Shown: positions 1-49,429, numbered from the stretch's first letter. The stretch: DNA of 49,429 nt from Acidovorax sp. SCN 68-22 (GCA_001724785.1 MEDL01000014.1:1-49429), one strand, 5' to 3'. Notes: a model not told the origin generated them from the sequence alone. Numbers and translations: made by a program.

Positions 1-1291
1 GAAGAACCTCTTCGGCATGGGCGAGCCGCCCGTGGCGCCGGCCACCGCAGCGCAGCCGGCGCCGGCGGCCGAAAGACCGGCGCGCGAACCGCGCCGTGAC
101 GGCCGCGGTGGCGAAGCGCGGAGCGGCGAAGGCCGTGGCGAAGGCCGCGGCGGCGAGGGCCGCAGCCGGCGTGGCGGTCGCAGCGATGCGGCGCGCGAAG
201 CCGGCCGCGAGGGCCAGGGCGAAGGCCGTGGCCGGGCACGCAGCGAGCGCGCCAACGGCGAAGCCCGTCCGGCGCGCGACGCCGAGCGCAACGAAAACCG
301 GGAAGCCCGCGAACCGCGTGAACCGCGCGGCCGTGGCCGTGGCAACGGCAACGGCGCTCCCGCGCCCGTGCCGGCGGAAGCGGCCTTGGACGCCGTACCG
401 GGCAGCGATGCCGCACCGGCGCCGCAGGACGCCGAGCAGCGCAGCGAGCGCCCGCAGCGCAGCGGCGAACCCCGCCGTGAACGCGGCGAAGGCAACGGCC
501 GGCGCGAACGCACGCCACGTGGCGAAGGCCGCGAGCGTGCCCCGCGCGGCAGCGAGGCAGCACCCACCGCAGCCCACAGCGACTTTGCCGATACCGCGCC
601 TTTGGACGCACTGCCCGACCTCGACCTCTCGGCCGAAGGGGGCGCAACGGGCGCCGCAGCATCGCCCGAGCGCCGCGAGCGCCGTTCGCGCGACCGCTAC
701 GGGCGCGACCGCCAGCGCGGCACCCGCCAGGACGCCGCGCCCGGCACGGACGCCGAGCCCTCGGTGACCAACCTGCTGGACGACACACCGGCCGGCAACG
801 ACGAAGCCCCCGTACGCCGCAGCTACTTCGACGCCCCGTCGGCACCGGTACGCCCTGCGCCCGCGCAAGCGGAGCCCGCGGGCGCCGCACCCGCGGACGC
901 AGCGGCGGATGAGGCACCGGCCAGCGCGGCCGAGGCCGCAGCTCCGGCACCTGCGGCCTTCACCGCCCCGGCCCCGGCCGCCGCACCGGCACCCGCCCCC
1001 GTGCAGGCCGCTGCACCGGCACCCCAGACCAACGGCATGCCGCGCGTGCAAACGTACGAACTGCCTCTGGAGGACATGCAGCAGGTCGCCGCCGCTTCCG
1101 GCCTGCAATGGGTGAATTCCGACGCGGACAAGGTGGCTGCCGCGCAGGCCGCCATCGCCGCCGAGCCCGCACCCATCCGCGTGCCGCGCGAGCGCCCCGC
1201 CCTGCCGCCGCAGGACGACGGCCCGCTGGTGCTGGTGGAAACGCGCCGCGACCTGCGCGATACGTCCCTGCCCTTCGACGCGCCGCGCTGA
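1..1291 (+). CDS. rne: Ribonuclease E/G, C-terminal disordered Arg/Glu/Ala/Pro-rich tail (5' truncated by window edge)
   Basis: Open from the window edge (KNLFGMGEPP...); low-complexity GEGRGEGRGGEGRSRRGG and Ala/Pro tracts typical of a beta-proteobacterial RNase E C-terminal half; followed by a strong intrinsic terminator. Confidence 0.75.
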   Translation, partial: KNLFGMGEPPVAPATAAQPAPAAERPAREPRRDGRGGEARSGEGRGEGRGGEGRSRRGGRSDAAREAGREGQGEGRGRARSERANGEARPARDAERNENREAREPREPRGRGRGNGNGAPAPVPAEAALDAVPGSDAAPAPQDAEQRSERPQRSGEPRRERGEGNGRRERTPRGEGRERAPRGSEAAPTAAHSDFADTAPLDALPDLDLSAEGGATGAAASPERRERRSRDRYGRDRQRGTRQDAAPGTDAEPSVTNLLDDTPAGNDEAPVRRSYFDAPSAPVRPAPAQAEPAGAAPADAAADEAPASAAEAAAPAPAAFTAPAPAAAPAPAPVQAAAPAPQTNGMPRVQTYELPLEDMQQVAAASGLQWVNSDADKVAAAQAAIAAEPAPIRVPRERPALPPQDDGPLVLVETRRDLRDTSLPFDAPR

Positions 1292-1359
1292 CACACCGGG
1301 GCACCCCCCGGTGCGGCCGGGCCGGCGCCTTGCGAGGGGCGGCCCGCCACGGCGTAGAT

Positions 1360-1383
1360 GCCGCCCTGCGGGGCGGCTTTTTT
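1360..1383 (+). terminator. Rho-independent terminator downstream of rne
   Basis: GCCGCCC-TGCG-GGGCGGC stem-loop followed by TTTTTT. Confidence 0.9.
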
Positions 1384-1487
1384 CATCGCTGGGCCGCCCC
1401 AAGATAAAAAGCGGCCCCCTCGGGGGGCAGCGACCCGCGCAGCGGGGGAGCGTGGGGGCCATTTTTCATTGCGGCGAAGATAGCCCC

Positions 1488-2267
1488 ATGCTGATACTCC
1501 TGTCCCCCGCCAAATCGCTGGATTTCGAAACCCCGCTGCCGGACGGCCTGGCGCACACGCTGCCCGCCTTCCCGGCGCAGACGCGCGCGCTGGTGCAGCG
1601 CATGCGCAGCTTCGCGCCGCAGGACCTGGCCTCGCTGATGCACATCAGCGACGCGCTGGCGGCGCTCAACGTCGGGCGCTTCGCGGCGTTCCGGGCGCGC
1701 CCCGGCGCCGCCCACGCGCGCCAGGCGCTGCTCGCCTTCGACGGCGATGTCTACGACGGCCTGGACGCGCGCAGCCTGGACGCGGCCGACCTGGCCTGGG
1801 CGCAGGAGCACCTGGCCATCCTGAGCGGGCTCTACGGCGTGCTGCGCCCACTCGACCGCATGCAGCCCTACCGCCTGGAAATGGGCACGCGCCTGGAGAC
1901 CGACGCCGGAACAGGCCTGTACGCCTACTGGGGCGAACGCATCGCGCGCCACCTCGACCGCCAGGTGCGGCGCCAGCCCGGCGAGCCGCTGCTGCTCAAC
2001 CTCGCCTCGCAGGAATACTTCAAGGCGGTGGACCGCAAGGCGCTGCGCGCGCGCGTGGCCGAATGCGTGTTCGAAGACTGGCAGGGCGGCGCGTACAAGG
2101 TGGTGGGTTTCCACGCCAAGCGGGCGCGCGGGCGCATGGCGCGCTTTGCCATCCAGGCGCGCGCCGAGACGCTGGAAGCGCTCAAGGACTTCGGCGCCGA
2201 CGGCTACGCCTACGCGGCGCGCGCTTCCACGCCGGACCGGCTGGTGTTCCGCCGCCGCGCCGGCTGA
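1488..2267 (+). CDS. yaaA: Peroxide stress protein YaaA (DUF328/UPF0246)
   Basis: MLILLSPAKSLDFETPLP... YGVLRPLDRMQPYRLEMGTRL... NLASQEYFKAV... are hallmark YaaA motifs; start moved to the ATG at 1488. Confidence 0.93.
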   Translation: MLILLSPAKSLDFETPLPDGLAHTLPAFPAQTRALVQRMRSFAPQDLASLMHISDALAALNVGRFAAFRARPGAAHARQALLAFDGDVYDGLDARSLDAADLAWAQEHLAILSGLYGVLRPLDRMQPYRLEMGTRLETDAGTGLYAYWGERIARHLDRQVRRQPGEPLLLNLASQEYFKAVDRKALRARVAECVFEDWQGGAYKVVGFHAKRARGRMARFAIQARAETLEALKDFGADGYAYAARASTPDRLVFRRRAG

Positions 2268-2299
2268 CGCCTTCGGGCACGATGGGGTACAACCCGGGC

Positions 2300-3139
2300 A
2301 TGGCGGATCGAGCTTTCACCCCCGACGCAATGCGCCAGTGGGCCAGCGCGCAGTACGCGCGCGGCGTGGGGCACGCCGCCATGCGCCAGGCGCTGCTGGC
2401 GGCGGGCTGGCAGCCGGAGCAGGCCGACGCGGCGCTGGCGGCGGCACTCGACACACCCGCCGATGGCGCCTGCGCCGCGCCGCGCTCCCTGCCGGGGCCG
2501 GACCTCTCCGCCGCCACGCCCACCCTGGAAGCGGACGGCCACGCCGTGCGCCTGCTGGCCGCCATGGAACGGCCGACGCTCGCAGTGTTCGCGCAGCTGC
2601 TCGACGCGCGCGAGTGCGCCGCGCTGGTCCAGGCGGCGCGGCCGCGCCTGGCGCGCTCGCTCACCGTGGAGACGCAGACCGGCGGCGAAGCCGTCAACGC
2701 CGACCGCACCAGCGAAGGCATGTTCTTCGAGCGCGGCGAGAGCGCCCTGGTGCGCCGCATCGAAGCGCGCATCGCCGCGCTGCTGCACTGGCCCGTGGAC
2801 CACGGTGAAGGCCTGCAGGTGCTGCGCTACGGGCCGGGCGCCGAGTACAAGCCGCACTACGACTATTTCGACCCGCACGAGGCGGGCACGCCGGCCATGC
2901 TGCGCCGCGGCGGCCAGCGCATCGCCACGCTGGTGATGTACCTCAACACCCCCGCCGCGGGCGGCGCCACCGTATTCCCCGACCTGGCGCTGCAGGTCGC
3001 CCCGCAGCAGGGCCACGCCGTGTTCTTCCGCTACCCGCGCCCCGAGCCGCAAACGCGCACCCTGCACGGCGGCGCGCCGGTCCTGGCCGGCGAGAAATGG
3101 ATCGCGACCAAATGGCTGCGCGAGGGAATATTTGAATAA
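2300..3139 (+). CDS. 2OG-Fe(II) oxygenase / prolyl 4-hydroxylase-like protein
   Basis: P4Hc signature: LQVLRYGPGAEYKPHYDYFDP ... RIATLVMYLNTPAAGGATVFPDL ... GHAVFFRYP ... LHGGAPVLAGEKWIATKWLRE (HxD...H metal ligands). Confidence 0.88.
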   Translation: MADRAFTPDAMRQWASAQYARGVGHAAMRQALLAAGWQPEQADAALAAALDTPADGACAAPRSLPGPDLSAATPTLEADGHAVRLLAAMERPTLAVFAQLLDARECAALVQAARPRLARSLTVETQTGGEAVNADRTSEGMFFERGESALVRRIEARIAALLHWPVDHGEGLQVLRYGPGAEYKPHYDYFDPHEAGTPAMLRRGGQRIATLVMYLNTPAAGGATVFPDLALQVAPQQGHAVFFRYPRPEPQTRTLHGGAPVLAGEKWIATKWLREGIFE

Positions 3140-3191
3140 AAACAGCCTCTAGCGCTTACTGAATAAGCGCTTATAGCTATATTTTCAATAG
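3139..3191 (+). repeat. Dispersed palindromic repeat, copy A
   Basis: aaaaacagcctctAGCGCTTActgaaTAAGCGCTtatagctatattttcaatag; fills almost the whole oxygenase-queF intergenic space. Confidence 0.85.
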
Positions 3192-3196
3192 TATTT

Positions 3197-4042
3197 ATGC
3201 ACACTCCCGAACAATCGCCGCTCGGCAAAACCAGCCCGGCACCGGCGCACTACGACCCGTCGCTGCTCTTTCCCATCCCCCGTGCGACCAAGCGCGCGGA
3301 GATCGGCGTGGGCGCCCAGCCGCCCTTCCTCGGCGCCGACCTGTGGACGGCGTTCGAGCTCTCCTGGCTCAACCTGCGCGGCAAGCCGCAGGTGGCGCTG
3401 GCGCACTTCACCGTGCCCTGCGAATCGCCCAACATCATCGAGAGCAAGTCGCTCAAGCTCTACCTGGGCAGCCTGACCAACACCCGCCTGGCCGACGCGC
3501 AGGAGGTCACCGCGCGCCTGCGCACCGATCTGTCCGAAGCCGCCTGGCGCGGCGCGGACGCGCCCGGCAGCGTGGGCGTGCGCCTGTTGCTGCCCGACAT
3601 GTTCGACCGCGAGCCGGTGCACGAGCTCGACGGCCTGAGCCTGGACCGCCTCGACCTGGAATGCAGCCACTACACCCCGGCGCCCGAGCTGCTGCAGGCG
3701 GCGTTCGACGAGCAGCCGGTGAGCGAGGTGCTGACCAGCAACCTGCTCAAGAGCAACTGCCTGGTCACCGGCCAGCCCGACTGGGGCAGCCTGCGCATCG
3801 CCTACAGCGGCCCGCAGATCGACCAGGCGGGCCTGCTGCAGTACATCGTGAGCTTTCGCAACCACAACGAATTCCACGAGCAGTGCGTGGAGCGCATCTT
3901 CATGGACCTGTGGACGCGCTGCCGCCCCGCCAAGCTGGAGGTGTACGCGCGCTACACGCGCCGCGGCGGCCTGGACATCAACCCCTGGCGCACCAGCCAC
4001 CCCATGGCGCCGCCGGCCAACGTGCGCACCGCGCGCCAATAG
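3197..4042 (+). CDS. queF: NADPH-dependent 7-cyano-7-deazaguanine reductase QueF (long form)
   Basis: [38 protein letters not shown] and [19 protein letters not shown] match QueF type II motifs. Confidence 0.95.
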
Positions 4043-4082
4043 GGGCGGAGCGGCCCGGCGCCAGCGCGGCCGGGGCGGCGTC

Positions 4083-5645
4083 TCAGTGCAGGCGGAACAC
4101 CGCCAGCGTGCGGCCGAGCACGCCGGCGTTGTCGCTCATGGCGCGGGCCGCGGCGGCCGACTCCTCGACCAGGGCGGCGTTCTGCTGCGTCACGCGGTCG
4201 AGGTCGGTCACGGCCTCGTTGACCTGCGAAATGCCCTGTGCCTGCTCGCGCGTGGCGACGCCGATCTGGCCCATCAAGGCGTTGACGTGCGCCACCGAGC
4301 GCACCACTTCCTCGATCGCCTGGCCGGCCGACTGCATCTGCCCGGCGCCGCGTTCGATGTGCGCGCCCGATTCGCCGATCAACCCGCGGATCTCGCCGGC
4401 CGCCGTGGCGCTGCGCTGCGCCAGCGCGCGCACTTCGCTGGCGACCACGGCAAAGCCCCGGCCCTGTTCCCCGGCACGCGCCGCCTCGACGGCGGCGTTG
4501 AGCGCCAGGATGTTGGTCTGGAAGGCGATGCCCTCGATGGTGGCGATGATCTGCCCCATCTTGCGCGAGGACTGGGCGATTGTCTGCACCACCTGGCTCA
4601 CCTCGGCCACCGCCTGGCCGCCGTTGGCCGCGAGGTCGGCGCTGTGGCCGCTCTCCTTGAGCACCTGCTCGGTGGTGTCGGCCGACTGGCGCACGGTGCT
4701 GGAAAACTGCTCCATGGCGGCGGCGGTTTCTTCCAGACTGCTGGCCTGGGATTCCGTGCGCTCCGACAAATCCTGCGCACTTTGCGCGATCTCCGAGGAA
4801 ATCTGGCCAAACGTGCCGATCTCCAGGCGCGCGTCGCCGACCACGGCGCGCAAATTCAGGTGGATGCGCTGGATGCGTTCGAGCAACCGGTCCACCGGTC
4901 CGTCGCCGGCGGGCGCGGCCTGCGGGTGCGTCAGGTCGCAGCCGGCGATCTCCGTCATGAGGCGCTCGATGTCGGCCAGCGGCTGGGCCACACCGCACTG
5001 GAAGCGCCACAGCAGCAGCGCTGCGAACCCCAGCAAGGCCAGCGCCTGCCCGGCCAGCACGCCGGCACCCGTCCAACCGAGCAGCGGCGGCGCCAGAGCG
5101 GCCGCGAGCAGCGGCAGCAGCAGGAGCGCCAGGCGCTGCGTCAGCCCCACGCGACCGCACTTGCCCAGCTGGTTGCGCCAGCCCGGACGGCGCACGCGAC
5201 CGGCGTGCAGCAGCACGCTGCCGCGGCCCTGCCCGCGCTCGGCATGGATCTGCCGGTACAAGGCTTCGGCCGCCGCCACTTCCGCGCGCGTCGGCTTGAC
5301 GCGCACCGACATGTAGCCGCTCGGCTTGCCGTCGACCATCATGGGCGTGACGTTGGCGCGCACCCAGTAGTAGTCGCCGTTCTTGCGCCGGTTCTTCACC
5401 AGGCCCGTCCAGTTGCGCCCCCGGCCGATGGTCGCCCACAGGTCCTTGTAGGCCTCGGGCGGCATGTCGGGGTGGCGGATCAGGTTGTGCGGCTGCCCCA
5501 TGAGCTCGTCCATAGAGTAGCCGCTGACGCGCGCGAACGCCGCATTGCAGTGCGTCAGAACCCCCTTGTTGTCGGTCGTGGACATGAGGAGCTCATGGCC
5601 CGGAAAGTCGTATTCCTGGGACGTGACAGGGAGGTTCAGGCGCAT
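4083..5645 (-). CDS. Aer-like PAS-containing methyl-accepting chemotaxis protein
   Basis: N-terminal PAS (STTDNKGVLTHCNAAFARVSGYS...HPDMPPEAYKDLW) plus MCP signalling hairpin (EGIAFQTNILALNAAVEAARAGEQGRGFAVVASEVRALAQRSA). Confidence 0.92.
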   Translation of the reverse strand: MRLNLPVTSQEYDFPGHELLMSTTDNKGVLTHCNAAFARVSGYSMDELMGQPHNLIRHPDMPPEAYKDLWATIGRGRNWTGLVKNRRKNGDYYWVRANVTPMMVDGKPSGYMSVRVKPTRAEVAAAEALYRQIHAERGQGRGSVLLHAGRVRRPGWRNQLGKCGRVGLTQRLALLLLPLLAAALAPPLLGWTGAGVLAGQALALLGFAALLLWRFQCGVAQPLADIERLMTEIAGCDLTHPQAAPAGDGPVDRLLERIQRIHLNLRAVVGDARLEIGTFGQISSEIAQSAQDLSERTESQASSLEETAAAMEQFSSTVRQSADTTEQVLKESGHSADLAANGGQAVAEVSQVVQTIAQSSRKMGQIIATIEGIAFQTNILALNAAVEAARAGEQGRGFAVVASEVRALAQRSATAAGEIRGLIGESGAHIERGAGQMQSAGQAIEEVVRSVAHVNALMGQIGVATREQAQGISQVNEAVTDLDRVTQQNAALVEESAAAARAMSDNAGVLGRTLAVFRLH

Positions 5646-5760
5646 GGGCATGGGCTCGCGGCAATTCGTAACGAAGTATAAAAAGCGCCGCGCCGCGACG
5701 TTGTCGGGCCTGCTGGGCGCAGTCGTCTTTTTCGTGCCTCGTGGCGCCGCCACAACAGGT

Positions 5761-7008
5761 TCAGAAGAGCTGTGCCTGGCGCGCCTGGGCGGGCTGCGCG
5801 CCGGCCGGCTCCGCGCTCTCGCCCAGGCGCGTGAGCGTGCCCACGCGCACGCCCAGCAGGCGCAGGCGCTGGTCCAGCGGGGCGCGCTTGAGGCACAGGC
5901 CGGCGGCGCGGCGGATGGCGGCAGCGTCCTGCGTGGCGCTGGCCAGCGTGTGGTCGCGCGTGACGGTGGAGAAATCCGCCCGGCGCAGCTTGATGCCTAT
6001 GCTGCGCCCGACGTAGCCCTTGCGCTGCAGGTCGGCCGCCACCTGCTCGCACAGGCGTGTGAAGACGGCGCCGAGCTCGCGCCGGTCCTGCACCGGGTGC
6101 AGGTCGCGCTCGAAGGTCGTCTCACGGCTCATGCTGACCGGCTCGCTGTGCGTCTGCACGGGACGGTCGTCGCGCCCCCAGGCCGAGGCGTGCAGCCAGG
6201 CGCCGGTGGCGCGGCCGAAATGCGCCACCAGCCAGGCGAGCGGCTGCTTGGCCAGCTCGCCGATGGTGGTGATGCCGTGGCGCGCGAGCTTGTCGCCCGC
6301 CTTGGGGCCGATGCCGTTGATCTTGCGGCAGGCGAGCGGCCAGATGCGCTCGGCCAGTTCGTGCGCGTGCAGTACCGCGATGCCGTTGGGCTTGTCGAAT
6401 TCGCTCGCCATCTTGGCCAGCAGCTTGTTCGGCGCGATGCCGATCGAGCAGGTCAGCCCGGTGGCGTCGAAGATGTTTTTCTGGATCAGCCGCGCCAGCA
6501 CGCGCCCGCCTTCGCGCTGGCCGCCAGGGACGTTGGTGAAGTCGATGTAGACCTCGTCGATGCCCCGGTCCTCCATGTGGGGTGCGATTTCCGTCACCGC
6601 CTGCTTGAACAAGCGCGAATAGCGCCGGTATTCGTCGAAGTTGGCGGGCAGCAGGATGGCCTGCGGGCACAGGCGCGCCGCCTTCATCAGGCCCATGGCC
6701 GAACCCACGCCGAAGGCGCGCGCCGGGTAGGTGGCGGTGGTGATGACACCCCGCCCGATGTAGCCGGCGAGGCGCGGGAACGCGGCCAGCGGCAACCCGG
6801 CCTGGGTGCCCGCCGCGGCCGCTTCCAGGAGCGCCGCGTCGGCGCTGCGCGCACGCCCGCCGATCACCACCGGCAGGCCGGCGAGCTGCGGGTAGCGCAA
6901 CAGCTCGACGCTGGCGAAGAAGGCGTCCATGTCCAGGTGCGCGATGCGCCGCAGCTTGGGCGCGGCGTCGTCGGCGGGGGCAGGGGCAGGCAGCAGCACG
7001 GGGGCCAT
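5761..7008 (-). CDS. dinB: DNA polymerase IV (Y-family)
   Basis: IAHLDMDAFFASVE, DEVYIDFT, SIGIAPNKLLAKMASEFDKPNGI motifs. Confidence 0.92.
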   Translation of the reverse strand: MAPVLLPAPAPADDAAPKLRRIAHLDMDAFFASVELLRYPQLAGLPVVIGGRARSADAALLEAAAAGTQAGLPLAAFPRLAGYIGRGVITTATYPARAFGVGSAMGLMKAARLCPQAILLPANFDEYRRYSRLFKQAVTEIAPHMEDRGIDEVYIDFTNVPGGQREGGRVLARLIQKNIFDATGLTCSIGIAPNKLLAKMASEFDKPNGIAVLHAHELAERIWPLACRKINGIGPKAGDKLARHGITTIGELAKQPLAWLVAHFGRATGAWLHASAWGRDDRPVQTHSEPVSMSRETTFERDLHPVQDRRELGAVFTRLCEQVAADLQRKGYVGRSIGIKLRRADFSTVTRDHTLASATQDAAAIRRAAGLCLKRAPLDQRLRLLGVRVGTLTRLGESAEPAGAQPAQARQAQLF

Positions 7009-7059
7009 TGTCGGCCAGGGGCGCGCGGCGCCGGGGCGTCGCTCGACGAGGAAAATTCA

Positions 7060-7116
7060 GGTCTTTTTGGCCACCACCGCCCTACCGCATTGGGTTTACA
7101 GCTACACAATAAATAG
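7060..7116 (+). repeat. Dispersed repeat, divergent copy X
   Basis: ggtctttttggccaccaccgccctaccgcattgggtttacagctacacaataaatag aligns gap-free over 57 nt with copy C at 12535-12591 at both ends. Confidence 0.6.
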
Positions 7117-7118
7117 CG

Positions 7119-7589
7119 TCAGCGGACGGTGACGATCTCGCGGTGCATGGGCGCAAGCAGCGCCAGCAGGCGGTTCTGCTGCGCGAAGGGGATGCCCTGG
7201 GCGTCCATGGCGTCCTGCAGCACCTCGACCAGGGCATTGAAATCGGCCTGGTCGATTTTCAAGTCGGCATGCACGCCGCGCATGTCGGCGCGCATGTCGC
7301 GCAGCGCGCGCCCCTGGAACGTGCAGGGGCCGCCGGCCAGCCAGCAGATCTGCTCGCTCAGGGCCTCCTGGAACGGGCCGGCCTTGACGTCCCGGAAATG
7401 CGCGCCCAGGCGCGGGTGGCGCTTGAGGCGCGGGATGAATTCGCCGACCAGGCGCTCGATACCGGGCAGTTCCCCCAGGGCGGCGTACAGGCCGGGCGGC
7501 GCCGGCGGCGGGCCCACCTGGGCCAGGGCCGGCGCGCATGCGGCCAGGGCGAATGCGGCGAGCCGGACCCGCAGGGCGGCGGACTTCAA
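7119..7589 (-). CDS. Group I truncated hemoglobin with N-terminal signal peptide (TTG start)
   Basis: LYAALGELPGIERLVGEFIPRLKRHPRLGAHF ... CWLAGGPCTFQGRALRDMRADMRGVHADLKI; hydrophobic leader ending ACAPALAQ; TTG start overlaps the stop of the upstream gene. Confidence 0.75.
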   Translation of the reverse strand: MKSAALRVRLAAFALAACAPALAQVGPPPAPPGLYAALGELPGIERLVGEFIPRLKRHPRLGAHFRDVKAGPFQEALSEQICWLAGGPCTFQGRALRDMRADMRGVHADLKIDQADFNALVEVLQDAMDAQGIPFAQQNRLLALLAPMHREIVTVR

Positions 7590-8536
7590 AACGCCACCTG
7601 CGTGGACAGGTACACGCCGCGCTGGCGCCGGCCGTCGGTGATGCCGGGGACGATGCGCCCCAGGTGCGCCCAGGCGAGCGTGAACGAGAGGTGCTTGCTC
7701 GGCGCCCAGGCGATGAACAGGTCCGCCCAGGGGTCGGCGCGCAGCGCGGCGCCGAGGCCGGCGGCGCGCCCCGTGGCCTGCAGGTTGTCGGGCTGCATGC
7801 GCAGCTCGGCGCCCACCGCCAGATCGCGCCGCAGCAGCCACGCGGCCGACACTTCGCCCTGCAGGCTGTGGCGGCTGCGCCCCGGCGCGCGCGCACCGAA
7901 GCCGAGCAGGCCGTTCTGGTTGGCGCGCGTGGCGCGCAGCGTGGCGCTGAGCAGCAGGCCGCGGTCCAGGATGAGCTTGGTGGCGCTCACGTAGACGTCC
8001 GTGCCCTGGGTGTCCGCGCCGACGAAGGCGAGCACCGGGGCGAGCGTGCCCGGGTCAAGCCGCTTGTGCTCCAGCCCGATGGCGAGCTGCGGCACCCAGG
8101 TGTCGGCGTCGAGGACGGCGTCGCCGGCGACGCGCAGCTTGAGGCCGACCACGTCCATGCGCAGCCGCAGACCCGGCGCCACGCCGAAGGGGGCGATGGC
8201 GTTGAGCGCGGCCGCCGGCGCGGCGTTGAATTCCTGCTGCGCGAGCGAGAACTCGATGCGGTCGTTCCAGGCCAGGGCCGCGCCCCGGCTGGTCAGGGCG
8301 TAGTCCTGCGTGACCAGGCGCGTGGCGAAGGCGCTGGCGCCCCACTGGCCTTCGGTGGCGTTGGTGCCGACCACCGCCCAGGGCGTGATGCCGCCGCCGG
8401 CGCTGCCCGTGACACTGCTGACGCCGCCGGTGAGCAGGAGCTTGCCGGTCTCCGCCCAGCCCGGGGCGACCGAGGCCAGCGCCGCGGCGGCCAGCAGGGT
8501 ACGGAAAATCGGGTGGTGCATGCGCATGGCGGCCAT
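7586..8536 (-). CDS. DUF3034 family probable outer-membrane beta-barrel protein
   Basis: Signal peptide, then GKLLLTGGVSSVTGSAGGGITPWAVVGT, recognisable as DUF3034; alternating beta-barrel pattern ending ...LSTQVAF. Confidence 0.75.
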   Translation of the reverse strand: MAAMRMHHPIFRTLLAAAALASVAPGWAETGKLLLTGGVSSVTGSAGGGITPWAVVGTNATEGQWGASAFATRLVTQDYALTSRGAALAWNDRIEFSLAQQEFNAAPAAALNAIAPFGVAPGLRLRMDVVGLKLRVAGDAVLDADTWVPQLAIGLEHKRLDPGTLAPVLAFVGADTQGTDVYVSATKLILDRGLLLSATLRATRANQNGLLGFGARAPGRSRHSLQGEVSAAWLLRRDLAVGAELRMQPDNLQATGRAAGLGAALRADPWADLFIAWAPSKHLSFTLAWAHLGRIVPGITDGRRQRGVYLSTQVAF

Positions 8537-8581
8537 TGTGGCGCAGCGCCGCCCGGGGCGCTCACACCGGCGAGCGTGCTC

Positions 8582-9745
8582 TCAGGGCCGCGGGTACGTG
8601 CCCGGCAGCAGGATGCTTTCGTCCACGGTGTCGATGTCGGTGCGGCCGCAGAAGGCCATGGTGAGGTCGAGTTCCTTGCGGATGATCTCCAGCACGCGCG
8701 TCACGCCGAGCTCGCCGTAGGCGCCCAGGCCGTAGAGGAAGCTGCGGCCGATCATGGTGCCGCGCGCGCCCAGGGCGCGCGCCTTGAGCACGTCCTGGCC
8801 GCTGCGGATGCCGCCGTCCATCCAGACCTCGATGTCCTTGCCCACGGCCTGCGCAATGGCCGGCAGCGCGGCGATGGAGGACGGCGCCCCGTCGAGCTGG
8901 CGCCCGCCGTGGTTGCTGACGATGAGCGCGTCGGCGCCGCTGTTCGCCGCCAGGCGCGCGTCCTCCACGTCCATGATGCCCTTGAGGATCAGCTTGCCGC
9001 CCCAGCGGCGCTTGATCCATTCGACGTCGCCCCAGTTGAGCTCGGGGTCGAACTGCTCGACCGTCCAGGACGAGAGCGAGGACATGTCGCCCACGCCCTT
9101 GGCGTGGCCGACGATGTTGCCGAAGCTGCGCCGCTTGGTGCCCAGCATGCCCAGGCACCAGCGCGGCTTGGTCGCCAGGTTGATCATGTTGGCCAGGGTG
9201 GGCTTGGGCGGTGAGGAGAGGCCGTTCTTGATGTCCTTGTGCCGCTGGCCGAGGATCTGCAGGTCGAGCGTGAGCTGCAGCGCGCTGCAGCCGGCGGCCT
9301 TGGCGCGGTCGATCAGGCGTTCGATGTAGTCGCGGTCGCGCATCACGTAGAGCTGGAACCAGAAGCCCGGGCCGGCGTGCTCGGCCACGTCCTCGATGGA
9401 GCAGATGCTCATGGTGGAGAGCGTGAACGGCACGCCGAAGGCCTTGGCGGCGCGCGCGGCGAGGATCTCGCCGTCGGCGTGCTGCATGCCGGTCAGGCCC
9501 GTGGGGGCGAGCGCCACGGGCATGGCGACGTCCTGGCCGATCATGGTGCTGCGCGTGCTTCGCCCGGTCATGTTCACGGCCACGCGCTGGCGCAGCTTGA
9601 TGGACTGGAAGTCGTCGATGTTGGCGCGGTAGGTGCCTTCGGTCCACGAGCCCGAGTCGCAGTAGTCGTAGAACATGCGCGGCACGCGGCGCTTGTAGAC
9701 GCGGCGCAGGTCTTCGATGCAGGTCATGGTGGAAAGGTCGCTCAC
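8582..9745 (-). CDS. lldD: FMN-dependent alpha-hydroxy-acid dehydrogenase (L-lactate dehydrogenase-like)
   Basis: SNHGGRQLDGAPSSIAALP, WMDGGIRSGQDVLKARALGARGTMIGR and FQLYVMRDR motifs. Confidence 0.85.
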   Translation of the reverse strand: MSDLSTMTCIEDLRRVYKRRVPRMFYDYCDSGSWTEGTYRANIDDFQSIKLRQRVAVNMTGRSTRSTMIGQDVAMPVALAPTGLTGMQHADGEILAARAAKAFGVPFTLSTMSICSIEDVAEHAGPGFWFQLYVMRDRDYIERLIDRAKAAGCSALQLTLDLQILGQRHKDIKNGLSSPPKPTLANMINLATKPRWCLGMLGTKRRSFGNIVGHAKGVGDMSSLSSWTVEQFDPELNWGDVEWIKRRWGGKLILKGIMDVEDARLAANSGADALIVSNHGGRQLDGAPSSIAALPAIAQAVGKDIEVWMDGGIRSGQDVLKARALGARGTMIGRSFLYGLGAYGELGVTRVLEIIRKELDLTMAFCGRTDIDTVDESILLPGTYPRP

Positions 9746-9876
9746 GCTGGTCTCCTGGCAGGTGTCTGGGGTGCGGGCGATCGTAGGCGCAGGGGGCGGT
9801 GCGCGCCATCAAAATAATTTGCGCGGCGCCGGAGCAAATTTGCACGGCGGGACCGCTGGAGCCCCAAACTTCAAGG

Positions 9877-9930
9877 AAAAACCGGCGCCAGCGCTTGCCA
9901 ATAAAGCGCTGGCAGCTATCTATTTGGTAG
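9877..9930 (+). repeat. Dispersed palindromic repeat, copy B
   Basis: aaaaaccggCGCCAGCGCTTgccaataAAGCGCTGGCagctatctatttggtag. Confidence 0.85.
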
Positions 9931-12205
9931 CATCCTGCGCCGGCGGCTCGACCAGCTCGGGTTCGCGCACGGGGCCGGCGTAGCAGCGCACCTGCATGCG
10001 CCCGGCACGCTTGGCGGCGTACATGGCGGTGTCGGCGTGGCGCGCCAGCTCCTCGTAGGTGGCGCCGTGCTCGGGAAACAGCGCGATGCCGGCGCTCAGC
10101 CCGATCTCCAGCGCCTCGCCCTGCACCACGAACGGCTCGCGGCATACCGACAGCACCTTGCCGGCCACGGCACTGAGCTGGCGCCGGCCATCCAGCCCCG
10201 GCAGCAGGAGCACGAACTCGTCCCCGCCCTGGCGGCAGACGGTGTCCGACTGGCGCATGGCCGCCACCAGGCGGCGCGCGAACAGCACCAGGAGCTGGTC
10301 GCCGGCGTCGTGCCCGAGCCGGTCGTTGACCTGCTTGAAGCCATCCAGGTCGAGGTACATCACCGCCAGGCTGCGGCTTTCGCGCCGCGCCAGCGCCAGG
10401 GCGTGGCCCGCGCGGTCCTGCAGCAGCACGCGGTTGGGCAGGTCGGTGAGCGCGTCGTACTGCGCCAGGCGCGCCATGCGCTCGGCCATGGCCATGGTTT
10501 CGGTGACGTCGTGCACCACCATCACCGCGCCAGTGAGCTGGCCGTGCCGGTCGATGATGGGGCTGGCCGATTCCTCGACCTCGAAGCGCATCCCGTCGCG
10601 GCCGCGCAGCACCACGCCGCGCGTCGGCCCGCAGGTGGTGCGCGCCGCCAGCGCCTGGCGCAGCGAACTGGGCTGCGTCTGCTCGCCGTTGGCGAGGAAC
10701 AGCGGCGCAACTTCGTCCACGTCGCGCCCGGCGGCGTCGAACGCCTGCCAGCCCGTCATGTGCGCCGCCACCGGGTTGAGGTAGGTGATGCGGCCTTCGG
10801 CATCGGTGCACACCACCGCATCGCCGATGGACTGGAGCGTGAGGCGCATCAGCTCCTTTTCCTGGAACAGTTCTTCCTCGACGCGCTTGCGGTCGGTGAT
10901 GTCGCTCATCTGGACGAAGACGCCGCGCACCTCGCCGGTCTGCGGGTCCTTGTCCGGGGTGTAGGCGATATGGGTACAGCGCAGCCGGCCGGAGGCGTCG
11001 GTCAGGTTGCGCTCGAAGCGCTGCGGGTGGCCCGCCAGCGCCTGGCGAATGAAGGGTTCGACCACGGCGTAGCCGACCGGCCCGACGACGTCGCGCACGT
11101 GCATGCCGTGCAGCTCCTGCGGCGTGCGGCCATAGACCTCGACGCTGGTCCGGTTGATGAAGCGGTTGCGCTCGGACTTGTCCCAGTAGCTGATGGTCGA
11201 GGGCAGGTTGTCCAGGATGGTGCGCAGGTAGTGCTCGGTCTGCTGCAGGCGGCTGGTCACTTCCTGGCGGCGTGCCAGTTCGCGCGCGAAGAGCACCGCC
11301 AGGCCGACGCAGCTGGCCATGAGCACCAGGGCGAAGGCGGCCAGTTGCAGCGCGTTCGCGCGCCAGCTGGCCAGCATCACGTCGGTCGACTGGGCGACGT
11401 TCACCACCAGCGGGTAGGGCCCCACGTGCCGGAAGGAATAGAAGCGTTCGATCTTGTCCAGGCTGGCCACGCCGACGAAGCTGCCGCTTTTCTCGGCCAG
11501 CAGGCGGCGCATGTTCGGGGTGCCGGCAAGCGACTTGCCCACGTCGGCGTCGCCATAGGGGTAGCGTGTGACGATGGTGCCGCTGCTGAGGATCAGGTTC
11601 ACGCCGCTGCTCGGACCCAGGTGCAGGGCCGAGAACAGTTCGTTGAAATAGCTCAGGCTGACCGAGCTGACCACCACGCCGGCCACGCGGCCGTCCGCGC
11701 CGTGGTAGGCCCGCGCCACGGGCAGCATCCAGGTCTGCGTTACCCGCCCCATGACCGGGTGGCCGATGACCAGGCCTTCCCGGGCGCCGGACATCAGCGC
11801 CTGGAAGTAGTCGCGGTCGGCGTAGTTGGCCTTGCGCGGCGGGTCGGCGGCCGAGTCGATGACGATGTCGCCCCGGCTGTCCACCACGTAGATGTCCATC
11901 AGGCCGGCCACCCGCAGCGGCGTGGCGAACAGCACGCGGTTGCGCAGCTCCTGCGGCAGCTCCATGACGCCCGGGTGCTCCAGCTTGGCCGCCACGTCCT
12001 GCAAGGATTGGTCCATGGCGCGCAGCGTCCAGCCGACCGACTGCTCCAGGGCCGTCGCAAGGTTGGCGTTGGTGCGCGCCGCGAAATTCCAAGCGTCGGT
12101 GCGCATGGTGAAGACCGTGCGCGTCACCAGGGCGCCTATTCCCAGGCTCAGCAACAGCGCCAGCCAGAACAGGCGCTGGGAAAAGAGGGGGCGCGGCGAT
12201 TTCAT
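9920..12205 (-). CDS. Cache-PAS-PAS-GGDEF diguanylate cyclase
   Basis: N-terminal TM plus periplasmic sensor region, two PAS-like segments (LDNLPSTISYWDKSERNRFINRT; LQSIGDAVVCTDAEGRITYLNPVA), intact GGDEF (CRQGGDEFVLL) and an RxxD I-site (RQSD) five residues upstream. Confidence 0.92.
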   Translation of the reverse strand: MKSPRPLFSQRLFWLALLLSLGIGALVTRTVFTMRTDAWNFAARTNANLATALEQSVGWTLRAMDQSLQDVAAKLEHPGVMELPQELRNRVLFATPLRVAGLMDIYVVDSRGDIVIDSAADPPRKANYADRDYFQALMSGAREGLVIGHPVMGRVTQTWMLPVARAYHGADGRVAGVVVSSVSLSYFNELFSALHLGPSSGVNLILSSGTIVTRYPYGDADVGKSLAGTPNMRRLLAEKSGSFVGVASLDKIERFYSFRHVGPYPLVVNVAQSTDVMLASWRANALQLAAFALVLMASCVGLAVLFARELARRQEVTSRLQQTEHYLRTILDNLPSTISYWDKSERNRFINRTSVEVYGRTPQELHGMHVRDVVGPVGYAVVEPFIRQALAGHPQRFERNLTDASGRLRCTHIAYTPDKDPQTGEVRGVFVQMSDITDRKRVEEELFQEKELMRLTLQSIGDAVVCTDAEGRITYLNPVAAHMTGWQAFDAAGRDVDEVAPLFLANGEQTQPSSLRQALAARTTCGPTRGVVLRGRDGMRFEVEESASPIIDRHGQLTGAVMVVHDVTETMAMAERMARLAQYDALTDLPNRVLLQDRAGHALALARRESRSLAVMYLDLDGFKQVNDRLGHDAGDQLLVLFARRLVAAMRQSDTVCRQGGDEFVLLLPGLDGRRQLSAVAGKVLSVCREPFVVQGEALEIGLSAGIALFPEHGATYEELARHADTAMYAAKRAGRMQVRCYAGPVREPELVEPPAQDATK

Positions 12206-12232
12206 GGGCGGTCGGGATTGTAAGGACGCCCC

Positions 12233-14569
12233 TCAGCGCCGCGCCACACCGGCGCCGCGCACCTCGAACGGCACTTCGTCGAGCACGCGCCCGCGCGCGT
12301 CGCGCAGCTGCAGCCGGTGGCGGCCCGGCCAGGGCGGCCAGGCGTGCGTGGCGCCGCCGGCCACGCGCTTGCCGTCGAGCACCCAGACCACGCTGCCCGC
12401 GCCGGGCGCGCCGGAGGCGACGAAGCGCAGGCGCTGGCGCGCGGGCGGGATGTCCGGGTCGAGCGCGACGATGGCGCCGGGCGCCGGCTCGGCGATGCGC
12501 CAGGCAGGGACGCCGTCCAGGGGCGGATTTTTCTGGTCTTTTTGGCCTCCAGCGCTTGCTGTATAAAGGCTTATAGCTTCCTTATCGATAGCAAACAACG
12601 CCTGTTGCGTGCCGTTCAGGAACCACTCGCTGCGCGCCGCCTCCAGCGGCCCGCCGCCCGCACCGGGACCAAAGCGCACCGCCTGGACGCGCACGCCGCG
12701 CGGCGCGTTCGGCGCCCGGCTGGGCGTGTGCGCATGCAGGTGGCCCATCACGGCCGCCCAGATGGGTGCGGCGCCGCTCGCGCCGCTGACCTCGTGCATG
12801 GCGCCCCCGGCCGCATTGCCGACCCACACACCCACCGTGTAGCGCTCGGACCAGCCGAGTGCCCAGTTGTCGCGCATGTCCTTGCTGGTGCCGGTCTTCA
12901 CGGCGCTCCAGAAGCGCGTCGCCAGCACGCTGTCGAGGCCGAAGGTCATCGCGCGCGCATTCGCGTCGGCGAGGATGTCGCCGACGATGAAGGTGGCGCC
13001 GGCATCCAGCACGCGCGCGCCCTGCGGCGCCGGCCTGGCGCCGGCCAGCGGCGGCGCCACGGGACTGGCGCGCCCACCATTGGCCAGCGCGCGGTAGGCG
13101 TTGGCCAGTTGCAGCAGGGTGACCTCGCTGCTGCCCAGGGCCAGCCCCAGGCCGTAGTAGCCGCCGCTCTCGCGCAGGGCGAGGCCGAGCGCCTGCAGGC
13201 GCTGGAAGAAGGCGTCGGGCGAGACCATGGCCAGCGTGCGCACCGCCGGCACGTTGAGCGAGGACGCGAGCGCCGTGCGCACCGACACCCAGCCCTTGAA
13301 GCGCAGGTCGTAGTTCTGCGGGATGTACACGCCGCCGGCGGTGGCGATGTGCGCCGGCGAATCGTCGATCAGGGAGGCCGCCGTCAGGCGCCGCTCCTGC
13401 AAGGCCTGCGCATACAGGAAGGGCTTGAGGGTCGAGCCCGGCTGGCGCCGCGCGAGCACGCCGTCGACCTCGGCCGCCTGGCTCAGCGCGCCCGAGGAGC
13501 CGACCCAGGCGAGCACCTCGCCGCTGGCGTTGTCCAGCACGACGATGGCGCCGTCCTGCACGTTGCGGCCGGCCAGCTCGCGCAGTTGCTGCGCCAGTGT
13601 CTGCACGGCAAAGCGCTGCACGGGCGCGCTGAGCGTGGTGCGGATGTGCGCGGGGGGCGCTCTTCCGGTGGGCAGGGCCGCCAGCGCGCGGCGCGCGAAA
13701 TGCGGGGCGACGCCCTCGCTGGCGGGAAAGGCGCGCCGACCCAGGGCGCTTGCCGCCAGCAGCGCCAGCGCGTCGCAATCGCTAGTCTGCGGTGCGGCCG
13801 CGCTGCGACCGGCCTGCTGCATGTCCTGCAGCACGCCGCAGGCGCGGCGCGCCACCTGCGCGGCGCCGGCGTTGGGCGCGCGCACCAGCGCCGCGGCCAG
13901 CGCCGCCTCGCGCTCGTCCAACCCATGCGGCGCCTTGCCGAACAGCGTGCGGCTGAGCGCGTCGATGCCGACGAGCTCGCCGCGAAACGGCACCAGGTTG
14001 AGGTAGGCCTCCAGGATCTGGTCCTTGCGCCAGCGCCGGTCCAGCACTTCGGCCGCCGCCACCTGGCCGAGCTTTTGCACCACGCTGCGCCCGCCGGGAC
14101 GCTGGCGCAGGTCGGCGCCGCCGGGCGCATCGACCAGTCCGGCGAGCTGCATGGTGATGGTGCTGGCGCCACGCGTGCGCTCGTTCCACAGGTTGGCCCA
14201 GGCGGCGGCCGTGGCGGCCTGCCAGTCGACGCCGCTGTGCGCGTAGAAGCGCTTGTCCTCGGACAGGAGCATGGCGCTTTGCAGCGCCGGGGAAATCTCG
14301 GCCAGCGTGGTCCACGCACCCCGGCGCACGCTCGCGTCGGTGCGCACGCGCTGCAGCACTTCCCCCTCGCGCGACAGCACCAGCGTTTCCGACGGGCGGT
14401 ACCCGCGCCGCACGTCGTCGAACGTGGGCAGCGCCCAGGCCGCCGGCATGCCGACCGCAAGCACCAAGGCGGCGGCCGGAGCGCGCGCACGCAGAACGAG
14501 CAGGCAGCGAAGAAAAGCCACGCCGCTTTGTAGCAGGCGCCGGACGGCGCAATCTGCGTGGCTCTGCAT
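12233..14569 (-). CDS. pbpC: Penicillin-binding protein 1C
   Basis: Transglycosylase (SEDKRFYAHSGVDW... RGASTITMQLA) and transpeptidase (RQPGSTLKPFLYAQAL, KTGTSKDMRDNWALGWS) motifs plus C-terminal ALDPDIPPARQRLRF domain. Confidence 0.95.
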   Translation of the reverse strand: MQSHADCAVRRLLQSGVAFLRCLLVLRARAPAAALVLAVGMPAAWALPTFDDVRRGYRPSETLVLSREGEVLQRVRTDASVRRGAWTTLAEISPALQSAMLLSEDKRFYAHSGVDWQAATAAAWANLWNERTRGASTITMQLAGLVDAPGGADLRQRPGGRSVVQKLGQVAAAEVLDRRWRKDQILEAYLNLVPFRGELVGIDALSRTLFGKAPHGLDEREAALAAALVRAPNAGAAQVARRACGVLQDMQQAGRSAAAPQTSDCDALALLAASALGRRAFPASEGVAPHFARRALAALPTGRAPPAHIRTTLSAPVQRFAVQTLAQQLRELAGRNVQDGAIVVLDNASGEVLAWVGSSGALSQAAEVDGVLARRQPGSTLKPFLYAQALQERRLTAASLIDDSPAHIATAGGVYIPQNYDLRFKGWVSVRTALASSLNVPAVRTLAMVSPDAFFQRLQALGLALRESGGYYGLGLALGSSEVTLLQLANAYRALANGGRASPVAPPLAGARPAPQGARVLDAGATFIVGDILADANARAMTFGLDSVLATRFWSAVKTGTSKDMRDNWALGWSERYTVGVWVGNAAGGAMHEVSGASGAAPIWAAVMGHLHAHTPSRAPNAPRGVRVQAVRFGPGAGGGPLEAARSEWFLNGTQQALFAIDKEAISLYTASAGGQKDQKNPPLDGVPAWRIAEPAPGAIVALDPDIPPARQRLRFVASGAPGAGSVVWVLDGKRVAGGATHAWPPWPGRHRLQLRDARGRVLDEVPFEVRGAGVARR
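12535..12591 (+). repeat. Dispersed repeat, copy C, inside the pbpC coding region
   Basis: ggtctttttggcctccagcgcttgctgtataaaggcttatagcttccttatcgatag; encodes ...AIDKEAISLYTASAGGQKDQK... in PBP1C. Confidence 0.85.
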
Positions 14570-14602
14570 CGGCCGAGGGCTATGGAATCGGGAGTACCCG
14601 GC

Positions 14603-17600
14603 TCACTTCTGCCCCACCTGCACCGGCGCGTTCGGCGCCTCCCCGAACATCTCCGGCGCGTACAGCGCCTCGACGCGCGTCGGCGGCAGCGCAAAGTGGC
14701 CGGCATTGTTCAGCCGCAGCGTGTACTGCAGTTGCACCTTGCCGCGGGGCAGGTATTGGTAGTAGCTGCGGAAGGCCTCGAAGCTGCGCTCCTCGAACGC
14801 CGGCCAGCCGGAGCCCGAGCGCGCCTCGCCCTGGGTGGCGATCTCCGAATCGCGCCCCAGGCCGCTGCCGAGGATGGTGGCGCCGCCGGGGATGGGGTCG
14901 GTGATGGCGACCCAGGTCATGTCGGCGCTGGCCTCCACCTCCAGCGTGACGCGCAGCACGTCGCCGCGCGCGTACTGGCCGGGCGGCAGGCCCTTGTCGG
15001 CCTGCTCCACGGGCGCCACGCTGCGGCGCACGCGGTAGCCGGCGGCCAGCGGCGCGCTGCGCGGCACGGCGGCGAGCGATTGCACCGTGAGCCAGGGTTT
15101 GCCGCTGCCCTGGTGGGCCACGGTCAGCGTGCCCGCGCCGCCCTGCGGCCAGGCCAGCAGCAGGGTGTTGCCAGTCAGCATGCCGGGCGCCGACGGCGCG
15201 CCCCACTGGCTCGCCCCGTGCGGCGCGCCCGCGGCGTCGCCGGGCTGGACGCGCACCACCTTGGCCCAGTCGATGCGCCCCGTCTCGCCATGGAGCTGCG
15301 CCTCGGTCCGACCGGCGACGGGCGTGCTCTCGAACTTGGCGGAGAACCTGCGCAGTGCCAGGCCCCCCCAGAGGTTGGCCGTGGTGGTGGACCAGGCGCC
15401 GCCCTGCTGGCGCGCGATGAAGCCGGTGACCAGGCGCGGCAGCTCGGCCTGCCAGGCGGGCTCGTCGATCGCCCAGAGCAGCAGGCGCGCGGCGTTCACG
15501 TCGCTGCCCTGCATCAGCCACCACCACGCGTCCTGCTGTTCGGTGCTGAAGCCGACGCGCGTGCCCTGGTAGTTCAGGCGGCTGCGCAGGATCTGCTCGG
15601 CCTCCTGCAGGTGCTCGGACTGGCGCGCGATGCCGGGCACGCGGCGCAGGATGGCCAGCCAGTCGAGCACGGCGTTCGTCGGCCACTGGTTGGGCGCGAT
15701 GGTGATGGCCGACAGCATGCGCGCCTGCGCCTTGCCGCCGCGCGCCAGCGCCGCGATGGCGGCGAGCTTGCGCACCGGCAGGTCCTCGCGCGGGCTCCAG
15801 AACTTGCGCTGCAGGCGCCCTTCGACAAAGGCCACCAGGGCCAGCTCCATGGGCGCGCGCACGGCGTCCGGCAGGGCCATGGCGGGGTCGAGCGCGGCGG
15901 CCTCGTCGGCGGCGGCGAGCAGGTGGGCGGTGAGCACGTCGCTGCCGCTGTGCGTCTCGCCGGCGCGCGGCGGGAAGTAGCTCGCCAGGCCGTCTTCGTC
16001 CAGGTACGCCGGCAGGCGCGCCGTCAGCGCGCGCCAGGCGGCGGCGTCCTGCATGCCGATGGCCTTGCCGGCCTGCTGCTCCAGGCAGCTGTAGGGGTAG
16101 CGCGCCCACCAGTCGCGCACGCCGGGCAGGCCTTCGGCCAGCTTGGGCTGCAGCGCGAGTTGCACGCCGCCCCGCCCCGGCAGCGCGCCAGGCGGCGGCG
16201 CCACCGGGAGCGTGTAGCTGCCGTCGAGCTGCACCAGCGTGCCCTGCTGCACGGCGACCGGCACGGCCGGCACCACGCGCTGCTGCGCCTTGAGGGCATC
16301 GCGCGCGCCGCCCAGCCGGTCGTGCGCGGCGATCTCCCACAGCAGGGCCTGCGCGCGCGTCTCCGCCAGGGCTTCGGGCACGGCGACCTCCCAGGCGAGC
16401 TCGCGCGCTTCGCCCGCCGGGATCTCCACCACCTGGGGCTGGAGGTCGATCAGCGTGGCGCGGGGCGCGGCCTCGACCTGCATGGCCTTGGCGGTGGTGT
16501 TGCGCAGCGTGATCTGCGCGCGGAACCGGTCGCCGCCGCGCACCAGGGGCGGCAGACCACTGATGATCTGCAGGTCCTGCGTGCTGCGGATGGTGGTGGT
16601 CCCGGTGCCGAACAGGCCGACCGAGGCGTCGGCCACGGCCACCACGCGGAAGCTGGAAAGCGCGTCGTTCAGGGGCACGGTGACGCGTGCCTGGCCCTTG
16701 TCGTCGAGCCGGATGGCGGGCTGCCACAGGAGCAGCGTGTCGAGCAGCTCGCGCGTCGGCGCGCGCCCGCCGCCGCCGCCCGGCGGCGCGGCCTTCTTGC
16801 CGTAATGCCGCCGGCCGATGATTTCCATCTGCGCCGTCGCCGTCTGCACGCCCCAGGCACGGCGCTGCAGCATGGCGCCGAGCAGGTTCCAGCTGCTGTT
16901 GGGCATGAGCTCCAGGAGCGCCTCGTCCACCGCCGCCAGCGCCACCTCGGCGTGCGCGGCCGGCTTGCCGTCCGGCAGCGTGGCGCTGATGGTCACCTGC
17001 GCCTTGCCGCGCACCGGGTAGCTGGCCTGGTCGGCGGCCACCTTCACGTCGATGCGGTGCGCCGCCGCGCCGACCTGGATCTCGGCCATGCCGAAGCGGA
17101 ACGCCGGTTTGCTCAGGTCGACCAGTGCCGTGGGCAATTTGTACTGCTTGCCGTCGTGCCAGAAGGCTCCCCACCAGTCGCGCGGCGCCTTGTAGCCCCA
17201 GGTGAAGAAGCTGTACCAGGGGACCTCGTGCAGCCGGCCGCGCAGCGCCAGCACGCTGATGTACACGTTGGGGCCCCAGCCGGGCTCCACCTTGAGCGCG
17301 ATGCTCGGGTCCTTGCCCGAGAGCTTGACCACCTGGGTTTCGATGATGCCTTCGCGCTCCACCGCCACCAGGGCGGTGGCCTCGCGGAACGGCATGCGCA
17401 CCTGCAGGCGCGCGGTCTCGCCCGGCTGGTAGCTGCGCCGCTCGGGCAGCACGTCGATGCGGTCGTGGTTCTCGCCGCCGAACCACTGCTCGCCCGCGCG
17501 GCTGACCCAGACCGTGGCGGCCGCGTCGAAGGTGTTGCCGTCGGGGTCGCGCGCGCTGGCAGTGAGCTCGACCTCGCCGGTGTCATCGAGCCGCGCCTCG

Positions 17601-20599
17601 CACAGCAGCAGGCCGCGCGCATCGCTCTTGCCGGTGCAGAGGATGCCCAGGTCGCGCGTTTCGGTGTGGTTGTCGTAGCTGTAGAAACCGCCGACGATGC
17701 GCTTCCTGCTGCTGGTGGTGATGCGCACCCGGCCCTGCACCTGAAGCGGCACGCCCGCCAGCGGCTGGCCCTGGGGCGAGAGCGCCAGGGCGTGGAAGCG
17801 CGCCTTGCTGCCCGAGGCCACCCAGCCTTCCGTCTTGATGCCGGCCACCACGGCGGCCGGCCAGAGCGTGCTGCTGCTGCGCAGGGTCTGCACCTCGCCG
17901 CCGGGGTCGGCGTAGCTCGCCTCCACCACCAGTTCCTGGGCACTGCCGGCGCGCGGCAACGGCTCCAGGGTCACCTGGCCGGCGCCGTTGGCATCGAGCG
18001 CCAGCGGCAGCTTGTCGGCGACGATGCGCCCGCCCTCGCCCCCTGCGGGCGCGGGAGCGCCGTCTCCATCTTCATCGCTGGACTGCGGCCCCTCGGCGGC
18101 GGCTTCCGCGGCGCGCGGCGGGGCAAAGGAAAAACCGTCGTAATCGGCGAACGACAGCGCCTTGCCGCGCACCAGCGCCGAGACGCGCACCGGCAGGCGC
18201 GCCGCCGCGCCGCCCGCGACGTACTGCACCTGCACCTGGACGCCAAGCTTGCGCAGGTTGACGAGCGGCCCCTTGTGCTGCGGTTGCACGCTGCCGGCGA
18301 GCACCGGCAGGCGGAAGGCCTCGACGCGGAACTGCCCCGACCCCAGGCTGTGCGCCTGCTGGCCCTTGCGGCGCAGTTCCACCGTGTACACGCCCAGCTT
18401 GGCGGCGGGCGGCACGGCGAACTCGCTCACGGCGCTGCGCCCGCCGGTCGGCGTGGTGCGCCAGGCGAGCGGCTGGGTGAACTCCTGGCCGCTGCCCAGG
18501 TGCGTCACCAGCAGCTCGTCGGGCTCGGTGCGCGCGAGCGCAAAGCCGGCCGCCGTTTCGGTGCGCAAGAAGTGCTTCATGGACACCGTCTCGCCGGCGC
18601 GCACCAGGGTGCGGTCGAACACCGTGTGCGCGCGCTGGTCGCGCTCGCCGTCGCTGCTGGTCGGCACGTTGAAGCGCCAGGGCTCGATGCCGCGTTGCCA
18701 GTCGCTCCAGACGAACGCCATGTCGGCCACGCCGTCGGCGCCGCTGTGGCGCGCGCTGACGAAGTAACCGTCGGAGCTGCCGTAGCCCGGGTCCTCGTCG
18801 TCGCAGCGCGGCGCCTCGGGCGACAGGCCGGCGAGCGGCGCGCGGCCCTGCGCATCGGTCAGCGCCTCCGCCAGCAGGCGACCGTCGCAGCCTGAGACCT
18901 GCACGCGCGCACCGGCCACGGGCTGGCCCTTGTCGAGCGAGGTGACCCAGGCGAGCGCGTTCTCGCGCCCGAGCTTGAAGTGCACTGCCAGGTTGGTGAC
19001 AAGCGCGCTGGTGCGCACGTACATGGCGCGCCCGGCGCCGTATTCGGGCGCCAGCAACGCCTCCCCGAGGCGCGGCGAAGCCACTTCGAGCACATGAAAG
19101 CCCGGCGCCAGCGGCACACCCACCACCTCGAAAGGGCGCGGGTCGGCGGCATCGGCACGCGGCAGGGTGACGCTGCGCGCGCCCGGCAGGCCGGCCAGCA
19201 GCGGCAGCATGCGCGACTGCACATAGTGGCGCTCGCCCTGCGGCAGCACCGGCGGCAGGGGTGCGCGGGCGTCGCGCGCGGCCTGCTTGCGCGGCACCTC
19301 GGCGCGGTCGTAGTACTGCACGCGCCGGTACCAGGCAATGATGTCGGCGTCGCTCTGCGGACTGAGCGTGTTCATGCGGGCGCCCTGCGCCGCCGGGCCG
19401 ATGGCGTCCAGGCGCAGCGCCGCTTCGACCTTGCGCAGCGTGAGCGGCAGCAGTGCCGGACCGTCCGGGCCCTCGGCGAAGCGTTCGACCACGCCGAACG
19501 GCGCGGCGGCGAACTTGGCCAGCGGTGGCATGGCGCCCGTGGCCACGGCCAGGGGGAACATGCCGGCGTTGGCCAGATGCCGGCCCGAGGCGTCTTGCAG
19601 GTCCTGCGGCAGCTCCACGGTGTAGCCGGTCGATTCCTCGAACGGCGGCGCGAAACGCACGCTCGTGACGAGCGCATCGGGCCGGACCGGCGCGGCGTCG
19701 CCATCCTCGCCGACGAGCGGCTTTTGCTGCCCCTGCGGGCCGCGCAGGCGCAGCGCGGCAGCGAGCTTGTGCGGCACCGGCGCACTGAACACCACCGCCA
19801 TGGGACGGATCGGCAGGCACGCGGCCTGCGCGTTCTCGCGCTCGCAGTGCAGTTCGGCGGTGAAGGCCTCGCGCACGGTGTAGCCAAAGCGCTTGTCGAC
19901 CTTGGTCGTCACGCCGCTGGGCGTGGCCAGGCCCTTGCCCACCACCAGTTGCAGCTTGCTGCCCGGTGTCAGGCGCCGGTTGCAGGCCAGGGTGACGAGC
20001 GCCAGCGGCGCCTTCGCCGCCTCCCGGTCGAGCCGCAGGGCCTGGAGCAGTTCGGCGCGCTGCGCGCCTCCGATCAGGCGCACGGGGATGCGCTCGCCCA
20101 CGCCTTCCAGGCTGCACCAGGCGCTGGCCTGCACACTCTCCAGCGTCGCCGGGCCGCTCAATTGCAGGACGAAGAACTGCTCTTCGTCGAGCTCCTGCCA
20201 GGTGCCGGGGCGGATGTGCCGGACAAACGGCCCGCCACTATTGAATTGATAGCTCCTGGCGCCCTTCCAGTCTGCGCCAGAGGACGATTTGAACCCTGAA
20301 ACGGGCTGCGCCGTGCAGCGCACGCCGGGCGGCAGCGCCTGGGCGAAATCGAACACCCATTCGCGCTCGCTGGTCCAGCGGCCGCTGCCCTGGCTGGCGG
20401 AGGCGTCGCTGCACGTGATGTCGAAGGGCGCGCGCGCGGCCGGGTCGCCGAACTGCACGGCGGGCGCATCGAAGCGGGCGACCACCTGGCGCGCGTTCGC
20501 GACTTCGCCCTGCGGCGAAAAGCTGCCCAGTTGCAGGGCCAGTGCGGCAGGCAAAGCCAGCGTGGCCGCCAGGGCCACGAGGAACGGGCGCGGGTGCAT
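14603..20599 (-). CDS. Bacterial alpha-2-macroglobulin family protein (YfhM-like), intact CLEQ thioester
   Basis: ~1998 aa with signal peptide; PTRELLDTLLLWQPAIRLDDKGQARVTVPLNDALSSFRVVAVA; thioester YSCLEQQ; located directly upstream of pbpC. Confidence 0.93.
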   Translation of the reverse strand: MHPRPFLVALAATLALPAALALQLGSFSPQGEVANARQVVARFDAPAVQFGDPAARAPFDITCSDASASQGSGRWTSEREWVFDFAQALPPGVRCTAQPVSGFKSSSGADWKGARSYQFNSGGPFVRHIRPGTWQELDEEQFFVLQLSGPATLESVQASAWCSLEGVGERIPVRLIGGAQRAELLQALRLDREAAKAPLALVTLACNRRLTPGSKLQLVVGKGLATPSGVTTKVDKRFGYTVREAFTAELHCERENAQAACLPIRPMAVVFSAPVPHKLAAALRLRGPQGQQKPLVGEDGDAAPVRPDALVTSVRFAPPFEESTGYTVELPQDLQDASGRHLANAGMFPLAVATGAMPPLAKFAAAPFGVVERFAEGPDGPALLPLTLRKVEAALRLDAIGPAAQGARMNTLSPQSDADIIAWYRRVQYYDRAEVPRKQAARDARAPLPPVLPQGERHYVQSRMLPLLAGLPGARSVTLPRADAADPRPFEVVGVPLAPGFHVLEVASPRLGEALLAPEYGAGRAMYVRTSALVTNLAVHFKLGRENALAWVTSLDKGQPVAGARVQVSGCDGRLLAEALTDAQGRAPLAGLSPEAPRCDDEDPGYGSSDGYFVSARHSGADGVADMAFVWSDWQRGIEPWRFNVPTSSDGERDQRAHTVFDRTLVRAGETVSMKHFLRTETAAGFALARTEPDELLVTHLGSGQEFTQPLAWRTTPTGGRSAVSEFAVPPAAKLGVYTVELRRKGQQAHSLGSGQFRVEAFRLPVLAGSVQPQHKGPLVNLRKLGVQVQVQYVAGGAAARLPVRVSALVRGKALSFADYDGFSFAPPRAAEAAAEGPQSSDEDGDGAPAPAGGEGGRIVADKLPLALDANGAGQVTLEPLPRAGSAQELVVEASYADPGGEVQTLRSSSTLWPAAVVAGIKTEGWVASGSKARFHALALSPQGQPLAGVPLQVQGRVRITTSSRKRIVGGFYSYDNHTETRDLGILCTGKSDARGLLLCEARLDDTGEVELTASARDPDGNTFDAAATVWVSRAGEQWFGGENHDRIDVLPERRSYQPGETARLQVRMPFREATALVAVEREGIIETQVVKLSGKDPSIALKVEPGWGPNVYISVLALRGRLHEVPWYSFFTWGYKAPRDWWGAFWHDGKQYKLPTALVDLSKPAFRFGMAEIQVGAAAHRIDVKVAADQASYPVRGKAQVTISATLPDGKPAAHAEVALAAVDEALLELMPNSSWNLLGAMLQRRAWGVQTATAQMEIIGRRHYGKKAAPPGGGGGRAPTRELLDTLLLWQPAIRLDDKGQARVTVPLNDALSSFRVVAVADASVGLFGTGTTTIRSTQDLQIISGLPPLVRGGDRFRAQITLRNTTAKAMQVEAAPRATLIDLQPQVVEIPAGEARELAWEVAVPEALAETRAQALLWEIAAHDRLGGARDALKAQQRVVPAVPVAVQQGTLVQLDGSYTLPVAPPPGALPGRGGVQLALQPKLAEGLPGVRDWWARYPYSCLEQQAGKAIGMQDAAAWRALTARLPAYLDEDGLASYFPPRAGETHSGSDVLTAHLLAAADEAAALDPAMALPDAVRAPMELALVAFVEGRLQRKFWSPREDLPVRKLAAIAALARGGKAQARMLSAITIAPNQWPTNAVLDWLAILRRVPGIARQSEHLQEAEQILRSRLNYQGTRVGFSTEQQDAWWWLMQGSDVNAARLLLWAIDEPAWQAELPRLVTGFIARQQGGAWSTTTANLWGGLALRRFSAKFESTPVAGRTEAQLHGETGRIDWAKVVRVQPGDAAGAPHGASQWGAPSAPGMLTGNTLLLAWPQGGAGTLTVAHQGSGKPWLTVQSLAAVPRSAPLAAGYRVRRSVAPVEQADKGLPPGQYARGDVLRVTLEVEASADMTWVAITDPIPGGATILGSGLGRDSEIATQGEARSGSGWPAFEERSFEAFRSYYQYLPRGKVQLQYTLRLNNAGHFALPPTRVEALYAPEMFGEAPNAPVQVGQK
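20238..20292 (-). repeat. Repeat-like segment inside the alpha-2-macroglobulin gene (copy D, probable)
   Basis: Reverse complement ttcaaatcgtcctcTGGCGCagactggaaggGCGCCAggagctatcaattcaatag resembles the family, including the agctat...aatag tail. Confidence 0.45.
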
Positions 20600-20729
20600 G
20601 CGAACTCCCGGGTTGTGCGGGCGGCAAGGGTACCAAACCGCACAGGGCCTGCCGCCGGTGTCCTACGCGAGTGGCGCGCCCTGCGCCGCACCATTGCCTG
20701 CCCGCCCTTCCATCCAGGAGCCCCAACCC

Positions 20730-22850
20730 ATGACACGAGCCAAAACGGCGCCCAAATCCAGCAAGCCGGCCAAGACCACCAAAGCGGCCCAGGCGGCAGA
20801 CGACGGTACGCGCGGCAATGGCGGCGAACTCCAGCAACAAGCCAATGCCGAGCACCCGGTGCTGACGACGCAGCTGGGCATCGCCATCGCCGACAACCAG
20901 AATTCGCTCAGCGCCGCCCGACGTGGGCCGGTGCTGCTGGAAGACTTCGTCCTCCGGGAAAAAATCACCCACTTCGACCATGAGCGCATCCCCGAGCGCG
21001 TGGTGCACGCGCGCGGCTCGGCGGCCCACGGCTTCTTCGAGTTGACGGCGTCCCTGGGCGCGTACACGACCGCCCGCATCCTGACCGAAGTCGGCAAGCA
21101 GACGCCGGTGTTCGCGCGCTTTTCCACCGTCGCCGGCAGCAAGGGCTCGGTCGACACGCCGCGCGACGTGCGCGGCTTCGCCGTGAAGTTCTACACCGAG
21201 GAAGGCAACTGGGACCTGGTGGGCAACAACATCCCGGTGTTCTTCATTCAGGACGCCATGAAGTTCCCCGACCTGGTCCACGCCGTCAAACCCGAGCCCG
21301 ACCGGGCCTTCCCGCAAGCGGCGAGCGCGCACGACACCTTCTGGGACTTCATCTCGCTCATGCCCGAATCCATGCACATGGTCATGTGGCAGATGAGCGA
21401 CCGCACCATCCCGCGGAGCTTTCGCATGATGGAAGGCTTTGGCGTGCACACCTTCCGCCTGATCAACGCCGAAGGCCAGAGCACGTTCGTGAAGTTCCAC
21501 TGGCGCCCGAAGCTCGGCCTGCAATCCACCGTGTGGGACGAAGCCCTGAAACTGCAGGCCGCCGACAACGACTTCCTGCGCCGCGACTTGTTCGAGGCCA
21601 TCAGCGCCGGCCAATTCCCCGAGTGGGAACTGGCGGTGCAACTCTTCACCGAGGAAGACGCGGAAGGCTTCCCGTTCGACCACCTGGACGCCACCAAGCT
21701 CGTGCCGGAGGAACTGGTTCCCCTGCAGGTCATCGGGCGCATGGTGCTCAACCGCTGGCCGGACAATTTCTTCGCCGAGACGGAGCAGGCCGCTTTCTGC
21801 CCGGCCAACGTCCCGCCGGGCATTGATTTCTCGAACGACCCGCTGCTCCAGGGACGGCTGTTCTCGTACCTGGACACGCAGCTGATCCGGCTCGGCGGGC
21901 CCAACTTCGCGCAGATTCCGATCAACGCGCCGCAGTGCCCGTTCCACAACTTCCAGCGCGACGGCCACATGCAGATGCGCCAGCCGCAGGGCCGCGTGAA
22001 TTACGAGCCGAGCAGCCTGCAGCCCGGCACACCGCGCGCCGCGCAGGCAGTGGGCACGCACGCCTTCGCCGAACGCCTGGACGACGGCGCCAAGGGCCGC
22101 GTGCGGCCCGAGAGCTTTGCCGACCATTTCAGCCAGGCGCGCATGTTCTACCGCAGCCAGAGCGACGTCGAACAGGCCCATCTCGCGTCGGCGCTGGTGT
22201 TCGAGCTGTCCAAGGTGGAAACAGTGCACGTGCGCGTCGCCATGGTGGCGCAATTGCGCAATGTCGACGACACGCTCGCCGAGCGCGTGGCCGACGGCCT
22301 GGGCATGGTGGAGATGCCCCCCGCCGCACCTGCCGCCGCGCCGCCGCAGGACCTGCCGCTCTCGCCCGCCACCACACTGATCCCGCGCATGAAGCCGACG
22401 CTGGAGGGCCGCTGCGTCGGCATCCTGGTCGCCGACGGTTCCAATGCCAAATCCATCGCCACGCTGCAAGCGGCCAGCACGGCGGCCGGTGCGATGGTGA
22501 AGATCGTCGCGCCCAAGGTCGGCGGCGCACTGCTGGACGACGGCACCCTGCTCCCCGCGGACCGCCAGTTGCAGGGCGCCCCCTCGGCGCTGTTCGATGC
22601 CGTCGCCTCGGTGATCTCGCCCGAGATGGGCGCGCAGCTGGCCGCCGAAGCCGCCGCGGTCGACTGGTTCCGCGACGCCTTCGGCCACTTGAAGGCCATT
22701 GCCGCCTGCCAGGGCACCCAGGCGGTGCTGGACGCGGGCGGCGTACCGCGCGACGCCGGCGTCTTCGACCCCGAGGACACGGCCGGCTTCCTGGAGGCCG
22801 CCAAGACGCGCCAGTGGGACCGCGAACCCACGCTGCGCACGCTCGCCTGA
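20730..22850 (+). CDS. katE: Large-subunit catalase HPII
   Basis: [49 protein letters not shown]; large-subunit C-terminal flavodoxin-like/GATase domain ([11 protein letters not shown]...). Confidence 0.96.
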
Positions 22851-22881
22851 CCCTTTGTTCACACCCCCAAGGAGAAACACG

Positions 22882-23490
22882 ATGAAAACCGAAAAATACA
22901 ACCGCGCCCAGCTCGAAGATTTGGTGCTGCAGATGATGGAGACCGAGCTCGGCGGCGAGAAGATCTACCGCGCCGCCATTGCCGCGGCCAAGAACCCCGA
23001 TCTGCGCGAGGAATGGGAAGGCTACCTGGAGGAAACGCTGCACCACCAGGAAGTGGTGCGCGGCCTGTGCGCCACGCTCGGCCTGGACCCCGACCAGCCC
23101 ACGCCGACCCGCGCCGTGGTGGCGCATATCGGCAAGTCGCTGCTGCAGGCGATCGAGCTGGCGCAGCGCAACGCCCCGCCGGAAGTGGCGCAAGTGGTCG
23201 CGGCCGAGTGCGTGGTGCACGCGGAAACCAAGGACCATTCGAACTGGGAACTGCTGGGCCGTGTGGCGGAGGTGGCGACGGGCGATCTCGGCAAGGCGCT
23301 CAAGGACGCGCACGAGGAGGTCGAGCAGCAGGAAGACCACCACCTGTTCCACTCCAAGGGCTGGTGGCGCGAGCTGGCCATCCAGGGCCTGGGCATGCCG
23401 GCCGTGCTGCCGCCGCCCGAAGAAGTGAAGAAGGTCGAGACGGCCATCGGCGCTTCGCGTGCCGAGCAGGCGCGCACCGAAATGCTCTGA
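22882..23490 (+). CDS. Ferritin-like (four-helix) domain protein
   Basis: METELGGEKIYRAAIAAAKNPDLREEWEGYLEETLHHQEVV with repeated E..H helices; ATG with RBS (ggagaaacacgATG) shortly after katE. Confidence 0.75.
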   Translation: MKTEKYNRAQLEDLVLQMMETELGGEKIYRAAIAAAKNPDLREEWEGYLEETLHHQEVVRGLCATLGLDPDQPTPTRAVVAHIGKSLLQAIELAQRNAPPEVAQVVAAECVVHAETKDHSNWELLGRVAEVATGDLGKALKDAHEEVEQQEDHHLFHSKGWWRELAIQGLGMPAVLPPPEEVKKVETAIGASRAEQARTEML

Positions 23491-23496
23491 GAAGAA

Positions 23497-23565
23497 CTAT
23501 CGGATTGATAGCTGCCAGCGCTTTTCCCATAAGCGCTGGAGGCCATTTTTAATCAAATTTTTTCA
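23497..23565 (-). repeat. Dispersed palindromic repeat, copy E; terminator-like between convergent genes
   Basis: ctatcggattgatagctgCCAGCGCTTttcccatAAGCGCTGGaggccatttttaatcaaatttttt; 9-bp perfect stem followed by a T-run on + strand. Confidence 0.9.
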
Positions 23566-25058
23566 AGCCGGGCCTGGTGGCGCGCAATCTGCACGCGCAC
23601 CTGCGCCGGCGCGGTGCCGCCCAGCGTGCTGCGCGCGTCCAGCGAACCGCGCAGGCTGAGCACCTCGTACACGTCCTTGTCGATCTGCGGGTGGAAGCCC
23701 TGCAGCACGGCGAGGGGCAGGTCGGACAGGTCGCAGGCGTGCGACTGCGCCGCCTTGACGGCGTGCGCCACGGTTTCGTGCGCGTCGCGGAACGGCAGGC
23801 CTTTCTTCACCAGGTAGTCCGCCAGGTCGGTGGCCGTGGCGTAGCCCTTGCGCGCGGCGTCCTCCATGGGCTCGCGGTTGACGGTGATGCCGCCACTCTT
23901 GGCGCCCGTGGCCGGATCGGCCTGGCCGCCGATCATCTCGGCAAAGATGCGCAGCGTGTCCTTGAGCGTGTCGACGGTATCGAACAGCGGCTCCTTGTCT
24001 TCCTGGTTGTCCTTGTTGTAGGCCAGCGGCTGGCCCTTCATCAGCGTGATCAGCGCCACCAGGTGGCCGACCACGCGGCCGGCCTTGCCGCGCGCGAGTT
24101 CGGGCACGTCCGGGTTCTTCTTCTGCGGCATGATGGACGAGCCGGTGGTGAAGCGGTCGGCGATGCGGATGAAGGCGAAGTTCTGGCTCATCCACAGCAC
24201 CAGCTCCTCGGACAGGCGGCTGATGTGCACCATCACCAGGCTGGCGGCGGCGGCGAACTCGATGGCGAAATCGCGGTCGCTCACCGCGTCCAGGCTGTTC
24301 TGGCACACCACGGGGAAGCCGTTCGCATCGACCATGCCCAAGGTACGCGCCACGCGTTCCCGGTCGAGCGGGTAGGTGGTTCCGGCCAGGGCGGCGCTGC
24401 CGAGCGGCAGCTGGTTGACGCGGCGGCGCACGTCCGCCATGCGCTCGGCATCGCGCGCGAACATCTCCACATAGGCGAGCAGATGGTGGGCAAAGCTCAC
24501 CGGCTGCGCCACCTGCAGGTGCGTGAAGCCGGGCAGGATCACCTCGACATTGCGGCCCGCCACCTCGACCAGCGCACGCTGCAGGTCGGCGAGCAGGTTG
24601 GCGATGAGGTCGATCTCGCCGCGCAGCCACAGGCGCACGTCGGTGGCGACCTGATCGTTGCGGCTGCGGCCGGTGTGCAGGCGCTTGCCGGCGTCGCCGA
24701 CGAGCTGCGTCAGGCGCGCCTCGATGTTCAGGTGCACGTCTTCCAGGTCGAGCTTCCAGTCGAACTGGCCGGCCTCGATCTCGGCGCGCACCATGCCCAG
24801 GCCGCGCACGATCTCCTGGTGGTCGGCCGCGCCGATGATGCCCTGCGCGGCCAGCATCTCGGCGTGCGCCAGGCTGCCTTCGATGTCGGCGCGCCACAGG
24901 CGCTGGTCGAAGAACACGCTGGCGGTGTAGCGCTTGACCAAGTCGCTCATGGGTTCGGAAAACAGCGCCGACCAGGCTTGCGCCTTGGTGTCGAGCTGGT
25001 TGGCGGAGGCGTGCGGCGCGGCGCCGGCGGGCGCGCTCTGGTCTTGGCTGGTGGGCAT
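23553..25058 (-). CDS. argH: Argininosuccinate lyase
   Basis: Signature [33 protein letters not shown]; start reassigned to MPTSQDQ. Confidence 0.97.
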
Positions 25059-25109
25059 GTGAGGGCAATAATCGCGCACCTCCGCCAGCCGGACCATCCG
25101 GATGCCGCA

Positions 25110-26219
25110 ATGCACGAGACGCAAATTTTATCGACCCTGCCCGGCGTACCCCCGCCCGCGCGCGCCGCGCCGGGTCGGGCGCCGGTGCTGGTGTTCGATG
25201 CCTGCGATCTGGGCGTGGTGCTGCGCGCGGTGCTGTTCGTCGAGCTGGTGCTGGCCGTGGGCGCCATGTTCGGCGCCCCGGCACCCCTCGAATGGCTGGC
25301 GCGCGTGGCGCTGCTGACCGGCGGCGCTCTACCCGCCACCCTGGCCTGGCTGGTAGCGGCCTGCAGCGCCAAGCGCCTGCTGGCGCGCCTGCCGGTGCGC
25401 GTGCAGTACACGGCGGGCGTGCTGCTCGGCGCGCTTGCCGGCCTGGCGGCCTGCGCCATGCTGACCATGGTGGGCGCAGCCGCCCCGGCCCCGTGGTGGG
25501 CCAGCGCCGCCAGCGGCGCGCTGCTGGCGGCGCTGCTGGTGGCCGCGCTGGCGCTGCGCGCGCGCGGGCGCACCCCGGCGGCGACCACGGCGCGGTTGAC
25601 CGAGCTGCAATCGCGCATTCGCCCGCACTTTCTCTTCAACACCCTCAACAGCGCCATCGCCCTGGTGCGCGCCGATCCCTCGCGCGCCGAATCGCTGCTG
25701 GAAGACCTGAGCGACCTGTTCCGCCACGCGCTGGTGGAACAGGGCGAAACCGTCACCCTGGCCGAGGAGCTGGAGCTGGCGCAGCGCTACCTGGGCATCG
25801 AGCAGGTGCGCTTCGGCGAGCGCCTGCAGGTGCAGTGGCAGATCGACCCGCGCGCCGGCAGCGCCTTGCTGCCGCCGCTGCTGCTGCAGCCGCTCGTGGA
25901 AAACGCCGTCAAGCACGGCGTCGAGCCGAGCAGCTGGGGCGGACGCCTGCGCGTGTGTACCGAGCTGCGCGGCAGCCGCGTCATCGTGCGCATCACCAAC
26001 ACCCTGCCGGCCGAACGCGCACGCACCGGCGAGGCCGCGCCCGGCCACGGTATCGCGCTGGCCAACGTGCGGGCGCGCCTGGCGCTGCTGCACGACGTGC
26101 AGGCCGAATTCAGCGCCGGGGTGCGCGGCCCGCTCTACGAGGTGCGGCTTTCGCTGCCGGCAGCGCGCGCCGCGGCGTCGGCCGGCGCGCCCAGAGCCAC
26201 GGCGGGGCGCGCCGCATGA
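25110..26219 (+). CDS. LytS/YehU-type sensor histidine kinase
   Basis: His_kinase motif [46 protein letters not shown]-terminal TM helices. Confidence 0.93.
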
Positions 26220-26974
26220 ACATCCTGGTGGTGGACGACGAAGCGCTGGCGCGCCGGCGCCTGGCGACGCTGCTCGCCGACTGCGGCGCAACGCCGCCGC
26301 ACCGCGTGTCCGAGGCCGCCAGCGGCGCCGAAGCCCTGGCCCTGCTGGCGCCCGGCGATGGGCGCGGCACCGACCTGGTGCTGCTCGACATCCACATGCC
26401 GGGGCTCGACGGCCTGATGCTGGCGCACCGGTTGCGCGCGCTGGCCTGGCCGCCGGCGATCGTCTTCGTCACCGCGCACGCCGAGCACGCGCTGAGCGCG
26501 TTCGAGCTGGAGGCGGTGGACTACCTGACCAAACCGGTGCGTCTGGAGCGCCTGCAGCAGGCGCTGGCCAAGGTGCAGCGCCTGCGCGAGCGCCCCGCCC
26601 CGGCGCCCCTGGCGCCGCCGCCGGCCGCGCCGGGCGCGAGCCTGCTGATCCACGACCGGGGGCGCACCGAGCGCGTGCCGCTCGCCGAGGTGCTGCTGTG
26701 CAAGGCCGAGCTGAAATACGTCACGGTGCGCACCGCCGCGCGCAGCTACGTGCTCGACAGCACGCTGGCCGAACTGGAGGCGCGCCACGCCGCGCACCTG
26801 ATGCGCGTGCACCGCAACGCCCTGGTGGCGCGCGGCGCGGTGCGCGCGCTGGAGCGCCACTTCGACGCCGAGGAAGGCGAAGTCTGGGCAGTGCGCCTGG
26901 CCGGGCTGGCCGAACCGGTGCCGGTTTCGCGCCGCCAGGTGGCGGCGGTGCGCGAGGCCCTGGTCACCAGTTGA
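26216..26974 (+). CDS. LytTR-family (AlgR/LytR) response regulator
   Basis: [16 protein letters not shown]...LLDIHMPGLDGL...VDYLTKPVRLERL + LytTR domain (KAELKYVTVRTAARSYVLDSTLAELEA...MRVHRNALVA). Confidence 0.94.
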   Translation: MNILVVDDEALARRRLATLLADCGATPPHRVSEAASGAEALALLAPGDGRGTDLVLLDIHMPGLDGLMLAHRLRALAWPPAIVFVTAHAEHALSAFELEAVDYLTKPVRLERLQQALAKVQRLRERPAPAPLAPPPAAPGASLLIHDRGRTERVPLAEVLLCKAELKYVTVRTAARSYVLDSTLAELEARHAAHLMRVHRNALVARGAVRALERHFDAEEGEVWAVRLAGLAEPVPVSRRQVAAVREALVTS

Positions 26975-27042
26975 CTCAAAAATAATAGCTGCCATCCCTT
27001 ACGGGATAAGCGCTAGCGCCTGATTTTGCCCATATTTTTGGC
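26975..27042 (-). repeat. Dispersed palindromic repeat, copy F
   Basis: ctcaaaaataatagctgccATCCCttacGGGATaagcgctagcgcctgattttgcccatatttttgg between convergent lytR-like and hisF. Confidence 0.8.
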
Positions 27043-27047
27043 TCCGC

Positions 27048-27851
<804 letters not shown>

Positions 27852-27966
27852 GGCAGAAACAGCTGGGCAGTGGAGGGCAAGGCGCGCAAGATAGCACGCG
27901 CGCGCAGCGCAAGGCGCTGCAATTTTGGCGGTATCGGGCTATGCTGCGCTTCTGCGACGCCCCGCC

Positions 27967-28980
27967 ATGCCCGAGCCCACACCATCACGCCCTCCCACGA
28001 CCGCCCTGCCGCTGCAGCGCCGCACCTGGCTGGCCATGGCCGCTGCCGCGCTCCTGGCGGCATGCGGCAGCGGGGGCGGCGGCCCCGCCCAGACGTTCAA
28101 CGCCACCTTCCTGCAGCCCTGGAAGAGCTACGAAACGCTGCCGGTCGAAGAATGGCGCCGGCGCCTGCAACTGATGCGCGACCTCGGGTGCACCGAGATC
28201 ATCCTGCAGTGGAGCGCGCTGTACGGCGGCAGTTTTCCCTGGGTCATGCCCGAAGACCTGATCCAGCTGCTCTTTGACGAAGGGGGCCGCCACGGCATGG
28301 GTGTGCGCGTCGGCCTGCCGTACGACGAAGGCTGGTGGAACGCGCTGCGCAGCAGCCGTGCCCAGGGCCTGCCGGATTTCCTGGCGCGCACCCAGGCGCG
28401 CTGCCTGGAAACGCTGCAAACGAGCCGCTGGCCTGCACAGCCGGGCTTCCGCGGCTGGTACCTGCCCTACGAACTGGACCAGTACAACTGGGCCACGGCG
28501 GAACGCCAGGCGCTGCTGGTGCCCTGGCTGCGCAACCTGGCCGAGGCGGCGCGTGCGTCCTACCCGCACCAGCCGCTCGCCTTGTCCACGTTCTACAGCA
28601 CGCTGCCGACCTCCGGCCGCCTGGCGCAGCTGTGGGCCGCCATTCTCGAAGAGGCCGCTGTGCGTCCCATGCTGCAGGACGGGGTGGGCGTCGCTGGCCT
28701 GGGCAATTACGCCGGCCTGGAACCCCTGCGCGCGTTGCTGCACGAGCGCGGCGTGGCCTTCGACCTGATCGTGGAACTGTTCGAGCAGTTGCCACCATTG
28801 CCCAACACCAACAACGCATTTCGCGCCAAGGCGGCGTCCAGCGAGCGCGTCGCCCAGCAGATGGCCGTCGCGCGCGACTTTGGCGCCGAGCGCATCGTCG
28901 CCTTCGCCGTTGACCCGTGGCTGCTCACCAGCGAGGACGATGCAATGACCTTCCCCTACACCTGGGGCGCACAGGCCTAG
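27967..28980 (+). CDS. DUF4434-like TIM-barrel lipoprotein (putative glycoside hydrolase-like)
   Basis: Lipobox LLAAC; FLQPWKSYETLPVEEWRRRLQLMRDLGCTEIILQWSALYGG ... PGFRGWYLPYELDQYNWATAER ... STFYS: DUF4434-type pattern. Confidence 0.7.
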   Translation: MPEPTPSRPPTTALPLQRRTWLAMAAAALLAACGSGGGGPAQTFNATFLQPWKSYETLPVEEWRRRLQLMRDLGCTEIILQWSALYGGSFPWVMPEDLIQLLFDEGGRHGMGVRVGLPYDEGWWNALRSSRAQGLPDFLARTQARCLETLQTSRWPAQPGFRGWYLPYELDQYNWATAERQALLVPWLRNLAEAARASYPHQPLALSTFYSTLPTSGRLAQLWAAILEEAAVRPMLQDGVGVAGLGNYAGLEPLRALLHERGVAFDLIVELFEQLPPLPNTNNAFRAKAASSERVAQQMAVARDFGAERIVAFAVDPWLLTSEDDAMTFPYTWGAQA

Positions 28981-29014
28981 ACCCGTCGCCACCCGCACAG
29001 AACGCCCGCAACGG

Positions 29015-30161
29015 ATGAGCTCCACCACCGCCTTGCACGAACCTCGGGTCGCCGCTGCGGCGGCGGCATCCAGCGCAGCCACCGCCGCCCGGCACGCGGA
29101 CACCGTGGACAGCACCGGAACCCTGCCCCAGGCCGCCATCGACTCCTTGCGCGCCGAGGGCTTGCTGGGGCTGTTGGTGCCCAGGCGCTACGGCGGGCCG
29201 GGCCTGCCGCGGCCTGGGCGAAGCGTGCGGCGCCACGGGGCTGATCTACGCCATGCACCAGTCGCAGGCGGCCGTGCTGATCGGCCACGCGGGGGAGAGC
29301 CCGTGGCACGAGGCCCTGCTGGAACGCGCCGTCCGTGAGCAGTTCCTCGTCGCATCGGCCACCACGGAGGCGGCCACGGGCGGCGCCATCCGCCAGAGCG
29401 CCTGTTTCATCGACCTGCGCGAGGACGGCTTGCACCTGGACAAGTGCGGCGCCGTGATTTCCTACGCGCACGCGGCCGACCTGTTCCTGGTATCGGCGCG
29501 GCGCTCGGCCGAAGCGGCGGCTTCGGAGCAGCAGCTCGTGGCCAGCCTGCGCGAGCAGACCACGCTCAGCAGCGCCGGGCCATGCTGGAACCCTCTGGGC
29601 ATGCGCGGCGCATGCACCCAGCGCTACGACCTGCAGGCACGCTGCGCGCCCGAGCAGATCTTTCCCGGCCCGTTCGCGCACGCCATGTCCGAGACCATGC
29701 TGCCCTGCTCGCACATTCTTCTGGCGGCCGTCTGGCTCGGCATCGCCGGCTCGGCACTGTCCCGGGCACAAGCCTTCCTGCGCGCACGCAACCGCGCGGG
29801 CACACCGCGCAACCCCATCTCCAGCCTGCGCCTGGCCGAGGGTGAGGCCCTGGTGCAGCAGATGCGCGCCCTGGTGGCGGCGAACCTCTCCCTCTACGAA
29901 AGCGCAGACCGCGCAGCTTCGGCGACGGACCGCATGGTCAGCTACAACACGCTCAAGGTCAGCGCCTCGGAGCTGGTGGTTCGCGCCACCCAGACGGCGC
30001 TGCGCATCTGCGGCATCCAGGGCTACATGGAAGAAGGCGACTTCTACCTGAGCCGCCACTTGCGCGATGCGCATTCCGCCATGGTGATGGTCAACGATGA
30101 CCGCATCCTCGGGAACCTCTCCAGCGTCGTGCTCGGCATGCCGATCACGCGTGAACTCTAA
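29015..30161 (+). pseudogene. Acyl-CoA dehydrogenase-like flavoprotein, interrupted by an apparent single-nt frameshift near 29204-29210
   Basis: Frame 2 encodes ...LLVPRRYGGPGL; frame 3 resumes RGLGEACGATGLIYAMHQSQAAVLIGHAGESPWHEALL...SATTEAATGG...; C-terminus ICGIQGYMEEGDFYLSRHLRDAHSAMVMVNDDRIL. Could also be a sequencing error. Confidence 0.75.
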
Positions 30162-30184
30162 GCGCCTGCCACCCGCACCTGTCC

Positions 30185-30418
30185 ATGAATCCCAACGAGA
30201 TCGAAACCCAATTGGCCGAAATGGTCCATGCCGCCATCCTGAAGAAGGTCGAACCCGACACCCTGCTGCTCGAATCCGGCCTCCTCGATTCCGTCGCTGC
30301 GGTCGACCTGATGCTCGCCGTCGAGGCGCGTTTCGGCTGCACCGTGCCGCTGACGGAGGTCGAGGAGCATTTGCACTCGATCCGCACGCTTGCGCGCTAC
30401 GTCTCCGCACATTGCTGA
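30185..30418 (+). CDS. Acyl/peptidyl carrier protein (DltC-like)
   Basis: 77 aa with phosphopantetheine-site context LLESGLLDSVAAVDLMLAVEARFGCTVPLTEVE. Confidence 0.88.
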   Translation: MNPNEIETQLAEMVHAAILKKVEPDTLLLESGLLDSVAAVDLMLAVEARFGCTVPLTEVEEHLHSIRTLARYVSAHC

Positions 30419-30421
30419 GCC

Positions 30422-31858
30422 ATGCGCTTTGATTTCAGCGCCGGCGATTTCACGGACCTGGACACCCTCCCCAACGCCCCGGCTGCCATCGCACGGGACG
30501 GCTGCCTGAGCTGGAGCGAACTGCGCGCACACGCCAGCGCCTGGTGCGACGAGGCACGGGCCCTGGGGATCGGGCCCGATACGCCCGTGGTGATCCGTGG
30601 GCACAAGGAAGCCGCTTTTTTCGTGGCACTGACGGGCTGCCTGATGCTGCGCGCACCCTTCGTGCCGGTGGACGCGGTGTACCCCCAGCACCGGCTGCAG
30701 AGCATCCTCGACATCCTCGGCGCGCACGTGCTCTACGACGCCGCCCAAGCGGCCTTCCAGCCCCTGCACGGCGGCCCGGCGCCGGTGATGCAGGAGAAGT
30801 CGCTGTGCTACATCATGTTCACCTCGGGCACGACGGGCCAGCCCAAGGGCGTGCAGATAGGCCGTGAGAGCGTGCAGGGCCTGATCGACTGGATGCACCT
30901 GGATTTCAACCTGGGCACGCGGCCGGTCTTCCTGAACCACACGGTGTTCAGTTTCGATGTGTCGCTCTACGACGTGTTCGGTACGCTGTCCCTGGGCGGC
31001 AGCATCGTGATGCTGGACCGCGACACCGCCGCGGCGCCGCTGAAGGTGGCCGCGCTCATGCTGGAGCACCAGGTGTCCACCTGGGTGTCCACCCCCTCGT
31101 TCGCACAGCAGCAGCTTCTGAACGCCGCGTTCAACCAGAGCGCCCTGCCCGCCCTGCGCACGTTCCTGTTCTGCGGCGAGCCGCTCCCGGTGCCGCTGGC
31201 GCGCACGCTGCGCAAGCGTTTCCCGGACGTGCCCATCCTCAACACCTACGGGCCGACCGAAGCCACCGTGGCCACGACCCTGCTGCGCGTGGCGCCCGAA
31301 CACCTGGCGCAGGACGCGGTGATGCCGATTGGCCGGGCGAAGCGCGACAGCGCGGTGTACTGCGACGCGGGCGAGCTGTGCATTGCCGGCCCGCATGTCA
31401 TGCGCGGCTACCTGAACCGACCCGACCTGAACGCCTCGCGCATGTTCCTGCGCAACGGCGAACGGGGCTTTCGCACCGGCGACCTGGGCACGCAAACCCC
31501 CGACGGCATGCTCTTTTGCCATGGGCGCATGGACGACCAGATCAAGCTGCACGGTTTTCGCCTGGAACTGCTGGAGGTGGACGCCGCGCTCGCCAGCCTG
31601 CCCGGTCACCGCGCGGCCGCAGCCATCGCCTTGCGGCGCGCCGACGGGGCGGTGGCGCGCCTGGTCGGCTTCGTCGAGACGGGCCGCGCGGACGGCCTGC
31701 CCGCCGAGCTGGCCGGTTGGAAGGAAATGCTGGCCAGCCGCATCCCCCACTACATGCTGCCGTCGGAACTGCTGGCGTGCGAGCGCCTGCCGGTATCGGT
31801 GAACTACAAGGTGGACCGCGCCCAACTGCTGGCGCTGTACCAATCGCTCAACGCTTGA
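30422..31858 (+). CDS. Stand-alone amino-acid adenylation enzyme, DltA-like
   Basis: YIMFTSGTTGQPKGVQIGR; HTVFSFDVSLYDVFGTLSLGG; STPSFAQQQLLNAAFNQSALPALRTFLFCGEPLP; NTYGPTEATVA; FRTGDLG; closely resembles DltA-type D-alanine carrier ligases. Confidence 0.85.
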   Translation: MRFDFSAGDFTDLDTLPNAPAAIARDGCLSWSELRAHASAWCDEARALGIGPDTPVVIRGHKEAAFFVALTGCLMLRAPFVPVDAVYPQHRLQSILDILGAHVLYDAAQAAFQPLHGGPAPVMQEKSLCYIMFTSGTTGQPKGVQIGRESVQGLIDWMHLDFNLGTRPVFLNHTVFSFDVSLYDVFGTLSLGGSIVMLDRDTAAAPLKVAALMLEHQVSTWVSTPSFAQQQLLNAAFNQSALPALRTFLFCGEPLPVPLARTLRKRFPDVPILNTYGPTEATVATTLLRVAPEHLAQDAVMPIGRAKRDSAVYCDAGELCIAGPHVMRGYLNRPDLNASRMFLRNGERGFRTGDLGTQTPDGMLFCHGRMDDQIKLHGFRLELLEVDAALASLPGHRAAAAIALRRADGAVARLVGFVETGRADGLPAELAGWKEMLASRIPHYMLPSELLACERLPVSVNYKVDRAQLLALYQSLNA

Positions 31859-32549
31859 AAGGGTCCGTGCGGTTGGCCTGAATGACCAGCCGCGGCGCGC
31901 CGGCCTCGCCGAGCAGGAACAGGCTCAGGTGGTCGCCGGGCTGCAGGGCCGGCAGGGGCTGTGCCGGGGTGGCCGCCCCACCGCAGCGCCCGGAAACGCT
32001 CGCCCGTACGGGATTGACCGAGCGCGCGGCGGCTGTACCTTCTGCCACCGCCGAGAAGACAGGGGTTCCCGCCGGCGCCAGCAGCAGCTGGGCCTCCCGG
32101 CAGCTGCGCGCCAGGTTGTAGAAGCGCAGTTCGGCTTTCAGTGCATCCTCGTTGCCGGAGGTGTCGTCCATCGGAGTGAGTGCGAATCCGGCGCGGGTGC
32201 GCCGCAGCACCAGGGTTTGGAAGCTGTCTGGCGGCACGCGCAGCCGCGCCGCCTCCGCACCGCCCACCTGGACGGAAAACTCCTCCCCGCCACGCACGAT
32301 GGCGTAGCTGCTGGCCGGCGCCTGCCCGCCCAGCTGCTGCACCGGGCCCGTGGCCACGCGCACGGCCAGCATCACGGACTCGGGATTCACCACGCGCACA
32401 TAGGAAGAGCCGGCGGGCGGGCGCGCTGCATACAGCTGCGACAACACGCCTTCCTGGGCCATCGCCATGCCGCCAGTCCCCAGCGCCAGCACGATCAGAA
32501 CACGCTGCAACGCAGCCGAAAAACCGGGGAGCAATTGGAAGCAGGACAT
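31848..32549 (-). CDS. AlgF-like periplasmic O-acetylation accessory protein
   Basis: Signal peptide followed by LSQLYAARPPAGSSYVRVVNPESVMLAVRV, AlgF-like; start overlaps stop of MBOAT gene (ATGA). Confidence 0.6.
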   Translation of the reverse strand: MSCFQLLPGFSAALQRVLIVLALGTGGMAMAQEGVLSQLYAARPPAGSSYVRVVNPESVMLAVRVATGPVQQLGGQAPASSYAIVRGGEEFSVQVGGAEAARLRVPPDSFQTLVLRRTRAGFALTPMDDTSGNEDALKAELRFYNLARSCREAQLLLAPAGTPVFSAVAEGTAAARSVNPVRASVSGRCGGAATPAQPLPALQPGDHLSLFLLGEAGAPRLVIQANRTDPFKR

Positions 32550-34123
32550 CAGAACTGGAAATAAAGGAAACGGGTTTCGCGGTGCAGGTGAAGCAGGCAC
32601 AGGCCCAGAACGAGCAGCAGCGCAGCCAGCCATGCGGCGCTGGGGCGCCAACGCAACCAGGCAACCGGTGCCTCCTGCGTCCGCGCGAGCGCGGGGGAAA
32701 AGCGCCCAAGTATCTCGTGCGTGTTCGGCGCAAGCCAGACGATCAGCAGCAGCAGCGCCAGGTACACGGCCAGCACATGCCTACCCGCCACAAGGCGCCA
32801 GGCTTCCCATAGGCCCACCTCGTGCAGCAGCGCGCCCGGCCATTCCAGGGCTTCTACTCCGCGCCATCCGGCCATGCCCTGGAGCAATGCCACGGCATCG
32901 CCTACGCCCGCAGCGCGGAAGAATGCGAATGCCACCACCACGGCAACGAACGTGAGCAGCACGCAGGCAGCGCGCCACAGCCGCCCCATCAAGGGGTGCC
33001 GGGGCGAGAAGCGCACCCCCACCGCGACGCGCCAGCCATGGTTCACGCACAGATAGGCGCCGTGCAACAACCCATAGATGAGGAACTGCAGGCCCGCGCC
33101 GTGCCATACGCCGGCCAAAGCCATGGTGTAGAGCGTGGGCGCCGCCACCATGGCGGCGAAGCCCCCCACCCTGCGGCTCCCCGCCGCGCCCACCGGCAGG
33201 CCCCGGCGGCTGCGCCAGCGCGAGATCTGCATGGCCAACGGGTAGTACAGGTAGGCCGTGAGGTAGCGCGTGAGCGTCATGTGCCAACGCGCCCAGTAGT
33301 CGATGATGCAGTGCGCCTTGTAGGGTGAATTGAAATTCAGCGGGAAGCGGATGCCGAACATCTTGGCCAAGCCGAGCGCCATGTCGGAATAGCCGGAAAA
33401 ATCAAAATACAGCTGCATCGCGTAGGCCAGGCTGGTGCCCCATGCGGCCCAGAACTGCAGTTCGCCCGGAGCGGCAAAACCTTGGTCGGCGTAGGGCGCG
33501 ATGCTGTCGGCCAGCAGCACCTTCTTGGCCAGGCCCATGATGAACAAGGCTCCGCCGACGGACAGGTTTTCCGCACGGAAGCGGTAATTCTGCGGATCGG
33601 CGAACTGCGGCATCATTTCCTTGTGGTGCAACACCGGGCCCGCAATCAAGTGCGGGAAGAACGTGACGAACAGCGTGTGCTTGAGCAAGCTGGGGGAGGC
33701 GACCAATCCGGCCCGGCAGTCGAGCAGGTAGCCGATCTGCGTGAAGGTGAAAAAGGAAATCCCCAGCGGCAGAAGGATCCCCCCCGCATCCAGCCCCAGG
33801 CCCGGCACCCACCCCAGCCAGGCCACCAGATACTTGTAGTAGATGAGCAGCAACAGGTTGCACGCCACCCCGAACGCCGTGGCCCAGCCCTGGCGGCGCT
33901 TGTTGCCCGCCAGGCGCAGTACGTAACGGCTGACCACGTAGTTGAAGAGGATGGACGCCGCCAGCAGGACCACAAAACGCGGATTCCACCAGCCATAGAA
34001 CACGAAGGAAGCGATGCACAGCCACAGCGCCGCCCATCCCAGGCGCACCGTGCCGAGCAGGTAGTAGCCTGCCAGCGCCACCGGCAGGAACAGGAACAGG
34101 AACAGGTAGGAGTTGAACAGCAA
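32549..34123 (-). CDS. MBOAT-family O-acyltransferase (AlgI/DltB-like)
   Basis: MLFNSYLFLFLFLPVALAGYYLL; SPYKAHCIIDYWARWHMTLTRYLTAYLYYPLAM; ALAGVWHGAGLQFLIYGLLHGAYL (catalytic WHG). Confidence 0.93.
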   Translation of the reverse strand: MLFNSYLFLFLFLPVALAGYYLLGTVRLGWAALWLCIASFVFYGWWNPRFVVLLAASILFNYVVSRYVLRLAGNKRRQGWATAFGVACNLLLLIYYKYLVAWLGWVPGLGLDAGGILLPLGISFFTFTQIGYLLDCRAGLVASPSLLKHTLFVTFFPHLIAGPVLHHKEMMPQFADPQNYRFRAENLSVGGALFIMGLAKKVLLADSIAPYADQGFAAPGELQFWAAWGTSLAYAMQLYFDFSGYSDMALGLAKMFGIRFPLNFNSPYKAHCIIDYWARWHMTLTRYLTAYLYYPLAMQISRWRSRRGLPVGAAGSRRVGGFAAMVAAPTLYTMALAGVWHGAGLQFLIYGLLHGAYLCVNHGWRVAVGVRFSPRHPLMGRLWRAACVLLTFVAVVVAFAFFRAAGVGDAVALLQGMAGWRGVEALEWPGALLHEVGLWEAWRLVAGRHVLAVYLALLLLIVWLAPNTHEILGRFSPALARTQEAPVAWLRWRPSAAWLAALLLVLGLCLLHLHRETRFLYFQF

Positions 34124-34147
34124 GGCGGCCTCAGAGCGTGTTCATGC

Positions 34148-35251
34148 TCATTGCGCGGCGGCCCAGGCACGCTGTTCATCGGCGCTGACCGGCATCGACA
34201 AGGAAAGCTCGGAGAACACCCAGACCACCACCTTCAGATGGCCGCGCCAGCGGTCCTCGCGCTCCAGCGCCGCCAGCATGGCGCCGGAAAAATACCCACC
34301 GTCCTGGCTCAGGTTCCACACTTCCCTGCCCAGGCTGCGGCCCAGACGCTCGGCCAAACCACTGCGCAAACCATTGGAGTCGCCCGCGAGAAGCACCTCG
34401 ACCGGCGCGGTATCGTCCAGGAGTCCGCCGCTGCGCTTTGCTTCAATGTGCTCGGGAATGATCCTTTCGAGCGGCGGGCGCCAGCCCTCCGGCGCCTGGC
34501 CCAGCCCCGCCAGCACGATCAGGTCGCCCATGCGCGGCTCGGCGCTCTGCCCGGTGGTGGTGGCGAATTGCTGCGCGCCCGGGCCGCCCAGCCATGCCAG
34601 CAGCGCCGGCGCCACGCTGTCGACAAACCGCTGGGCACCGGCCGGCGCCATGTGGACGTCGGTGCGGAAAAAGGCCTGCGGGAGCGACGCCAGTTGCGCG
34701 CGGACGTCGACATGGGCCACGCCGGCCGACTGCAGCGCGGCATACCACCGGTCCCAGCGTGCAAGCGCCGCAGGCGCCACTTGCAGGCCACACAACTGCC
34801 GGGCCTGCGTGCGTGACTTGTCGGGAACCGTGGCGACCAGCAACTGCACGCCGCTGCGCCGCAGGCGCTCGGACCAGTGGCGCATGAGCTGAACGCGCTG
34901 CGCGAGTGCCTCTGCGTGGCCCGCGGGTACGCGCAGTCCATCCCGATAGAACAGCCAGCCGGGGCATCCTTCCAGCACTTGCGTGCCCAGATCGCCCAGC
35001 ACCCGGTAGCGCAAGGCAGCGGCCCATCGGTCCACGCTGGCCTGCCCGGGCAGCGTCCCCAGGGCCGCGTTGACCAGCTTGCCGGCGTGCCCGTCCACCC
35101 AGGTGGCGGGCTGCCATTCGCTCGGCGCCATGCGCAGCCCCGCCAGACGCGCAACGCCCCAGGCAAAGCCCAGCGCCATGATCAGGGCGAGCACCAGAGC
35201 ACTCGCCCGGTGGCCCGCGGCGCTCTCCGTATCCGGTGCTGCCTGGTTCAA
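34148..35251 (-). CDS. AlgJ/AlgX-like SGNH-fold protein (probable TTG start overlapping upstream stop)
   Basis: GWLFYRDGLR ... TVPDKSRTQ ... FFRTDVHMAPAGAQRFVDSVAP ... EVLLAGDSNGLRSGLAERLG; TM segment near N-terminus. Confidence 0.75.
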   Translation of the reverse strand: MNQAAPDTESAAGHRASALVLALIMALGFAWGVARLAGLRMAPSEWQPATWVDGHAGKLVNAALGTLPGQASVDRWAAALRYRVLGDLGTQVLEGCPGWLFYRDGLRVPAGHAEALAQRVQLMRHWSERLRRSGVQLLVATVPDKSRTQARQLCGLQVAPAALARWDRWYAALQSAGVAHVDVRAQLASLPQAFFRTDVHMAPAGAQRFVDSVAPALLAWLGGPGAQQFATTTGQSAEPRMGDLIVLAGLGQAPEGWRPPLERIIPEHIEAKRSGGLLDDTAPVEVLLAGDSNGLRSGLAERLGRSLGREVWNLSQDGGYFSGAMLAALEREDRWRGHLKVVVWVFSELSLSMPVSADEQRAWAAAQ

Positions 35252-36234
35252 GGCAGCGCAGCCGCCAGCCTGCGGCTCCAATCCTGCTCGGAGATGAGCG
35301 ATGCGCTGTCCCACAGGCCCTTGGCATCCGGGCCCAGATGGAAGTTGGGTTCGAACAACTGCCATACGATGGCCTGCGGTGGCTCGGCACGGAACGCCGC
35401 CGATTCAAGGTATTCCATCAGCACGACCCAGAAACCCACGTCGCCCGGCTTCCAATTGACCGAGACGGGCCGGTCGAGCACATTGGACAGTTTCTGCGGG
35501 AAGCCGAAATACGGCTGCACCATGCTGTTGCCCGTAACGTGCACCGGCGCCCGCGCGCTGTCGAGCAGGCCGGCCTGCTGCGTGGCGCGCCGCACGGTGA
35601 ATACTTCCCGTCCGGCTGCGCGCCGCTGCTCGGGAGTCAGAAAGCGCTCCGCGAGGTCGCCATACCGGCGTTCCTTGGCGACGGTGCCCAGCGCCATCCC
35701 CGTGCCGGGGTTCCCCGCCAACTGCGGCACCAACTGCCGAATCAGCGCGGCCGTGGCCTCGGCCACCGCATCGGCGGCGGCCTGCGTCCAGTGCTGGTCG
35801 GTGCGGTAATAGACCGCTTCACCGCGCGCCTGCACCGTGCGCAGCAGCGCTTCGACATCAAAGCCGGGCACCTGCGCCGCCGCCAGGCGGTCGCGGATGC
35901 CGGCGTAACGCCCCAGCATTTCCGGGGTCAGCCGGTCATCGCCCACGAGCTTGTCGGCATAAAAGAGCTTCTTGCTGGGCAGTACCGGCGCCACCAGGAC
36001 GATGCCCCGCGCCGCAAGACGCCGCCGCACTTCGGCGACACGCGCCACACTGGCATCGATGGCCGGCCAATCGGGTGCGTCTGTCGTTCCCCAGCCGGGA
36101 AACAGGTAGTGCTCCTTGCCGATGACGGCCAGGATGTCCGGTTGGGCCAGGGCAGGCGTCGCCAGCCACAGCGCTGCCGGCAGCCCCAGCAGAGTCCGGC
36201 GTCGGAGCCCATGGAAAAAGCAATCGGTTTTCAT
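35248..36234 (-). CDS. AlgX/AlgJ-like SGNH-fold protein
   Basis: IGKEHYLFPGWGTTD...APVLPSKKLFYADKL...YYRTDQHWTQAAADAVAE...VHVTGNSMVQPYFGF. Confidence 0.8.
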   Translation of the reverse strand: MKTDCFFHGLRRRTLLGLPAALWLATPALAQPDILAVIGKEHYLFPGWGTTDAPDWPAIDASVARVAEVRRRLAARGIVLVAPVLPSKKLFYADKLVGDDRLTPEMLGRYAGIRDRLAAAQVPGFDVEALLRTVQARGEAVYYRTDQHWTQAAADAVAEATAALIRQLVPQLAGNPGTGMALGTVAKERRYGDLAERFLTPEQRRAAGREVFTVRRATQQAGLLDSARAPVHVTGNSMVQPYFGFPQKLSNVLDRPVSVNWKPGDVGFWVVLMEYLESAAFRAEPPQAIVWQLFEPNFHLGPDAKGLWDSASLISEQDWSRRLAAALP

Positions 36235-36271
36235 CGGTTCAGGCAATGCATACGGTCCACCCCACAGGCCT

Positions 36272-39200
36272 TCAATAGGCAAAGGTGACGCTGAGGAAAA
36301 GCCCCCTGGCGCGGTCGGTCACGCCGCCAACGCGGGCGCGGTACTGCAGGCTTGCGTCGACGTAGGAGCTTTGCGCACGGTAGCGATCCCCCGCGAGCCA
36401 GTAGCGCACATTCACGCCGACACCCGCGCCAAGCGACCAGTCGCGCCCGCTGTCGGCAAGTTCGAAGTCTCCATGGCCGGCAACGGGGGTGCCGGCGGCA
36501 CGCGCGCGGTTGGAATACCAGTCGGCCGCGAGCGACACGTGGGGGAAGAACACCAGGCGTTCGTTGTAGTCGGTCACGAAACTGCGCCCCACCCGCACTT
36601 CCCCGGCTGCAAAGCCCTGGCCGCGTCGGAGTTTTCCCTCGCTGCGCCCGAGTACCTGGCCGTTGCTGTCGCGCAGGGTGTATGCGGTGGGGGCATCCAG
36701 CCGCGTGTAGCCCAGCTGCAGATACCCTTCCATGGTGAACCAGCTGGACGTGTCGATGCGCAGCCCTGTGCCTTCGTAGAAGCCGTACAGGGCGTAGGCT
36801 TGCCACGCCCCGGCGCCGCCCTCGGTCTGGTAGGCCACGGCAGCGGCCTGCTGGTTCAAGGCGCAGCGCACCGCGGCATCGCTCGGGTTGAGGAACCCGC
36901 CGCGCGCCGCATTTCCGATGAGGAACTGCCGCTCCAGGCCGAAGGTCAGGTTGTTCTCGGCCCATGGGGTGTAGCGCACGCCGATGGCGCCCGTGGTCGT
37001 GGGAAAGCCCGAGGTCGGGCGCGAGCGTGTTTCTCCGACTTCTATGGTCCCGCCGCAGGGGTCGGGCACCGACTGCGCACCCGTCAGGTCGGAGCCGCTG
37101 TACAAGGTGTTGGAGATGCGCCCGTAGACATCGAACGTGCTGCTGCTGGAATTGAGGAAACCGGACGGCCGCCAGTACGCCTCGACGGTGCTGAACGCGG
37201 CATTTCCGGGGAGCGACACCGGCTGGCCAACCAGGCCGTTCGAGGGCGCGCGCGCTCCCCGGTAGCCGACCGACGCCGTCACACCCCACTCGCGCGAGAA
37301 GCTGGCGATGGCGCTGCGCGTATCGAAGCGCTGCTGCGCGTCGAGTGGCATGCGGCCGGCGTCGGCGTCATCGATGGCCTGGCGCAGCAACACCGCCGCA
37401 GCAGGCCTGCGACCGGCCGCAGCCATGGCGTACGCCTCGTCGAGCACATTGGTGGCGGGCGCCTGGCCGGTCTCCCGCGCTGCCACGAAATCCGCCAGCG
37501 CCAGCGCGGGCTCGCCATGGGCCAGCCGCAGGTAACCGCGCTGGCGCAAGGCATTGGCATCGGCGGGCTGCGCCGCGAGGGCCTGGTCCAGTCGGGCCAT
37601 GGCTTCCTCCTGCTCGGCTCGGGTCCCCGCCGCCAGGGCCGTCGTCAGCAGCGTCTGGTTGCCGCTGCTCTTGGGATCCTGGGCCACCGCCATGCGCGCC
37701 AGGGCAATGGCCTGCTCATAGCGCTTCTGCCCGTATGCGGCGTACGCGCGCGCGGCGGGGTTGTCGGTGCCGGGGGAATCCCAGGGCTCCATCTCGCACA
37801 CCGTTCCGTACGGCGTTTCATGGCACAGCTGCAAGGGCGCGTAGGCGCTTACCGGCAAGGCATCGCCCTGGCGCCACCAGCTCCCGGCACCCCCGGCCTG
37901 CGCACGGCGGGCGGCCGCCTGGCTGTCCCCCTCCGACAACGGCGCCAGCAGCTCCAGCGCACGGGCACGCTGCCCGCCGGCAAGCGCCAGATCGGCACCG
38001 ATCAAACGGGTATTGCGGCGCAGCGCTTCATCGATCCAGTCCTGGGCCAGCACGGCATCGATGTCCTGCTGCGCCTCGTTGGCCTGCCCCAGTTGCGCCC
38101 GCAGGTAGGCCCGCTGAAGGTGCAGCGTGGCGCTTTCGTCGTCGGCCTGGAGTGCATCGCTCGCGGCCGCCTCGGCGCCGGCGATGTCCTGCGTCGCCTG
38201 CAGGGCGCTGATGAGCAGCAAACGGTGGCTCACGACATCGGGCGCCCTGCGCACCGCTTCGCGCGCCTCGGGAACCGCATCCTGTGGGCGGCTCCCTCCC
38301 ATGGCCTCGTAGGCCTTTTGCGCGTGCTGCACGGCAATCGCCTGGCTCGCCAAGCGCATCAGCGCGCCGATGGCCTCCGGGTTGGGTGCACCCAGGGAAA
38401 TGGCCTGTGCACCTGCCGCAATCGCTTCTTCGTAGCGCTGCAAGTCTTCCAGCGCATTGAGCCACAGCAGCGCCCAGTCGCCCTGGCTCGGGTCGGTGCG
38501 CACGGCGATTTCGGCATTCGCCGCGGCCGCCTCGTGCTTGCCCGCCGCCTGCTGCTGGTAGGCCAGGGTCGCAATGGGAAAAGCCTTGCGGTATTCGGGA
38601 GTGGTGGGAACTTCGCCGGCAGCGGCCGGGCCAGCCGGCCGCAAATTGGCGACTGCCTGCTCCAGTTCGGGGCTGGTGTGGCCTTGCGCGATGGCCTGCT
38701 CGGCCGCATGCAGGGCATCGTCGAGCCGGGAGAGTTTCTGCAAGGCGTAGACCCGCAACTGGTGCAGCCGGACGGCGTCGGGACGCAGTTCCAGCGCGGC
38801 TTCCGCGCGCAGCAGGGCGGTGGCATAGTCGCCGCGGGCATAGGCCTTGAAGCCTTCGTCCGACAGCCGCCAGACACGGCCGCGCAGCGGGCGCTTACCG
38901 CTGCTGCCGGGCCGGAAATCTGGCTGCCTGGCGGGTGCGGCACGCACCCCGCGCTCGTCCGGGATCGGGGGCGCCACGGCCGGAGTCGTCGAGGGGGGCG
39001 GAGCGATCGGTTGCACCGGCGCGTCGGGCCGAGGCGCCTGCCAGATCGGCAGCGCGGGCATTTGCAGCCGCACGTAGTGCATCAACGCACGTCGGAATTC
39101 GCCGTCGACGATGGTATCGGCGGGGCCCTTGCCCCAAGACACCTCCGGTGCCCGCTCGATGGCTTGCAGGGCGCGCGCCAGCAGTTCGGGGTCCAGGCGT

Positions 39201-39514
39201 CCTGCCGCAGCCACCACCGGTGCGGGTTGCACCCCGTCGCTGCGCCGGTGGAGCGCCAGGACCCGCTCCAGCTTGAGGCCGGCCGTTGCCGCGCGGCGCG
39301 GGTCACGCACCAGGGCACTCACGTCCGCCCCGTCTTGCGGTGCCTGGGGCACGGGCATGGGGTGCGGGGAACGCGGTAACTCCATTTGCAACGACATGGT
39401 CAGGCGAAGCGGCGCATCGTCGAGGGCATTGCCCTCGGCTCCGAAAGCGGGCAGCAGCGGCCAGGCGGCCGCAAGAGCCAGAACGAGGACAGTGCGGGAA
39501 GGCATGGACTTCAT
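36272..39514 (-). CDS. nfrA: NfrA-like TPR outer-membrane protein with NfrA C-terminal domain
   Basis: Signal peptide, TPR-rich middle (DEGFKAYARGDYATALLRAEAALELRPDAVRLHQLRVYAL), C-terminal YWRPSGFLNSSSSTFDVYGRISNTLY...GAIGVRYTPWAENNLTFGLERQFLIG...SVTFAY. Confidence 0.8.
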   Translation of the reverse strand: MKSMPSRTVLVLALAAAWPLLPAFGAEGNALDDAPLRLTMSLQMELPRSPHPMPVPQAPQDGADVSALVRDPRRAATAGLKLERVLALHRRSDGVQPAPVVAAAGRLDPELLARALQAIERAPEVSWGKGPADTIVDGEFRRALMHYVRLQMPALPIWQAPRPDAPVQPIAPPPSTTPAVAPPIPDERGVRAAPARQPDFRPGSSGKRPLRGRVWRLSDEGFKAYARGDYATALLRAEAALELRPDAVRLHQLRVYALQKLSRLDDALHAAEQAIAQGHTSPELEQAVANLRPAGPAAAGEVPTTPEYRKAFPIATLAYQQQAAGKHEAAAANAEIAVRTDPSQGDWALLWLNALEDLQRYEEAIAAGAQAISLGAPNPEAIGALMRLASQAIAVQHAQKAYEAMGGSRPQDAVPEAREAVRRAPDVVSHRLLLISALQATQDIAGAEAAASDALQADDESATLHLQRAYLRAQLGQANEAQQDIDAVLAQDWIDEALRRNTRLIGADLALAGGQRARALELLAPLSEGDSQAAARRAQAGGAGSWWRQGDALPVSAYAPLQLCHETPYGTVCEMEPWDSPGTDNPAARAYAAYGQKRYEQAIALARMAVAQDPKSSGNQTLLTTALAAGTRAEQEEAMARLDQALAAQPADANALRQRGYLRLAHGEPALALADFVAARETGQAPATNVLDEAYAMAAAGRRPAAAVLLRQAIDDADAGRMPLDAQQRFDTRSAIASFSREWGVTASVGYRGARAPSNGLVGQPVSLPGNAAFSTVEAYWRPSGFLNSSSSTFDVYGRISNTLYSGSDLTGAQSVPDPCGGTIEVGETRSRPTSGFPTTTGAIGVRYTPWAENNLTFGLERQFLIGNAARGGFLNPSDAAVRCALNQQAAAVAYQTEGGAGAWQAYALYGFYEGTGLRIDTSSWFTMEGYLQLGYTRLDAPTAYTLRDSNGQVLGRSEGKLRRGQGFAAGEVRVGRSFVTDYNERLVFFPHVSLAADWYSNRARAAGTPVAGHGDFELADSGRDWSLGAGVGVNVRYWLAGDRYRAQSSYVDASLQYRARVGGVTDRARGLFLSVTFAY

Positions 39515-41211
39515 ACGGCGACGACGTCCTGCATGACGGGGCGCGGCGGCGCCAGGGGCTTGGACTCTGTCTCCTGGAAAGAAATCGCTTCCTCCAGGGT
39601 GCCCTTGTCCAGCCAGCCCTGCTCCAGCAGGATGGTCCCCAACGGGCGGCGCGAATCGCGCTGTATCGCCAACGCCTGCTCCAGGTGGCTGGCGTCTATG
39701 GCACGCCACGACAGCAGCACCTCGCCCAGACGCTGGCGGTGCCGTTCGAGCTGATCCCCCGAAGGAAAGTCGTGCATGGTCTTGTCCCAGACCAGCCGGG
39801 TACCGAACAACTTGTGCGAAAGGAACAAACGCCAGGCCCGCGCAGCGGCCATGGCATTGATGAAGTTGCCTATGACCATGCGCGGAATGGACAGCAGGCC
39901 ATGCTCCCAGCCGTACATGCTGCCGACAAAATAGGCACGCTGCACCACGCGCAACAGCAGCGCCACGGCATTGAGGCCCATGATGGTGACGAACCAGCCG
40001 CCGGGCTCGAAGGCGGACGGGTAGTACACCGTCCACCAGCCGAGCCTGTCGGCGGCGTAAAACAACAGGAAGTTGAGCATCAACACATAGCCCAGGATGG
40101 CCACGAAGGCCGTGACGAGGCCCTTGCGGTCCCGAAACAAGAGGTATTTGGTCGAGAGTGGCCCCGCCCAGCCCACCTGCTGCCAGCCCTGCAGGCCGAT
40201 GCCGATGGTCCAGCGCGCCTTCTGCCGGTAGGCCGCACGGAAGGTATCGGGGAAGTACTCCCGCACCCCCAGGGGCATCTGAATGGAGCCAATCTTTTCG
40301 CGCCCCAGCCCGAACCAGGAAATCCGACGCGTGACGTAATCGACGTCGAACTTGCCGAAGATCTGCTTCATGCCCATGCGGTTGAGGCGCGTGCCGATGT
40401 CGTAGTCCTCCGTCAGGCTTTCCACGTTGAACGGCTCGTTCGTCGTCGTCGCAGCCAGCACCTGCATCGCGCTGTGCGAAAAACAGGTACCCACCCCTGC
40501 GGAAGGGACCATGCTCGACAGGCTTTCGCGCACCACCAGGTCCTTGCTGTGCCACTCCGCGAACTCGTCCATGTAGGTGCCAGCAACGAGCTCGAACCAG
40601 CTGCGCTCCAGGGACGTCACCGGCAGCTGGATGAAGTCCATGCGCGGCAACAGGTAGTTGTAGTACTTGAGCTCCAGCGGATGCAGCACGTCCTCGCTGT
40701 CGTGCAGCACGAAGCCCGCGAAAGGTTGGCCGGCCGAGCGCTCGTGCAGGAACGCTGCCTGGACCACCCAGTTCAAGCAGTCGGCCTTGCAGGTCGGGCC
40801 GTCGTGCGGGACTTCCACGCGCACCAGCTGGCGGTAGCGCCGTCGCATGCGCTCGACCTCGGCGATGGTGCGTTCGTCGTTGCGGTAGGTGCCGACAAAG
40901 ATCGTGTAGTTGCTGTATTCCAGCACCGACACCATGTTGCTGAGCATGGGGGCGATGACGTCGTACTCCATCCACGCCGGCACCATGATCGCCATTGGCT
41001 GCTCCGCAGGTTGGCGCAACTGGTCGGCCGTCAGCCGCTTGTACTGGCGGTGTACGGTGAGTTTTCGGTACACCTGCCGAACCCAGTACCACGCGTCGAT
41101 GAACAGGTCATCGAGGCTGGAAAGCAGGATGACCACACCCACTACCGCCGTCACGATTTCCAGGACGCGGTAATAGTCGGCGAACAGGTAGGGCCAGTAC
41201 AGCGTGAACAT
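39511..41211 (-). CDS. nfrB: NfrB-like inner-membrane glycosyltransferase with C-terminal MshEN c-di-GMP-binding motif
   Basis: MAIMVPAWMEYDVIAPML...DGPTCKADCLNWVVQAAF...FVLHDSEDVLHPLELKYYNYL...SLTEDYDIGTRLNRMG...RQKARWTIGIGLQGW; tail RLGEVLLSWRAIDASHLEQALAIQ-RDSRR-PLGTILLEQGWLDKGTLEEAISFQ. Confidence 0.88.
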   Translation of the reverse strand: MFTLYWPYLFADYYRVLEIVTAVVGVVILLSSLDDLFIDAWYWVRQVYRKLTVHRQYKRLTADQLRQPAEQPMAIMVPAWMEYDVIAPMLSNMVSVLEYSNYTIFVGTYRNDERTIAEVERMRRRYRQLVRVEVPHDGPTCKADCLNWVVQAAFLHERSAGQPFAGFVLHDSEDVLHPLELKYYNYLLPRMDFIQLPVTSLERSWFELVAGTYMDEFAEWHSKDLVVRESLSSMVPSAGVGTCFSHSAMQVLAATTTNEPFNVESLTEDYDIGTRLNRMGMKQIFGKFDVDYVTRRISWFGLGREKIGSIQMPLGVREYFPDTFRAAYRQKARWTIGIGLQGWQQVGWAGPLSTKYLLFRDRKGLVTAFVAILGYVLMLNFLLFYAADRLGWWTVYYPSAFEPGGWFVTIMGLNAVALLLRVVQRAYFVGSMYGWEHGLLSIPRMVIGNFINAMAAARAWRLFLSHKLFGTRLVWDKTMHDFPSGDQLERHRQRLGEVLLSWRAIDASHLEQALAIQRDSRRPLGTILLEQGWLDKGTLEEAISFQETESKPLAPPRPVMQDVVAV

Positions 41212-41235
41212 GCGGTGAAAGCGGCGTGGCGGGTT

Positions 41236-43443
41236 TTACAGGTCCTTGCTGCGTGTGCGGCTGCGCTTGATGCGGTACGCCCAGACGAGCAGCAGCAACA
41301 GCAGCAGCAGGCCAGTGCTCACGAGCGGAACGCCCCACGAGAGGTAGCGGCGCCATTCGTAAAAGGCGCTCTCGCCAGCCCGCGGCGGCTGGCTCGCCGA
41401 GGGATTGCTGCTGTCCACCCAGCTCACCGGTCCCTGCGCACCGATCAAGGCGATATCGCCGCGGTTGAGCACGAAAGGCTTTTCCTGCGCCGGTGCGGGC
41501 CCACCGAGCGTTTGCCAGTACAGACCCTCCTGGCCATGGGCGCGCGTGACTTCGATGGAACTCAACTGCGCCAGCCCGTTGACGTCCAGCCACGGCGTTT
41601 TCTTGCCATTGATGCGCAGGTGCGCGTCCTTGACCACGACACGCGTCTCCGCGCCATCGATGGCGGTTTGCATGGCGAGGAAGGGCCGCGTGGGCGTGGT
41701 GGCGCCGTCCTGCGCGACAACCAGTTCAGCGCGCACTGGCGTCACTCCCGCCGCCACCGCCATCCGCACCACGCGCATCAGGCTGGCAGGGGCATCAGCG
41801 AGGTAGGCTGCTGGGACGATCAGTTGCGGCGCACCGGACATCAGCGGCAACAAGCCGACGAAGGTGCCATCGGGCGCCGAATCACCGCCGCGCACGTAGC
41901 TGGTGGGCAGCACGTTCACCGGGAAGGCCTGTGGCGTCTCGTTGCAATCGTTGGAATAGGGTTGGCGCTGAAAGGAAACACGCACCACGTTGCTCAGGCC
42001 GAGCGCGTAGCCGGGGACGCGCGCGTCCAGCCGCTCGGGATGGCCGTCGGCCTGCAGGCGCTTGGCCGACAACAGCACGTTGTTCCAGAACACCGATGCC
42101 ACGGGCCGCGTGGACGAAGCACCGGGTGCGGCCGCCACGTCGACCACCAGATCGGAAGGCATCCGGCCATTGACTGCCACCGCGGCCAGCGGCAGGGTGG
42201 CCGTCCAGTCACCGCGCGCCAGCACGTCGAAGTTGGCGTCGCTGCCGCCCAGGTTGGTCAGGCGCAGGCTGGCCTGGTCCAGCACTTCGGGCGAATTGGC
42301 TTCGGCCACGACGACGTCGCGCGTCGTCAGGGCGCTGCGCCAAACGTCGGCAAATGCACCGGCCGCCTTCGCGCCCGCGTCCTCGGCGACCACGATCACC
42401 GGGCGCGCCCCCAGTGTGGCGAGGCGAATGCCGTTGGCGGGCAGCGCCGTGCCACCCACGGCGGTCTGCAGGCCGCGCCAGGTGGCAAAGGCGCGCACCG
42501 CGTCGGCGTCGCCTGCCAACTGGGCTGCCAAGGCGTCAAGCGCCGCCGCCACCTGCTTGTGCAGCGCCGGGTCGGCCACGACGATGTCGCCGGTCGCCAG
42601 CGTGGAACCCAGCACCACCAGCGCGCCCACTTCGGCCTGATCCTTCAGCGCGTGCTGGGCGTTGTTCTGGCCGAGCGCAGCAAACGCCGGGACATGCGCC
42701 AGCCCGGGCGGAAGTTGCCAGCCCGTCGTGTCCACGGTATCCCCGGGCGCCGGGAAGGACCGGATCTGCACCCGGCGGTTGGCCTGCTCCAGCGCCACGC
42801 CCAGGCGCCAGGCCGTGTCGTACGCCGTCTTGTTCAGGCTGCGCGACGCCACGAGCAGCGTCGGGCGTGCGGGAAGAGTGAGCCAGGCATCGGCCAGGCT
42901 GGTCAGCGCGGCACTGCTGAAACGGTAGTTGAAACGCGTGTCGTTGGACACCGCCAGGACGTTGCCGGTGGAGCGCTCCACATCGCAGATGCGCTGCCCG
43001 ACATTGTTCAGCCAGTCCACCCGGAAGCGCAGGAAGCCATTGGCGGGCTTGGTGACATCCACCTTGAGTACCTGGCTGGGGTCTCCCTCCGAGGTGTCGA
43101 TGCGGCGCGAATGCACCGGGCGGCCGTTGACGAACAACAGCATGGAGGTGCGGCCCTCCTCGGCCTTGTAGTAGCGCCCGCGGAAATCGATGCTGGCGTC
43201 TGCCAGGCGCAGGGTGCGTGGAACCGGAAGGTAGAACTCCTGCCGGCTGTCGTAGCCGTTGAGCAGCACGTCTTCCCCGAATCCCAGGTCCGACAGGGCG
43301 AAACTGCGGCTGACCCAGGTCTCGCCGTGCAGGCGCGCCAGCGCATCCCCGGCGGGGCTGGCCAAGGCCAGCAGCGGCGTGCTCAGGCAGGCAAGAACAA
43401 GCAGGCGCGCGCCGCGCCGAGAGAGGGAAACGCATGTGTTCAT
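41236..43443 (-). CDS. BcsB-like periplasmic polysaccharide-synthase partner
   Basis: Signal peptide; jelly-roll style FRGRYYKAEEGRTSMLLFVNGRPVHSRRIDT; C-terminal TM anchor LSWGVPLVSTGLLLLLLLLVWAYRIKRSRTR. Confidence 0.8.
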   Translation of the reverse strand: MNTCVSLSRRGARLLVLACLSTPLLALASPAGDALARLHGETWVSRSFALSDLGFGEDVLLNGYDSRQEFYLPVPRTLRLADASIDFRGRYYKAEEGRTSMLLFVNGRPVHSRRIDTSEGDPSQVLKVDVTKPANGFLRFRVDWLNNVGQRICDVERSTGNVLAVSNDTRFNYRFSSAALTSLADAWLTLPARPTLLVASRSLNKTAYDTAWRLGVALEQANRRVQIRSFPAPGDTVDTTGWQLPPGLAHVPAFAALGQNNAQHALKDQAEVGALVVLGSTLATGDIVVADPALHKQVAAALDALAAQLAGDADAVRAFATWRGLQTAVGGTALPANGIRLATLGARPVIVVAEDAGAKAAGAFADVWRSALTTRDVVVAEANSPEVLDQASLRLTNLGGSDANFDVLARGDWTATLPLAAVAVNGRMPSDLVVDVAAAPGASSTRPVASVFWNNVLLSAKRLQADGHPERLDARVPGYALGLSNVVRVSFQRQPYSNDCNETPQAFPVNVLPTSYVRGGDSAPDGTFVGLLPLMSGAPQLIVPAAYLADAPASLMRVVRMAVAAGVTPVRAELVVAQDGATTPTRPFLAMQTAIDGAETRVVVKDAHLRINGKKTPWLDVNGLAQLSSIEVTRAHGQEGLYWQTLGGPAPAQEKPFVLNRGDIALIGAQGPVSWVDSSNPSASQPPRAGESAFYEWRRYLSWGVPLVSTGLLLLLLLLVWAYRIKRSRTRSKDL

Positions 43444-44636
43444 AGCTGGGACTCCGAGAAAATTGCGTTCAGAGGGGGATGGGGCTCGGGCGCGTGGCGC
43501 AGCTCCGGCCGGAATTCAGCGACGCTGCGGCCGCACAGGGCGTCCACAATGCGCTGGCACGCATGCCCGTCCCCGTAGGGGTTGGCCTTGCGGCAGAACT
43601 GTGCGTACAGCGCGGCGTCGTCCAGAAGGCGGTTGGCTTCGGTGGCGATGCGCTCGCGCGAGGTGCCGACCAGGCGTACCGTCCCCGCTGCCACGGCTTC
43701 AGGCCGCTCGGTCACGTCGCGCAGTACCAGCACGGGCTTGCCGAGTGCGGGCGCTTCTTCCTGCACACCGCCGGAATCGGTCAGGATGAGGTGCGCGCGG
43801 CGCATCAGCCAGAGGAAATCGAGGTAATCGAGCGGCTCGATCAGATGGATGTGCGGGTGCCCGGCCAGCGTCTTCTGTACCACGCCCTGCACGTTGGGAT
43901 TCAAGTGCACCGGATAGACGATTTGCACGTCGTCCCGCCCCGCAAGATCCCGCAACGCGGCGCAGATATTGCGCAGCCCCTCGCCGAAGTTCTCGCGCCG
44001 GTGGCCGGTGACGAGCACGAGCCTGCGCCGCCCATCCAGCCAGTGGTAGCGCTGGGCCAGGGCCTGCTGGCGCGCCGGGTCGGCGTCCAGGGTGGCAAGC
44101 GCCGCGTTGAGCGCGTCGATGACGGTATTGCCGGTCACCCAGATGTGGCCGGAGACGCCCTCCTGCAGCGCCGCCGCACGCGCCGAGGGGGTGGGTGCGA
44201 AGAGCCACGTGCTGACCGAATCGACCAACCTGCGGTTCATTTCTTCTGGGAAAGGCGAATGAATGTTGCCGCTGCGCAACCCCGCTTCGACGTGGCCGAC
44301 CGGTATGCGTCTATGGAACGCGGCCATGGCGGCGGCGGCGGCCGTGCTGGTGTCGCCATGCACCAGCACGCAATCGGGCCGCGCGGCGTCCAGCACCCCA
44401 TCGACGGCCGCCAGGAGGCGGGCGAACAAACCATTGAGCGACTGCCCCGCCAGCATCACGTCGAGTTCGTGGTCGGCCTGTAGCCCAAACAGGCCCATGA
44501 CCTGGGCGAGCATTTCGCGGTGTTGCCCCGTCACGCATACGCTGCTGTGCAGCTGCGGCTCACCCCGCAGGGCGAGTACCAGGGGGGCCATCTTGATGGC
44601 TTCGGGACGGGTACCGAAAATCGACAGGACGCGCAT
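43440..44636 (-). CDS. wecB: UDP-N-acetylglucosamine 2-epimerase (non-hydrolysing)
   Basis: MRVLSIFGTRPEAIKMAPLVLAL; VTGQHREML; VHGDTSTAAAAAMAAF; HVEAGLRSG; TGHRRENFG; LTDSGGVQEEAPALGKPVLVLRDVTERPEA. Confidence 0.97.
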   Translation of the reverse strand: MRVLSIFGTRPEAIKMAPLVLALRGEPQLHSSVCVTGQHREMLAQVMGLFGLQADHELDVMLAGQSLNGLFARLLAAVDGVLDAARPDCVLVHGDTSTAAAAAMAAFHRRIPVGHVEAGLRSGNIHSPFPEEMNRRLVDSVSTWLFAPTPSARAAALQEGVSGHIWVTGNTVIDALNAALATLDADPARQQALAQRYHWLDGRRRLVLVTGHRRENFGEGLRNICAALRDLAGRDDVQIVYPVHLNPNVQGVVQKTLAGHPHIHLIEPLDYLDFLWLMRRAHLILTDSGGVQEEAPALGKPVLVLRDVTERPEAVAAGTVRLVGTSRERIATEANRLLDDAALYAQFCRKANPYGDGHACQRIVDALCGRSVAEFRPELRHAPEPHPPLNAIFSESQL

Positions 44637-44705
44637 TCGAGGAATCAGCCGCTGGGCATTGCGGTGTTCCTCTAGAGAACCAAGCGCAGGCCCTACCACT
44701 TGAAT

Positions 44706-44834
44706 GGGGCTTGCCGGGAAGCCCCGTGGGCGGGACGATCTTTGTCGCCTGACCCTCGAACACACATCTTAACAACTGTGTCTGATGTCGCGCAACATTA
44801 TTGCAAATTGTTTGCATCCCGCAACACTTGCGGG
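44706..44834 (-). promoter_or_regulatory. Candidate promoter/operator/leader of the wecB-bcsB-nfrB-nfrA-alg operon
   Basis: Two adjacent inverted repeats TGCAAA-TTG-TTTGCA (44802-44816) and CCCGCAA-CAC-TTGCGGG (44818-44834); possible minus-strand TTGCGC-N18-TAAGAT promoter (-10 at 44766-44771); leader hairpin GGGGCTT-gccggg-AAGCCCC (44706-44725). Confidence 0.45.
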
Positions 44835-45090
44835 CGCGTGCCCAATGTCCTTCGACCGGGGGAGGCCTCGGCCGAAACCGGGACCCCGCCCGATGAGGAA
44901 TGCGCGGCAGGGAGCCAGCCCAACCCCGCAAATCCGTTCCCCGCAGCGCCCGCGCGGCGTTGCGCCCCGTCGGAAACGATGACGGCCCCTGATAAAAATA
45001 CGTCTGCGTCAGTGGCTTTGACTGCAACGCAGCCAGCCGCGTTCCCGCGCCGGCGGGCGGGCCCCGCCATCGGCCGGGCGGGCCTCTGGG

Positions 45091-45831
45091 TCAGCCGTTC
45101 AACGCGTCCGCGCGCTCCTGCGCGGCGGCAAAGTCCAGGTCGCCGCTGTAGATGGCTCGGCCGCAGATCACGCCTTCAATGCCTTCGCTTTCCACCGCGC
45201 AGAGCTGCTCGATGTCGCGCATGCTGCCGAGGCCCCCCGAGGCAATGACGGGGATGGTGAGCGCCTGGGCGAGCTTGACGGTGGCGTCGATGTTGATGCC
45301 CGAGAGCATGCCGTCGCGGCCGATGTCGGTGTAGACGATGGATTCGACACCCCAGTCCTCGAACTTCCTGGCCAGGTCCACCACCTCGTGGCCGGTGAGC
45401 TTGCTCCAGCCGTCGGTGGCGACCTTGCCGTCCTTGGCGTCCAGGCCAACGATGATGTGCCCGCCGAAGGCCGAGCAGGCGTCCTTCAGGAAGCCGGGGT
45501 TCTTCACGGCGGCGGTGCCGATGATGACGTAGCGCAGGCCGCCATCGATGTATTTCTCGATCGTGTCGAGGTCGCGGATGCCGCCGCCCAGCTGGACGGG
45601 GATGTCCTCGCCCACTTCCTTGAGGATGGATTTGATGGCCTGGTAGTTCTTGGGTTTGCCGGCAAAAGCGCCGTTCAGATCCACCAGGTGCAGGCGCCGC
45701 GCCCCCGCATCAATCCAGCGCCGCGCCATGGCCGCCGGGTCTTCGCCAAAGGTGGTCGATTGGTCCATGTCGCCCTGTTTCAGGCGAACGCAATGGCCGT
45801 CTTTGAGGTCGATGGCGGGAATGAGCAGCAT
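45091..45831 (-). CDS. hisA: 1-(5-phosphoribosyl)-5-[(5-phosphoribosylamino)methylideneamino]imidazole-4-carboxamide isomerase
   Basis: [28 protein letters not shown]...[14 protein letters not shown]...[20 protein letters not shown]. Confidence 0.98.
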
Positions 45832-45928
45832 GGCAGGTGGTGATTTGGAGGGGCCGGAAAGACAGGCCGGGACAGGCACGAAGTGCTGCGATCCCGGCCA
45901 GGGGCCGGAGGCAGCGGGCGAAATCAGG

Positions 45929-46597
45929 TCAGGGGTTCCAGTGCAGGAAGTTGCGGTACAGCTGGAGCCCCTGGTCGGCGCTCTTTTCGGGGTGGAACTG
46001 GGTGGCGAAGATGTTATCGCGCGCGATCGCTGCCGCAAAGGGCGCGCCGTAGTCGGCCGTACCGGCGCAATGCGCGGCCTGCGCCGGCACGGCGTAATAA
46101 CTGTGCACGAAATAGAAGTAGCTCGCGTCGGGCACGCCGTCCCAGAGCGCGTGCACGCGGCCGCCGTGGACCACCGGGCGCACCTGGTTCCAGCCCATCT
46201 GCGGCACCTTGTAGCGGCTGCCATCCTCCTGCAGGCGGCCGGCCAGGTCGAAGCGCAGCACGTCGCCGGGGATCAGGCCCAGGCCGGGGGTGTCGCCCTC
46301 GGCGCTGTGCGAGAGCAGCATCTGCATGCCGACGCAGACGCCGAACAGCGGCTTGCTCGCCGCCGCCTCCAGCACCGACTCCTGCAGGCCCGAGCCGCGC
46401 AGCTCGCGCATGCAGTCGGGCATGGCGCCCTGCCCCGGCAGCACGATGCGCTCGGCGGCGCGCACTTCCTCCGGGCGGGACGTGACGAGCACGTGCCAGC
46501 CGGTGTTCGCCGCGACGGCCCGCACGGCCTGCGAAACGGAGCGCAGGTTGCCCATGCCGTAATCGACCACTGCCACCGTTTTTGCTTCAATATTCAT
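45929..46597 (-). CDS. hisH: Imidazole glycerol phosphate synthase subunit HisH
   Basis: [14 protein letters not shown]...[12 protein letters not shown]...[12 protein letters not shown]...[19 protein letters not shown]. Confidence 0.97.
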
Positions 46598-46648
46598 AGC
46601 TGCTAGCGCTTACTGAATAAGCGCTGGAGGCACTTTTTGCTTACAAAA
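46588..46648 (-). repeat. Dispersed palindromic repeat, copy G (hisB-hisH intergenic)
   Basis: aatattcatagctgctAGCGCTTActgaaTAAGCGCTggaggcactttttgcttacaaaa. Confidence 0.9.
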
Positions 46649-47264
46649 CACCTTTGGTGGAAGGAATGCTGCCGGCCGCGCGCGGGTCGCGCTCCACGGC
46701 GGCGCGCAGCGCGCGCCCGAAGGCCTTGAAGGCCGTTTCGCACTGGTGGTGCGCGTTGCTGCCGCGCAGGTTGTCGATGTGCAGCGAAGCGCCCGCGTGG
46801 TTCACGAAGCCCTGGAAGAATTCGTGCGCCAGCTGCGTATCGAACTGCCCGACCATGCCGCTGGTGAAGGCGATGTTCTGCACCAGGCCCGGGCGGCCAG
46901 AGAGGTCGATGACGACGCGCGTGAGCGCTTCGTCCAGCGGCACATAGGCGTGGCCGTAGCGGCGCAAGCCCTTTTTGTCGCCGACCGCGCGCGCCACCGC
47001 CTGGCCCAGCGTGATGCCGACGTCCTCGACGGTGTGGTGGCCGTCGATGTGCAGGTCGCCGTCGGCGCGCACTTCGAGGTCGATCAGGCCGTGGCGGGCG
47101 ATCTGTTCGAGCATGTGGTCGAAGAAGCCGATGCCGGTGGAAAGCTGGGACTGGCCGCTGCCATCGAGGTTGATGCGCACGGTGATGCGCGTCTCGTTGG
47201 TGTTGCGGCTGACTTCCGCAGTGCGGTCCGCATTGGCGGAAGGAACGAGGGCAGAAGAGGTCAT
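46641..47264 (-). CDS. hisB: Imidazoleglycerol-phosphate dehydratase
   Basis: [86 protein letters not shown]. Confidence 0.98.
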
Positions 47265-48397
47265 AGCGAAGCCTGAAGGGCGGCCAGCATGCGCGCGTTC
47301 TCGTCGGCGGAGCCCACCGTGAGCCGCAGGCACTGGGCCAGCATGGGATGCATTGTAGAAACGTTCTTGATCAATACCTTGCGCTCGCGCAGGGCGGCGA
47401 AGGTGCGGGCGGCATCCTGCACGCGCACCAGGACCATGTTGGCCTCGCTGTCCCAGCACCGCTCGATGCCGGGCAAGGCGCGGAGCTGCGCCACCAGCGC
47501 GCCGCGCTGGGCGCGCAGCTCGGCCGCCTGGGCGGCGAACACCTCGGCGTGCTCCAGCGCGAACAGCGCCGCCTCGCAGTTGAGCACGCTGACGTTGTAG
47601 GGCGGGCGCACCTTGTCGATCTCGCCCACCAGCCCGGCCGGGCCGATGAGGTAGCCCAGGCGCACGCCGGCCAGGCCGAACTTGGACAGCGTGCGCATCA
47701 GCAGCACATGGCGGTTGCGCGCCGGTTCGGCGCGCATGCGGTCGATCCAGGTGCGGCTGGCGAACGGCTGGTAGGCCTCGTCCATGACCACGATGCCGCC
47801 GACCGCCGCCACGGCGTCGCTGATGCGCTGCACCGCGCCTTCGTCCCACAGCGTGGCCGTGGGGTTGTTGGGGTAGGCGATGTAGGTGATGGCGGGCCGG
47901 TGCTCGGCAATGGCGGCCAGCATGGCGGCCTCGTCGAGTTCGAAGTCCGGCGCCAGCGGCACGCCGACGAAATCGAGGCCCTGCAGTTGCGCGCTCATGG
48001 CGTACATCACGAAGCCGGGCACCGGCGCGAGCACCACCGGGCGCTGGCCGCCGCGCGCCTCGGGCGGGAGCGCGCAGGCGATGGACACCAGGCCGATGAG
48101 CTCGTCCGAGCCGTTGCCGAGGATCAGCGCGTGCCCCTCGGGCATGCCGGCATGGCGCGCCAGCGCCGCACGGAGCACATCGTTGCGGACGCCGGGGTAG
48201 CGGTTGAGCGCCAGCTGCCCCAGGCGCTGGCCGAGCGCGGCCTGCAGCTCGGCGGGCAGGCCGAAGGGGTTCTCCATCGCATCCATCTTGAGCAGGCCGT
48301 CGGCGCCTTGCACCGCATAGGCGTGCATGGCACGCACGTCGGGGCGGATGCGGTCGAGGGGGTTGGGGCCCTTAGAGGGCGCAGCAGCAAGCGTCAT
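47261..48397 (-). CDS. hisC: Histidinol-phosphate aminotransferase
   Basis: [33 protein letters not shown]...[11 protein letters not shown]...[12 protein letters not shown]...[18 protein letters not shown]. Confidence 0.97.
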
Positions 48398-48855
48398 GCG
48401 ACAGATTCCAGTTCATTCGGGGCCACACGAAAAGGGTTGAGGATGGTCACCGCGTCGATCTGCTGCCCGTGCTGCAGGTCCTCACTGAGCAAATGGGTGC
48501 AGCCCGACTGCGCCGCTGCTGCGACGATGAGCGAGTCCCAGTAGCTCAGGCCGAAGCGCGCCTCCACGCCCCAGGCGGTTTCCACCGTCTGGTGGTCGAT
48601 CTGCCAGGGTTGCCAAAGCTGAAAACGGCGCACCTTGGCACGGGCATCGCCTTGCGCCAGGCCCAGCTTTCGCGTGACGTTGACGTAGTACTCGTTGAGC
48701 ACCTGGGTGCTCAGGCGGCCCGCTCGCTGTTGCCACAGCAACAAAAGCCATTCACGCGCCCGAAGCCGCTTGGCCGCGTCTCGCGTGTCGTCGGCATAGA
48801 TCAGCACGTTGGTGTCAACGAAAACGATCAAGCCGCTCGGCATAGGTTTCTTCAC
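48394..48855 (-). CDS. VapC-like PIN-domain toxin (start 48855 or 48843)
   Basis: VFVDTNVLIYADD...LSTQVLNEYYVNVTRK...FGLSYWDSLIVAAAAQSGCTHLLSEDLQHGQ: conserved PIN acidic residues. Confidence 0.88.
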   Translation of the reverse strand: MKKPMPSGLIVFVDTNVLIYADDTRDAAKRLRAREWLLLLWQQRAGRLSTQVLNEYYVNVTRKLGLAQGDARAKVRRFQLWQPWQIDHQTVETAWGVEARFGLSYWDSLIVAAAAQSGCTHLLSEDLQHGQQIDAVTILNPFRVAPNELESVA

Positions 48856-49060
48856 GGGAGGGATACGGCTGGCCGCTGGACTGGAAGCTGGAGGTGTCGG
48901 CTATCCATTCGTGCATAGCGCGCTGGTAGGCGTCGTCATGACGCATCTTGTCGGCCAGCATTTCACCCACCAGCCGCGACACACTGGTGTTGCGCTTGGC
49001 CGCCTCGATGCGCACCCACTCCAGCGCCGCATGGTCCACGGTGATGGTGACATTTTTCAT
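48815..49060 (-). CDS. Ribbon-helix-helix-like antitoxin partner of the PIN toxin
   Basis: MKNVTITVDHAALEWVRIEAAKRNTSVSRLVGEML (RHH-like N-terminus); 3' end overlaps toxin 5' end. Confidence 0.8.
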   Translation of the reverse strand: MKNVTITVDHAALEWVRIEAAKRNTSVSRLVGEMLADKMRHDDAYQRAMHEWIADTSSFQSSGQPYPSREETYAERLDRFR

Positions 49061-49072
49061 GGCACCGATAGT

Positions 49073-49104
49073 ACACGAAATTCGTGTAACACGAATTTCT
49101 TGTG
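49073..49104 (-). promoter_or_regulatory. Probable autoregulatory operator/promoter of the toxin-antitoxin pair
   Basis: ACACGAA-a-TTCGTGT (49073-49087) perfect inverted repeat followed by imperfect ACACGAATTTCTTGTG (49089-49104); minus-strand TTCGTG-N16-TACTAT overlaps, immediately upstream of the antitoxin ATG. Confidence 0.6.
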
Positions 49105-49147
49105 AAAAGTACGGAGAACTGGTCGGATGGAGGATGACGTTGCAGCC

Positions 49148-49429
49148 TTACTTCAGCCGCACCTCGGCGGCCTGCGCATGCGCCTGCAGGCCTTCCCCAT
49201 AGGCCAGCGTGGCGGCAATCGGCCCCAGCACCTGCGCGCCGGCCGGGCTCACCCCGATGATGCTGCTGCGCTTCTGGAAGTCGTACACGCCCAGGGGCGA
49301 GGAAAAGCGCGCCGTGCCGCTGGTGGGCAACACATGGTTGGGGCCGGCGCAGTAGTCGCCCAGGCTTTCGCTGGTGTAGGCCCCGAGGAAGATGGCGCCC
49401 GCGTGCCGGAGCAGCGGCTCCCAGCGGTG
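49148..49429 (-). CDS. hisD: Histidinol dehydrogenase, C-terminal part (5' truncated by window edge)
   Basis: [60 protein letters not shown]. Confidence 0.97.

Follow-up and report, generated by a model that had tools for sequence, protein, structure and literature searches.

An ACAD-fold flavoenzyme, a DltC-like carrier and a DltA-like ligase in an Nfr/NGR-type exopolysaccharide cluster of Acidovorax suggest polymer decoration with a carrier-borne amino acid

The window analysed here is a 49,429-nt stretch of DNA from Acidovorax sp. SCN 68-22, contig C14 of a 2.94-Mb, 78%-complete MAG. At 29015-31858 on its + strand it carries a genuine trio of genes encoding, in order, an ACAD-fold flavoenzyme, a DltC-like carrier and a DltA-like ligase, and its gene content places the trio within an Nfr/NGR exopolysaccharide cluster. 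We propose, with a probability of about 0.6 for the route as a whole, that the product of this cluster is an exopolysaccharide of the Nfr/NGR type to which an amino acid is attached from a carrier. The ligase would activate a small amino acid (D-alanine is the likeliest) and load it on to the carrier; the flavoenzyme, where intact, would oxidise the carrier-bound aminoacyl group by N- or alpha-oxygenation or by dehydrogenation; an AlgI-type MBOAT would receive the group from the carrier on the tyrosine of its own FLYFQF tail; and AlgX-like SGNH proteins together with AlgF would pass it to the polymer in the periplasm. The genes present, their conservation and linkage, the likeness of the pockets, the lack of the Glu residues and the frameshift are observed, whereas the substrate, the reaction, the transfer to the MBOAT and the identity of the polymer are inferred. 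The genes concerned are as follows.

27925-28980, + strand: YbcH-type DUF4434 periplasmic protein gene, start may be internal (Pfam DUF4434, 166 bits; PRK09936, 80 bits, below cut-off)
29015-30161, + strand: ACAD-fold flavoenzyme gene, frameshifted (Pfam Acyl-CoA_dh_N and Acyl-CoA_dh_1)
30185-30418, + strand: DltC-like carrier protein, 77 aa, phosphopantetheine Ser in GLLDS (Pfam PP-binding)
30422-31858, + strand: DltA-like amino acid:carrier-protein ligase, 478 aa, pocket DVYSLCTVA (Pfam AMP-binding; PRK04813/TIGR01734; specificity region)
31848-32651, - strand: AlgF-like gene, start may be internal, convergent with the ligase gene (Pfam AlgF, 51 bits)
32549-34123, - strand: AlgI-type MBOAT, 524 aa, with the WHG catalytic His region and C-terminal FLYFQF (Pfam MBOAT; DltB model, 173 bits; alignment with DltB in the PDB)
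34148-35365, - strand: AlgX/AlgJ-like SGNH acyltransferase 2, start probably internal (Pfam ALGX, 200 bits)
35248-36282, - strand: AlgX/AlgJ-like SGNH acyltransferase 1 (Pfam ALGX, 199 bits)
36272-39622, - strand: NfrA outer-membrane export protein, start uncertain (Pfam NfrA_C, 72 bits)
39511-41211, - strand: NfrB processive glycosyltransferase with an MshE-type c-di-GMP motif (PRK15489, 922 bits, and NF053729, both over cut-off)
41236-43443, - strand: BcsB-like protein (Pfam BcsB, 23 bits, weak; conserved in relatives)
43440-44765, - strand: WecB-type UDP-GlcNAc 2-epimerase (Pfam Epimerase_2, 393 bits)

The first-pass annotation had described the trio as a dehydrogenase-like gene, a 77-aa carrier and a 478-aa ligase. 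Both of the latter and the gaps of 23 nt (flavoenzyme gene to carrier) and 3 nt (carrier to ligase) stood, whereas the first gene is not one open gene; both its frameshift and the Nfr/NGR setting had been overlooked. The ORF starting at 29015 loses frame near 29205, leaving the N-terminal part of the flavoenzyme at 29015-~29210, and the remainder lies in another frame, open at 29253-30161. DNA alignment with three relatives revealed a single 26-nt deletion at about 29202-29213, and the flavoenzyme is intact in relatives (388-394 aa). The deletion may be genuine or an assembly error of the incomplete MAG. If it is real, this strain would attach an unoxidised aminoacyl group, and thus the aminoacyl part of our proposal alone may apply to it. 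The broken gene in the window counts against the proposal.

Searching 85,000 species genomes with the flavoenzyme as sole query gave 80 loci. All 16 close loci, defined by 72% identity or more in the scan table and found in Xylophilus, Paracidovorax, Giesbergeria, Pseudacidovorax, Simplicispira and Acidovorax, carried a DUF4434-ACAD-ACP-LIG block convergent with AlgF-MBOAT-AlgX-AlgX-NfrA-NfrB, complete within the limits of each locus (L032 stops after the ligase and L043 after NfrA). Since this gene order recurs in every close relative, the arrangement is not due to chance, and a reading of the trio as a chance grouping or a broken cluster was ruled out. The ACAD-bearing nfr loci nevertheless all come from one bacterial group, so the shared order partly reflects common descent, which weakens the case for the proposed route.

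The surroundings of the trio include NfrB with its MshE-type motif, NfrA, a YbcH-type protein (below the PRK09936 equivalog cut-off) and WecB. As described in the NGR-cluster passages of two papers, E. coli nfrBA-ybcH and wecB make NGR, which is the receptor of phage N4 and is thought to contain ManNAc, and acetyltransferase genes were noted in Simplicispira suum and Achromobacter clusters of this kind (PMC8669472, PMC8669469). The same passages make no mention of a ligase, carrier or flavoenzyme, and our literature search found no description of the exact trio in exopolysaccharide clusters. The window shares NfrB, NfrA, DUF4434 (YbcH) and WecB with the E. coli system, but has a BcsB-like protein and the acylation genes in addition. 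The 3' ends of the ligase and AlgF genes overlap by 11 nt. The nfr cluster as a whole lies between hisF and hisA/hisH (27048-27851 and 45091-46597). hisF also flanks it in several relatives (L021/L032, L031, L035, L039, L042 and L095), which suggests that the his operon is a conserved position or insertion site. At the contig end (48394-49060), a PIN-domain protein and, upstream of it, a DUF6364-like small protein are likely to form a toxin-antitoxin pair.

We analysed the carrier and the ligase against the Dlt pathway. The carrier scored over the cut-off for PP-binding and reached 38 bits with TIGR01688 dltC, under the cut-off of 52; GLLDSVAAV, with the phosphopantetheine Ser expected of a DltC-like carrier, was invariant in the window and three relatives. 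The ligase scored 350 and 340 bits with the DltA models PRK04813 and TIGR01734, both under cut-off, and contained both FSFDVSLYD and FLFCGEPLP, the motifs pointed out in the first-pass annotation. The best PDB matches of its specificity region were all DltA structures (125 bits, against 70 bits for an L-prolyl ligase). Pocket codes were then read at GrsA positions 235-331, with the positions aligned by sequence. The code was DVYS(L/V)CTVA in 17/17 trio ligases, compared with DLMSxCTVA in DltA, DL(Y/F)SLCTVA in the dlt-like operons of the sister family and DLIS(I/V)IS(I/V)A in the more distant class-level relatives L118-L122. The trio ligase, which falls below the cut-offs of the DltA models, thus equals DltA at seven of nine code positions; Asp and Cys are kept, and Leu and Met are replaced by Val and Tyr respectively. 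The Asp is the amine-binding residue of DltA, where the D-methyl group is in contact with Leu198 and Cys269; the similar site of AlmE accepts Gly (PMC11253843). A pocket nearly that of DltA and of the dlt-like operons makes D-Ala the likeliest substrate, in line with the earlier claims of a DltA-like ligase with the D-Ala-type Cys and of a small amino acid as its substrate. The two changed contact positions argue against a simple equation with DltA, and the substrate may instead be Gly, D-Ser or some other small amino acid. A fatty-acyl ligase was rejected, since the residue binding the alpha-amino group, Asp, is retained and DltA is the best match of the specificity region.

Six nfr clusters without a flavoenzyme (L110, L111 and L131-L134) showed a different ligase code, DFFS(V/M)GSCS. 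That the pocket differs where the flavoenzyme is absent suggests that ligase and flavoenzyme act on the same acyl group, a correlation that amounts to one contrast, as the tree resolves two ligase clades. The polymer of these six clusters is probably related, but decorated with another amino acid.

Beyond the close loci, a SerRS-like ligase (PRK07080 type) was encoded directly downstream of the flavoenzyme on the same strand in 62 of the 64 remaining loci; two members scored over the NCBIfam cut-off for PRK07080 and the others were assigned by similarity. In a further locus, L084 from Streptomyces, a stand-alone A domain begins where the flavoenzyme gene ends. Thus an amino-acid:carrier ligase lies beside the flavoenzyme in 79/80 loci (16 DltA-like, 62 SerRS-like and one other A domain), the DltA-like and SerRS-like ligases having unrelated folds. 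SerRS-like ligases load Gly or Ala on to carriers (PMC5370406), and the recurrent ligase neighbour suggests that the substrate of the flavoenzyme is probably carrier-bound Ala or Gly. A view of this second group as unrelated ACADs was dropped because of the linkage to amino-acid:carrier ligases. The operon of ACAD-like flavoenzyme and SerRS-like ligase is widespread (L022, L023, L025-L028 and L045-L109 except L084, L095 and L103), occurring in Methylobacterium, Paraburkholderia, Caballeronia, Azospirillum and others, mostly together with a papain-like DUF1839 protein and a GH2-like protein; its flavoenzyme logic is the same, and its ligase and transferase differ. At L084 (Streptomyces flavidovirens, 4047-12558), the flavoenzyme and the A domain, whose code is DLASMCNMF, are accompanied by a KAS III-like gene, a 2OG-Fe dioxygenase and an A-T didomain protein; the locus is possibly a small-molecule cluster with the same chemistry, and a check for a known product recognised none.

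The flavoenzyme was analysed further by structure prediction. An AF2 model of the Xylophilus ortholog, made with a 74-sequence alignment (a 3-sequence model with pLDDT 44 was discarded), had a pLDDT of 92 and, in agreement with the Pfam domains, the ACAD fold. Foldseek gave query TM-scores of 0.75-0.83 to ACADs and class-D monooxygenases, the best matches being ACADs mixed with DszC, TdsC, KijD3 and ORF36, and KijD3 having the top score (0.83) among the matches listed. In profile searches, two ACADs were followed by the nitrososynthases KijD3, DnmZ and ORF36 (E 1e-27 to 1e-25), with a prolyl-ACP dehydrogenase far lower (1.7e-17). A WDxxGMR motif and a Ser near the expected flavin site were common to the flavoenzyme and KijD3/DnmZ and not seen in the two ACADs shown. 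The 376- and 254-type positions, which from alignments and the known features of the family we take to be those of the catalytic Glu, are Val/Ile and Ser/Ala/Thr in 74/74 relatives. His90 and His242 (L030 numbering) are invariant and are candidate catalytic residues; His90 lies in the segment adjoining an Asp aligned by the best-matching ACAD (7p98). In the tree, the trio flavoenzymes formed one clade (100/100) inside the subfamily, apart from the ACAD and N-oxygenase references. With both catalytic Glu missing and N-oxygenases among the best structural relatives, a role as dehydrogenase is unproven, and we lean slightly towards oxygenation.

Within the proposed route, the flavoenzyme could therefore act in either of two ways, each considered on condition that the route holds. 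That it is a class-D-like flavin monooxygenase, hydroxylating the carrier-bound amino acid at N or at the alpha position, has in our estimate a little less than an even chance. The loss of the ACAD Glu base, the rank of the nitrososynthases directly after the two ACADs, the shared flavin-site features and the TM-score of KijD3 among the matches listed are all consistent with it, as is the prediction of Iyer et al. for the sister system that the amino acid is modified, probably by monooxygenation, and then ligated to a surface sugar (PMC2922099). However, no flavin reductase was noticed in the cluster, and the tree does not group the subfamily with N-oxygenases rather than ACADs. A true dehydrogenase, which would give a dehydroalanyl- or imino-acyl-carrier (-2 Da) that may hydrolyse to a keto-acyl form, is a weaker but serious possibility: true ACADs are among the best sequence and fold neighbours, the invariant His90 is placed near the aligned Asp of 7p98, and AzsF, which is ACAD-like, oxidises a glycine-like thioester, hydrazinoacetyl, on its carrier (PMC10445470). 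This variant is at odds with the replacement of both canonical Glu residues in all 74 relatives, and a Gly loaded by a partner ligase offers no beta carbon for alpha,beta-desaturation. More widely, we tentatively suggest, at rather below even odds, that Glu-less ACAD-fold flavoenzymes oxidise Ala or Gly thioesters on stand-alone carriers, and that an AlgI-type MBOAT then attaches the oxidised group, such as N-hydroxyalanyl or dehydroalanyl, to an NGR-type polysaccharide as an ester. We know of no bacterial polymer carrying an oxidised aminoacyl decoration.

The hand-over to the MBOAT is the step at which the trio and the polymer machinery would meet, and an alternative is that the MBOAT, AlgX and AlgF proteins merely acetylate the polymer, with the trio making something else, e.g. 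a small molecule or a lipid modification. The trio lies on the opposite strand to the MBOAT in the ACAD-bearing clusters, and MBOATs of the AlgI/PatA class are held to use acyl-CoA (normally acetyl-CoA in the AlgI type) and to need no carrier (PMC12148441); both points speak for such a separation and against the proposed route. In the six nfr clusters without a flavoenzyme, however, MBOAT, ACP, LIG and AlgF follow one another on one strand, whereas the nfr loci without MBOAT/AlgX (L112, L113, L114, L116 and L117) had neither carrier nor ligase (5/5). Carrier and ligase were thus present in every nfr cluster seen with an MBOAT and in none without. No ACP/LIG pair was found beside eight ordinary AlgI homologues (about 46% identity), and the dlt-like operons in which related ligases lie elsewhere also encode ACP, a DltB-like MBOAT and, in most cases, a DltD-like protein. 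FLYFQF forms the C-terminus of the nfr MBOATs, and the FxYxxF tail is an acyl-group shuttle in PatA (PMC12148441); the combination of such a shuttle-tail MBOAT with a carrier and a ligase is unusual. Domain scans of the cluster genes found no thioesterase, condensation or ketosynthase domain, as the first-pass annotation had already noted, leaving the cluster without a release or condensation enzyme for a small molecule. We therefore regard separate roles as unlikely, and the earlier suggestion of hand-over to the MBOAT for polysaccharide decoration is supported by the linkage of carrier and ligase to the MBOAT and by the tail. Formation of a pyrrole-2-carboxyl-carrier from L-proline by PltF/PltL/PltE logic, the other option raised in that annotation, uses the same three gene kinds, and L-prolyl ligases are among the ligase matches, but it is very improbable given the DltA-like rather than L-Pro-type pocket and a flavoenzyme that reaches about 50-55 bits with the prolyl-PCP dehydrogenase model (cut-off 650) and is without the usual Glu.

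Taken together, the cluster resembles a hybrid of known acylation systems. With Dlt (DltA-DltC-DltB-DltX-DltD, teichoic acid D-alanylation) and Bordetella dra it shares a DltC-like carrier and an MBOAT with an SGNH partner, beside a DltA-like ligase with a near-identical pocket. Unlike Dlt, it has a full-length AlgI-type MBOAT with its own shuttle tail in place of DltB plus DltX, two AlgX-family SGNH proteins and AlgF in place of DltD, an extra flavoenzyme and the setting of an nfr polymer cluster. The dra locus adds D-Ala to an outer-membrane component (PMC4448142) and probably represents the dlt-like operon type of the related ligases. The FxYxxF tail of the MBOAT, the AlgX-like SGNH proteins and AlgF are as in alginate O-acetylation by AlgI/AlgJ/AlgF/AlgX, but here a ligase and carrier accompany the MBOAT, whereas that class is described as lacking them (PMC12148441). 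AlmE/AlmF/AlmG of Vibrio cholerae likewise use a DltA-like small-amino-acid ligase and a carrier for a Gram-negative surface modification (PMC11253843, PMC3783018), although their target is lipid A, their transferase differs and they have neither an MBOAT/SGNH pair nor a flavoenzyme. The SerRS-like ligase loci (PRK07080, ACAD, DUF1839 and GH2-like) have the same flavoenzyme subfamily beside an amino-acid:carrier ligase and are also predicted to modify surface sugars (PMC2922099), but with an unrelated ligase fold and DUF1839 instead of MBOAT/SGNH; neither the PRK07080 ligase nor DUF1839 occurs in the trio clusters. Tri22/AzsF of triacsin and azaserine formation, likened here by activity and not by sequence, are ACAD-like enzymes oxidising a glycine-like carrier thioester, but in a different pathway and on a different substrate (hydrazinoacetyl).

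The finding joins two designs of polymer acylation that the literature separates, the carrier-fed Dlt type and the acyl-CoA-fed AlgI/PatA type with a fused shuttle tail, and it does so in the machinery of an NGR-type glycan. It also gives a concrete candidate substrate for a flavoenzyme subfamily that almost always neighbours amino-acid:carrier ligases; to our knowledge, no pathway has been established for the SerRS-like ligases since their description in 2010. The position of the trio inside a conserved surface-polymer cluster suggests that in some bacteria an unusual amino-acid group, and not acetate, may be attached to the polymer. If charged or reactive, such an aminoacyl group would alter surface charge, antimicrobial peptide resistance and phage adsorption.
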